Positions 1 through 64,000 of a DNA stretch of 64,000 nucleotides are shown here, in pieces. This DNA is from Amia ocellicauda. Its lineage: Eukaryota > Chordata > Actinopteri > Amiiformes > Amiidae. The stretch lies in contig NC_089864.1 in NCBI RefSeq assembly GCF_036373705.1, forward strand, positions 4,431,001 through 4,495,000. Reading direction: 5' to 3'. Each line of letters starts with the position of its first letter. The first letter of the stretch is position 1. Below the pieces are notes generated by a model. The model saw nothing but the letters and a program-made list of their open reading frames with translations, did no database searches and was not told where the DNA came from. The position numbers and the translations under genes were made by a program.

Positions 1-160
1 GCCTGTGAGGCCAGCATCGGCTATAGATGGTACTCGAGATCCTCCTCTTTGTGTCTTTCTCCCAGTGCAGTCTAACTCTCTCTGCCCGTGTGTCTCAGAT
101 GCTCCCCAGGACTCTCCTATACCAGTCTCTCTGTCTCTCTCGCCCTCCCCGTCCCCAGCG

Positions 161-1189
161 TTAGCTCCAGGTGGTGTCGTAGCCTTTCCAGCCAGGCGGG
201 GGTGCCAAGTAGACCCTGCGACCCTTGTGCAGAAAGCTGACCACCCCCCGGTACCCTGCGCGGGGTACCCCGGACTTGAGGTCGTCCATGACCCCCAGGG
301 CTTTGGCGAACACCTTGAAGGAGTCCCGGCTGGAGTACTGCACCCGGTAGGGCCCGGTGCCCCGGAGCTGGCCGCCCCCTTGGGTGAGCTCCTCGGGCCG
401 CACTAGGGGGGCGCTGTACACCTTCTCCTCGAACGTCCGGTCGTAGGCGGCCTTCTCCAGGTAGGACAGGTCCAGACGGGTGAAAGGCACAAATTGGGAG
501 TTGAGCTTGATGTAGCGCAGGTACTGGTCGAAGAACTGGCCCAGGCTCACACCCTTGCGGCCGAAGGTCAGCGTACGGGACACCTCGGGCCGCAGGCAGG
601 CCCGGCCCCGGCGCTGTTCGGGCTGCCGCATCCAGTCGTCCCAGAAGGCTGCGGGCCACTTGGGCTCCAGTTCGGCCCACAGCTCGCGCAGCAGCATCCA
701 GCCCAGGCCGGGAAAGAAGTCGGTGCGGTACAGCAGTTCAGGCGCGCCGGCGTCCACCACGCCCTCCCGCCCGTTGTCGTTCCAGGCGGACACGCACCAC
801 AAGGACGGGTCCTGGCGCAACAGCGGCAGCAGGGCACGGAAATACTCGAAGAAGTCTGGGGCCACCTGGTAGAGGAAGAGGAGAGAGTGAGTTAATACGG
901 AGGCTTGCTGTGACACTGCAGTCTGAAAGAGAGACAGGTGGGGGGGGGCTGAATGGAGTGATGACAACACACTGAAAGAGAGCCTAAGGTCTGCAGGGGG
1001 TTGACTGACTGGACAATAAGCTACTGTGATACTGCACCGAGAGAGAAATTAATCCTGAAACACCGATACACTGGAGTAAACGAACACTACCACCCTGAGC
1101 TGTAGTTTGTACCGCGACATGGGGTGGCTGGACGGCAGGGTAGTTGAATACTGCACACAGAGAGAAAGACAAAGACACAGAGAGAAAGA

Positions 1190-1229
<40 letters not shown>

Positions 1230-2244
1230 CCAGAAGGTAGGGCAATCTGCCTCTGTGAGTGCAGTGGTCCCAGCAGTCTGTGTCAGTCCAGTCCAGTGTG
1301 CGTCTGTGCATACTGTAATCTCATTGAGCTAAACTCTTCCTGTTTGCCTGCTAATTTGGGGGAATGTCTGTATTTACCCCTGATGGGATCAGACACATGC
1401 TGACACGCACAACCACTCAATGGCACACACTGAGACACACTCACTGCCTTATCGGTCGGATAAGGGGCGCAGAGGCACAGGGCACCCCTAGACCATATCT
1501 CAAGCTACCACGCCTCACCTCCAGGTCGTCCTCCACGATGACTGCGGCGCTGTAGCCCAACGTATTGAAGACCTGGCCCAGGGCCCAGCGGTAGTGCCGG
1601 GCGATCTTGTAGTAGCCCTGGAACTTGCGGTGCTCGGGCCGCACGGGCATGTCCCCCAGCTCGGGCTGCCGCAGGTGGGTGACGCGCTCCCCGTAGGCAG
1701 CGATGGCACGGGCCGTGTCCTCGTGGCCGCAGTCCTGGCTCACGATGATGGGGTGCAGTGCGGCGGAGGGCCGGTACTGCAGCAGCTTGTCCAGGCAGCG
1801 CCGCACGGTGACCCGGTCACAGGCGATCACCACGACGGGGATGACCGTGTCCGAGTCGGGGGCGGTCGGAGCCACGGAGGCCCCGGGGGCCCGCGTTCCC
1901 GCCTTCCTGGGGTCCGAGAGGCCTCCGCCAATCAAGCGTTGGCTGTCTTTGGCCTGGCCCTTGCCCTGGCGGTGCTCCCACAGCGCCCGGTGGCTCTGGA
2001 TCTGCTGCAGGAGAACCTGCTGCGTCTCCAGCTCCTTCTCCACCTCCTCGGCCAATCGCATTACCTCCCCCGTCAGGTCCCCGCCCTCTCCCCACTCCCG
2101 GCCCTCTCCCGGCTCCGCCCCACCACCGCCCGGCCCCAGCCGGCCAATGGGAGGCCGGCCCCACAGGAAGAGCAGGAGCAAGGCGTTCCAGGCGATGAAC
2201 AGGAGGGCCCCGCACAGGATGACAGAGCCTTTCTTGCGCACCAT
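161..2244 (-). CDS. mgat1: mgat1: GlcNAc-transferase I, two coding exons
   Basis: Alpha-1,3-mannosyl-glycoprotein 2-beta-N-acetylglucosaminyltransferase, the Golgi type II membrane enzyme that adds the first GlcNAc to Man5GlcNAc2 and so opens hybrid and complex N-glycan synthesis. Coding exons are 2244-1519 and 865-161 (476 aa; human is 445). The N-terminus has the short basic MVRKK tail, one membrane helix (about residues 6-28) and a Pro/Gly-rich stem. The catalytic part shows the metal-binding VEDDLE motif, then APDFFEYF, CVSAWNDNG, LLYRTDFFPGLGW, FWDDWMR, RPE(V)SRT, TFGRKGVS and the C-terminal DDLKSGVPRAGYRG. I start at the ATG at 2244; no better in-frame start is visible. Donor GAG|GTGAGG (1519/1518) and acceptor ACCAG|GTGGCC (866/865) join in phase 0 inside the EDDLE-VAPDFF segment. 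Mammalian MGAT1 is coded in one exon, so this intron is notable. The 3'UTR runs off the left edge. The long 5' flank fits non-coding upstream exons. Confidence 0.95.
1193..1227. repeat. (GA)n microsatellite in the mgat1 intron
   Basis: Uninterrupted GA dinucleotides inside the single mgat1 coding intron (866-1518). The rest of the intron has no coding potential that I can see. Confidence 0.9.
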
Positions 2245-2448
2245 GGCCAATCAGAGTCAGGGAGGGACGGGGGGGAGTGGGGAAGGGGTGATGAGAGACC
2301 GGAGAAAAAAGAAAAATCGAGGAATAATGTAATTGAGGACAAAAAAAATGGGGGACAGGGTGGGGGAAAAGGGAAGGAAAAAAAAAAAAGGGAAAGGGAA
2401 GGGAAAGAGAGGGAGGCCTGGTGTCGTCTAACCCACTGCCATGAACCT

Positions 2449-2482
<34 letters not shown>

Positions 2483-2569
2483 TTAATTCGCAAACAATTA
2501 ACACTGTGACTACATTATTATTATTTATTCTCTCTGTACTTGCCTTATAATTTTGTTAACAGTACAGAT

Positions 2570-2910
2570 ATCCCCTTATAAAAGCCAGGACATAGTGTTT
2601 TAAGAGACAGCCACCCCTAGAACCCCTTAAAAAAGCCCCCGCATGGAGATTTAAAGAGACGGCCACCCCTCGTTCCCAGATAAACGCCTGTGAACAGAAC
2701 GCTTTTAAAAGACACAGTTGCGCTACAGATTCCCTTGCAGACCAAACAGGATTTAAAAGACTCCAGAGGTTTCTGCAGAGTCAGGCGCCGCAGATCCGCT
2801 CAAAGTGTCTGTGAACGGCGATTAGAGATGCTGCCACCCTACAGATGCCCTTATAAAAGTCTGAAGAGTCAGCCACCCCCAAATCCCCTATTAAAGACCT
2901 GTGAACAGCA
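2570..2910. repeat. Degenerate ~55-bp tandem repeat, cluster 1
   Basis: About five to six imperfect units. Each has a CCCTTATAAAAG-like block, then a GTGAACAG-like block, then TTTAAAGAGACAGCCACCCC. The same unit recurs at 4366-4530 and 8203-8372, so this is a local repeat family in the 5' region of mgat1. It contains no gene. Confidence 0.75.
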
Positions 2911-3349
2911 TGTAAAGACAACTGCAGGAAGGTCCAACGAGAGGACCGCCACACAGCTCGTAGCAACGGGTGAGAGCAGCCCTGGAAGCTGCAGAGCACT
3001 GCCCTGCAGGCGGCTGCGGTCGGCCCATTCACAGAGAGGCATCATTGCACCCACGACCCACGCTGTTCAACACAGCACCGAATCTGGACGGCATCGACAG
3101 AAGTCCCATACAGGACAGAGACATAGGACTGTTGGGCTCAGACACAACTTAACACCTCCTACACACACCCGTCTTAATCTCCACCACTGTCACTGGATCG
3201 GCCTCTTAATGCTGCTGGAGGGGATTTGTGAGGAGGCCAAGAGAAGAGAGTGGTGTTAATTACCAGTGACAGGCTCGTTAGGCCGCTCGGATTATGGCTG
3301 TGGAATAAATACAGATAAGGGATGCCACGGCAAGGTGAAATAGGCAGGA

Positions 3350-4130
3350 GAGAGAGATGCAGATTGGGGCTCTGGACACACCAAAAGACATGCAAATACA
3401 CTCTGACACACAGAGACATGAACTGTGCTCTCTTATGCACAGGGCCATGCAGATAGGTAGAGATATGAATAGAGACACTAATAGAGAGACTCACACATAT
3501 TTATACAAATATATAGAGACCGACAGTACACAAAGACCCCTGCGCACACACACACAATGTCATAAATATACAGACAGTAGTACACTTGTATTACACATAC
3601 AAACAGAGAAACAGATGCACAAAGACACAGATAGAGATACATAAAGTATATACACACAAACACACACAAGTAGAGCTACACAAATACATACAGACACACT
3701 CGGTATAGAAAGTTCGGACCCACAGAAAGATGCACCATCCACTCCAGTAAACGCAGACTAATGCACACACACACACAAACACACACATCAGATAATCAAA
3801 AACACATGGTTTTAAACAAACAGCCACAGATAAAGATAATGAGGGGGGTGGGGGGATGCAGAGAATGAGAGAGAGCATACAAAGACGGAAATGAAGCAGA
3901 CGGAGGAAAAGTGTTGAGGGAGACTGAAGAGGAACAGAGGAGTAAAGAACAAGAGAATTTTGTAGACATAAGGGGGGGAGAGAGAGTTGAAAAGTAAGAG
4001 AAACACAGACTGTCTCTGAGAGCGAGAACAGCTGCAGAAGAGAAGAGGGGAAACAAAGACAAGAGAGAAGAGTTTGCAAAATGCTAGCTTGACTCCAGTA
4101 CCTTAAGATTATCGAAATGTCTCTCGTGTC
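3350..4130. other. Low-complexity CA/GA-rich stretch, no gene seen
   Basis: Purine-rich and ACAC-rich sequence. The open frames here are low-complexity Ser/Cys/Leu or Thr/His strings, as expected from simple sequence. Probably intron or 5' flank of mgat1. Confidence 0.7.
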
Positions 4131-4160
4131 TGTCAGCTTCTATGTGCGAGAGAACTTCAA

Positions 4161-4161
<1 letters not shown>

Positions 4162-4202
<41 letters not shown>
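4162..4202. repeat. (GA)n microsatellite
   Basis: Pure GA dinucleotide tract between repeat clusters 1 and 2. Confidence 0.9.
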
Positions 4203-4205
<3 letters not shown>

Positions 4206-4365
4206 GGAGGAGAAAATCGTCCTACAATTTCCCGCTGTCCAACCCACAACCCCCCACCCCTCTCTCGAACGTGTCAGTGCTGAGTAGGTTACTGGAGAGG
4301 AAACGCAGTTCAAAGTTCAATGCGCAGCAAACCGCTTCTCAAATTCAGTTTAAATTGGCGGATCC

Positions 4366-4530
4366 CCTTATTACAGTCTGAGAACAGTGCTTAAAGCAAC
4401 AGCTGCCCCAGATGCCTTTTTGAAAGCCTGTGCACACTGTTTAAAAAGAAAGCTGCCCCAGATTGCCCGATATAAAACTGAGCAGTTTTTATAGGAACAG
4501 CTGCCCAGGATCCCAGTCCAGGTGCCTGCG
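4366..4530. repeat. Degenerate ~55-bp tandem repeat, cluster 2
   Basis: About three units of the family seen at 2570-2910: a TTAAAGCAACAGCTGCCCCAGAT-type block alternating with TTTTTGAAAGCCTGTG and GATATAAAACTGAGC variants. Confidence 0.7.
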
Positions 4531-4989
4531 AACCGTCTCAAAGGGAACTGATCTGACGAGTCGAACTGGATGGTGATGGTGGAGAGTCACCCACGATTCC
4601 TACAGACCCAGACACGGCATCAGAACTGCCAATTTCTACACAATCCCTACTACTGACGCTGAGAAAGGTGGGTGCGTGGGTGAGCGAGTGAATTTGTGCA
4701 AGATGTATTTTAAGGTTAAAACCACAAACAGCTCCCAGCCCAGCCAGAAGCAGCTGCTCCTTCGAAACCAGAGACAGATGAGTGGGAGGACAAAAGGGAG
4801 GGAAGGAGGCAGCAAAAACATCTGCACAACTGTGTGCTTTTCTGCATGTAGTTCCGTTTTGTTTGTTCTCCCCTCCGTCAGACCAGTCGGACCAGTGCCG
4901 GCAGTCAGCTGTGGGAGTCTACAGGGGTGGGGAAGGCGGAGGTTTGCTTTCCTGTGCACACCCTGCAGGCACACCACCCCTATCCTGTG

Positions 4990-6260
4990 CGTCTTTATTT
5001 AATATAGCACCCTTTACAAAAGAACAGCCTCAGAGCGCTTTATTGCACCAGTGTGCAAGAAAAACACAAAACAGAATTGGCAGAGACACAAGAAACCACA
5101 TCGACAAGAATAATCAAAACATTCATTAATGAATGGTTGTGTGTATGAGTGAGTGTGTCTGTAAGGATGTGTACCAGTGACCCTTATCAAGGCACGTGCT
5201 CAGGGGATGAAATCAGCTCTCTAAAAACTTGTATAAAGCCTGGGGTGGCGCCACTAAAAGCACTTGAATTGAATGGATTTTCTCCTCAGGTTTCCACAGG
5301 CTGAGTTTGCCTGCCTGGATGAACTAAAAAAGACCAACTGGATGGTTTAGTGAGGTCCTCAGATCTTGCAATGAGTTAAAAAAAAAAAAAAAAAAAAAGG
5401 ATTTGAAACTTTACTATCAGCAAGTTGCTTGATCCAACCTCACGCATCTGGCGAATAAAAAGTCTTAATAAACAGACATTTACGAAGAAGGTACAAACTT
5501 TATTTTTTTATTATAGATGCTTATTTAACAATAACGCTCCATGGTTACAAAAATACAAGCACTTAGAAGCAAAGGTTTGGGGGTGTCAGACAGACAGCAT
5601 ATCATATCAAAGGTGACTACCTATACACAAATATAATTAAATGCATACCTTATACATTTCATGCTTATTAATGCAGATGGTATATTTGTTGTCATTGATA
5701 TTTATAGCCATTCTGCAAAGGTTGAATTTTCCTCTTTCCAATGTCTTTATATTATTGTTTGACATCAATAGTAGAGATCTAATTAGTTTACAGCTACGTT
5801 TTCTGATGATGCAGACTCAATTCCTAGAATAATACGGACAGGATCGATTTGTAAGAATTTTGATAATATTCTATTAAAGTATAATTTTTTCCCAGTATGT
5901 ACTTGAAGCCGGACAATATACAAACATGGGACCTGCTTGGTCTGTTGAGCATCTCCTACATTTGCTATTCTCCTTGGGGTACGTGTAAGTGTACATGCAC
6001 ATAAGTGCCCTGTGTATGCATGAGGTATTATCTGACAGGGAGAGTGAGATGTGACTGTCTTTTGTCATAAACCAGATTACTGGTTACACAGACAACAGAC
6101 CTGCTGAAGCTGCCCCCCAGGGGACGATTGGGTTTCGCAGCATGGGGGGGGTCATGGCAGCTTCACTGTGTTGTGGCACAGGTGTCAAGTTAGCATGAAT
6201 GGGGCACTGTGTTTGTGTGTGTCGGTGTGTGTGTGTCTGGGTGAGAGTGAGTGGGAGCTT

Positions 6261-6300
<40 letters not shown>

Positions 6301-6990
6301 ACGCAGAAAAACATATGCACAAAATGTTTATCGCTTTGTTAAGAAAATACTGTTCATTTCACTAGACTAATTTCAGTTTCTTGTAACCTAGAGAAAACTG
6401 TAAATACCCAAGCCGAGTTAAGACAGGCACTGTAGGAGCTGTTGTGAGTGTGTGATGTGTGAGCGAGTGGGCATGTCACTGATCTTGGGTGGAAGTGTGT
6501 ATGCCATTCATTTGTATGTTGTTTGCATAAGGACAGTGTTGGGCTCGGTCTCTCTAGGTCACTATTTCCACCCTAAAAGAGAGCTGCAGTTCAGGTGAAA
6601 CCCAGTTTGCAGCTGTACACCATGCAGCCGGTGCCTTCAGCAAGTGTCTTTACAACAGGGTAATAAGTAGAGTACAGCAACTCAAATGAGTGTCTGTGCA
6701 ACAGGTTTGTATACAGCCCAGTGCCTTCAACAAGTGTCTATACAACAGCTCCAATTAGTGTCTGTGCATCATGTAACAGTATGTAACATGTTACAAGTAC
6801 AGTACATGTACAATACAATAGCGGTTACAGTGCATGTAGACCAGGTGTATGTTCAGTACAGTGGCTCCGATAGGTGTTTGCACAACAGGTGTAGTATAAC
6901 TGGAGGTGCGGTATTGCGAGAGAAGCTACAAAGGGCAGCAGTTTGATACGGTGGCATACAATTACAGTCGTAGTGATCAACAGGTCGGAC
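4990..6990. other. Non-coding stretch, possible old LINE tail at its left end
   Basis: At 4993-5045 a TTTATTT..ATAGCACCCTTTACA...CAGAGCGCTTTA string resembles the 3' end of the L2-like element seen at 25.7 kb. A poly(A) tract lies at 5380-5398 and a (GT)n microsatellite at 6262-6298. I see no convincing exon. Confidence 0.5.
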
Positions 6991-7009
6991 CTCGGTTAAG
7001 CCAACGCTT

Positions 7010-7830
7010 TCATGATGACGACCCGGAGAAACCAGACGGGCAGAGGAGCACAAACTACACACACGTGTGACGGGTGCGCACACAGCAGGGCTCACGCCAG
7101 GGCTGTGATTGTGCACTTGGTTGCACCGCGTTATCCGGCGCCGTGCTTTGACTGGCTAAGCGGGGCAGCTGCGGGTCGGGGTGTCAACCGCACGGCGTGT
7201 CGAGGGTTATCCCCCCGCTCCCACAGCACTAACACAGCCCCTGCATTCACGGCGCATGGGCTGCTGTGGCTCAGCTCCACGGTTCCCAGATTGTATTTGT
7301 GTTCATCCTTCACCAAAACAAGAAACGATCATCACTGGCCAGTTTCTCTCTCACCTGGTGAAGACGTGTCTCCGTTGTGCTGGGCGGAGGCTCTCTCTCC
7401 CTCTGCTGGGCTCTTGCTCTCTTCTTCCCCCTTTCCTCTGCTCCGTCGCCGGTGTCAGTATCGCGCTAGATCTCCCCCGACGCCCATTTCCTCTCCCCCC
7501 CCTCCGGCTGCAATTCTAACGCGGCCCGGCGACCCAGTCCGCTGCTCCGATGGCAGACATTTGCAACAGCCAACGGGGATTGTGTTCCTTTTCTCCGCTC
7601 CGTCTTTCCTTCCCTCTCCCCGCTAACCGTCTTTCTCTCTTTCTTTCTCTCTCCCTCCCTCCCTCTCTCTCCCTCTATTAAAATTCCCGACCCGCTGTAA
7701 CTACTCCACTGGACGCACACATACACCGCGACACACTTCCGGACTGCTAGTCCGGAAGTCCCGCCTCCTTCTCGCTCCCCACCTACCACACACACTTCCG
7801 GCCCCTGCCTTAGCAACTCCCTAGCAACCT
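7010..7830 (-). promoter_or_regulatory. CpG-rich promoter-like block, probably mgat1 5' end
   Basis: GC- and CpG-rich island in AT-richer surroundings. It carries several ETS-type ACTTCCGG sites at 7733-7801, including an inverted pair at 7735-7759, a pyrimidine-rich run at 7600-7680, and two direct AGCAAC half-sites near 7810-7826. It lies between the mgat1 start codon and the 3' end of vars2, both transcribed leftward, so the likeliest user is a non-coding first exon of mgat1. No transcript evidence is available here. Confidence 0.5.
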
Positions 7831-8202
7831 CTTCGGGGATTAATTAAATCCATCCTTGTTTGTTTATATCAAACTATCCACAGGAATTTGTGCAAAACCA
7901 AAATGCATCATTTTTTTAGTTGCCATTAATTATACACATGTATATTATTATCATTTACTGGTTGTTGTAGTAGTGACATTAGGCCTGGTATTTTGTGGCT
8001 GATGTCTATGAAAATGAAAAGTGCTTATACATAAACGTATAGAAATAACATAAAACTGTCATTTGAACGTCCAAAAACACTATAGTCCAACGAGAGTCGG
8101 TGAGTAGCCTCGACTCTACAGCGATGTATGATCACAAGGACGACAACGGGCGAATTAAACAAATTTTGAGCGCCACAATGTGAACATTGTTCAGCATCAC
8201 AG

Positions 8203-8372
8203 CTGCCCCACACCCTTATAAAAGCCCGCGGATAGGGTTTCAAGAGACAGCTGCCCCAGATACCCTTATAAAAGACGGTGAAGGGTATTCAAAGAGACAG
8301 CCGCCCCAGATTGTTTTATAAAGTCAGTGAAGTGGTTAAAGAGACAGCCACCCCAGATGCCCTTAGATTTTA
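8203..8372. repeat. Degenerate ~55-bp tandem repeat, cluster 3
   Basis: Three units of the same family as at 2570 and 4366: CACCCTTATAAAAGCCCGCGG, then AAGAGACAGCTGCCCCAGAT, repeated with changes. It sits between the CpG block and the vars2 poly(A) site. Confidence 0.75.
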
Positions 8373-8431
8373 TTTTTTTTAAGTGTCACATATAGCTCAT
8401 GATTTTTGTTCTGGGTTGACATAATTTGTAC

Positions 8432-8437
8432 TTTATT
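8432..8437 (-). terminator. vars2 polyadenylation signal AATAAA
   Basis: TTTATT on the plus strand reads AATAAA on the gene strand, about 265 bases beyond the vars2 stop codon. It is the first canonical signal downstream. Confidence 0.6.
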
Positions 8438-8701
8438 TTCCCACGCGTGTCCTCAGAAGAGTTGATCACCAGCTTTTTAGACTTTACAGCAGTAGTTGTA
8501 GTAAAAGTTTTGTTTCATGTCCAGGTTTGTTTCCGTGGCTGTCGCCCTCACGCAGCGGGACTGAAGACTGTGTGTCTCGTTCGCCTCTTCCTGGCCAGCT
8601 CGCCTCTCTTGTGGGAAAACGGCGCCTCTGTGTGTTCAGAGGTGGGGACTGCAGCCAGGCAGAACACCCCCTGAGTATTGAAATACACTCTCAAACAATC
8701 T

Positions 8702-11700
8702 TTATCGGTCCTCTGTCTTTAGGTGCTGTAATGTCGAAAGCTGCTCCTCTGTGTGCTGCAGTTCCAAGCGTAGAGAAGCGATCTGAAATAAACAGATACA
8801 GCCAGAGAGAAACAGTGTTGCAATGGTAAACAGACAGACAGACCAATTGATTAAGTCAGTGTGTCAGTCAATCGGTACATCAGCCAGTGAATATCAGTGT
8901 AGTCAGTCAGTGAGTCGGTGTGTCAGTCGGCCTCACCCTGTGCGTGTGCTCCAGTCTCACTCTCTCAGGCACTTTCTCCTGGTACTCTGGAGCCTGGGTT
9001 CGAGACACGGCCTCCTCCAGCTGAGAGGCCAGCTTGTTCCTGCGCTGAGACAGTGTCGCGCACTGCCGCTGGACATCAACACTGCCCTGAGAGAGAGAGT
9101 ATGATAGAGAAAGGGGATTAACAGACACCAACTAACTGGACACTATGGCACACTTAACTGCACTGAGAGAGAGAGAGAGAGAGAGAGGTAAATACAGATG
9201 TCATGTGACATTGTGACAGCCTATACTAATATGTTGTAATTTTGAAATGCCACCGCTACATCAAAGGCTGCTTTTCTTCTGATTTGGATAAAGGGGGAGC
9301 TTTTACCTGGATACGCATGTGTATCTGACAGCTGTCGTTGACCACTCCCACAGCACAGCCTGAAGGGGGGGAAGGGTCGCCCCCCGCTGGCAAGAGGAGA
9401 CGCAGCGCCCCGACACGCGAGAGAGTCTGCACTGCGGACAGGAACTGCTCCAGCGCTGCCGCCTGCTGAGGGCCCGAACATTGCACCCACACTGCAACAC
9501 AGCACACAGCATTATGACACACTGCACCCACACTGCACCACAGCATTATAACACACTGCACCACAGCACATCACATTATAACACACTGCACCCACACTGC
9601 AACACAGCACACAGCATTATAACACACTGCACCACAGCACACCACATTATAACATACTGCACCCACACTGCAACACAGCATTATAACACACTGCTACACA
9701 ACACAACTCAATGCTCTTTATCACAGTGCACTACTTTAGCGTAGCAAACCGTAAAACAGTACAGTACAGTACACTGCATTATCATAGAGTGGTATAGTAT
9801 TCTACAGTATACTACTGGTCATAGCAAAGGTCACAGTAAAGGTCACTCACTGTCCGGCCGCTCTTTGGTCAGTCTGTACTGGGAGCGCAGTGACCGGGCC
9901 ACACGAACTACTTCCTGTACTAAGAGGAAGTTGGCCTCCTCTTCTGGAAAGTGCCAGTGAGCCTGAGAGAGAGGGGGACATGGAAGAGAGAGAGAGAGGG
10001 GGGGGGAGAGAGGTGAGTATAATGGGAAAGAGGAGAGAGGGATGGAAGAGAGAGAGGACAGTTAACTTCTTATAGCTCACCCACTAACTCTCTTTTTCAC
10101 TCTCTGCCTCTCTCTCTCTCCCTCCCTCCCTTTCCCTTCTCCCCTGCTCTCACCAGGTTGGCAGGCTGAGGGTATGGTGCCAGACAGATGCTGGGGGGCT
10201 GGGGGGCCAGGGGGGGCAGCCTGTGCCACAGCTCCTCACTCAGGTAGGGCATGAAGGGGGACAGGAGGGCCAGGCCCTGCCGCACACTGTGGTACAGCAC
10301 CTGGCGGGCCGCCTCCCTGGCACTGCCATCCCCGGACAGCACCGGCTTAACGCACTCCTGAACAGAGACAGAGAAGGGAGGATAGAGAGGGAAAACAGGG
10401 GGAGGGGGGGAGGGAGTGCATCAATCAGTATATCACTATATCAGTGTATCAATCAGCCAGTGTTTCAGTGTGTCAGTCAGTGTTTCAGTGCGCCAGTCAG
10501 TGTATCAATCAGCCAGTGTTTCAGTGTGTCAGTCAGTGTATCAATCAGTCAGTGTTTCAGTGCGTCAGTCAGTGTATCAGTGAATGGATTAGTACCAGGT
10601 AGACATCACAGAGGTTGTGGAGCCAGTAGCTGTATACGGCCGCAGTGACAGCATGCAGTTCAAACTGCTGGAAGCCCTGGTCACACTGCAGCACCGTGCT
10701 GTATAGTCTGCTGCACTGCCACCTGTCCACACCGCCCTGCACACTGACCTGAGAGAGAGAGAGAGAGGGAGAGACAGATGTTTAAAGTCATTTATTGTCA
10801 AGCGTTTTTGAACCTGGCCGATAGTCACACCAAGAACACCTCTTTCATGGAATGGTAGGAATACAAATGGAACTCAATGGAATGCTGTGAACTGTACAGA
10901 ACAGTGTCAGTAGTCTGTGCGTCAGGACCTTGGTCAGCGGAAGGGGGGTGAAGTCTTCTCCCAGTGCTCCCAGTGTGAACTTGACGGCATTCCAGATTTT
11001 GTTACAGAAGTGACGCGTGCTGAGAACCTGGGAGACGGAGAGATTGATGTCATCTCCTGACAGAGAGAGAGAGAGGTGGGGGGGTTAAAAGTGACTCTAC
11101 TGATATTTACACAACTTATTAAATAGTATATCAGTCAGTCAGGCAGTCAGTGTATCAGTCAGTCAGTACTATAGTGTCTCACCCTGGGCTTTGTAGGAAC
11201 ACAGAGCGAATCGGAGGGCGTCTGTCCCACACTCAGGAATACCACTGGGGAAATCATGCCTCTGAGAGAGAGAGAGAGACAGAGATAGGGGGTGAATACA
11301 GAATCACTCACTGCAGAACACTAACACTGCCGTTGTAAGAAAGAGAGGAGAGAGGAGAGAGAAGGGCCGAATACAAACACCGACTGAGTGAGAGACAGAG
11401 GGGGAGAAAGAAAGATCCCTGACCTGTGCTTCCAGGGCTACTGTAGTCTCTTTGGGGTCAAGATTCCCCGCAGTGACCTTCTGCTGCAGCGCCTGAGAGA
11501 GACAGAGACACAGAGAGAGAGGGAGAGGGAGAGTTTAACACAGATACTCTGACTGACTGCACTGCCCCAAGAGGCAGATATGATTGTTACAGACACACTG
11601 GTTAGGGAGCCTGTGTAAAGCACCCCACCTGCAGAGACACCCCCGCGATGACGTCTAGAGGGTCGATGACATTTCCTAGAGACTTGCTCATCTTCCGGCC

Positions 11701-13914
11701 ATGAGCATCCCTCACCATGGAGTGGAGGACCACCTGGAGAGAGAGAGACAGAGAGAGGATTACAGGGAGATGGAAAGTTGGTCACGCAAACAGATATAGG
11801 GAGAGAGGGAGAGAAGACAGATGAAGAGAGAAACACTGGTAAAAAGACAGACAGACAGAAGAGGAGACAGGAATGCAGAGGCCGACAAACAAATAGGCTG
11901 GCAAACACACAGAGAAACAGACAGTTTGACACAGACAGAAGTGGACAAATGGAGAGATGGACATATGCAGTCATCATGGATACCTGTTGGAAGGGCAGCT
12001 GTCCAGTCAGCTCTGACCCCAGCATAACCATCCGTGCGACCCAGAAGAAGATGAGGTCACTTCCTGTCTCCAGGAGGCTGTTGGGATAGAACCTCTGCAG
12101 ATCTGGAGTCTGAGAGGAAATCACAGAGAGTAGATTTGTCAATTAAAATAAAAAAAGTTTTATTTTGAGAAAAGCTCAAAACACTCAAAGACTGATGCAC
12201 ACAGACCCCAACAGTCACACATGCACTCTCACACTGAGACACACACACTGACACACACCTGGTCTGGCCAGCCCAACATAGCGAATGGAAACAAAGCAGA
12301 TGAGAACCAGGTGTCCAGCACATCTGGATCTGAACAAAGAGAGAGAGAGAGAATCAGTAAGTCAGTCACTCAGAGCATCGGTCAGTTGGTGAATCGGTCC
12401 GTGAATCAGCTAATATATCAATCAGTCAGTCTGCCACTCAGCAAGTCAGTGTATGAGTCAGTTCATCGGTGGGGGGGCTCTTGCCTTGCGTCAGGGTGAC
12501 TTCCTCTTCAGACACCCCATATTTCTGTGCGGCCTTCTTCCTGGCCTCGTCTGAGCTCCGCCCGCACACCCACAATGCATCGCTGCCTTCCTGTGTGCAA
12601 CAAGAGACAAAAGTCAATCATCCCCCTGTTCACACAGCTGTATTGAGTGTTGACAAGAGGGTGGGGGGAAGGGAGTAAACTTTGGACTGGCAGAGAGAAA
12701 GAGTGAGAGAGAGAGCAAGACTGAGTCCCTGACATTAACAACAGTCTGACACAAAGCAATATAGATGGATTGACAGACAGATCAATACACAGACAGTTTT
12801 GCAGTAGCACCTCTTGCAGTTCAGCTGATCCTGAGAAAGACACCTGATAGGCTGGAATCTGGTGACCCCACCACAGCTGCCTGGAGATGCACCAATCACT
12901 GAGGAGAGGGAGAGAGAGGGACATAGACACACTGAGTGAGTGAGTGAGTGTCTGGACTCTAGAGAACATTAATACTGCTTAGAGAGGGTGAGACAGGAGG
13001 TCTCTCCTCTCCCAGCCCAGTGTCTCACCTGATGTTGGACAGCCAGGACCTCCAGGTCTTCTTGTAGAAGTCGGGAGTGATGTCCAACTGTCCGTCTTCC
13101 ACTGCCTGGCGGGGGGGACAGGGACAGAACAATCGACTCACACTGACACACTGACTGAGTGATGCAATAACTGACTGAGACACAGATTCAGTAACCTTGT
13201 TGTCCATGTGTTTGTGTGTCCGTGTGTGTGTGTGTGTCTCACCTGCATGGCTCTCTGTGCCATCGCCTCACAGCGCACAAACCACTGACTCCTTAACAGG
13301 GGCTCCACCACGTCCCCTGAACGACTGAGAGGGAGAGAGGGAGAGAGAGAGACACACACATCAATGCTTTTGCAACACTGGGCTTAACTTCAGATGCCAA
13401 TAAACATTTTATTTTCTGACATGAATTTGCACAGCAAGTGGAAGAGTGGGGTTTAAACAGACAGCTGATGGGCGCAATGCTCCCAGTGTGTCCCTATTGG
13501 TTTACACCCCTGGGGGGGAGGGGTTACCTGCAGATTGGCAGGGTCATGGGGTGCTCCACCGTGCCTCTATAGAGCCCCCTCTCCTTCAGCGCAGACAGCA
13601 CCTTCCCCCTCGCCTCGAACCGCCGCACACCCTGAAAGAGAGCAAGAGATGGGGGAGAGAGAAAGACAGGGGTAATAAACTTGCTATAACTGAAAAGAGC
13701 CTAAAGAACATCACCAGTGTGAGGAGAAAATGCGAGTGCCATGGAGGGGGTGCGTTTGGTGTGGTTTGGTTGGCGGCTGGGCCCACCTGTAGCCATTTGC
13801 CGCACAGCTCGTTCATGGTGCCATCTCCTCCAATCACAGAGAGCCGTGGGAGGGCGTGTCGCAGGGACAGCTGGAAGTCTGTGTGATCGTGAGCGGGAGT
13901 GACTTTTACTGCCC

Positions 13915-13959
<45 letters not shown>

Positions 13960-15882
13960 GGGGGGGGGGGCTATATAGATACAGATTATATAATTAATAC
14001 AGTACAGATCCACAGACACTGGACACTACAGTTCACCAAAACTGCACTGCGAGAGACAGGAATAGACAAAGGAAGAGGAAGAGAATGAAAGAGAGAGGGA
14101 GGGGAAGAGACAGAGGGAGAGGAGGGTCTGTACCAGTGCCCAGCTGTGTGTCCACTATGGGGTCAGTCAGGATGGGCAGCAGACGGCCAGTGAAGGGGTG
14201 ACAACACACACTGCCCTGGAGAGACTGAGAGAGAGAGAGAGGGACTTTTAAATGTATACTGACTGTGACACTGACTGATACAAAGACACACAGAAAAACT
14301 GTCTGACTGACACAGTGACTGGCTGGGGGGGTTACCTGGTAGCGGGGATCATCGGGGTGAACAACGATCGCCACGTCACCCAGCATCGTCTCTGGACGAG
14401 TGGTAGACACTGCAATCTCTCCATCTGAAAGAGAGGGAAGAGAGGGGGGCAATACGGTGCAGTAGCGTTAAGTACAATACAGTGCAGTATAGTACAGTGA
14501 AGTAAAATATACTGTAGTACACTACAGTGCCGAATATTATAGTATATTACACTATAGCGCAGTGCCGTACAGTACATTATGGCACAGTGCAGTCCTCACC
14601 CTGTCCCTCTAAGGGGTAGGCGAATGTCACCATGGTCCCAAACTCCACCTTGTCCTCGTACCCGGGGACAGACAGCAGAGTCCTGCCGCTGAGCTGCACA
14701 CTGTCCACCTGCAATCACAGCCAACCACAGTCAGAAACGTATGACAAGGCTACAGCAGTGTGGAAACAGCACTTCCACAGAAGACCAGGGCAATGTGAAC
14801 AGTGCAGAGAGAGAGAGAGGGAGGGAGGGAGAGAAGGAGAGAGAGGGAGAAGGAAGAGGATACCACACTGGCTGACTGATTGACTGAGACAGTGACTATC
14901 TGACAGAGTGAATAAATTCCTGAAAGAGAGGAGGCAGAGAGGGGGTGGTGGTGCTGACCTCGATGTCGGAGATGGCGGAGGTAAGGGCGCAGGACCAGTT
15001 GACCAGCCGCTCGCTGCGGTAGATCAGTCCAGCCTCAAACAGACGCACAAACGCCTCGGACACTGCAGCACTGAACCCCTGGGGGGGGAGTGGAGGGAGA
15101 GATAGAGAGAAAAGGTGTGAGGGGTGAGAGGGAAGGAGGAAGAGTGAGAGAGAGAAGGGGGTGGGGGGAAGGAGAAATAAGAAAGAAAGAGGAGTGAGTA
15201 CAGTATATACACAGCATGTGTGTTATAGTGTGTATTACAGGGTACAGTACAGTGTTTAAATTATAGTGTGTGTATGAAGTGTGTTTTTTGCAGGACTTCT
15301 TTATAAACAGTATTTCAGTCAGGACCCCAATTATATTGTGTCTATGGTAGTGTGTCCGACAGTGTGTATAGACAGATGATGTACTATAGTGTGTGTTTAG
15401 AAATGGTTGCAGTGCGTGTGCCGGTACCGGGTCCATGGTGAAGCAGGCCCGGCTCCAGTCCAGAGAGGCCCCGAGTCTCCTCAGCTGCAGATAGATCTCG
15501 TCTCCCTTCCTGAGACAGAGACAACAAGCAATGTTACACACAATCAACCTTACACACCAGGGCACAATGTCCTATACACGTACACACTGGCAAGGCCTGC
15601 TAAAACACTGAGGTACACACATAGACACAAGTTGACGCACACTCCTTCAGACACTCTGTTACACCCACACTGTTACACATACACACTAAAAAACACACAC
15701 ACACTGTAGACTGCGAGACTTAAAAAACAGACTCAGGCAGATAAATGGGCTCAGACATGGAAAGCGAGAGAGTGAGAGACTCACTCTTTCTTCCAGTCCC
15801 ACACTTCTTCCAGGAACTGCTGTCTGCTAAGATCTTGTCTGCGTAACCCCCTCTCTCTGAGCAGCCTCCTCTCCACCACTGC

Positions 15883-15946
<64 letters not shown>

Positions 15947-16755
15947 TTAATATAGATACAATGACAGACTGGTGAGAGACAGAGTGACCAGTGAGTGTAC
16001 AGTCAGTTACCTGGGTTGCGATGCCAGCGTGGTCACAGCCTGGAACCCACAGCACCCGATAGCCCTGCATCCTCCGCCTGAAATACAACAACACAGCTGA
16101 CACGCACAACACAACCATGTACAAGAATAAACAACTAAAAACTACAGTTCCCAGAATGCTCCGGGGCCTCACCAGCGGGTCAGTGCATCTTCTATGGCCA
16201 CGGTGAGGGCGTGGCCAAGGTGGAGCGATCCGGTCACATTGGGTGGAGGGATACACAGGGAGAAGGTGTGCTCCACAGCCTGAGGGAGCCGGCTCTACAT
16301 TTTCCAATAGAGAATAGGGAGTGAAAGAGAGGGAAAAAATTACAGGGAAGAAAGAAAGAACACATGGACTAGTGGCAAAGAAAGCAAGACACACACACAC
16401 ACACACTCTCTCTCTCTCACATGGTACTCTGGAGTGAAGAATCCCTCTTTCTCCCACCACTGGTACCAGCAGGCTTCCACATATTGGGGGCTGTAGGCTG
16501 ATGGGAGGGGGGCCGAGGTGTCTGAGAGAGAGAGAGAGAGAAAGGGGGTTAGTTCAGATAAACTGACTGACCAGACACTACAGTACATTAACAACTGACT
16601 GAATGACTTGACTGACTGGACACTAACACTGACTGACTGATTAGACACATGATGGACACTCTGCTGAAAGGCAGAGAGAGAGGGAATCAGAGAGGAGAAT
16701 GTGAAAGGGGAGAAAGATAAATTGACAGAAGGAAATGGAAAGAGATGGGGAGAGG

Positions 16756-16790
<35 letters not shown>

Positions 16791-17368
16791 GTGCGTGTTG
16801 AAGACTATAACGACTCCCCTACCCTTCTTCGATCCGGGTGGGGTGGGGATGGTGTAGGCCACCTTCTCTTTCTCCCTCCATCTCACCCCTCGCTCCTCAC
16901 CACCCTAGCAGGACACAATGAAAAAGACTTTCACAAAGTCTTTCACACAGAGACTGATGACAGTAATTACTAGTACCTCCCACACTCTCTGCCTCTCTCC
17001 CTCCCTCTCCCTCCTTCTCTCCTATCCCCTGCCTAAATATCTCCCTCCCTCTCCTCACCCCTCTTCTCCATATCCCTCCCTACATCTCACCCTCTCTCCC
17101 ACTTTACCCATCCTCTGCTTCCCTTCCCCTCTCCCTCTCTCACAGTGTCAGTGCCGCAGTGTGTCAGGATGGCTCTCTCCTTCTCTCTCCGTCTCCTCTC
17201 TTTCTCAGCACGGTGTCTCAGTGAAGGAGGGGGAGGGGGAGGGGGAGGGGGGGTGGTCCCAGAATCTTTGCTACAGAGTCTGCAGACACCCCCACGGGCC
17301 CCCCACAGGTCCCGCAGCAGCCCCAGTCTGCCCACTCCCACTGGGGCACAGCAAACTGGGCGCCACAT
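8702..17368 (-). CDS. vars2: vars2: mitochondrial valyl-tRNA synthetase, 29 coding exons
   Basis: Class I synthetase charging mitochondrial tRNA-Val. Exons 5'-3': 17368-17144, 16904-16823, 16521-16421, 16294-16173, 16077-16011, 15882-15785, 15509-15428, 15078-14959, 14708-14600, 14424-14336, 14215-14134, 13914-13787, 13631-13528, 13324-13243, 13105-13029, 12898-12811, 12590-12485, 12329-12259, 12109-11984, 11733-11629, 11492-11424, 11261-11183, 11056-10929, 10748-10596, 10357-10154, 9962-9851, 9491-9307, 9086-8937, 8782-8702. They join without a frame break into 1,074 aa (human VARS2 is 1,063). Landmarks: Arg-rich, acid-poor N-terminus (targeting peptide), HLGH (class I HIGH) in exon 4, DHAGIATQ in exon 5, the editing domain with [24 protein letters not shown] in exon 20, an anticodon-binding domain and a C-terminal coiled segment. 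No N-terminal GST domain, so VARS2 rather than VARS1. All introns are GT-AG except one GC-AG after exon 17. Confidence 0.95.
9481..9700. repeat. Tandem repeat in a vars2 intron
   Basis: About six imperfect units built from ACACTGCACC(A/C)ACA... and CAGCATTATAACAC. It abuts the acceptor of the 9491-9307 exon, so the repeat edge supplies the 3' splice site region. Confidence 0.8.
10425..10592. repeat. CAGT-rich tandem repeat in a vars2 intron
   Basis: Alternating CAGTCAGTGTATCAATCAG and CCAGTGTTTCAGTGTGTCAG units. Similar (CAGT)n/(GACT)n material recurs in most vars2 introns, for example 8850-8930, 11125-11170 and 12350-12460. Confidence 0.8.
13917..13955. repeat. (GA)n tract forming a vars2 polypyrimidine tract
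   Basis: On the gene strand this is (TC)n ending TCTCAG directly at the acceptor of the 13914-13787 exon. Confidence 0.9.
15884..15942. repeat. Long (GA)n tract at a vars2 acceptor
   Basis: Close to 30 GA units. On the gene strand it is a (TC)n run ending at the AG of the 15882-15785 exon. Confidence 0.9.
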
Positions 17369-17455
17369 AGCTGTGTTCTACTCCTGCTCTGCAGCCTGAG
17401 AGAGAGGAATGACATAGGAATGACATAAGACTGCATTAGGACTTAGGATAGGGGT

Positions 17456-18467
17456 GGGTCTCAGCCCTGGTCCTGCAGAGACACAGTCCAGTCCAGCAGG
17501 GTCTCAGCCCTGGTCCTGCAGAGACACAGTCCAGTCCAGCAGGGTCTCAGCCCTGGTCCTGCAGAGACACAGTCCAGTCCAGCAGGGTCTCAGCCCTGGT
17601 CCTGCAGAGACATAGTCCAGTCCAGCAGGGTCTCAGCCCTGGTCCTGCAGAGACACAGTCCAGTCCAGCAGGGTCTCAGCCCTGGTCCTGCAGAGACACA
17701 GTCCAGTCCAGCAGGGTCTCAGCCCTGGTCCTGCAGAGACACAGTCCAGTCCAGCAGGGTCTCAGCCCTGGTCCTGCAGAGACACAGTCCAGTCCAGCAG
17801 GGTCTCAGCCCTGGTCCTGCAGAGACAGTCCAGTCCAGCAGGGTCTCAGCCCTGGTCCTGCAGAGACACAGTCCAGTCCAGCAGGGTGTCAGCCCTGGTC
17901 CTGCAGAGACACAGTCCAGTCCAGCAGGGTCTCAGCCCTGGTCCTGCAGAGACACAGTCCAGTCCAGCAGGGTCTCAGCCCTGGTCCTGCAGAGACACAG
18001 TCCAGTCCAGCAGGGTCTCAGCCCTGGTCCTGCAGAGACACAGTCCAGTCCAGCAGGGTGTCAGCCCTGGTCCTGCAGAGACACAGTCCAGTCCAGCAGG
18101 GTCTCAGCCCTGGTCCTGCAGAGACACAGTCCAGTCCAGCAGGGTCTCAGCCCTGGTCCTGCAGAGACACAGTCCAGTCCAGCAGGGTCTCAGCCCTGGT
18201 CCTGCAGAGACACAGTCCAGTCCAGCAGGGTCTCAGCCCTGGTCCTGCAGAGACACAGTCCAGTCCAGCAGGGTCTCAGCCCTGGTCCTGCAGAGACACA
18301 GTCCAGTCCAGCAGGGTCTCAGCCCTGGTCCTGCAGAGACACAGTCCAGTCCAGCAGGGTCTCAGCCCTGGTCCTGCAGAGACACAGTCCAGTCCATCAG
18401 GGTCTCAGCCCTGGTCCTGCAAAAACATAGTCCAGTCCAGCAGGGTCTCAGCCCTGGTCCTGTACTG
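17456..18467. repeat. 43-bp minisatellite, about 23 copies
   Basis: Near-identical 43-base units, each containing GGGTCTCAGCCCTGGTCCTG followed by CAGAGACACAGTCCAGTCCAG. Variants: a G for C in the GGGTGTCAG units starting near 17885 and 18057, a 2-base deletion near 17825, and decay in the last two units (AAAAACATAG). 43 is not a multiple of three and the unit has no stop codon in some frames, so it creates long false open frames. It lies 90 bases upstream of the vars2 start codon. Confidence 0.97.
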
Positions 18468-18663
18468 TAGTACATTAATTGTAGCAAGCTCCGTTTGTCT
18501 TTGCATCTGTCAATCTATGCAACTCAAAATATTCGCGACCAAGACAGAAAAACAACTCACCGACATAAGACACACATACCAGCAGCAACAACAATAACAA
18601 TAATCAACATCATCATACGAATAAGAATACCGACCGCTGCACACAATCAGGAAGGCATACAGG

Positions 18664-18678
18664 GCGCCGCCATCTTCC
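18664..18678 (-). promoter_or_regulatory. YY1-type site, possible vars2 promoter
   Basis: GCCGCCATCTTCC on the plus strand reads as the YY1 core AAGATGGCGGC on the vars2 strand. In human genes such sites often mark 5' ends. If used, vars2 would have a non-coding first exon on the far side of the minisatellite. The 18470-19290 interval otherwise shows only a moderately CpG-rich block at 19060-19200 next to ppp1r11. Confidence 0.4.
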
Positions 18679-19293
18679 TTTCAACCTTTAACCTCACGCA
18701 CGGCACGCTTGTCAACCAGAAACAAGTGCAGCGTGAGTGTCAGAGACGTCACAACTGTCAACGCCTAGATAACGTTTCAGCATTAAACATCACCCCAGTT
18801 ATTAAGAAACAATCAAAACAAACATCCTTGCAGTCTGGTCTGTAAAGGTGCATACTAGCGCAGTGCTGTATTTTGCGTCACTGAGTGCAAATATCGTCAG
18901 ACAGCTACGATCATGTGGTCTGAACCCATCTATCTATCATCTGTCCCCTGAAAAATGTCCATGACATGACCTTTTAGCTAAAGGTCTTAAAGTATCAAAG
19001 TAAGGCTAAAACCTGGCACTTCTATCTGGTTATGGTTTTACTTTACTAGGAACCAAAGGTGCGGCGGCCCGTGTTTCCCGGCCGGACCGCGCAGGAGGTG
19101 CAGCGGCTGCGCTTCCCCTGCCTTCACAGCAGCGACTCCGGCCACAACAACAACCCCCTCCCCGCCGCATCGTTCAGTATCGAGGTCCATTCCCTCGGCC
19201 TGAGCTGTCATCGTTTTAATAAACTGCAGTGTGGTTAGGTACTACTGGTAAGCCGCTGCTGTTTGCGCGTCGTGTGCTTTTTGATTTTTACCC

Positions 19294-20720
19294 ATGATGG
19301 CGGAAGCGGCCAGCGGTTCCAGAGAGACGATAACGGAGACGGAGACGGTGCAGACGGACACAGCGCCACCCCAGCAGGTAATACACGATCATAAGTCGCT
19401 GCGTCATTGTTTTAAACAAATGAATTGATACCACATTGGTATGTATATAGATCTGTATCTGTACCTGCATGTGGATGTAGCAGAGAGTTTGCAGTTTGGT
19501 CCCTGCAATCACCGGCTCTGCATAAAGGGATACAGTCAGCGAAAATACACACTAAACGAATGGAGTGATAGCTGAGTGTTGTAGTGGACAGTCCGTGTAG
19601 GCACCTGATATTGGTACAGAGAGACAGACCCCGCACCTTATACACGTAAGACTTAAACAGATATTGATACAGACATGTATATCTACTGTATTAAGCATAG
19701 TAAGTGTTGTATGCATAGTGTTATGGCCCCAGAGTGCTCAGTGTGCCGCTGCCTGTGCCTCCTCCCTCAGCAGTCTGCCAGTCTGTATCCCTCCCCGGGG
19801 AGCTGAGGTCTGGGATCAGGCCTGTGTGTCTGTGAGTCTCTCTCTCTGTACAATACAGTGCTCAGAGACTGTATTGTAGTGTCCTCTCTCTGAGAGGGTC
19901 CATACGGTCCTAAGTAATACACCGTGATGTTCACCTGCCTTCTGTCTCTGCAGGAGGGCCGCAGTCTGACCATCAAGCTGAGGAAGAGGAAGACGGATAA
20001 GAAGGTGGAGTGGTCCAGCGACACTGTGGACAACGAGCACCTGGGCCGGCGGTCATCCAAGTGTGAGTGTCTGTCCGCTGGACTGTGTGTCTGTCCGCTG
20101 GACTGTGTGTCTGTCCGTCCGCTCGACTGTGTGTCTCTCTGTCTGTCCACCTGTCTGCGTGACTGACTGGCTGTTTCTCTCCGATTGACACTTTCAGTGT
20201 CTCTGTGCCCCTCCCCAGTTTGTTTGGTCAGTCAGTCCCCTTTCTCAGTGAAATGTTAATGTACTTTAATTAGGACTTGTTATATATTTTAGTATTTTTT
20301 ATTTAATTTGCACTTACACTAATATGATATTTTTCTGTACGTCACCCTGGGTAAGGGCATCTTCTAATAAATATTATTATTGTCATATTATTATTATTAG
20401 TATATGCATATTAATAATGAGTGTAATGTGTCAAGCTGTGTCTGCACTAAACCCCAATCTCCCTCACCCAGCGCAGTGTTAATGAAGTGTAGGGCCCAGT
20501 AGGTGTTGAAGGACTGCAGTGACCCTCTCTCCCCACAGGCTGCTGTATCTATGAGAAGCCACGCCGGTTCGGGGAGAGCTCCTCAGAGAGTGAGGGTGAG
20601 GAGGATGGCTGCGGCAGCGTCAACTGCATCATGGGACACCGGCAACGAGCGTCTGACACAGCGCCGCCGGGAGCCGGAGGATCGGGACAGCAGCCACAGC
20701 AGGGCCGACACTCGCACTGA
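19294..20720 (+). CDS. ppp1r11: ppp1r11: protein phosphatase 1 inhibitor-3
   Basis: Small, heat-stable, mostly disordered inhibitor of PP1 (inhibitor-3). Exons 19294-19377, 19954-20062 and 20539-20720 join in phases 0 and 1 to give 124 aa (human 126). Exon 2 carries the family core [11 protein letters not shown], the PP1-docking KVEW and [16 protein letters not shown]. Exon 3 begins with [15 protein letters not shown], followed by an acidic run, then [12 protein letters not shown], equivalent to the Cys/His cluster of the mammalian protein. The C-terminus is Gln/Gly-rich. Splice sites: CAG|GTAATA, CTGCAG|GAG, T|GTGAGT, CCACAG|GC. Start: two Met codons in tandem; I use the first. It is head-to-head with vars2, 1.9 kb between start codons. 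In mammals PPP1R11 lies in the MHC class I region. Confidence 0.97.
20165..20395 (+). mobile_element. SINE-like repeat in ppp1r11 intron 2
   Basis: Ends in CACCCTGGGTAAGGGCATCTTCTAATAAATA followed by TTATTA repeats, a 3' end typical of fish SINEs and their partner LINEs. The body (TTTGTTTGGTCAGTCAGTCC through TTTGCACTTACACTAATATG) recurs at 23600-23730. Confidence 0.65.
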
Positions 20721-20940
20721 GAGCCAGAGAGAGAGAGACAGAGGGGAACATACAGGGAGAGGGAAAGAGGGAGGAAACGGGGAGTGAGGAGAGAAGAGAG
20801 GATGCCGAGAGATGGAGTCAGAAAAATCTGATGGAGAAGGAACATAATGTTAAACATAGAGAGGCGGAAAACAGACACAAACACTGATGGTGTCCCACTG
20901 ACTCCGAACAAGGGGAGGAGAGAGAGAGAGGGAGGGAGAC

Positions 20941-20988
<48 letters not shown>

Positions 20989-21452
20989 GTCAAATATGAT
21001 TGTATGCCATCTGTCTTCCCTTTCCTTTCTCTCTCTCCACCAAACTCCTCCCTCTTTCCCCTTTCTTCTCTCCTTCCCCCATCTCTCGCTCGCTCTCTCC
21101 TGTATAACGACTTGTTGCTGTAGACTCAGTATTGACCTAAGTTGACCAGATGCTGTATATGATATTATATTTTATTCCCAAGACGCACTATTGACTGGAC
21201 AGCTGCTGTCTTATTGGAGCTCGTCTGACAGTTTGAATGGGGCCAGTGAGTGGAGTTCACAGCCACCGCACTCACAACATCCGCAGATCCACAGCACTGG
21301 TGTTAAATAATACATGTTCACTCCCCCTGTTTGCTCTCCTCTCTCCTGCTCTACTGTCTAGTACCATACTGCACTACACTGTTCTGTATTGTACTTTACT
21401 ACACTGTAGCATCAGTCAGTCTTCCAGTGTCTCTACCTTGTACATCTTTCAC

Positions 21453-21510
<58 letters not shown>

Positions 21511-21830
21511 CCCATATTCTGTGTGTGAGTTTGTAATCTCTCTCTCTCTCTCTCTACTGGTGGGGGCAGAGCAGTGATATTACTCCAGTGCTGTAGGACT
21601 GGCGCCTGCATCACTCTGTGGTGAGGAACTGTATATAGTGAAAGGACTGTTTTATTTAATTTTACAATTGTTGCGAATATGTTGATATGGTTTTGATTAA
21701 AAGAAACTAATCATCCAAACCATCGACGAAACAAACAAAAAAAGGTGATTGTATCAGAACTGTCCATGTCTTCTTCTAGAATGATGGCTGCTTATTAAAC
21801 TTCAAAAGACCTTCAATTACAAAAATAAAT
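20721..21830 (+). other. ppp1r11 3'UTR with (GA)n and (CT)n tracts
   Basis: No coding signal. Simple-sequence runs (GA)n at 20945-20984 and (CT)n at 21453-21508. Candidate poly(A) signals are ATTAAA near 21697 and AATAAA at 21824-21829. Confidence 0.6.
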
Positions 21831-21849
21831 AATTTTAAAATCATGATGA

Positions 21850-24300
21850 TGATAAATTGACTGACAATTATGTAAGATATCAGACTGATACATTTACACA
21901 CTGACTGACTGGGAGATGGACTGATTGACTTATTTGCACACTGGCTGATGCACTCACAATAGCCCAGACTCTAAGTGGATCTGGGGGCAAAATCTGAATT
22001 TCAGACAATCCCTAATTTAAGCAGCGACACACACACACATTGCTCCCCCAAGGTAAAGTGCAGTTTCCCAGTAACCTAATTTCTGACCAGTTCCATATTT
22101 GTACACATACAGTATTTTACACAATTAGAACAGCAGACAAATACCAATCCCAGCTGTATTTACTGTGGTGTGTAGTGTAAAGTGCAGGCTATAACAGTGT
22201 GGAACAGCATGGTACGCTGCAGGGTGAGACTTGGCCTAAAGGATTGCAGCACTTCAGTCTTTTTTCATAGTTGCCATAGGAAAACTGTGCCATTCCTCCC
22301 TGCAGAGCCGAATCTAATGCCCTGCACTACAGTTTCCAGTGCAGTGTGTCCTACAATATAGATTCTGTTTCTCACAGTGCAGTTTCTAGGGCAGTACACT
22401 ACAGCGCAGTAGTGCCAAACAAGGTGGGCTCTGCTGGTCCCTCCCTGATTGTATTCCAGTCCATACTATACTATACTATACTACACCACACCGCACAACT
22501 CTCCAACTCTCCACTGTGTTGCACTGTGTCGTGTTGTGTTCTAGTGTGTCGGTAGATGTACACGGGGCCCCTCACCTTCAAACTCCATCAGTGCTGGGCA
22601 GGACAGTTCAGTGTGGTTGCCCACAATATCCCACTGATCCAGTACTGGCCAGTCACAGGGCCCCTTCACAACAGCCCATCAAGCTCCACACAGCACAGCA
22701 CCTCTCACAGGACAGGCCGGTACTCACAGGCAGGCCTGTCCCAATACTTTTGGTATAGTAGTGAATGACTGGAAGAAATAATTGATCTTCTATTCACAGG
22801 GAAAGAGGGAGATATTGCTGGGAGGGAGAAATGTCTAGGACATTGTGTGTGTGTGTGTGTATATATATACTGATTGTTGCTGTCACTGCATCCCCTACAC
22901 ACATTTGATGGGATTCACATTAATATAAACCAACCACAAACACATGAAATCAGCATAAATGGATGGATGGATTGTATTATCAAATTCTTAAGATTTCATT
23001 ACTCCTGTGTATGCCAAAATGAGGCATGGAAATGATTTTAATGATGTGATAAACTGTATGCATCTTTCTGTATAGAGATCATCATTAAAGACATGTTTGA
23101 GTTCTGTGTCAAGTCACGTAATTTCTGTTTTTTGTTTCTTTCATGAAAGACTCTCTTCTTTAGAACATCTCTTGTTTATTATTATTATTATTATTATTTT
23201 ATTATTATCAGCAGTGGTAGTACACTAATAGTTTATGTGTTTTCGTAACATGAAGTACAGGTTAAAACTTGAGTAATGATGAGCACCAAGGAGTTCCCAA
23301 AATGTTGTAAAGAATGAGTCAAGTGATGTGCTTGGATGTACACCATTTATGATAAGGATTAAGTTTCATTTAGTTTGAAACGGCACACAGCAGAGAGATG
23401 TTGCACCCATTAATGTGGTCTGACTTGCTGTTCCATGTATGATCTATTCTGTACACCTCATTCTTCTTCACAGTGTCTGCCAATCTAACAGATCATTGTG
23501 TCAGAATGATGTTCACATGCCAAAGAAACCGCAACATCCTCACCACACGTGTCCTGTACCTGCCTGTCTGTTTCACTGTTTGACTGTTTCTCTTCCATTG
23601 ACTCCCGTTTGTTTGGTCATTCAGTCCCCATGTCTTTCTCAGTGAAATGTTAATGTACTTAAATTAGGACTTAAGTTGTATATTTTTGTATTTAATTTGC
23701 ACTTACACTAATATGTATTTTAGGAGTACAGTACAGGTAGCGCCACAGACATGGTTGTCAATTAGCAAACTTTCTAGTAGGGCAGCCAAAGCTGGCTATC
23801 CTGAGCGCGTGCAGCAGCAGTGTGCACTCTCCCTCTTCAGGTTTCATGCGCTCCAGGGTGCGACTGGAGTCCAGTTTCTACAGCCTGACGGGAGACTTGG
23901 AGACCTATGGAGGTGGGGGGTTGGGGAAGCCCTCTGTGCCATTGACACTGAACACTCCAACCAACTGGTTTTATTCATTTTAATCTTTTAATGGTAGCAC
24001 ATGTGTAGTGTTTTTATTGAGGGTTTTAATGGGATGGGTTTTTATGTCAAGAAAATGTTCATGGTTTTTATGTGCTTCTATTTTGTTTTAGTGTCTTGCT
24101 AGTTTTTTTGTAAAATAAAGGTGTTAAAAATCAAATCTCTCTGTCTCTCTCCTACACACTGACTACAGAAGCCTGTCTGTGTTTCTACTTTTCAGTCATT
24201 CACCTCACCAAACATCCCACTGACTGTGCTGCAGCTCTATGAGTGTTTAAATTAAGACACAAACCCCCTGAACACTGTAATGAATATTTAATTAATTATC
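21850..24300. other. Intergenic stretch without a supported gene
   Basis: AT-rich with scattered repeats. A short open frame at 22556-22768 looks like part of a dispersed repeat ending GTCCCAATACTTTTGGTATAG. The ppp1r11-intron SINE body recurs at 23600-23730. I found no exon with flanking splice sites and conserved motifs. Confidence 0.6.
23333..23409 (+). repeat. Promoter-like module, copy 1
   Basis: TGGATGTACACCATTTATGA through CACACAGCAGAGAGATGTTG matches 30205-30279 along about 76 bases with roughly one change in four to five. It lies about 0.9 kb upstream of the broken V-set exon. In this copy the GTTTCGTTTCG string of copy 2 is degraded to GTTTCATTTAG. Confidence 0.6.
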
Positions 24301-24315
24301 TTTCCTGTCTCCTCA

Positions 24316-24541
24316 GATCATGTCTGAGTCGGGGACTCTGTCACTCTGCCCTGTGATGGATCAGCCTGCAGAGGGACTCCTATAGAGCAGATCTACATTA
24401 AATGGGATGGAGGATCAGAGGTACCATGGCCCAGGGTTTGAGAACAGAGCTGAGCTTCCCCTGGACAAGATCAGACAGGGGGACTTCTGCCTGACTCTCC
24501 AGCTCCCCTCCTTCTCTGATGTAGACATGAGAGGGTCTGGG
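24316..24541 (+). pseudogene. Broken V-set immunoglobulin exon
   Basis: A splice-acceptor-like CTGTCTCCTCAG at 24304-24315 is followed by sequence reading GDSVTLPCDGSACRGTP, then IEQIYIKWDG, then after a frameshift GFENRAELPLDKIRQGDF, CLTLQLPSFSDVDM. These are the B-, C-, D/E- and F-strand regions of a V-type Ig domain. There is an in-frame TGA before GDSV, a frameshift near 24420, and the sequence breaks before the expected Y-x-C. The bases after it (to about 24790) may hold decayed remains of a further exon. It belongs to the same broad group as the Ig genes at the right end of the window. Confidence 0.75.
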
Positions 24542-25689
24542 GGAGAGGGATGGGGCGCCGGCTGTGGTCACTGGGGCTGGCAGAGCTCTGGGGTCTCTGG
24601 CTCTGGAGGGGCGGCAGGTGGAGGGTCAGCTCCAGAGGAGAGACACTGATGTGAGGAGAGAGCACAGAGACCCCTCCTCCAGCTGCACTGCTCTGACCTG
24701 GACCTGACCTGTATCCAGAGCCACACACACCAGCGCACACTACTGCAGCATCATGCTGTGGAGAGTGGAGAGGCTGAACTCATGTTGTTATAACTGGGCT
24801 CATCTGAACTGGCTAGAACATTAAAATCCCTTCACAGTCAGAGGTTTTTTTTATTTTAAATTTCATACAGATATGAGTGTGATGTGCAGTTTGCCTACAG
24901 CAACATGTATCTGGTGCTGATGCCTGTGTGAAAACCAAGATAGCTCACTCTGTCATCTATGTGTAAATAGCAAGTTAGTCACTATGAAATAACACGGTCA
25001 AAATAATGTTAATGTTAGGGGCGTGTTCACTTAGCATGCATACGTTCGCTAGGCAGCTCATTCTGACAGGTAGCTCAGTTTGTCAGAACACCTGTTCTCA
25101 GTTCTGGTCCTGTTTATCCACCATCACACATCCTGTATTAAACTCCCAGTGCTGTCTGTGCCGAGTCGGTTCTGTCTCTGTTGAAACCATGAGTTTATAT
25201 TCACTTAGACCAATGCAAATTCAGCACATTGATAATGAACTGCAGCCGATCAGTTATTTTAAGCCTGAGAACAGAAAATGCAGCACCTGTATCTCATGAT
25301 AGGAGTGACTCGCACTCATCACAAACCACTTCTGGTCACCAGGGTGTTGGCTGTTACATTTCAGTGATCATGCTTTCATTGTAAATATACAGACGGGTGA
25401 CAAATTAAACAATAAACCAACATATAGTGTCTCAGTGAGGTGTTGGGCACCACAAGCCACCAGAACAGCTTCAATGCTCTTGGCACAGATTGTACGAGTC
25501 TCTGGACTCTACCTGGAAAAATACATTTTAAAAATCAAAATTGTGATGAATCCATACATTTTGTTTGCTCTTATTCATATAGCCAATCCGAATTTGTACA
25601 CGTGATTAACACCTTAATAACCATGAATCATAATTAATTCATACCCTTTTACTCGCTTGCCAGGGGGTTGTGAAAAACATGAATGAATG

Positions 25690-28600
25690 TATCAATCAAT
25701 CAATCAATCAATCAATCAATTTTTATTTGTATAGCGCCCTTCGCAGGGTAGCCACAGAGCGCTTTACAGACTGGTAAACATACAACAAACGTATAGCAAA
25801 AAAAAACCCATAAATACAATAAAATCAAATATAGACCTGTAAACATTTTACATGATCTAGAATAAAGTGAGTGAACATTTAAGTAAATAAACCATTTAGG
25901 CACGGAGGAGAGAAAAACAAAAAAACTCCTATGGATGGCATGTAGGAGAAAATGACTCTCTGGGGGTCCAACGGCTTAGGGCCTAGGCCTAATGGTTGCC
26001 TCCCCTCCAAGCAGTAAAGTTATTACAGCAGCAAGGAGATCAGAAAGTTCTTTATCGGTGCTGCTGGCTGTGCTCTTCCCTCTGGAGGAGGCCTCTCGCT
26101 GGCCATCGGGGGTGGAGGGTTTGGACCACAACAGGCTTTGGGTTGCGATGGCTCGTCAAACCTTGAGTGTGGATGCCCCATTGACCCTCCGTGGTGAGGT
26201 GCTTCTGGGATGGGTTGTGCCTCAACAGACTTCCATGGTGGGGGACGAGGTGCCTCGTTGGACCCTCAGAGGAGGCTGTTGCTGGAAGACAAGAGGGCAG
26301 TCGTGCTCAGATACTGGTCATGCAGTGCAGGACATTTCCAAAGACAGTTGTGCAATTGCATGTTGTGTCCATGGTACACCGGCGGCACTATGGGCTAGAA
26401 AAACAGAGACTAAACAGATGAGTCCTCAGCTGTGATTTAAAGGCTAAGACAGAGACATATTGACATATTGGCTGGAAGATCATTCCACAGCTTCAGGGCC
26501 CTATAACTGAATGCTCTACCACCTGCGCTTTTCTTGTGTATTTTAGGGAGCACTAAGTAACCGGCTTCCTGTGATCTCAATGGCCGACCTGGAGTGTATT
26601 CGATAAGGAGATCTTTTAGGTAGGGAGGTGCCAGTCCCTTTAGTGCTTTAAATGTTAATAAGAGCACTGTAAAGTCTATCCTGTAGTGCACGGGCAGCCA
26701 GTGAAGAGAAGCCAATACTGGAGTGATGTGTTCATGTTTTTTTGTTTTTGTTAGGATTCTTGCAGCAGCATTTTGGACGAACTGAAGTGCAGAAATAGCT
26801 CTGTTTGTGCTGCCTGACAGAATGGCATTGCAGTAATCCAATCTAGATGTAACAAATGCGTCTATCAATTTCTCAGTGTCCTGTAAGGAGAGGAATTGTT
26901 TTAGTCTAGCAATGTTTCTAAGCCGGAGGAAGGAAAATCTCGACACATTCTGAATGTGTGATTCAAAAGATAGATTATGATCACAGATGACACCCAGGTT
27001 TTGTGTCATCTCCTTAGGGGAGAAATTAAAGTTATCATTACTCAGTTTTGTTAGTGCATGATAAACAGTTCGATTTTTGTCTCCTAAAATTATGACTTCT
27101 GTTTTGTCAGAATTAAGCATAAGACATTTTTTGTCATCCATGTTTTAATCTCAGACAGACAGCAGATTAGTTTTTCTAGGTCTATGGTGTTGTTACGATT
27201 TACTGACAGATATGATTGTGTGTCGTCTGCATAACTGTGAAAGTTAATATTATGTCGTCGAATGACATCACCTAAAGGGAGCATGTACAATAAAAAATAT
27301 ATAGGTCCGAGGACTGAGCCCTGTGGGACTCCGTACTTAACCTTAGTTAAATTTGAGTGGTTCTCGTTAATCTGTACATATTGGAGTCTGTTTGACAGAT
27401 ATGATTTAAACCATGAAAGCACATTGCGAGATAGGCCAATACGGTTTTCTAAGCGGTGTATCAAGATTTTGTGGTTGATTGTGTCAAAAGCTGCACTTAA
27501 GTCTAATAAAATAATAACACTGCCCTACATCGGAGGACTGAAACACGTCATTCAATACTTTTAACAGGGCCGTTTCTGTACTATGGCCGGAACGGAAGCC
27601 TGATTGGAATTTTTCATAAAGATGATTATCGGTTAAAAAAGCTTGCAGTTGGTTTGCAACTACTTTCTCTAGAAGCTTAGAAAGGAAGGGAAGGTTTGAG
27701 ATAGGTCGAGCGTTTAAGTTGGTTAGGGTCGGCACTGGGTTTCTTAAGAAGTGGTTTAATTACAGCTATTTTAAACGATTCAGGAACACATCCTGAGGAT
27801 AAAGAGACATTAATAATATTGTGTATTCTGTGAATAATTAATGGCAGAGATTGTTTTAGCAGTTTAGTGGGTATAGGGTCTAGTGCGCAGGTTGTTGTTT
27901 TCACTTTAGTATTTAAGGAGACCAATTCCTGGGGATTTACTACATTAAACGAGTCCAAGGTAGGCCGGGGCTGTGAAGGACTGCATGTGTCGGCTATAGT
28001 ATCTGTGTATGTTTCCTGTTCTATCTGTTTTCTAATGCCGTTAACTTTGCTATGATCCATGAAGTCACTACAGGTGAAATTGGGGGGGATAACCTCTGAA
28101 GGCTTCACCTGCTGGTTAGTAAGTGTCGCTATTGTATTAAAAAGAAAACGTGGGTTATTCTTATGCGTCTCTATTAAATTGGAGTAGTAGGAGACCTAGC
28201 AAAGGACAGGGCTGCTTGTATCTTATTATACTGTCATTCCATGCCATGTGAAGACCTCTAGTTTTGTTTCTCTCCATTTACGCTCACATTCTGTTTTAAG
28301 TGAGCCAGTGAGTTCGTCAAACCATGGCGAGTGTTTTGTTGGTTTAATTTGTCGTGTCCTTAATGGGGCTACTGTATCTAAAGCAGTGCTTAGTGTATTG
28401 TTGAAATTATTTAATAATTCATCTGCAGATCCTGTTTTGATAAAGCTAGCATTTGGCAACAGGGTAGTGAATTTATGAATAGCAGTGGGATTTAGGCAGC
28501 GAGTTTCTATGTTCCTCTCCTGTGTGTCTGATTCTACTCCAGGCAGCTCAAATGTAATAAGGCAGTGGTCGGAAATCGTCCGGTTTTGGGGTGATATTAT

Positions 28601-29645
28601 TAGGTTGTGAATCTGTACCCCACGGGTAATAACTAGATCTAGTGTGTGACTGTGATGATGTGTTGGTCCTGACACATGCTGAGTGAAGCCTACAGACTCC
28701 AATAGGGACAAGAAACTAACAGTGAGGGGGTCGTATTTAATGTCAATATGTATGTTAAAGTCCCCCAAAATAATGAGTTTATCATAGTGTATGGCTAAGT
28801 CAGATAAGAGATTTCCTAAATTCGGTCATAAAAAAGGAATAGGGGCCTGGTGGCCTATAAACAGCTATAAACTGAAGAGGTGGATTAAGCCTAAATTCTA
28901 CCTGGTGAATTTCAAAAGATGTGAAGCTGTCTAATGGCTCAGTAGAGGCGCAGGTCTGTGTGGTAGATGGTGGCCAGCCCCCCCCGCGGCCTGTTGCACG
29001 GGCCTTCTGGCAGTAAGAGAAGTCATTAGGGGAGGCTTCTACTAATGGAATAGTGTCGTCTGGTCTGAACCAGGTCTCAGTCAAGGTGAGCACATCTATG
29101 TGTGTGTCAGTTATGGTGTCATTTATTAAGGCTGCTTTGCTAGGTAGTGAGCGGATATTTAAGACAGCAAGATGGTTGAAACGAGGGCCCCGAGAGGAAG
29201 GAATACATCCAAACCTATGACAAATTACTGTTTTAGTAGGATAACTATTCATTTTGTTTGTATAAGATTTAATCTCAGGACTATGTACTTTATTGGATGC
29301 CCCCAGGCAGGGATCTAGGATCGGGGTCAGGCTGTGCTGGGAGTTACAGGCAGACTGCAGTGTAGGACTGCGAGCCTGCAGCCTGACCGGTGCTCTGAGG
29401 AGTCACGCTTTTAAACAACTAGCTATATTATCAGATAACATTAGCGCTCCTCTCCAGCTCGGATGGAGCCCATCTCTTCTGTGTAAGCCAGGCCTTTCCC
29501 AAAAACAATCCCAATTGTTCACAAAAACGAAATTATTTGATGCACACCAGCTTGTCAACCAGCTATTTAGAGAGGACAGCCTGTTGAAGGCCTCATCCCC
29601 TCTGTGTAATGTATGAAGACATGATTTATATATATATATGATCAA
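25690..29645 (-). mobile_element. Degraded L2/CR1-type LINE with esterase-type ORF1 remnant
   Basis: Read on the minus strand: the C-terminal part of an SGNH-esterase ORF1 (29645-29403, with the DGLHPS motif); ORF2 endonuclease pieces (ETWFRPDD, VYRPPGPYS, GDFNIHID, ISDHCLITF); reverse-transcriptase pieces (SGFRSGHSTETALLKV, YGVPQGSVLGPI, YADDTQSY) and the C-terminal thumb (26437-27141). It ends in GTATAGCGCCCTTCGCAGGG-type sequence and a (ATTG)n tail at 25695-25725, as in fish L2 elements. Frameshifts and stops separate the pieces and it is 5'-truncated in ORF1, so it cannot move by itself. Confidence 0.9.
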
Positions 29646-29769
29646 CTTAATTTATTAAACATGAATTCCATATGAATTAGAGCATTTAAATCATTATGGA
29701 TTCACAAGAATTACATCATGTATAGTTGTGCCAACGTTGTGTGTTTGCAGGGAGGGAAAACAGGGAAAC

Positions 29770-30165
29770 AGAAATAACAAATGAGTAACCATTACTTATT
29801 TCTTGGTAAAACTAGAAATAAAAAAACAGGCAAACAGAAAAAGTAACCAACAAGGAAAAGTAAAAATAAGTAACCATACTTATATTTCGAAAACATGTAA
29901 ACAGAAATAAGTAATAAGCAACCATTACTTATATTTCGGAAAAATCTGAATCCATTTATTATTTTTCGAATACCACAAATCAGATATAAAAAATAAGTAA
30001 ACATTCCTTATTTTGCAGAAAAACTGAAAACAGTAACAATAAATAAGTATCCATTCTTAATGTATTGAGAAACAGTGAAATAAAAATTAAATATGTAATC
30101 ATGACTTATTTTGAGAAATCAGAAATAAGTAATAAATAACCATTACTTATGTTTTGAAAAATAAG
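29770..30165. repeat. AT-rich degenerate tandem repeat
   Basis: Repeated AATAAGTAACCATTACTTAT-like units separated by TTTCGAAAAAC-like spacers, about eight copies with variable length. Confidence 0.8.
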
Positions 30166-30204
30166 GAAGAAGGAAGAAGGACTACGGAAACAACTTCACG
30201 GAGG

Positions 30205-30279
30205 TGGATGTCGACCATTTATGATACGCATTCGGTTTCGTTTCGTTATAAACGGCGCGCAGCAGAGAGATGTTGACCC
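30205..30279 (+). promoter_or_regulatory. Promoter-like module, copy 2, with IRF-type site and TATA-like box
   Basis: Contains GGTTTCGTTTCGTTATAAACG: on the opposite strand two GAAAC repeats (IRF core AANNGAAA), next to a TATAAA. The same module occurs at 23333-23409. No downstream exon is recognisable in this copy; the Tx1 LINE follows. Confidence 0.35.
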
Positions 30280-31424
30280 AAGAACACTGACCTCACAATA
30301 GTGACCTTCACCTTCACAACACGAAAGACAAACACCACAGTCCGCAGCACATAGTATAGGATGCGGAGAGACAGAAATACATACACACACAATAAACCTT
30401 TTCCACATATGAGCTTCTCATTGGTTCTCGAGTGTCTTTGCGGAGTAATGTTAAAGAGAGACATATTTTGACATAAAAAATCCATAACGATTTAATCACA
30501 ATCATTGACAGAGACGTTCAAAGCTTTTTGAAGCCATTCAATTCATACTCAACTAAGAAATCTCCCAGCACACTGCAGCTTTTCTGATCAAATAATCTCC
30601 GGGATGTTGGTATGAGGAATATTAGCAGAGTATGTACAGCACTATTTTTTAAACTGTGTATTTCGATTGGATGTTATACACCTGGATTTAGATGATTTTG
30701 CATTTATATCAATTAAGTTGATAAATGATGATAAACAAATAAGTAATACCCTAAAAAAAAAAAGAAACCTAGTACCATGTTTCCGAGAAATGGGCGTTTG
30801 CCAAATAAACGTACAGTTAAATTATATCGTTCTGCCATCGCCCACAATGGTGCGTGTTTCTATAAATAGTGGTTGAAGTGGGGAGCACTGAGTTGTGGAC
30901 TCTCGGTAGGTGAAGAGGCAGCGAGGCAGCGAATACCTCCTATATATATATAACCTTGCAGGGAGCTGATCCATCAGGCCAGACCAGACGAGACGGGGAG
31001 GTGCCGGTTGACAGAGCTGCAGAGTCCTGGGTCCTTGGAGCGGTCCGGAGGCCGAGGCGAGTGGAGATTGGGACGGACCGGGAGCGACAGGGGACCTAGC
31101 CAGAGGAGTCGGCGGACTCCTCACGGAGTGGGTCCCATCCAGAAGCCCGGCCGACCATCTACCCGGAGCCCGGCCTGACCAGGACTGCTCCCTGCTGACG
31201 TCACCAGCCAGGATCCAGGAGAGGCCTCGGATCCCAGGGACCGACCAGGCCGATCGGCAACGTCCCTGAGGGAGGCCTCCTGCAGCCAGGGCCCGGACTT
31301 CTCCCCGCAAGGCCCGCTCCCTGCAAGAGCCCCGGAGGTGGAAGCTGCTCCCCAGCCAGGTGGACTTGCCCCGACCTCCGGATTGAGAGCCTCTGGACCC
31401 TTCTCCCAGGTAGGAAAGCGCAGC

Positions 31425-33067
31425 ATGGCCCAGCGAACTGCCGGTGTGAGGCTCCATAACGCGGTGCGCTTCAGCCGTGAGGCTGGAGCCGAGACCGCGG
31501 CCCTCACCCGACTGGAGTTCAGCAGGTCCGTGCTGCAGAGGGGCCTGGGCTTTGCCCCTTCTGAGCTGAACTGCGTGGTGAAACTGCCTGGACCTAGGGA
31601 CGTGTTTGAGGTGAGTTTTAAGAACCCTCAAGTGCTGGAGTGTTTTTGGAATATCTATAGAGAGAAAAAATAATGTATACCCCTGAGTGACTTTGTGGTC
31701 GACGCCCTGACTGATAGAGAAATTTAAATCGTTACGTTTCAGTTTTATAACGAAGCAGTGGCAGAGTATGATGTAGAGGTATGGCTGAGGAGACACTGTG
31801 AGATCCTGTCAGAAAGCAAGAGAGTCAATGACGAGGATGGGGTTTGGACCGGTGCTCGACGGTGGCAGGTGCGCCTGCAGGTGGAAGTGGCCGCCATCGG
31901 CGGAGTACGCCACCTGCCGAGCACCGTAGTTTTAGGTGCAAATAGGGGGCTTGTCTTTTACCATGGCATGCCCAAATTGTGTAGGAACTGCGGGGCCCTG
32001 GGTCATTTAGCCACAGCCTGCACTGTTATTAAGTGCAAGGTTTGCGGCGGAGAACATCTGACCAGGGCCTGCAAGCAGGAGAGGGCCTGCAACCTGTGCG
32101 GTGGGGGAGGGCACCTTTTTAGGAATTGCTCCTTCTCCTATGCAAATAGGGCGCGGGCCCTCGGGGGTGGTGGAGAGACAGAAAACCAAGTGGAGGCTCC
32201 TTTAACGCAGATTCCCCTAGACAGGGGTAGAGAGGAAACAGTCCTCAGGAGTCTCATAGGCTCCCTCTCCGACTCTGGGTCGGAAGTGGAGGCAGAGGGG
32301 GAGTGGACAGTTGTGGCGGGGAAGAGGAGAAGGATGGAGAAGAGGAGCATGGGTGGGGGGGGTGCGAAGAGCAAGAGGTTCAATTCTGCTGGCTCTCCCC
32401 CCCCCCGCCAGCCCCCCCCCACCCCGCTGCAGAGACCTCCCCCTCTCAGTTTTACACGCCCCACTCCGAGTCCGGAGCGGAGAGTTGTGGGCCTTCTCCA
32501 CTCCCCCCAGTGGGCAGCCTGGTGGAGGACAGGCCCCAAAATAGTAACATCCCTCCAGCCCCACGACCGAGACTCTCTCAGGGGAGGGGACAGGTATGCC
32601 CTCCCGGCAGTAGTGGGAGAGCCGCAGGTCCTCAGGAGAGGAGAGTCAGCGCCAGTGTCTTCTGCCAAGAAGACCTCAGGGCCGCAATGGCAGAGTCACT
32701 GGCGCTAAGGGAGGAGGCCTGTGGCAACAGACAGCCAGGAAGGGAGAAACCACCCCCTCCCCCACCTTTAGTTAAAAGAACGACTAGCGGGGTCTATCCA
32801 GTCCTCTCCTCAGTCGCATACAAGGCCTCTGCCCTGCCATCTGCTCGTCGGGCCTCGGCTACAAGGGAACCAGGGAGAACCTCCAGCACCGCGGGCCCTG
32901 AGCCCAGTGGAGTTTCGCCAGCCTTACCGGGTGGCGGGAGCCGAGCCCCCCACATAGTCTTCCTAGAGGATCAAGTGGTGAGGCAAATGGTTGAAATGAT
33001 GGGTGCGAGCGCTAAGCTAGGTGAGGGAGAAGAGAGAAGTGCGGAAGAGGAGGGTTTCTTTACATGA
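31425..33067 (+). pseudogene. Tx1-LINE ORF1 (CCHC zinc-knuckle protein), frameshifted
   Basis: Begins at ATG 31425 (MAQRTAGVRLHNAVRFS...). The first frame stops at 31673, continues in a second frame from about 31690, and changes frame again in the run of C at 32394-32408. Three knuckles are clear at about 31978-32135: CRNCGALGHLATAC, CKVCGGEHLTRAC and CNLCGGGGHLFRNC. The last part is Pro/Ser-rich and ends TTTACATGA, overlapping the ORF2 start. Nucleic-acid-binding role by family knowledge; this copy is broken. Confidence 0.8.
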
Positions 33068-34875
33068 TTGTTACGGAGCAGGTAATTGCCCTCACAGCCA
33101 TTATGGCATTAACTATTATATCAATAAATGTGAGGAGCATTGCTGAGGTGAAAAAGAGGACCGATGTTCTAAACTCTCTGGCTGGTATGAAGGCGGATGT
33201 CATCTGTTTGCAGGAGTGCGGCATCCTGTTCCAAAAGGAATATAAAGATCTCCGGGACACTTGGACCCTAGGCGAATCCTTCTGGTCGGGGTCCAATGTG
33301 TCCCGAGCGGACGGGATTGCCGTACTCCTGAAAAACCCCTTCATAGAGGTAAAGGCATTTAAGGTAATAGAGGCGGGCAGACTGGCCAGCCTCGATTTTA
33401 AATACAAGGGGGCTGTATTGAGGCTGGTCAATGTCTATGCCCCCACCAGCCAGAGAGAGAGAGTCCTCTTTCTCCCTCAGCTACGCCCGCTCCTGATCGG
33501 CACCTTACCAGTTATCATTTCAGGTGATTTCAACTGTGCTCTGAGGGATGTAGACCGGAGTAAGCCCCGCAATGATAGATCCAGCAGGGACCTCGCTGCG
33601 TTCGTGGAGGACTTTGAACTCTGCGACGCAGGTCGGGACCTGGTCCCCTTGTTCACCTGGGTGAGTTCTTCTGGCTCCCCCTTCTCCAGGATAGATCTCG
33701 TCCTCCTCAGTAAGCCACTGGAGAGGACCGCCATGTCTTCGGAGGCGGTCTTCTTTTCAGACCACAGGCTCCTGACGACAGAGGTGCTCATCCCGAGCAC
33801 ACGGGAGTCGGGCCCTGGGGTCTGGAAGCTCAACACCTCCCTGCTTGATGACCCTCGTGTTATTAAAACCTTTAGCAGACGCCTCGAGGAGTGGAGGACC
33901 CTGAAGGACCTTTTTGATTCTCCCATAGAGTGGTGGGAGATGGTGAAGAAAAGGACCAAAGGCTACTTCATTCAGCTAGGGAAAAGGAAAGCTCGTGAGA
34001 GGCGGGCGAGATATTCCCATCTAAACGCCCGCCTCCAGCGCCTGAGTCTTTTACAGCTATTGGGCTTCGACATGGCTGAGGAGGTGGCTCGGGTCAAACT
34101 GAGTCTCTCCGCCCTCTATCGGGAGGAGCAAGAGAAGATCAAGGTCCTTTCCAGGGTCCGCATCATGGAGGACGATGAGAAATGCAGCCGCTTCTTCTTC
34201 AAGAAAACGAAGGAGAGGCGGCCTGCAATGTCCTCCATGATCGACTCCTCGGGGCAAGAGGTGGAGGGCAGAGAGGCTGTTGAGACAGTGGTGCGGGATT
34301 TCTACAGGGAGTTGTATGATCAGAAGGTGGTGGATCAAAATCTGATCCATCACTTTCTGTCCCTGTTGGAGTCCCGCAATGAGGGGGACGAGGAGGAGGA
34401 GGAGGATCCAGAGATCACCACCACTGAACTCTCCCAGGTGATAAAGAGTCTTAACTCTGGAAGGACACCGGGTCCCGATGGGATCCCTGCTGAGTTCTAT
34501 AAGATCTTTTGGGAGGTGCTTAAAGAAGATCTGGCCCAGGTCTTGGGGTCGATGTACAGAGAGGGTAGATTGGCCCCTTCTATGAAGAAGAGTATCCTCT
34601 CCCTTCTTCACAAGAAGGGAGACCAAAAAGATCTGAGGAACTGGCGGCTGGTCAGCCTCCTGTGCACTGACTACAAGATACTGGCCAAAGCACTGACAAT
34701 CCGGCTGCAGCGGCCACTCCCTCAAGTCGTGGGTCCCAACCAGGTCTGTGGTGCCCGGGGGAGATCGGCGGCCGACAACGCCATGCTGCTCAGGGATGTC
34801 GTGGCCTACTCGAACGAGAGAGACCAGCCGGATAGAAGATTTCCCTCCCAAAACCTGCCGGTTTATCTGGGCTAA
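33064..34875 (+). pseudogene. Tx1-LINE ORF2: endonuclease plus truncated reverse transcriptase
   Basis: 603 codons stay open. Endonuclease landmarks: SINVRSI near the start, LQECG, NVYAPTSQRER, SGDFNCA and FFSDHRLL. Reverse-transcriptase landmarks: TPGPDGIPAEFYK, LLHKKGD, NWRLVSLLCTDYKILAK and GRSAADN. Directly after the segment ending SNERDQPD (about 34832) the expected catalytic palm is absent and unrelated-frame sequence leads to a stop at 34875. The endonuclease half is intact enough to suggest a fairly young copy. Confidence 0.85.
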
Positions 34876-34879
34876 CGCT

Positions 34880-35389
34880 ACGCACGTTTGCCTCACGAAT
34901 ACACAGAAAGATGTCTCCTGGATGGCTGTGAGTCGGTGTCTCCCCACCTGAGTGTTCATGCACAGAAGGGGCATAGCTCCTTATGACACCTGCCCCTATA
35001 AGGGTTGCCTGGGGAAGGAGACGGAGGCTCATATCTTTAGGGATTGCCCCTCCGCCTGCAGGGTCTGGCTCCTGTTTTTCCCGTTCCTCCGCAGGTTTGC
35101 CGTTCCTGTGCGGACGACCGCCCAGCGGATCCTTTATGGCCCTGCCAAGGGAATAACGTCTCCCTCCCTGAGGTGCTGGTTGTGTGTCGTCTGCGCAGTG
35201 AAGCAGGCCCTGTGGGAGGGACGGAACATCTGCCTTTTTAATAAGCAGGAGCTGGACCCGATTGTCACCGCGCGGAGGGGCATGGTACTCATTCGTGAGT
35301 ATGTCAATCTGGAGGTCCATCAGAGGGGCAAGGAGGAAGCCTATAAGAACTGGCATATACAAGATCTGGGGGAGCTTAGGATCCCTTGA
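34880..35389 (+). pseudogene. Tx1-LINE ORF2 C-terminal region, detached
   Basis: Reads DTCPYKGCLGKETEAHIF then RDCP, the Cys/His motif found near the C-terminus of Tx1-like ORF2 proteins, followed by WLLFFPFLRRF and a stop at 35389. It is out of frame with the upstream ORF2 because of the deletion. Confidence 0.75.
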
Positions 35390-35910
35390 TGGGACCCACC
35401 TCCGTGGACGGTCATCTCCCCCTGCTGGAGCCCGAGCCAAGATCTTTTAACTATTTTATGAATGATTATATTTTAAAATGAATTTTAAAAATGAATTTTA
35501 ATTGTTTTTAAAGATTTAGTTGTTTTTAAAAACACTAGTTTGATTGTTTTTTTGGGTTGTTTTTGTTATATTTCTTTGTCAAATGCATTGGCCATTTGGT
35601 TTTAATTTTAAATGAATTGGACTGTTTTGGTTTGTTTTTTATTTTTCTTGTTTTATTTTATTTTTTTGATTTGTCCGATTCATTTTCAGTTATTTTCAAT
35701 GTATTTGACATTTTTTGTTGGTTAGCAGGTTTGCTTTTAGCACATTTGTTTTTCTTTTATGCACATGTTCAGTTATTTTGAATTTAATCACTTTGAGATT
35801 TTAATTTTTTTTAAGTGATTTTAGTAATTGATTTAAAAAAAAATTTAATCACAAGAATTAAAATTTTGAATGTTTTTATTTGTAAAATGTAAAATACTTC
35901 AAACAATAAA

Positions 35911-35913
35911 ACA

Positions 35914-35957
<44 letters not shown>

Positions 35958-35984
35958 CCTACATAGCATATATATATATATATA
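35911..35984. repeat. (TA)n microsatellite
   Basis: TA dinucleotides in two runs at the end of the Tx1 element, broken by ACCTACATAGCA. Confidence 0.9.
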
Positions 35985-36243
35985 CACTGGATCTCCTCTC
36001 TCCTCTCACAGACGAACAGGCTCTACCGCAACGTCGCTAATTCACTGCGTGGAGACAATTTGGAGAGTAAGTATGAACTTGTTTGACGGATACACAGTAT
36101 ACCCTGCCAACACAACGTTGCGTCTTAGCTGCTATACCATGTAGAATCATGTTGTTTCTTGATACATGCATGACATTGCAGAAACATAGTATTTATTCAC
36201 TGCATGTAATAATAAGTTGAACCATACAAGAACGAATTTAACA

Positions 36244-37356
36244 ATTTAACACATTATGTGTTTGTTCAAGGACAAAAGAATTTTGTGTTCAAATTCACCA
36301 AAGCACAACACAGGGGCATTTGTTGACTTACAATTATAGTGGGGCTTGGGTAGGGTTGTTTGGAGCTGATGGTGGTCCTATACCTGTTTGAGACTGGGGG
36401 GCTGAGTTTAGTTTATTGTCCAAGTGCCAGAAAACAGCGTCCCCATGGTCATACTTATTTTATTCATGCTAAATGCATGTTTAACACCGTTATTTTACAG
36501 TAAAACCCAGAAGAGTTTGAATGTAAATTGCTGTAAATTTACCTAATGACACTGTAGAGAAGTTTAAGGTACTGCACCTAATTCTGCGTCGAAATGTCTA
36601 GCAGCTGGTCTACCAGTCTTTTTACCATAAATTAACAGTGATTAAAAAACAAAAACAAAAAGTGTGTATTGTAACGCTTTCGAGAGTTTGTGTGTTCAGA
36701 GCATGCGCAGACTCCGGCTCAAAGGCACAGACAGCTTTTCATTTAGCGTCGCCTCGGGCATCCTGTATAAGAACAGCCGTGAACTGACACTTGGGAGACA
36801 CAGACAGGCAGGAAAACCAGAGGTGTGGTATTGGACTCTTACTTACAAATCCAGGGTGGACAGACCAGGGTGAGAGTCTGGGGCTGACAGGACAATGTAA
36901 TGAATACAAACTTAGTGGTTAAACTTTGTACATGCTCCCACTGGAGGGGCTGCTCCTAGCATGTTAACCATACATTTCATTTTTTTATAGTAAATGTCCA
37001 GGTTATTCAATGTATTTTAACCATATATTAAAATACAATTTTTAACATTGCAAAATAAGGTTAATTACACATATTTTTATGTGTGCAAATGATTTATCCG
37101 GCATATCAAGTTCAAGTTCTTTGATCGTAACCTTTTGAGTGGGTCTGAGAAAAAATAAAGCCCTACGGACTGGCGCCGCCAATGACAATAATGTGTCTTT
37201 TTAACACAAGTATGTGTGGGAAAAACACATTACTGGGTGAAAATACAAACTATTGTGTTAAAAAGACATTATTGGGATGTGTTTTGGTGAATTTTAACAC
37301 AAAGTTGTGTTGTCCTTGAACAAACAAAGAATGCGTAAAATTTAACACATTACTTG
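36244..37356. repeat. Inverted-repeat arms of a MITE-like family
   Basis: The left arm (36244-36312: TTTAACACATTATGTGTTTG, TTCAAGGACAA, TTTTGTGTTCAAATTCACCAAA) is the reverse complement of the right arm (37275-37356). The same arms form a compact palindrome at 54692-54935. Between the arms lies about 1 kb of unrelated sequence. Confidence 0.65.
36690..36890 (+). promoter_or_regulatory. Promoter-like segment with TATAA and donor-like site
   Basis: GCATGCGCAGAC at 36700 (NRF1-like), TGTATAAGAACA at 36762, then about 100 bases and CAGG|GTGAGAG at 36869. This could be a TATA promoter with a short first exon. I could not connect it to a downstream gene. Confidence 0.25.
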
Positions 37357-37590
37357 TGTAATGTGAATTGTCACTTATATGTGATTTCGTGTGTGGTGGA
37401 AGAACTTAGGAGGTCCATATTGCCCCACTTTCCACTATATGATGTTCATGTATTTTGTAATCCAATGGTACATTTCCATTCAGGTAGTTGCGGGAAAAAA
37501 CAACAAACTGTTTTTTCCTCTCATTATCGTCTGAAAATTGAAAACTACAATTAACAAACACACGATTTAGCCTACATCAATATCGGCACC

Positions 37591-38172
37591 ATGGCGCAAG
37601 AGCATCCGAGACACCACCGATCCTGCCAAGAACAGAGCAGACGTCACCAGGGACTCAGCACCAATGCAGAAGTCTTCATAAGAGAATGCAATATCCAACC
37701 GGCCTTCAACCTGCGATGCCTCGGGTGCTGCTTGTCCTATCTGACGAAAGAAAGATATTACACATTACAGCGGCAACAGCAGTATTCCGAGCGCGTAATC
37801 CTTTCAGCGGAAAACCCACAGAGCAAGTGCTTTGTCCACGTCAAAGAGTCAGCAGGACAGGTCGGCGTCCATAAGAATGTAGCTCTCGGACGTCCTAGGG
37901 TGCGTCCTTTCTGCAACTCCCGCACATACCAGATGTACTCTGCAGCGCCAGCTTTGGGCGTCCCGTTTGCTCCCACTGTCCAGTTAGAGAGCGTGTCCAT
38001 CAAGATCGTGAAGGCCCAAGATCTCTCCGCAGTTTACATGGATTTCGCGGATGCTGTCTTGATGGAGACATACAGGAATAGACACAGTAAAGGCTCTCTG
38101 AGGGGAGTGTGTCTGATACCACAGGATCCCCAAAAAAACCATAAGTTGATGGACGTTTCGGACAGGGAGTAG
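37591..38172 (+). other. Unassigned 193-codon open frame
   Basis: Starts at an ATG (MAQEHPRHHRSCQ...) and stays open 582 bases in sequence that is not low-complexity and is more GC-rich than its flanks. No domain, signal peptide or membrane segment that I recognise; Cys-rich CLGCCLSYL near residue 50. The opposite strand is also open in parts. It may be a transposon-derived remnant or a non-coding exon. Confidence 0.2.
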
Positions 38173-38179
38173 AGGTCGG

Positions 38180-40316
38180 CGTTGGTTCATGGAGTCATAT
38201 GGGTATGTAAAAAAGAGATGCAATGATTTATTATTTTGGATAAGATTTAACTGTTAAAACATATACAATCACAAATTCGAGTCTCCGCTTTAATGCACCG
38301 TTTCTAGGCCGATTATTTTATACAAACATTAGTTTTTTTAATGAACTAGGACAGTTATTAACTACATTAATTTTAAAGGTGATTTACACTAAGTGAAGTT
38401 TGTTGTGTATTTTTTTCCCAACACTTACTCTTCCTCGATCTCTCCCCAGTGCCGTTTCCCTCCCTCGCCCCCATGTGGCAGAAATAGCAACCTGGGAACA
38501 TCAGGACCGCACCGACGCATCCACCGGCCCGGCTCTCTGCTCTGCACCCTGCACACGTTTATCACCAGCACTGCGCGGTTGTCACACATTAGCCTTTTAT
38601 TATTTTACTTAGTTCCAGAATACCCTGACTTTTCAAGAACATTGTAATCATAAACTTATTTCAGTTGCAGTTATGCTATTAAAACAAATTTATTCAAAAC
38701 AAGCTTTTATCAATTTCAAGAGGGACAACAGATGCTGGGCTCATCTTAAAACGGGTTGTTTTATATATACAAATGTCTATCTATGTATGTATATATAGAT
38801 ATACATGTAATAATTTAGAACTGCATTCTTTAGAAACACTACTGTAGATTATCAATATGTCAGAACACCCTTTAAAATGCATCTGGGAGTTAAACACATT
38901 TTAACTGCATTGGAGAAATAGGCTATCCAACACAAGACTGTATAAAAGCTACACAAAATGTGTAATGTGAAATAATGAGATCATAGAACTATTATATGTG
39001 TATAACATCAACACTTAGCTTTAAGAGTGTGTTTTACTTTGCAGTTTTGCTTTCCTCTATAACAATTTATTTTGTGTTAATCCACTCTGCATTTTATAAC
39101 TTTTTGCACTTTGTAATGTTATAAAGGGATTTTGCCTTTGAATACTCCAATAGATACATTACTAAACAGTTCTACACACAGTGTGACTCTGAAGGCTAAA
39201 GCAGTGCAGACCTCAGATGTCCAGCTCGAGACGACACAGTAAACCAGGAGCACAAAACATACAAGAGTGCAGAAGAGCATACTTTGCCTTGTGCAGGTTT
39301 TATTAATTTTAATACTACTAGTACTGCCTCTCCTACTGCTACTTGGTGGAAATTAAAAAGTGAACAAAACCAGAAATCTCAAAATGAAAACCTTTCAAAG
39401 CATTCTCTTCCATTCTGTGCCTGGGAATCACCTCAACTGGTACACTATGAACCATGTACAGGACTTTACAATACACTACGTCCCCAGCACCCAGTGCCAG
39501 TGTGGACTTCATTACACTGTAGGCAGGACAGGATCTTTCTCAATGTGTGAACCGGGTGCAGCCTTTTTTTAATTATCCCTCCTCCAATCACAGTGACAAA
39601 CTCTACGTGTGCAATCGATATAGTCGTGGCAGTGACAGCTCATGCAAGCAGCATTTCTTTCTTTCTATTCAGAGTCTCACACATCGGCTCCCACCACAAA
39701 GTATTAAGGGCTCTAGAACATTGTATAGAATTAAAACACCACTAAGGTGTCCTGAAGTCCGTTCCTATACAATTGTGCATCGGGCCCTTCAAGATGGCAG
39801 GACAGATGGTGGGAAAAGACATGGCAGTGGAAGCAGACCACACTCTTCCCACAATGCAATGCCTTCTGGATGTGTTATTCTGCATTGGAGCCTGGTTAGA
39901 GGGAAGGGGTGATGTTGTGATGGACTATATGGTACAGAGCCCAGATTGGAGCCAGCGCTGGGCCCAACCATCATTATGAGTGGACACTCAACAGTTGATA
40001 AACACAGGGCTTTGATTTAACTGGACAGATCTGAAGGCTCTCTCAAGGTTACACAATGTTTTTATACTTCCAACTCCACAACCAGAAACAGCAGATCACC
40101 TTAGTGTACAGGTCTTAAATATAACCAGCTTTTTAAGTTCTAAATGGTAACACTTGGCAATATGATATAGAGCCAATAAGACTTTCAAAAGCGACACAGG
40201 GGTGTGAAAACACATATGGAAATGGACATGATTCCCCCCAGCTTGGTAGAACCAGGACCTTGGAGAAGCTCAGTCACCCCTGGGCTACACCTTGCCATGC
40301 TCTGTAGTGAAAGGTC
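38180..40316 (-). other. No gene seen; right part likely 3'UTR of the next gene
   Basis: AT-rich except for a CpG-richer block at 38440-38580. No exon with consistent splice sites found. The 39.2-40.3 kb part is directly downstream of the gene ending at 40317 and may be its 3'UTR. Confidence 0.5.
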
Positions 40317-41804
40317 TCAGTCCAGCCTGCCCACTGTCATAGCTCTCCTCCCTGACTTCAGTGTCTCTGCCCTGGGCTGCAGTGTCTGGCTCTGCTCCCT
40401 GTTCTCTCCGGCTTCAGTGGAGGTTGCCAGGCCGGCCTCCCATTGCCCCAGAGCCGAGGGCCAGTTCTGCCTCTGTCCGGACACACTGCCCACCTCTTCA
40501 ACAGGGGTCTGAGACAGAGAAACAGAGAGACAGTGTTAATAGACTCACAGACTGGACACAAGGAGTATATAAACAGTGCCCGAGTGTCTATAAAATGTAC
40601 AGATCGCAGCTCTGACAGAAGCACATCATTGCAGAACAGAAATAATGTGAAAAGCGCTGCTGCAGGTAACACGGGTCATTGTTATTTACAGTGATAAGTC
40701 AGTGCACAGGTAATATTGAGCAACATGTTGGCCACATCTCGACTTGAAGCGGTTATTTTGTGTTATTGTACATTAATAGTGAATAAGTGACTTTTTGATA
40801 ATTAATCTCAGGGGAAGAAAGGTTTATCCCATTACTTTATAGTTAAAACCATTACATTGATAATGAACACTGCAATATAACAGCACACACACGGCACTCA
40901 CCGCCGGCTGCCCGTCGTCTCTGGCCGCTATGGACAAGGCGGAGGATTTGTCCCACTTCTGTTCGCTCCCACGCCCGGCCGGGACAGCCGACTCTTCCGC
41001 ATCTCCCGGCTGTGAGGCAGCAGCAGCGGCGGCGGATCCCACGCCGGCGGCCACCTCGCCCGGTCCTGCCCAGAGACGCCGACACCAGAGCCCCAGTTTC
41101 CTCCGGAGCATTTCAGACACGACCTCGGTGCACAGCAGCCCCCCTCTCCTCAGAGCAGTCCACTCGGGCCGGCCCCACAGCAGAGGGTCCCGGGCTCTGT
41201 CCTCCGACGGGGATGTTAAAAAGCTTATTCGCAAAACCGGTCTCGGAGCCCAAACTGTGGGGGCGGGGAGGCAAACAGTCTTGCTTCTCGACTCCAGCTG
41301 TTCGTGGCCACCCGTCCGTCCGCACACCGAGCCCAGTCCCTTGTTCACTCCAGCCACCAGGCACCAAACCGAGCGGAAGCTCCCCCAGACGCGCAGGCAG
41401 CGGCACTGCTCGGCCTCGGCCCGGCTCACCCTCGGCTCGGCGGCCAGTCCGACAGCAGTCCTGGGATGAGGCGGCTGTCCGGAACAAAGTGCCTTCTTCC
41501 CTCTGGGCTGCTGCTTCTTCCCCCGGGTGACCTGCCACTTGCACCCCGCCAGCGAGCCCCCTCGAAGCTCCATCGACAGGTCCCTGAAAACCCCCTGCCC
41601 CCATTCCCGAAAAGCGCCTCCCCACTGCCAGCACAGCCCGCTGCCGCGCCGAGGCGGGTCTGTCCCCCTCGCCGCTCCGTACTCGAGTCCCCGGCTGTAG
41701 CTGCCGGAGGGAGGCCTCGGCTTGCTAGCTGGTGTCCTGCCGAATAGGTTCCCCCGATAGCGGATGACAGCAGCCCGGGCCGAGGCGGACGGAGCAGAAG
41801 CCAT
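40317..41804 (-). CDS. Two-exon gene of unknown function, 364 aa
   Basis: Exon 1 41804-40902 starts at an ATG inside a CpG island (MASAPSASARAAVIRYRGNL). Exon 2 is 40508-40317. Donor GCG|GTGAGTG and acceptor TCTCAG|ACC join in phase 0 and the frame runs 364 codons to TGA, which argues for a real gene. The N-terminus is Ala/Arg-rich with few acids, as in some mitochondrial targeting peptides. The middle is basic and Cys-rich. At about residue 200 VLRISFLTSPSED contains RISF, which fits the RVxF-type PP1-docking pattern. The C-terminus is polar and Glu/Gln-rich. I do not recognise the family. The high GC of exon 1 also keeps the opposite strand open, so part of the length could be chance; the intron phase match is the best support. 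Confidence 0.55.
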
Positions 41805-42130
41805 TGTAACAGACGCAGCTGTCCGGCAACATTTAACACTTACCCCGAGATAAGGACAAAAGGGCAGAAACTATAAACTGACGGCTCTAGTAAAATACAT
41901 TTACTTTACTAAGACCGAGGCTATGTCAGTAAATACACCCCCATAGGGGCAGCTGAAGGGGTAAACTTTAAACGAATAGGCGGGCCCTGGCAGAAAGGGG
42001 TAGCGGGGTCTGGGTTCCCATTGGCCGGCTCAGGCAGCCCGTCCGGGCCGAGGATTGGACTCGCAGCTGTCAGTCGCGGTACCCCTCGGATCCGGGCGAA
42101 ACCAGACCGCGGCGGTGTCGGGATGACGCA
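41000..42130 (-). promoter_or_regulatory. CpG island over the 5' end of the unknown gene
   Basis: Dense CpG through exon 1 and about 330 bases upstream, including CGGATCCGGGCGAAACCAGA near 42090. Upstream, 42140-42960 is AT-richer with no exon seen. Confidence 0.55.
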
Positions 42131-42926
42131 GCTCGCTGGCAGCCTCTTTCCCCTGAAACGCAGAGCGAATGGTGCCAGCGCACATATGTGTGATGCCTCC
42201 ACACACACAGATCTTGCCAAACGTCTCACGTCAGCATGTGCGGAAACTGGCCACATACACGAATGATCATGAGAATGACGTGCAGACCTTCATTATGGCC
42301 ACTGAATCGATATTATATATAACTATCACGCCGCTGCCAGAATGAGCAACATGATGTAACTGTTGCACCGGGTGAGAAGATTAGACTTCAGTGCCAAACT
42401 TTCTTCCTATCAGAGTTTCATAACTTGCTGAAGGGGAAATACAAAGGATGAGTGCCAACAGTACTGTGTTAATGATGATGATGAATCTTCTTCTTGTCTG
42501 CAGACATGAACAGCCCCCAGTGCACCATGCTGCAATGGCAAGGAATAGTTTATTTCCACTGCAGAATTCCCTGTGTCCAGAATCACCCCATATTCCCCCA
42601 GTTGTCATTCACACACATAAATGAAGGGAGAAATGTGTGCTTGTGTTGTGAATGCACAATGGCGTCTTCACTCTTGGCCCTGACTCGTCTGTGCTAACCT
42701 GTGGCGAATGCTGTGGGAGCCCAAAGCCCCTGTAAGGCTGCTCTTATTTTACATTGTTGAATTGGTTTATGTGTGAAAACAATATGCTCTAAACCACACT
42801 GCATTACCTGTCACTGACAACTGTACAGCAGGTGCATGTATGCAGCACAGTGACTCCAGTAGGTATCCGTACACCAGATATATAAATCCATTATAGTACA
42901 GAGGCTCTAGTGTGGGTCTGTATGAC

Positions 42927-42929
<3 letters not shown>

Positions 42930-42963
<34 letters not shown>
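42930..42963. repeat. (TA)n microsatellite, Tc1 target
   Basis: TA repeats directly abutting the left end of the Tc1 element; Tc1 elements insert at TA. Confidence 0.85.
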
Positions 42964-42966
<3 letters not shown>

Positions 42967-43862
42967 CGATCAGCCATAACATTATGACCACTGACAGGTG
43001 AAGTGAATAACACTGATAATCTCGTTATCATGGCACCTGTCAGTGGGTGGGATATATTAGGCAGCAAGTGAATATTTTGTTCTCAAAGTTGATGTCTTAG
43101 AAGCAGGAAAAATGGGCAGCGTAAGGATCTGAGTGACTTTGACAAGGGCCAAATTGTGATGGCTAGACGACTGGGTCAGAGCATCTCCAAAACTGCAGCT
43201 CCTGTGGGGTGTTCTCGGTCTGCAGTGGTCAGTACCTATCAAAAGTGGTCCAAGGAAAGAAAAGCGGTGAACCGGCGACAGGGTCACAGGCGGCCAAGAC
43301 TCATTGATGCACGTGGGGAGCGAAGGCTGGCCCGTGTGGTCCGATCCAACAGACGAGCTACTGTAGCTCAAATTGCTGAAAAAGTTCATGCTGGTTCTGA
43401 TAGAAAGGTGTCAGAAAACACAGTGCATCGCAGTTTGTTGCGTATGGGGCTGCGTAGCCGCAGACCAGTCAGGGTGCCCATGCTGACCCCTGTCCACTGC
43501 CGAAAGCACCTACAATGGGCACGTGAGCATCAGAACTGCACCACGGAGCAATGGAAGAAGGTCTGGTCTGGTCTGATGAATCACGAGTTCAAGGTGTTGA
43601 CTTGGCCTCCAAATTCCCCAGATCTCAATCCAATTGAGCATCTGTGGGATGTGCTGGACAAACAAGTCCGATCCATGGAGGCCCCACCTCGCAACTTACA
43701 GGACTTAAAGGATCTGCTGCTAATGTCTTGGTGCCAGATACCACAGCACACCTTCAGAGGTCTAATGGAGTCCATACCTCGACGGGTCAGGGCTGTTTTG
43801 GCGGCAAAAGGCGGACCTACACAATATTAGGCAGGTGGTCATAATGTTATGGCTGCTCGGTG
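42964..43862 (+). mobile_element. Internally deleted Tc1/mariner element
   Basis: Terminal inverted repeats CACCGATCAGCCATAACATT and its complement AATGTTATGGCTGCTCGGTG differ at one position; both ends are flanked by TA. Complete elements are about 1.6 kb; this one is 899 bp. Confidence 0.95.
43156..43830 (+). pseudogene. Tc1 transposase with the catalytic middle deleted
   Basis: N-terminal paired-type helix-turn-helix ([19 protein letters not shown]) and the second DNA-binding segment ([19 protein letters not shown]) are present. After WKKVW the frame slips, the WSDES motif lies out of frame, and about 200 residues of the DDE core are lost before [20 protein letters not shown]. The frame is open again to the normal end GGPTQY. 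It lacks at least one catalytic Asp, so it is inactive as a transposase but retains the DNA-binding part. Confidence 0.9.
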
Positions 43863-44387
43863 TATATTATAGCACAGTATGGAATAAAATTTCTGTACGC
43901 CACACTGTAGTTGATTTCATTTATTTATTATATCTCAAAGTGTTACAGCAGTTTTTGACCATCTGAATTACAATAACAGTGCCATTGTGTACAGTTACAA
44001 TTATGCAGTAGAATTACAATGAGATGAGAGCAAAGCACTATAAACAGGTATATTGTATCTTGTAAATGTCCATTAGCACAACTAGCCGTTTTCAAATTTG
44101 GAAGTCTTAAGATGTGTAATTACAATTAGACTGTAGTTTTAATATTAAATGAATACCAAATTACAAATGTAAATAATGTCAGCTCTGAATATTACAATAT
44201 ACATATATAGAAAAATAGTTTAAACCCCCCACAAATTCAATTTTTAAATGTAAAATATACTATATGAATATATAAATCCTAATTGCATCACTCATTGTGT
44301 TAAAAATTAGCCATTCATAGCAATTTGTTTTTCTATCAACTAGTTGTAGCATTTATGTATTTCAAAACACTGCCTTTCTATCTAACT
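43863..44387. other. AT-rich spacer, no gene seen
   Basis: Low-GC sequence between the Tc1 element and the poly(A) site of the FAM111-like gene. Confidence 0.6.
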
Positions 44388-44393
44388 TTATTT
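44388..44393 (-). terminator. Polyadenylation signal of the FAM111A-like gene
   Basis: TTTATT on the plus strand is AATAAA on the gene strand, 64 bases past the stop codon. Confidence 0.5.
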
Positions 44394-44456
44394 CACTGCC
44401 TTCAATGATTTCTACAGATTGTTCATTGTGATTATTGACATCTCTGATAGCCTGTC

Positions 44457-47120
44457 TCAGTCTGTTTCCATTGGCTCAGCAGTTGTAATGGGGTCACCTG
44501 TTATCTCAGGTATTGATTTAAGGAAATAATCAATGGCTAAAATTGAGGGACCAAACTCCATAATGCTGTGTCCCCCTTCTTTGGTTTTATAATAGTAACC
44601 TGTAGTGTGCATGGCAACAACCTTCCCTTCGGAGTTGAGCACAGGAGAGCCTGAGGCCCCATGGTAGAAGCAGGTGTCATAGGTCACAAATTTTGGATTC
44701 GTTATGTCGTCAAAAGATCTCAAGGAAAAACTGTGGATGCACTTATCTTTCTCAGGATCACAACAGCCACTTTCTTGACAGGGTTCGTTACTTCCTTCTA
44801 AAAAACATTTCTGGGCTTCTTTGTGTTGACACATGACTGGGACAATGTAGCAGGAATCTGTGGACTTCTCCTCACCTCCTGGGTGGCCTATAAGGTACAC
44901 CAGGCCACTCAATGGTGGTGGGGCTGTGCCATTTATAGCGGGTGGAAATGAATCTTCAGGTTTTATCTTCTTCAGCTGCAAAACAGCACAATCCAACTCT
45001 TCGTTTGGGATAAAAACTTCCTCCAGCCCAAAATCAGCCTCAGCTGGTGGATTATGTTTTTCATAAGAGAAGTGAATTGATGTGCACTTTGAAAATATAC
45101 TGGGCCAACGGGCTCTATTGGTGTTCACAGCGATGTCCTTCCCTATAATGTCCCTGACAACATGGAAGCAGGTCAGGATATATCCGTTTCCAAGGTGAAA
45201 GCAGGTGGCAGACCCTCTGTTTTCATTGTTGTTCCACCAGACGTATCCAATGAACTCACTGCACTTCATCAGGATCTTCTGAATTCTGACGCGATCTTTC
45301 TGGAGCTTCTTTTTCCCAAACTCTACCTTCATTGCATCTATCCATTCGATTTGTTTCTTTTCACTCAGGATGTTTCTGATCTTTTCTTTACGAGTGCTGA
45401 AGATTGGGAGATCCACTACATTACCTTGTGTGGAAACTACTGTAGGACAAGTGGGTTTAGAAAGGGTTGCTAAAAATTCTTCTGGATGATTTTGCAAAGG
45501 TTGGTTGGTTGTCAGACTCTGGCTTCTCACAATTCTTTTTTTCTATTTTTCTTGTATGGTTTTTAGTTGGTTCTCCCACCAGATCAAATCTTTTATGTGC
45601 CAGATTACTGACAGGAAAGCAGTTTTCATAAAAAAAATTCTCACCTCCTGCTAGCTTCCAACCGTCTTCCACACATTCAAGGTCAAATCTTCCATCTTTA
45701 TGCAATGCCTCCATGATAGTTTCATGTTGAGAAGCGAAAACGCACAAGTTTTGTCTTCCCTTCATTTTATCGTTAGACAAAATATTCAAAGGGCGGTTTC
45801 CACCCCCACCTTTCCAAAACCCACTGGTCTTGATGTAAAATAGAACACAGTCCTGCCCTTCTATAGTGCTTTCCTTTCTATATCTCCACTTTCCATCTAC
45901 TGCACTTTTGAAATGCATCACACGAAAACAGTCCTCTTCCCCCAGACACTTCAGTGGCATCCCCAAATTCACATAGCCTAGTTTGCCACTTTGATCTAGC
46001 AATTGTATCTCTTCACCCTTTTTATAGTTTTCAGAACTGTAGGGGAGGACTTTAAAGCTTCATAAATGCTTTCATTAGGCTTTCCCTGTATCATAGTTTT
46101 AGACTGCCTTTTGGACTGATTTTTTAAAACAACCGCAAATGATTTCAGTGTCACGTTATGAAGAGATAAGTCTTTGGCCTCTTGTTTAATGTGTGAGGTT
46201 TTGTCAGGTTCAGTTTTGTCCTAGAAGAAAATTATAGATTTACAAAGGAGACATGGTAAATTTCTAACGTGTCTGATTATTATCCATTTAAATGCCAGTT
46301 TACTGAAACAAATATTCTCTATAAATCAAAAATTATTTTTAAAATATATAAATCTTAGTTCTCAACATCCAATAGTCCAAAAGACACGCCTTTATTTTCT
46401 TGATTTAAAATGTGTTGACTAGTAAAGTAATTCGTATTTTTTCTCATAACTGCTAAAACATGAGTACAAGTATGTACCCTAATCTTTAAGGATGCCCAAC
46501 CATGCAAAAAACATCATTACCTTTGAGGAGGACTTTGGGAGGAGCTCTCCTGCTGCTGTTTTCTTGTGCTCAGTGGTTTGGTGTAATCTCCCTCTGGGAC
46601 TGCTAGAACAAAGCAAACAAACAAGGAAACAAATAATAAACATGATATTAAGACCTGTTTGATATTGTTTTTACATTTATTATCTACAATTATTTTAATT
46701 GGAAATATTCCAAATGAATATTGGAGGGGTAAGTATAATCATTTTGGTATATTGTATTGCCATCTTCAATGAGAGAAGGGAGATTGGGTAGTACTGAAGA
46801 CAGCAGGAGTATGCTTGTCTTTTTATGTCATTTGTGTGTGTTCTGTATTTATATTGTATTTTCTCAGATGATGCTTATTAATAAAATAAAACACGATATA
46901 CTCTATTGAAAATCCAATTATTGTTTTCTCATTTTATCTAGACTGTATGAGTGTTCAATAAACTCTGAAAAGATACCATTGATGAATAAGTGCAGCTAAT
47001 AAACATTTTTAAAGTAAACAAATCACAGAATTACATTCTTTCTTACCTGAACATCACGTCAATCTTATGATTATTTGATGCTAGTTTCTCCAGCTTTATT
47101 TTTCCCTTTTGAGCTGACAT
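44457..47120 (-). CDS. FAM111A-like serine protease, two compensating frameshifts
   Basis: Trypsin-fold protease of the FAM111 family (in human: nuclear, replication-associated, virus-restricting FAM111A). Exons 47120-47047, 46602-46521 and 46220-44457 splice in phase (GT-AG) from MSAQKGKIKLEK. The middle contains GYVNLGMPLKCL and TIMEALHKDGRF, both recognisable in FAM111A. The protease domain shows the His in ILTCFHVV, the Asp in ELDCAVLQL and the Ser in GASGSPVL; total about 639 codons (human FAM111A is 611). A net one-base loss near 46046 (TCCTCCCC run) and a net one-base gain in the A7 run near 45540 leave about 170 codons out of frame and then restore it. These are either a damaged allele or homopolymer errors in the assembly. 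Confidence 0.82.
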
Positions 47121-47279
47121 GGCTCCCACAAAAGCAAAGATCACACAATTGGGAAAATGTGGAAGTGTATCCAGAAAACTTCCTCCTGCTCTGGGAAATA
47201 TGCTGGAAAAAAATGTATATATATAAATTATATATGTATGTACATATACAAGGGAGACTATGTCTCCTTGATTAAAGAG

Positions 47280-48445
47280 AAGCAGAAGGAGTGCGTGAAG
47301 TGGGGAGAGAGAGCAAGCAAAACAGAAGAGAAGTCAGTAAAGAAGCCTGACGGTTACTGTCAACCCAGATCCCTGATCCCTGTCAACCCAGATTGTTATG
47401 GGGATCTAGAAGCACAAAATTAAAGTCTAGAGCTCTGGTGCACCAGTCTCCTATTCGGACTGCAAACAGATTCGAACCTCAGTGGCTTGTCTGCTGAGAA
47501 GTTGCTCATTATTGGAGACTCCATAGTTAGAAATATAAAGTCAGTGTCACCAGCAGTAACAGTAAAATGTCTCCCAGGAGCCAGAGTTTCTGACATCGAG
47601 GCTAAATTAGACGAACTGCCCAGCAGTACAGTTTCTACTCTGATTATTCACGCTGGCACTAATGATTTTAGACATAGACAATCAGAGATTTTTAAAATAA
47701 AATATGGTGCCTAGCAAAAAAGGCCCTGACCCCTCTACCAACATTACACAAAGGGGGTGAGGCCATTAGCAAGCTGTCCTCTCTAAACAGCTGATTGACA
47801 AGCTGGTGTGCATTAAAGAAATTTGCTTTTGTTAACCATTGGGACTGTTTTGGGGAAAATGCCTGGCTTATACAGAAGAGATGGGCTCCATCCAAGCTGG
47901 ATGTAGCTGGATATAGCTAGTTGTTTAAAAACGTGACTCTTCAGAGCACCGGTCAGGCTGCAGCCTGTAACTCCCAGCATAACCTGAACCCGATCGTAGA
48001 TCCTTGCTTGGGGGCACCCAATAAAGTACATAGTCCTGAAATTAAATATTATACCAACAAAATTATTAGTTATCCTATTCAAACAGTAACTTTTCCTAGG
48101 CTTGGATGTATTCCTTCCTCTCTGGGCCCTCACTTCAACAATCTAGTAAAAGTTTAAACCACACAACAGAAAATACCTGCTCACATTACTTCTCCCATAT
48201 ATAAGCTTGCTGTCTTAAACATCTTCTCACTACCTAGATAAGCAGCCTTAATAAATTACACCATAACTGACACACACATAGATGTGCTCACCTTGACTGA
48301 TACCTGGTAAGACCAGACGACACTATTCCATTAGTAGAAGCCTCCCCTAATGACTTCTCTTACTTTCAGAGGACCCGTACAACAGGCTGTGGCGGAGGCC
48401 TAGCCACCATCTACCGCACAGACCTGCGCCCATCTACTAAGCCAG
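47280..48445 (+). mobile_element. L2-type LINE fragment: esterase ORF1 and start of ORF2
   Basis: 47487-47714 reads LLIIGDSIVRNI ... HAGTNDFRHRQSEIFK, the SGNH-hydrolase block I (GDS) and GTND block found in ORF1 of fish L2/CR1 elements. 47730-48010 is the complement-identical counterpart of 29290-29640 (same family as the minus-strand LINE). 48180-48445 corresponds to the ORF2 endonuclease start (TETW-, GRGGGL-equivalents) with stops. Truncated at 48445 by another repeat. Confidence 0.85.
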
Positions 48446-48570
48446 TGGTTTTTAAACCTGTCCTGGGGACCCCCTACCCTGCTGGTTTTTGTTCCAACTG
48501 AGCTCTCAATTACTTAATTGAACCCTTAATTGAAGTAATTTGGTTACATTTGACTATTTAAATTGTGTAA
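48446..48570 (+). mobile_element. Dispersed repeat fragment
   Basis: CCTGTCCTGGGGACCCCCTA..GCTGGTTTTTGTTCCAACTG...CAATTACTTAATTGAACCC..AATTGAAGTAATTTGG, a short repeat I have met as common in ray-finned fish genomes. It interrupts the L2 fragment. Confidence 0.6.
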
Positions 48571-48654
48571 CTGATAAAAAGTTGGTTGCTTAATATTTTC
48601 CTCATACAATATTATACTTAACTGATTTAAATGATTAAAATGATTTAGAAAATT

Positions 48655-49085
48655 ATTAGTTCAATTCTATTTATTTATATTTGTAAAGAATGGGAAAATT
48701 ACAGATTCAACTTTTTACACAATGAATGGTGGAAGATTAATTTAACACTACATTTCCATTGTTTTGTTTTATTCCATTGTTGCATTTCACATTTTGGTGT
48801 CTTCTAAGCCTTAACACAAGTCAAGTTTAGCCTTAGTCATAAGAAGAAACCATAGACCTACCATTAACCCCAAAGACTAGTTTATACCTCCAAATGGCCA
48901 CTAGGTGCCTCCCATCTCCCACTAATCACCGATCTCCCGATTAAAAGCTGCAGACTAACGACTAACAAAGTTCTTAAGTGTGCGTCACAGTGACACGGTG
49001 CCATTGCTGTGACTCTGGTAATCGGTAATCTTAACTGGCGTTTGGTCAATTTAATTCCGCTATTGCATGCAGCTCATTAAACTAT
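48655..49085 (+). repeat. Diverged direct duplication, copy 1
   Basis: Matches 52485-52890 in order and orientation: AAAGAATGGGAAAATTACAG, TTTGGTGTCTTCTAAGCC, ACACAAGTCAAGT, CCCAAAG.CTAGTTTATACC, CACAGCTCATTAAACT. Several small indels. No coding frame shared. Confidence 0.85.
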
Positions 49086-49109
49086 GATTTAATTTAATTA
49101 AAATATCAT

Positions 49110-49116
49110 GACATCT

Positions 49117-49153
<37 letters not shown>

Positions 49154-49155
49154 CA
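49110..49155. repeat. (ATA)n microsatellite
   Basis: AATAATAAT run directly after duplication copy 1. Confidence 0.9.
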
Positions 49156-49159
49156 TTAT

Positions 49160-51320
49160 AAGTTCAAGACCGATTTCGATATATCTCTGTGTTCTAAAAG
49201 ACTAATTTAATATATAGGCTACATATAATTAAGTTTGCACTGATGTGCTAATGCGGCGGCGTTTTAAAGGGAGGCGGCAGACGTGCATCAGTGGAGCAGA
49301 TAAGAGACCCTTCTCTACTTCCCTTATTACAAATAAAATATTGTTAAAATTATCACTATGTGGCTCGTTACTTTGTCTTAGTAAAAAGTATAGAATTGTA
49401 TTTTAAAATAGTTCGGCTGCGAAAAGTAACTTATTTTATGTTAGCAAAAAATGTAGGCCTACATTTATTTAGAATGCTTCGGTTGCGAAAAAATATAGAA
49501 TTGCGTTGGTTTTACTTGTTAGAATAATTCGTAAAGAGATAAAACTACATTTTTGATATTGCCATGTTATAAAGGATCAATTTAATATATGCATATAATG
49601 TTCGCACTTGCGTGTAAGTGCGCATGCGAAGACCCCTGTGACGGCTGAAAGTTGATCCTGATGAAATGTTCCGATGTATTTGATCCGGATCAGAAATTGT
49701 AGTGTAAAAGCGCCTTTTAACACACACACAAGGCTCAGGAGAGTATCTTTGAAATCTCACTGGACACAATATTTCAGATGAGGCCTAAATAAAGTAATTA
49801 GTTCAATATATTACTCGATTAGCAGACACCCTTATCCAGGGTTGTTAATATATCACATTATAGACGGTGACTGTGTAGACTAGAGAATGGGGTACAGCAC
49901 AGTCTTTCTACATCGGGGGTTACTCCATTCACTCCTCCAGCCTATAGACTTTTTAAGTTCGTGACCCAAACTGAGTTTAATTAAAATATTAAAATTGTTC
50001 CTCCAGTAATACAAGACTAAATTATAAGTATAATTACAATACACAAGTAAAATGTCTTACTGTTTGATCTCCTGGAGTTTGGAAGAAAGGACAGGATGTT
50101 TCTCAAAGAATGATAGAGCAGCAAACTGCGTAGCACCACAGGGAGAAAAATCCAGCTAGCCTCTGAAACACTGTACCTGCTTCGTGAGGGAGAACTCAAG
50201 CTATGATTAACCTGACAAGAAGCAATAGCATTTTAACATATACCAGTGTCACAGAGAATGGGTAAACCAAGCTGGCTGGTTTCAGTATGGGTGTTTCAAT
50301 AAGGAAATGATGCATGTTATCCTGTGTACACCAGCTGCATGCTTTTCTAACCATTCTGTAATTGTGGAATCAGTACTGAAATGTTCCAGTTGCTTCACGG
50401 ATGTGCAGATAGATATTAAGGTAAACAGTAACCCTGTGCTCAGTTCAATCTCCCTATGTTGCATCGTGCTCAGTTTGAGTCACCTCATGACATGAAAATT
50501 GAATAGCCAATTGTCATACTGTTTATTGCCCATCTCTCTGTCTCTTTGTTTTCTTGGCTTGGCAAGCGGTGTGGAGTGTGTTCCCCATCCTCCCAGCCTG
50601 TAAAATCACCCTCTTCTGCTACACAGGATTTCTGAGAAAGATTAACGTTTCCTGGTGTGCCAATGTCAAACACGGGAGAGGCAGGAAAAGGTCATCCAGC
50701 CTGCAGGGGAATTATCTGAAGTAATAGTTTAACATTGTGTAGTTTGTTATTTTTTGGAAAAAACTGATTTTTACTGTGTGTAACTATTACTTTTTTCATA
50801 TGAATCAGAGTCCACAATATACATATGTAAGTACTTAGAGTAATTAGGTGTAGGTATAGGTATAATAGTATAGGTGATTTTAGGACACATGTCCTAAAGG
50901 TGTATTCCAGACATGTGTTTACAAAGAAAGTCACAAGCAACATGTAAGGTGTAGTTGGAACATTTTTGTTATTTTCTTTATATTCTGTATATTGCAGATG
51001 GTTTCATGTTTTTATTTATGTTTTGTCTGTAAAGTAATCATTCGTTTGTATTTACTCCTTTCTGGGGGATACTTTAGTTATTAGTTTCTTAATGCATTTT
51101 GGTCTGTAGTTTTTGCACTCAGGATGCTACAAAGATCTACCAGTCATGCTACCCTGTCTTGGTCTTCATTTGGTTCATTGTTTCTTTTGTTGTTTACAGC
51201 TATTTTCTTTGGGTTATTTCAATCAACTACTGCCTTCTTGGTTATTCAATCAGCTAAAACAGTTAAACAGTATGAAGGTTGTGTGTTTTGGGGCACAGGT
51301 ATGTCATTGAGGACTTAAAA
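49160..51320. other. No supported gene
   Basis: AT-rich. 49820-49850 carries CAGACACCCTTATCCAGGG, the complement of the SINE-type tail seen at 20340. Short frames at 50017-50199 and 50485-50673 (minus) have no convincing splice partners. Confidence 0.5.
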
Positions 51321-51327
51321 CGTTGTC

Positions 51328-51537
51328 TTTGATGACATCTGCTGCCTGAAGAGCACCAATGAACACAGAGTGGGGGGAGGTGCTGCCAAACAGAGAGTGG
51401 ACCTACTAACTGAGGAGGAGTCTGACTGTCATCCCCTCAGGCAGAGGGAGCACCAGTACTTCTACACGGTCACTCACAGCAGCATGGACAACAAGCTAGA
51501 CATGGACTGGGGCGAGAGACGCTCCCAGAGAGGGTGA
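51328..51537 (+). pseudogene. Coding-looking 70-codon frame of unknown origin
   Basis: Reads VFDDICCLKSTNEHRVGG, then GAAKQRVDLLTEEESDCHP, LRQREHQYFYTVTH, SSMDNKLDMDWGERR and a stop. The composition (charged, Tyr-containing) looks like a cytoplasmic tail exon and is unlike neighbouring AT-rich sequence. A TAA sits three codons upstream and there is no good acceptor, so it is more likely a remnant than a working exon. Family not recognised. Confidence 0.3.
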
Positions 51538-52484
51538 CTCTTGTACATCCAGACACACTAGTATAGCTGAGACACAGTGTTCTGCGTTACAGTGTCACTG
51601 TATACATTCAGTATTGATGGAGTCTGATGGTAAGGGGTCATATACTAACATGACAGAACACAACACAGATTTACAGTTCCAGTGGTTCAATCATATATGA
51701 AAACCTACAGATAGTAATTGTTTTCTCATTTAGTTTTCTTTTGCTTATTATTTTGTGATTTCAGAACCTGAAAAACAGGATCCCAGTTCCACACTGGTTT
51801 GAATCGAAGTCTGGCTTATTGTCTGATGTTAAATTTGTATTGGTGGCACTGAGCTCTTCTCCTAACATGAGGCGCAAATGGATTTCTGTAAATAATTTTA
51901 CTATGGGTGTCATTTGTGAACACTCCTGACTATTTTGCACATGCCTAAAGACAAGCTGTAAATCTGAACATTTGTTTTTACAATATTTGGTTTATATAAA
52001 ATTGCTTTTGAAAAAAGAGTATTATAATAAACAACAATCTAAAGCATGTGAAGCGTTTTAATTTCCTCACCCCATTCTCGAGCCGGAGTATTGCTCTAGC
52101 TGCTGAGGTGAAATGCCATGATTTAGTGTGAAAGGTGTTAAAGTAGAGGCTATGCAGTCTGTGTCCATAGTATTACATAATAAAACTTGTTGTTTAGTGC
52201 TCTTCTACTGTTATCATTGATGACTTATCTGATTTACACAGCTAATTTACCTTCATCACGCAAGGAGCCCAACACTATCCCTCACATGTACTGACATATG
52301 TGCATTGTACTATAATGTGAACTTTAAAACAGCATCTTACTTTGTGTTGTGCACTCTAAACGAGAGGAGCTGACCTTGGTATTTATAATCCTACTTAAGG
52401 GGTTAAGATGGTGCATTTCATTACAGTGAAAAAAATCTGTTAAATTATAAGCATAGTGCTCTTGAGTTTACATCAAACATAGAT

Positions 52485-52890
52485 ATATTTATTTATATTT
52501 GTTTAAAGAATGGGAAAATTACAGATGTAACTTTGTATACAATGTACATAATTTATTTTGTTCTGTTTTGTGATTGTGGTGGAAGATTAATTAAACACTT
52601 CATTTCCATAGTTTTTATTTTTTACATTTTACAGTTTGGTGTCTTCTAAGCCTTTACACAAGTCAAGTCAAGCCCTAGTCCTATGAAGAAAGTATAGACT
52701 TACCATGAACCCCAAAGGCTAGTTTATACCACTAGGTGTAACCCATCTCCCATTGATCATCGGTCCCCCGATCGAAAGTTGAAAAGCTGTTGATGTGAGT
52801 GTCACAGGCACACAGTGCTGTTACTGTTGGTAATGTTAACTCACGCTTGATCAATTTAATTCCACACTTGCACACAGCTCATTAAACTCG
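52485..52890 (+). repeat. Diverged direct duplication, copy 2
   Basis: See 48655-49085. It may contain the poly(A) signal used by the minus-strand receptor gene (TTTATT at 52552). Confidence 0.85.
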
Positions 52891-53310
52891 GGACCTGTTC
52901 CCTAAGGATTCTTCTCCTAGGTTCTCTCAGTCGCTCCTCATCCCCTTCTTCACACTTCTACATTTAATCTCTCCATCTTCCCAGAGCTCTTCCAATCCTC
53001 CTACTCCTGCCTTCTTTTATAATATCTATACTTTCTCAGCACTAAATACATATGTACAGTACATACAAGCAGATACATTCTGCAGATACAAAGACAAAAA
53101 CTCCAGTCACTGAGTGCATTCCTAGTCTCTGACATGACTGACAGCAATATAAGTAGATTGTATGAAGGAAGGCAGTTCTTCCCTCCAATGGCTGTCGTTG
53201 TGCGGTGCTTGGCCTGTGCTATGACTGACAGCAATACAAGGATGTGGTCAAGGGGAGCCCCTCTCTTTTGGCAGGGTGGGGCCGGCTTCCTGTCCTCAGG
53301 GGGCTTTCTC

Positions 53311-53995
53311 CTAGAAGGGCATGGTCCCGTCATGTGATCGTCCCTTCATAAGATTGACAGATGAATAAATGGTGTCTTGAGGTTTCTCTCTTCCAGAAGG
53401 GTGGAGGTCATTGCTAAGCTCCAGACTGGCATAGTGCAGCTCCTGTGAGTCCTATAACAATAATAATGTGTGTCTGAGTGGTCAGTTATGGAGGTACCGG
53501 TGTGTACAGTCTGTGTGTGTTGGCAGTGTGTGTGAACCCTGTGTGAGTGGTACCTGTGTACCTCTGGTCCTGTGTCTTACACAGCAGTCTGATCCACAGC
53601 CACAGCCTGCCAGAGAACAGCGAAAGAGGAACACAAGACAGAGACATTACAATGAACATAACAGCTTTCACAGTATCCATCTGTTTATCTCTGTTTTAGA
53701 CATATAAAAATAGAAGAGACAATCAAATAAAGAGAGAGTTCACCTACTTTATGACCCAGACACAGAGACAGAGAGAGCTCAAGAAAGAGAGAGACAGGTG
53801 GACAGATAAATAGAGAGTGACAGAGAGAGGGACACATCATTGGATTGCTCACCGGGTCTGTACCACAGACATACACACACACAGCCCAGCACGATGGTCA
53901 GCACAGTCACACAGCTCAGCACCGTCCAGCACACGGAGAAACGCCTTCCAGAGTCTGCAGCGCAAAACACACAGACCTCAGCAACACCACCGCTA

Positions 53996-54033
<38 letters not shown>

Positions 54034-56265
54034 ATAATAATAATAATATGGGAAATCTCTGGGATCCGAGACCGCAATTGTACATGTACTACAGCAGCCT
54101 CAACTGTTGAGACTGTGACCCAGTCCAGTGGACATGGATACTAACCTGCGCCAGTCAGGCGGATTCCCTCCCCGACGCGCATCCCTCCGCTGTCTCTATC
54201 GACGCAGAAATACAGCGCCAGCTCCGCCTCGCTGACCTTCTCAATGCGCAGACTGACGAGGCCAGTCGAGCGGTCCAGTTCGGCCGTGAAGCCCTCGGTG
54301 CTGTTAGTGGTGAAAGGGTCTTTGTCGACTTTGTCTTTCAAGGTGGTGGTGAGAAGTGTGATGTTCTCGGAGCGCAGTGAGAACCAGAAGGTCTCGTAGG
54401 TCAAGGGGACCTCGCAGGGCAGACTGACGGAGTCCCCCGGACGCACTGCCCGCACCTCTGCCCAGCCACCGCGCCCGCCTGGGGGAGAGAGAGCGCCACT
54501 GCGCGCTGTTAGTAATGGTGTTCATTCCGACCCCACTGCCCTCGCTATTAATCTACATTGCAATATATTTTGTTCTAGATTTTACTTAAATTGTATAAGG
54601 ACCTATTTTGTATAGGTCCCACTGTAGTATTTTTACATGTAATACGGTTTGTGAAAAGTGTATATTTCTGTATGGCTAACTGAAGGTCACACTGCACTCT
54701 TAAATGTGTTAAATTTAACACATTATGTTTTTCAAAGACAATACAACTTTGAGTTAAAATTCACAAAAGGTCAACACAATAATACGTCTCATTAACACAA
54801 GTCTTCGTGGTAAAAACACATTGTTTTAAAATTACACATTATTGTGTTAAAACACACATTATTATGTTGTGTTTTAGTGAATTTTAACACAACATTGTTT
54901 TGTCCTTGAACTAACATTTAAAATATTAGTTGTAAGAGTGTAAAATGGTTTTCCTGCTAAATGGGACACAGATGTGCAGCAGCATCCCTGCTAAACAGTC
55001 AAGATTATCTAACACGTGTAACTTCTCATATAATGGTGGGAGCTGATAGTGGTCAGAGCCTGGGACAAGTTACCCAAAGTTGTCATTGAAGCAGACAGAC
55101 ACACACCCTATAGTATTCTTAATGAAACAGCTGTAGCCTATGCAATCCTTGGAAGTGTGATTTATTTGCTTATAGCAATGTAAAATAATCAGCTAAGTGG
55201 GTCTCCTGCAATTGTTTTCTGTGGTAGCTGTACATTCATCAACCAACGCATCTCTGAGATCAATCCATTCCATCCCTCCATTGATGTCTTTCATGAGTAA
55301 TATATTTGTTGCATACTTTGGTGATGATTAATATTTGCGATCCGAGCACAAATTAATGTGTTTCTATTTTAATGAAGATTCTGTTATTGTATGAGCATTG
55401 TGCTTGCATTAGCATACTACTACTGGTAACAAAAACATTAATACAAATTAACAAAGTAAAGGGCAATAAAACGTACAAATCTAATTAAGGACCAATGGAG
55501 AACACCAAGGTATGGAGCAGATACTGCTCAGCAACTGCTACTGCTGCAACTACAACAAGAACTATTTTATAATTAGAGGAAAGGGTGATCCCATACATTT
55601 CATAGTCGATTATGAAAACAACAACATCAACATAAATAATAAAATAAAAATGTATTCGTTTTTTTCTTTAATTATTATTGTTATTCTGAACCAAACACAC
55701 TAACCCCTTCCACAGATATTGAGACATCTTCGTACGGAGATTCTACATAAAAAAGGTTGCTTGTGATGTTTTTGGAATTAGATACCACCCCACAAAGAGG
55801 AGTCTGCAACATTAAATGTTAGATGTTTTTTTATTTTATTATTATTTTATCATTGTTATTTTCATTATTCAATTCCATGAAGTTGTAATCAATCCCAGTG
55901 CTGGATTCGACTCTCCAGGAATAGAATCGATTCCCAAATTTGAACTAAACAAAATCGATTCTGGGATGGACACCCCATCCTTAATGACCAGGAATTAGCC
56001 AATTATAAAGGCACTATCAGTCCCTGCCCTGAAATCTGTCCGATTGTTTTTCCGATTAGGCTTACAATTATTCTTACATTTGTTATTGGATTGTGTCGAC
56101 GGTGTTGAGACATAATGGCGTCTTTATTCAAGGCGCTATATAGGCTATTTGATAGACAGGTACTTTAGACCAACAGACAGACAGATTGATAGATATATAC
56201 ATAGATCCCTACTTACGAGTTAACAACAGCAAGAGGCCTGCCAGTCCGAGAGATAGGGGACTCAT
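53311..56265 (-). CDS. Single-V-domain inhibitory receptor with ITIM and ITSM-like motif
   Basis: Exons 56265-56217, 54478-54146, 53954-53853, 53606-53554 and 53442-53311 join in phases 1,1,1,0 to 222 aa. Exon 1 is a signal peptide (MSPLSLGLAGLLLLLT). Exon 2 is a V-set domain: first Cys in SVSLPCE, Trp in TFWFSL, second Cys in LALYFCV, N-glycosylation sequons NIT and NST, and a J-like end VGEGIRLT. Exon 3 is a transmembrane helix without charged residues (CWTVLSCVTVLTIVLGCVCV). Exon 4 is a Cys-rich juxtamembrane piece (GCGCGSDCC). Exon 5 has ITIM LHYASL and, 20-odd residues on, TIYSSV, which fits the ITSM pattern TxYxxV. Predicted plasma-membrane inhibitory receptor, in order ITIM-ITSM as in PD-1. 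Exon 4 needs donor CAG|GTACCA rather than the nearer AGAG|GTACAC to reach the ITIM frame. NITR-like or DICP-like by architecture; family unproven. Confidence 0.83.
53997..54047. repeat. (CTA)n/(TAA)n microsatellite
   Basis: CTA repeats followed by TAA repeats, in the intron between the V and transmembrane exons. Confidence 0.9.
54692..54935. mobile_element. Palindromic MITE
   Basis: The left half (TGTTAAATTTAACACATTAT ... AAAATTCACAAAAGG...AACACAAG) is the near reverse complement of the right half (GTGTTTTAGTGAATTTTAACACAAC...TTGTCCTTGAACTAAC). The whole unit could fold into one hairpin of about 110 bp. It lies in the first intron of the receptor gene. Same family as 36244-37356. Confidence 0.75.
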
Positions 56266-56976
56266 ACTCGGAGGTGGGGTCTGCCTTGTTCTCAGACGGG
56301 GGTCTGCAGAGGTAATATTACATTAACTATGACAGCAAATGAGGTGTGCCCAAGCTTTTATAGAACTGAGAACCGTGTTAATACTTTTTTTCTGTACTGG
56401 TGGTAGGCAATGTGTTTTGAAATTACATAGAATTTCCGTCCTTGTTTTCTGGCGGATACAAAAAAAACCCCAAAAAACATTCAGAATCAGGCGTCCATAA
56501 TACAAAAAAAACCAACAAAAAAAAAAAACGTCACACCCAAGGTCGATTTATATGAAACAAAACCGCAGTTAACAGATATAGCGCCGCCGCTGGCATAGCA
56601 CATCTAGGCACCGATCGACCGAGTCAAAACGAGAGTTAGGACAGCTGACAGGCCGGGGGCGCAGGCCGGGACAGAGCAGGGTGTCCGGTTTCGATTCAGC
56701 TGCTCCTGGGAGACACTGAGGACTTTTACACAGAAAACACACCGCGACACGGCGGTTTTGCGAAGTGTCTCAAGAGACGTCCAGGATGCACAGAAAAGTC
56801 TTTGCAGGCAGTATAACCAAAAGGCGTACGTGTATTATAACCCCGCAAACCAGGATAGAAGCTGTGGATATGAGACCAAACACACATTTCATTAAGAAAC
56901 AGAAATAAAGCTGCTCAGGAGAGAATTGTGATGTGTTATTTAATTTCAAAGCAAAACGTTTTCCGTACACGCACCC

Positions 56977-57099
<123 letters not shown>

Positions 57100-57441
57100 A
57101 ACAAACATGTGACGATGAATATTAAGATCTCATTGCAGTAAATTCTCCAGGAAACTAAACATATGACCGTCAGTGTCTGTCTGATTATTATGAAGAATGT
57201 CTGATCATTATTAAACTGTATCATTAAGCACAATCCATTCGTGCGTCATTTAAACACTGTATCTCGAAACAGTATAGTGCGCTGTATATAGTGTTAAAAC
57301 ACTCCACTTCATTTTCACGTCAGTTACAACTTAGCCATATCTATGTATTTGCTGTTTGTTGTTATATATTACAATATTTTGTGTGAGATCACAGAGTTAA
57401 GATTCACTTTCATTTACAGCTGGGTGCATCACCCTTCAGAC

Positions 57442-57459
57442 AGAGGGAAACGAAACTGC
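57442..57459 (+). promoter_or_regulatory. IRF-type site between the divergent Ig genes
   Basis: GAGGGAAACGAAACTGCC contains GGGAAACGAAACT, an IRF-core AANNGAAA match (AAACGAAA) close to the interferon-stimulated response element. It is about 600 bases upstream of the plus-strand start codon and 1.2 kb from the minus-strand one. Confidence 0.4.
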
Positions 57460-57872
57460 CTTTAGCCTACAGTGCTCAGCAGCGAAGCCTAATCATTATG
57501 ATGGGAATATCGGGTAGTTGGACCAGCAGGACTGTGTGGAGTGACAGTGGAGGCATCTTGGGAAGTAAGTATATACATATATTAGATATAGATAGACACT
57601 GTGCATACACTGTACTGCACAGACAGTTACTGCAGCCACTGTGATTTATAGACACATGTGTGCAGACTAACTTGTGAAATGTGATTGAAACGGTGTAGCT
57701 CTAACTCAGACTGCCACAGCACTGCTGCACAGCTGGAAAGAGGTGACCTTTATAGTACAGCCATGTTAATCAACCTTGTCTCGTCAGCCTCGTCTTATTA
57801 AACACCTCTGTTGCTGTGTTTAATTGGTCTCCTGAAACCTGTAAGTTTCGTTTTGAGCTGAAAAGTATGATG

Positions 57873-57888
57873 AGGGTTTCGTTTCAGC
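57873..57888 (+). promoter_or_regulatory. Second IRF-type site
   Basis: AGGGTTTCGTTTCAGC, the reverse orientation of the same GAAACGAAAC core, 155 bases upstream of the ATG at 58042. A weaker GTTTCGTTTTG lies at 57845. Confidence 0.4.
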
Positions 57889-58041
57889 GCTCAGTTTGTG
57901 GTTTAAATATGTTAATATGTTAACAGTGACGTGCTTGTTCTGAGTTTCTGGGTGAAGGAGCTCACTGGCTGTAGCCTATGACTGGCTGCGTATAGGTCCA
58001 TTAATGCATTCTCTATGTGGTTCCCTTTCTTTGTAAGTGAG

Positions 58042-60903
58042 ATGAAGAGGTCCTGTCTTCTATTCGGCTTGGTTGCGTTGCATTTGAGTGAGTGATTTAT
58101 TTTTCTGTGTCTAATTGTCTTGTGTCCATTTTATGTGAAATGTGATTTCTGTAGTGTAATGTAGTGTAATGTACTGTAGTGTAAGACTGTAGTGTAGGAA
58201 TGCACTGTAGCATCCAAACAACCGTTCAGAATCACTGTGTTTTTTTGTTTTTAAAGATTTAGATATTGAACAATTTCAGTTACTTTCAACAATCTTTCAG
58301 TATTTATACCTCATCATGTGTTGACTTACTACCAGTACAAGTGGGAAATGCAGCCCTCAAAGACGAACATGTTTGATGTATCCTCCTCTGAGTGACACAA
58401 TGCATCAAAGTAGAATAGTGACTAATTAAACCACTCAAATTGTAGTTCCTAGACTGCAGTGGTTAGAAATAAAATGGCAACTGAAAAACAATATATCACC
58501 CTGTATGTGCATCTCTCTTTCTGCCTCTCTCTACTCTCCCCCCCATCCCACCCCTCACAGTCTCCGCTCAACCCCTCTCAGTGTCTGTGAAGGTGGGGGA
58601 GTCAGTGGTCCTGCCATGTCATGGGACGCCGCAAACAGGGAGTCCACCCCAAGACAGTCTGCACCTGCAGTGGCAGACCCCCAGGGAGCGAGTGTTCGAG
58701 TGGAAGCAGGGCACGGTGTACCAGGCACCCCAGTTCCTGGGCCGGGTAGGGCTGGAGGTGGCAAAGGAGGTCGTGGGGGCACAGTGGGACGGCAACTGCT
58801 CCCTCCGAATTCAGCCAGTGGAGTTCTCGGACACCGAACTGTATGAGAGTTTCTTTGTGGACACGAGGCGGAGGAGGATGTTCCTACAGAGTGTCTGGCT
58901 GACTGTCACAAGTAAGAGACACAATTTTATGACAGTTCACACAAGTCCGAATCTGAATATGACCTGCTCACTTAAGAGTAACTGGCAACCCAAGCGAGAG
59001 ACAATTGATAAGCATGAATAAATTTGGTTTTACCACACTTTGCATATTAACTGCTCATAAGAAAAGACATTGATAGTCACAACATAATTATTCATTTAGT
59101 GCACTCATTTATTTATTCAGTCATTAGCCTAATTAATTTGTTCATTTGCCCATTCATATTTTGGAATAATTTAAGATTCTGAATGCCACGTTGTCACTGG
59201 AAACATTACACTTCCTTCTTTGATTCATGTGGAGAGTAGTCAATCAGTCAATCACAAAAGGGGAATTTATTTCTGTACCAGATTAAAACATTTAACCACA
59301 TGTAATGTCATTTATTCCTCCCTACCAGCCCTGTGCACTGCGAATCTTACATCCCGTCGCAGCTCAGCCGAGATAATCAAAACTTGATTCTGTTGGGCAT
59401 AGAAAGTTATTTATTTATTACATGTATACATACCTCAAATTCAAGTAAACACCTAAAACCAGAAGCTCTTAATATAATTATTCACTATTGTATTTACTTA
59501 TTTCCATGTTCTGACAGGCATCTGGACAACAACGTTAAGATCTGCTATCAGTCTGTCTCTTTTCATATCCACTTTATCCCTGTTTGAGCTCTTTCTATCC
59601 CTTTCTATATCTCTCTCTACATTAATATCTAATCTACTATCCATCCATCTCTATTCATTTTATTGTACTGCAGTGTCCAGTCAGTGTGCCTGTAGTAAAC
59701 CTCTCTCTTGCTCTCTGCAAAGGTCACAGATCCTACATCAACCTCAAATCCGGGCAGGACCTCCACCTGGACCTCCACACACACCACCGAGTCAGGGTGC
59801 TGTTCCAGGGCTCAGCGGGGGGCCCTGGGGAGTTGTTGTGGCACAATGGACCCCAGGGCAGGTATGGGGACCGGCTGGAGAAAAGAGCTAGAGAGCTGAC
59901 AGTGAAGCTGCTGACATCAGCTGACCAGGGCAGCTACACTGTGCTGGACAGTCGCAACTGCACCCTCAGCACGGTCACTGTCACTGTGGAGGGTAGGACA
60001 TATTTTGTGTGTGTGTGTTTTCTCCCCCCTGTCCTTTAAACATATGGTTTTGTTTGTCTTATTTCATTTGTCTTTCATTTGGATTTTTCCTTTTCTTTCT
60101 CTCTTACACTTTCTTTGGCTTTCTCTTCAAAGGCGAGCCTACACAACCAGGCACACAAATTCTTACAGACACCTTAAACACACACTAACGGACTGACACA
60201 CAAACCTGTCGACCCATGCAGACACACATACAACCACACACGCACGTGCAGACCCATGTGGACACACAAAATCGCAGATCACCATGGACATTCACACTCA
60301 CAACCCTATAATGGTGCACACGCACACACACACACACACACACAGCACATATATCTTGAAATGCACACACTCACACACAGATCTATACACACACAAACAC
60401 ACACTATTCTCAACACCCCAACCCCCCTGTAACCACCTCTCTCTCGTCCCTCCCCCTTCAGAGTCAACCAGAGAGCGCACACTGAGCCCTGGAGACCCCC
60501 TGACCCTGCCTGAGGAACACAGACACCTGCTGGTGCTCTTCTGGCCTGAGGGAGACACCTCCTCCCCCCGGCCCGTCTACACGCCCCCACGAGGTGGCGA
60601 GGGCAGGACAGAGGAGGGAGACAGGGTGGTGATCCAGAGACTGACGCCGGGGCACCAGGGGCTGTATGAAGTGCAGGACGCCCAGGGCAATACTGTGTAC
60701 AAGCTCAGGCTCAGCGTGGCCGGTGAGTGTGAGCTGCAGGCGGGATGAGAAGATGTGGTCCATAGAAGAAAGACAAATCAGTGCAGGATAATAATAGTGC
60801 TATTCTGTCCAGAGCAGGATAATACAGTGGGACACAGCACAGAATTACAGTTCAGTATAAAACAGTATGGTACAGTACTGTGTGATACATACAGTGTATT
60901 GAA

Positions 60904-60983
<80 letters not shown>

Positions 60984-61625
60984 TTCAATACATACAGTGT
61001 ATTGAAATATATATATATATATATATATATATAATGTGACACAAAAGGGGGTTTTGGAGAGGTGTTTCTGGACCCAGGATGCTGTGGATATGGGTGTATG
61101 AAATCACACCCAGCCCCACTGTAGGGCGCTGACTGAATGTGGGAAAAAAAGTCCCCATCTACCTCAGGGCTACTACAGATTTACACAGTACAGTACGGGG
61201 TTGAATCGCAGTCCAAAGCCATGGTTGTGGTTTGGAAGTAGGGGTTGTAGTCAGATCCTCACAAAAGATGCTGTTTATAGATCTCCCATTCCTTATTGTC
61301 CACAATGTGTTGCACCTGCTGGGCTGACAGGTGTTTGTGGAAAGTTTCTGATATGGGGGCTGAGGTTGTGGGATTGATCCACCAAGGGGATCCAAAGCTT
61401 CCTAACTGCTTCCACTGTGCTACAGTATGCAGTGTTGATGTACTGTGTCCAGGCAGTCAGCCAGCCAACTTGTCTGTATTTACCTCCCTCTCCCTCTCTC
61501 CCTCTGTAGGTATGGAGAAGCAATCTCATTCTGATGGGTCTAGACTGAGAGCAACCTTTTCTCTTATCCTCTCTTCTCTCCTCCTCTCTGCCTTCCTCTG
61601 TCCATCCCTCCTGCCTGCCTGGTGA
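58042..61625 (+). CDS. Three-Ig-domain, probably GPI-anchored protein
   Basis: Exons 58042-58087, 58561-58911, 59723-59992, 60462-60722 and 61510-61625, all phase 1 introns, give 347 aa. Exon 1: signal peptide MKRSCLLFGLVALHL. Exon 2: V-like domain with first Cys in VVLPCHG and Trp in HLQWQT; the F-strand reads TELYESFF, so the second Cys is Ser, while an extra Cys sits in the sequon GNCSLRI. Exons 3 and 4: two related Ig-like domains (GSYTVLD and GLYEVQD at the F-strand; LHLDL and LTLPE at the B-strand) with no canonical Cys; sequon NCT in exon 3. Exon 5: short polar spacer with a possible SDGS attachment site, then a hydrophobic end (FSLILSSLLLSAFL...) and stop with no cytoplasmic tail, as in GPI signals. 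Predicted cell-surface ligand or receptor. Family not named with confidence; closest in style to DICP- or SLAM/CD48-like fish proteins. Confidence 0.8.
60301..60343. repeat. (CA)n microsatellite
   Basis: CA-rich run in the intron between the second and third Ig exons. Confidence 0.85.
60884..61034. repeat. (TA)n with flanking inverted repeat
   Basis: CATACAGTGTATTGAAATATATA precedes about 35 TA units, then the inverted form TATATTTCAATACATACAGTG, then a second copy TATTGAAATATATAT. Long hairpin-forming tract in the last intron of the GPI-type gene. Confidence 0.9.
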
Positions 61626-63310
61626 GCAGCACAGGAAGAGGAGGAAGAAGAGAATTAAGAAGATCTAAATGATAAATATTGTTTATGCACTTTTGTTTTG
61701 AGGATTGTGAAATGGCAGCGCTTTCCTTTGTTGACAGATACTGCTTCATGGTGTCTATGTGTGTGTGTGTTTACCTCCACATCACTAGATTATTTATGTA
61801 AAGTAGCCTAATTACTAACAGTTTTCTCAGAACCCAAACTGTCTGGTGTCTCAGGTGAGAGAGGGGTTCATAAACACTGCAGACATCTAGTCCAAACTCT
61901 CTAAACCGGTCAATGTAAACATGCTCTTTATAGAACCACCTGACACCCTACTCTCCCATGAGTTACACAGAGATTTGGACAAAACAAAGGTTAATTTTGA
62001 GATTGGTCTCCGGGGTTTTAAAGCTTGGATGTCATATGTTCTGCTCTGCACTAGTAAGTCTGCACTTTATTTGCTCTGCACAGGATGTGTTCTTCTGCAC
62101 TGGATTCTGTATGGGTTCAGTAATGGGTCTCTATGGCCCTGTTACTATATTCCAATATGCACATTATCTGTTTTATTCTATGTGAATTAAAAATGATATA
62201 TTATTGAAAAAAGAAAAAAGAAAGATATATTTAGAAACATATTTGTTTTCAATATTGAGTCTTTGGGGTGAATAATGAATGAGTGGGAGCTGGATCTCTA
62301 AATTGAATATCTGTACTATCATCACTAGGATCTGGTTCAGAACAGATCTTACAAAATGATAATCAACAATATACTGTTAATGTAATTGCCAGTAATTGCA
62401 AATACATTGACAACAGGGCATCCATCCATTTAATTTGTGTTGTAGGTACCGCATATTTCTCTGCCATGAAGGACTCTCTCCATGGCAGCCTGCATCAGCC
62501 TGCAGTTTAACCATTCACATCCATACATGGCCTGAACTCATCCAAAGAGACTAGATTACAGTGCATTCTTCTGTTCACTTTATGACCTTAGGCCTGGGCA
62601 CAGAAAGGGGGCCCATAGTAAAGCATGATATCATCACGTATGGAGCTCATGGTATAGAGGTTTTCCGATATGATTGGTTGAGAGGAACACTATGTCCTTC
62701 TTGCTCAATAAGCCCCACTTCATATTCTTTGTACTCATGACACTAAAATACTAAATTAAGAGTTCTTCTAGACTAAAAGTTTAAACTAAAAGTTCTCTTT
62801 TCTTCCTTCTCGTTGCTGCTATTGATTGTTGATTTAGGGGCTATAGTTTTAAGTAAGGGTTTAGGCTTTATTTCCATGCCCAGATAATTAAAGCCATTTA
62901 AAATAGAGATATTAGATTCATGTTAAAACCGTAGAGTGCCCAAACTAACAGGCTTTGTGCCCTACTACTTTGACTGTTCATTTTTTGCTGTGTGATATTT
63001 GCATATGTATATTTGTGTGTAATACATGCCTTTGATATTTATCTGGAGTCCTTGGTGCATGGTGCCGAGCCTGCAGGGGGTAGATGATGGTAGTGAGTAC
63101 CCAAAATACAAATTGGGGTAGCGCAGTCATTCAATACAGGAGATCAGTTGTGACATATGCAAATTCTATTGTATGTTGCACTTATTAGCCTGCAAGTGAG
63201 AACTTACGAAGTCTTGTTCTCTTGCATGTTCTTTATGATCATTCTTCCGTTCTCCTACAGTTCTTGTGATACACATACCAGTTTTGTACTGTGATTCATC
63301 ATGATACCAA
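61626..63310 (+). other. 3'UTR and downstream sequence, no further gene seen
   Basis: ATTAAA near 62187 is a candidate poly(A) signal for the preceding gene. The remainder is AT-rich without splice-flanked frames. Confidence 0.5.
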
Positions 63311-63314
63311 TTAA

Positions 63315-63597
63315 AGGTAGCATATGCAATCTTTTCCAGAAACATTTTTTGTTATACTGGTTGAAAGTCTCTTCACATCCTGATAGCAATCAATAATTTA
63401 AATGGTCTTCCTTCTGTGGAAGGGACAGGACTAAAAAAGGATTGGCCAATCATTGCATTCGGTCTCCCCTCCTGGCGCTGAGACTCTGCTCTGTGTGTGC
63501 GTACATGTGTGATAGAGGGGGCGTGGCTTTGGAGACGCCTCTGAAGCGAGGGCGGGCTCTATGCTTACAAGGCTTCTCAGGATTGCATACCCTAGCT
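63315..63597. mobile_element. piggyBac-type MITE with TTAA target duplication
   Basis: Begins AGGTAGCATATGCAATC and ends GATTGCATACCCTAGCT, 17-base inverted ends with three mismatches, flanked by TTAA on both sides (63311-63314 and 63598-63601). 283 bp, no coding capacity. Confidence 0.75.
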
Positions 63598-63601
63598 TTA
63601 A

Positions 63602-64000
63602 GTGAGTTCTGGAGCGACACATTTTTCAGAAAGACACATTTTATGGTACACCGATTATGATGAGTCACTCCTCTGACAGTTTATGCGGTATGAAACACTG
63701 TAAAAATTAAGGGATACAGTACTTTGTCAATTCTCTATAAGTATGCTGATATCTGTGCATAAATATATTTTATGTTATTTAACTTTATTATCATTATTAT
63801 CATTTATATCATAATAATAGAGACTTTAGTAGTGTTTATTGTTGTTCTTGTTAATATTATTAACAACTACAATAAATGCTCCTAAAGCTGCTTATTATGT
63901 GTTGTCATGTGGTGGACTTCGAAGTCTCTATCTGCAGTCTTTGGCCCATATGGTCTGTGTATGTGTTTCTGTGTATACTATACTTTACCATATTTTTACC
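63602..64000. other. AT-rich end of window, nothing recognised
   Basis: Short (ATT)n-like patches only. Confidence 0.6.

What the first reader, a model, noticed from the sequence alone, without database searches (positions are those of the whole stretch)
53311..56265. Novel-looking ITIM/ITSM receptor with one J-like V domain, linked to MHC-region genes
Seen: five phase-consistent exons encode signal peptide, V domain with both Cys, uncharged transmembrane helix, Cys-rich juxtamembrane, LHYASL (ITIM) and TIYSSV (ITSM pattern TxYxxV). The V exon ends VGEGIRLT, similar to the GxGTxL of a J segment although encoded in the same exon. Known: fish NITRs have J-like V domains and ITIMs, and DICPs map near MHC. 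Inferred: an inhibitory receptor that may recruit SHP phosphatases in a PD-1-like order. Its small single-domain form is unusual.
Basis: partly seen in the sequence, partly recalled or inferred. Interest (0 to 1): 0.78.

Follow-up and report, generated by a model that had tools for sequence, protein, structure and literature searches.

The report
Bowfin MHC-linked inhibitory immune receptor gene
This is a gene for a small cell-surface receptor with an off-switch tail in the bowfin, and it is a divergent member of a cluster of related receptor genes on the fish's MHC chromosome rather than a one-off novelty.

Summary
The gene is real. Five minus-strand exons (56217-56265, 54146-54478, 53853-53954, 53554-53606, 53311-53451) join in phase into 225 aa: signal peptide, one V domain, uncharged Cys-rich transmembrane helix, LHYASL (ITIM) and TIYSSV (ITSM). 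From exon 2 on it equals NCBI's 'uncharacterized protein LOC136772086' of Amia ocellicauda (bowfin); NCBI's model has another first exon.

It is not a singleton. Its V domain has 29 matches in the 988-Mb genome, all on the window's contig at 2.02-4.49 Mb. That contig also carries 9 of 9 class II beta and 23 of 49 class I matches. The V domain scores 51-76 bits against nine relatives and at most 20 against eight mammalian G6b domains. The G6b-like layout is therefore probably convergent.

Best reading: a divergent member of a bowfin MHC-linked, NITR/DICP-like family of single-V inhibitory receptors, probably recruiting SHP phosphatases (inferred). Formal NITR or DICP membership was not settled: no NITR or DICP sequence could be compared.

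The parts
56217..56265 (-).
   Evidence: NCBI models of relatives also begin with a hydrophobic signal; not used by NCBI's model of this gene
55074..55086 (-). Alternative first coding exon implied by NCBI's protein P0001 (ATGACAACTTTGG|GTAACT)
   Evidence: the only place on the minus strand of the window that fits the implied codons
54146..54478 (-). Exon 2: V domain with both Cys (C38, C108) and J-like end VGEGIRLT in the same exon
   Evidence: C21:4485147-4485476
53853..53954 (-). Exon 3: transmembrane helix, uncharged, Cys-rich
   Evidence: the R that one search lists is at its outer edge; homologous membrane exon in relatives
53554..53606 (-). Exon 4: Cys-rich juxtamembrane GCGCGSDCC, phase 1 in and phase 0 out
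   Evidence: same phases in relative PAR4
53311..53451 (-). Exon 5: cytoplasmic tail with ITIM LHYASL (Y186) and ITSM TIYSSV (Y208), stop
   Evidence: homologous last exon in relatives

Best explanation
The gene is a divergent, most distal member of a bowfin multigene family of single-V-domain receptors spread over about 2.5 Mb of the MHC chromosome. The members examined are type I proteins: signal peptide, one V domain whose J-like strand is encoded in the same exon, a Cys-rich membrane helix and, in most, a tail with tyrosine motifs. Shown: exons, family membership, confinement to one contig, motifs. Inferred: on ligand binding or co-clustering, Src-family kinases phosphorylate Y186 and Y208, 22 residues apart, which engage the tandem SH2 domains of SHP-1/SHP-2 and dampen ITAM or antigen-receptor signalling. 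The ligand is unknown; an MHC-type or other cell-surface ligand is a guess from location and from how NITRs and KIRs behave. In kind it is an NITR/DICP-like innate immune-type receptor.
For: Exon model and identical NCBI protein from exon 2 on. Genome search: 29 of 29 V matches on C21 at 2.02-4.49 Mb, against about 0.9 expected there by length; as a contrast, none of the 150 generic V-set hits scored (of 1793 candidates) lies on C21. Phases 1-1-1-0 read directly in relative PAR4 and in agreement with its NCBI protein P0122; homologous membrane and tail exons. Tree of 26 V rows (24 different): the 10 family rows form one group (87/84; 90% of bootstrap trees), the window gene inside it next to P0124/P0125 (92/74) within a 95/95 group. 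ITIM in 7 of 10 tails. dN below dS in 6 of 6 V-exon pairs of four relatives, the window gene not included. MHC genes on the same contig. No second Ig domain in the V-to-membrane introns of 5 genes.
Against: The window gene sits on a long branch (1.61), so its place within the family is unsure, and the family's support is below the starred level. A consensus ITSM is found in it alone of 10 tails, and 3 of 10 tails lack an ITIM. No expression or phosphorylation data. First exon conflicts with NCBI's. The structure model is weak (mean pLDDT 54.9; V region blocks 64-84 apart from one at 52) and its neighbours are generic V domains.
Confidence: 0.8

Rival explanations
1. It is the ray-finned fish orthologue of MPIG6B (G6b), the platelet inhibitory receptor of the human MHC class III region, and restrains thrombocytes.
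For: Same layout: one V domain, ITIM then ITSM; the rodent ITIM LHYADL resembles LHYASL; 22 against 26 residues between the tyrosines. A valyl-tRNA synthetase gene lies about 37 kb away, and its summed tblastn score slightly favours VARS1, G6b's neighbour, over VARS2 (960 to 904).
Against: No match to the G6b family PF15096 at E<=10 for the window model or at E<=0.1 for 9 of 9 family proteins; the genome-wide PF15096 search did not complete. V domain at most 20 bits against 8 mammalian G6b V domains, compared with 51-76 bits against 9 bowfin relatives; the tree separates them. Residue by residue the synthetase looks mostly VARS2-like, by eye and against recalled human sequences. Recalled CSNK2B, LSM2, CLIC1, HSPA1A and DDAH2 gave no significant match in 264 kb.
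Confidence: 0.06
2. It is formally an NITR: the bowfin NITR repertoire, or part of it, is this MHC-linked cluster.
For: Single V with J-like end in one exon, ITIM, clustered family; PMC2442602 describes NITRs with one V domain, J or J-like motifs and ITIMs. Relatives L044 and L040 end FGTGTRLVF and VGTGTRLVY.
Against: No I domain in the 5 genes checked, though V-only NITRs exist. Zebrafish and medaka NITR clusters lie by men1/rtn3 or fgfrl1b, not reported by the MHC. No teleost protein reached E<=0.001 in the family profile search, a search that needs shared 5-residue words.
Confidence: 0.4
3. It is a DICP: the fish receptor family known, from recall, to be linked to the MHC in zebrafish and in holosteans.
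For: MHC linkage. From recall only: the abstract of Dornburg et al. 2021 reports an ancient linkage of DICPs to the MHC in holosteans.
Against: From recall, DICPs are defined by D1/D2 domains and a J-like VJ exon is an NITR hallmark. No DICP sequence could be compared. The interleaved neighbour family is another DICP candidate.
Confidence: 0.3
4. It is PD-1 or another CD28-family member.
For: One V domain plus ITIM and ITSM, as in PD-1 and CD28HL3 (PMC11599192, abstract and passages).
Against: Clear relationship to the MHC-linked bowfin family; the CD28HL3 motif YxC(x5)[IAVL]P is absent (YFCVDRDSGGM); fish PD-1 is said there to lack the canonical Cys23 and Trp41, which are present here. No CD28-family sequence was compared.
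Confidence: 0.02

Closest known systems
Bowfin 'uncharacterized protein' family LOC136771809/771912/771951/772086 and LOC136711082/096/098/100/101
   Different: The window gene's NCBI protein is only 29-37% identical to the other eight and alone has a consensus ITSM
NITR (novel immune-type receptors of fish)
   Same: V domain with J-like end, ITIM, clustered multigene family, uncharged membrane helix (definition from PMC2442602, passages and Background section)
DICP (diverse immunoglobulin domain-containing proteins of fish)
   Same: MHC linkage, inhibitory tails (DICP side recalled)
   Different: D1/D2 architecture not tested; J-like VJ exon is not, from recall, a DICP hallmark
MPIG6B (G6b) of mammals
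   Same: One V domain, ITIM then ITSM; a good model of how it might signal (PMC6742478, passages)
   Different: No PF15096 match, no specific V similarity, different neighbours
NKp30, PRARP, UrIg (non-rearranging VJ genes in MHCs)
   Same: Unsplit VJ-type exon in an MHC-linked gene (PMC10751288, passages)
   Different: UrIg is a VJ-C1 Ig-like gene; no sequence comparison was done

Membership tests
Bowfin MHC-linked single-V family | V-domain similarity above that to unrelated V domains | tested here: met
   51-76 bits against 9 relatives; at most 20 against 8 G6b and at most 19.2 against 8 bowfin C19 V domains, of which 5 gave any alignment
Bowfin MHC-linked single-V family | Exon phases and homologous membrane and tail exons | tested here: met
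   phases read in PAR4; membrane and tail exons
Bowfin MHC-linked single-V family | Location within the C21 cluster | tested here: met
   29 of 29 matches on C21, 2.02-4.49 Mb, the window gene the most distal
NITR | V domain with J or J-like end (FGXGTXLX(V/L)) | tested here: inconclusive
   Window VGEGIRLT is partial; relatives carry GNGTRLVY, VGTGTRLVY, FGTGTRLVF
NITR | Cytoplasmic ITIM without charged membrane residue | tested here: met
   LHYASL; the single R listed is at the outer edge of the helix
NITR | I domain with six Cys (absent in V-only forms) | tested here: not met
   V-to-membrane introns of 99-368 bases hold no Ig domain in 5 genes
NITR | Synteny with men1/rtn3 or fgfrl1b | not tested
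   Menin search did not complete
NITR | Grouping with teleost NITR V domains in a tree | not testable with these tools
   No NITR sequence came up by name; PDB lists show only the best 60 and were filled mostly by antibodies and T cell receptors
DICP | MHC linkage | tested here: met
DICP | D1/D2 domain type | not testable with these tools
   No DICP sequence was at hand and the papers looked up were not held
MPIG6B (G6b) | Pfam G6B family PF15096 | tested here: not met
   No match at E<=10; 0 of 9 family proteins at E<=0.1
MPIG6B (G6b) | ITIM plus ITSM on a single-V receptor | tested here: met
MPIG6B (G6b) | Class III neighbours (VARS1, CLIC1, DDAH2, LSM2; order recalled) | tested here: not met
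   None of 5 recalled markers in 264 kb; the synthetase looks VARS2-like by residues but is not clear-cut by total score
CD28HL3 (CD28 family) | YxC(x5)[IAVL]P in CDR3 | tested here: not met
   YFCVDRDSGGM; motif from PMC11599192

The most novel reading that the evidence does not exclude
The family is neither NITR nor DICP but a holostean (or bowfin-only) set of non-rearranging, unsplit VJ receptors kept on the MHC chromosome, descended from the VJ genes that the proto-MHC/antigen-receptor hypothesis places there; the window gene is a highly divergent member and, of the ten tails examined, the only one with a full ITIM/ITSM switch. The bowfin MHC chromosome would then hold dozens of germline VJ receptors, a living example of a pre-rearrangement receptor cluster.
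Probability: 0.15. Interest if true: 0.7.

Novelty: new member of a known kind. Interest (0 to 1): 0.38.

Why it matters
One gene among many does not surprise a specialist. The cluster as a whole bears on an open question: PMC10751288 (passages) argues that unsplit VJ genes in the MHC (NKp30, PRARP, UrIg) point to a proto-MHC that once housed antigen-receptor precursors. A bowfin MHC chromosome with 29 matches to this V domain, several of them in intact single-VJ ITIM genes, is a place where that idea, and the origin of NITRs and DICPs, can be tested with sequence trees and with ligand screens against bowfin class I molecules.

Tried and rejected
G6b orthology was my own first hypothesis (MHC, synthetase neighbour, same domain order). 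It failed on Pfam, V similarity, tree and neighbours, although the synthetase test itself was mixed: residues by eye favour VARS2, summed score VARS1 (960 to 904), and one segment ([16 protein letters not shown]) is VARS1-like. The idea that the + strand neighbour is a G6f-like ITAM receptor (PMC3528668, first quarter of the text and passages) was dropped: the ITAM pattern scan over 150-200 kb of the 264-kb region gave only matches that I judged by eye to be chance frames.

Structure: the model of P0001 with 8 relatives shows a V fold only; the Foldseek and VIA-align lists are mostly antibodies and T cell receptors, with shark CD8alpha among the best by Z, and do not discriminate; absence of NITR or G6b from those lists is no evidence. 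PDB sequence searches were filled mostly by antibodies.

Selection: dN is below dS in 6 of 6 V-exon pairs of four relatives; the window gene was left out of these pairs. Of the six membrane-exon pairs three (P0122, P0123, P0124) are 97-99% identical; the three with PAR3 are 74-76% identical with dN above dS (0.34-0.36 against 0.19-0.24 over 34 codons), which I do not interpret.

Literature: searches listed no title that describes bowfin NITR or DICP genes; Wcisel et al. 2017 and Dornburg et al. 2021 are not held, so I cannot say whether this family is already named in print. No RNA-seq was available.

Full report
What is there. On the minus strand, exons 56217-56265, 54146-54478, 53853-53954, 53554-53606 and 53311-53451 join with canonical AG/GT borders into a 225-aa type I membrane protein. 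It has a signal peptide, one V-set domain (Pfam 30.7 bits, cut-off 26) with Cys 38 and Cys 108, a J-like end VGEGIRLT inside the same exon, an uncharged Cys-rich helix, a Cys-rich juxtamembrane piece, and a tail with LHYASL (ITIM, Y186) and TIYSSV (ITSM, Y208). The protein database holds the same protein from exon 2 on: 'uncharacterized protein LOC136772086 [Amia ocellicauda]', 213 aa. That identifies the genome, by inference, as eyetail bowfin. NCBI's protein implies another first coding exon (minus 55086-55074) that gives no signal peptide.

It is a family. tblastn in 264 kb around the window found four further V exons, all upstream. They are followed by a membrane exon, in three of the four close to CVLSWALLGCVSAGCLLLSGCLCCLW, and by a last exon with two tyrosine motifs (for example VSYHSL...STYSVI and VIYASL...CIYSEI). 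The phases 1-1-1-0 were read directly in one of them, PAR4, and agree with its NCBI protein P0122. Because that search needs shared exact 5-residue words, it does not show that gars or teleosts lack the family. Searching the whole 988-Mb genome with the V domain gave 29 matches at E<=0.01 among 58 candidates scored, all on contig C21, 18 at 2.02-3.05 Mb and 11 at 4.09-4.49 Mb, 30-45% identical apart from itself. As a contrast, none of the 150 scored hits of the generic V-set family lies on C21 (150 of 1793 candidates were scored). The window gene is the most distal of the 29.

MHC linkage. Of 49 class I matches 23 lie on C21 (0.22-0.39, 1.15-1.30 and 3.07-3.08 Mb), and 9 of 9 class II beta matches do (0.44-0.74 Mb). 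The window at 4.43-4.50 Mb is therefore on the MHC chromosome, but about 1.4 Mb from the nearest class I match, and recalled class I and class II domain sequences gave no match in the 264 kb. [quoted passage not shown] Within the window the only MHC framework gene I can name is a valyl-tRNA synthetase at about 9.9-16.5 kb. By eye it carries mostly VARS2-type residues, although summed scores against recalled human VARS1 and VARS2 are close and slightly favour VARS1 (960 and 904).

Which known kind. The V domain scores 51-76 bits against nine family members, at most 20 against eight mammalian G6b V domains and at most 19.2 against bowfin V domains from C19. A tree of 26 V rows (24 different) groups the 10 family rows (87/84, one group in 90% of bootstrap trees), with the window gene inside though on a long branch. 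Neither the window model nor any of nine family proteins matches PF15096, the G6b family. So the resemblance to G6b-B, which PMC6742478 describes as one IgV domain with an ITIM and an ITSM docking Shp1 and Shp2 (passages), is probably convergent; it is still a good guide to mechanism. The features given for NITRs in PMC2442602 (V domain with J or J-like end, optional I domain, ITIM, gene clusters) fit, except that the J motif of the window gene is partial and there is no I domain in the five genes checked. Relatives carry fuller J motifs, up to FGTGTRLVF in L044. Zebrafish and medaka NITR clusters have other neighbours, and I could not compare NITR or DICP sequences, so I do not file it as either. 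From recall, Dornburg et al. 2021 described holostean DICPs as MHC-linked and NITR VJ exons as older than the teleost genome duplication. I saw only its title in a reference list and a sentence citing it for ray-finned-fish-specific putative natural killer receptor genes in holosteans (PMC12983459, passages). This family may well be described there.

How it probably works. Shown: a membrane receptor with ITIM and ITSM tyrosines 22 residues apart; an ITIM in 7 of 10 family tails, a consensus ITSM in this one only. Inferred: phosphorylation by Src-family kinases, tandem-SH2 docking of SHP-1/2, inhibition of a nearby activating receptor. The ligand is unknown. Family evolution: among three of the relatives (P0122, P0123, P0124) the membrane exon is 97-99% identical with dS up to 0.04 while V exons have dS 0.66-0.78 and dN 0.25-0.34; pairs with the fourth (PAR3) do not show this. 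That suggests that the membrane exon is homogenised, perhaps by gene conversion, while V domains diverge. There is no sign of overall positive selection on the V exons compared.

Verdict. Its reading as a novel, unusual receptor is not borne out: this is a divergent member of an MHC-linked family of a known kind. What lifts it above routine is the setting, a set of unsplit VJ receptors confined to the MHC chromosome of a ray-finned fish that lacks the teleost genome duplication, which bears on ideas about MHC-linked VJ genes (NKp30, PRARP, UrIg; PMC10751288, passages).

Noticed in passing
58042-61622 (+): A divergently transcribed neighbour starts 1.8 kb from this gene's start: signal peptide, V-set domain (29 bits) without the second canonical Cys, two further repeated exons without a Pfam match and a hydrophobic C-terminus. 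Relatives lie interleaved with the ITIM family in the 264-kb region (about 14.6-15.7, 40.3-42.5, 48.5-50.4 and 210 kb, with weak or partial matches near 23, 124 and 167 kb).
   Followed up: partly
C21:4338566-4393229, relatives P0124, P0123, P0122: Membrane exons are 97-99% identical while V exons are only 69-72% identical in DNA, which suggests exon-level homogenisation within the cluster.
   Followed up: partly
C21:4366300-4367017 (upstream of P0123's V exon) and upstream of P0122's V exon: A minisatellite with 43-base spacing runs up to, and resembles, the 5' part of the V exon.
   Followed up: no
17456-18462: Tandem array, 43-base unit, 23.5 copies, 98% match.
   Followed up: no
44457-46059 (-): Open frames, the first with a Trypsin_2 domain (69 bits), that look like a FAM111-type protease (name recalled).
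   Followed up: no
161-2250 (-): Two frames matching GNT-I (MGAT1-type glycosyltransferase).
   Followed up: no
26437-29402 (-), 31728-35389 (+), 43093-43830 (+): Frames that look like LINE-type reverse transcriptases (by eye) and a Tc-type transposase.
   Followed up: no
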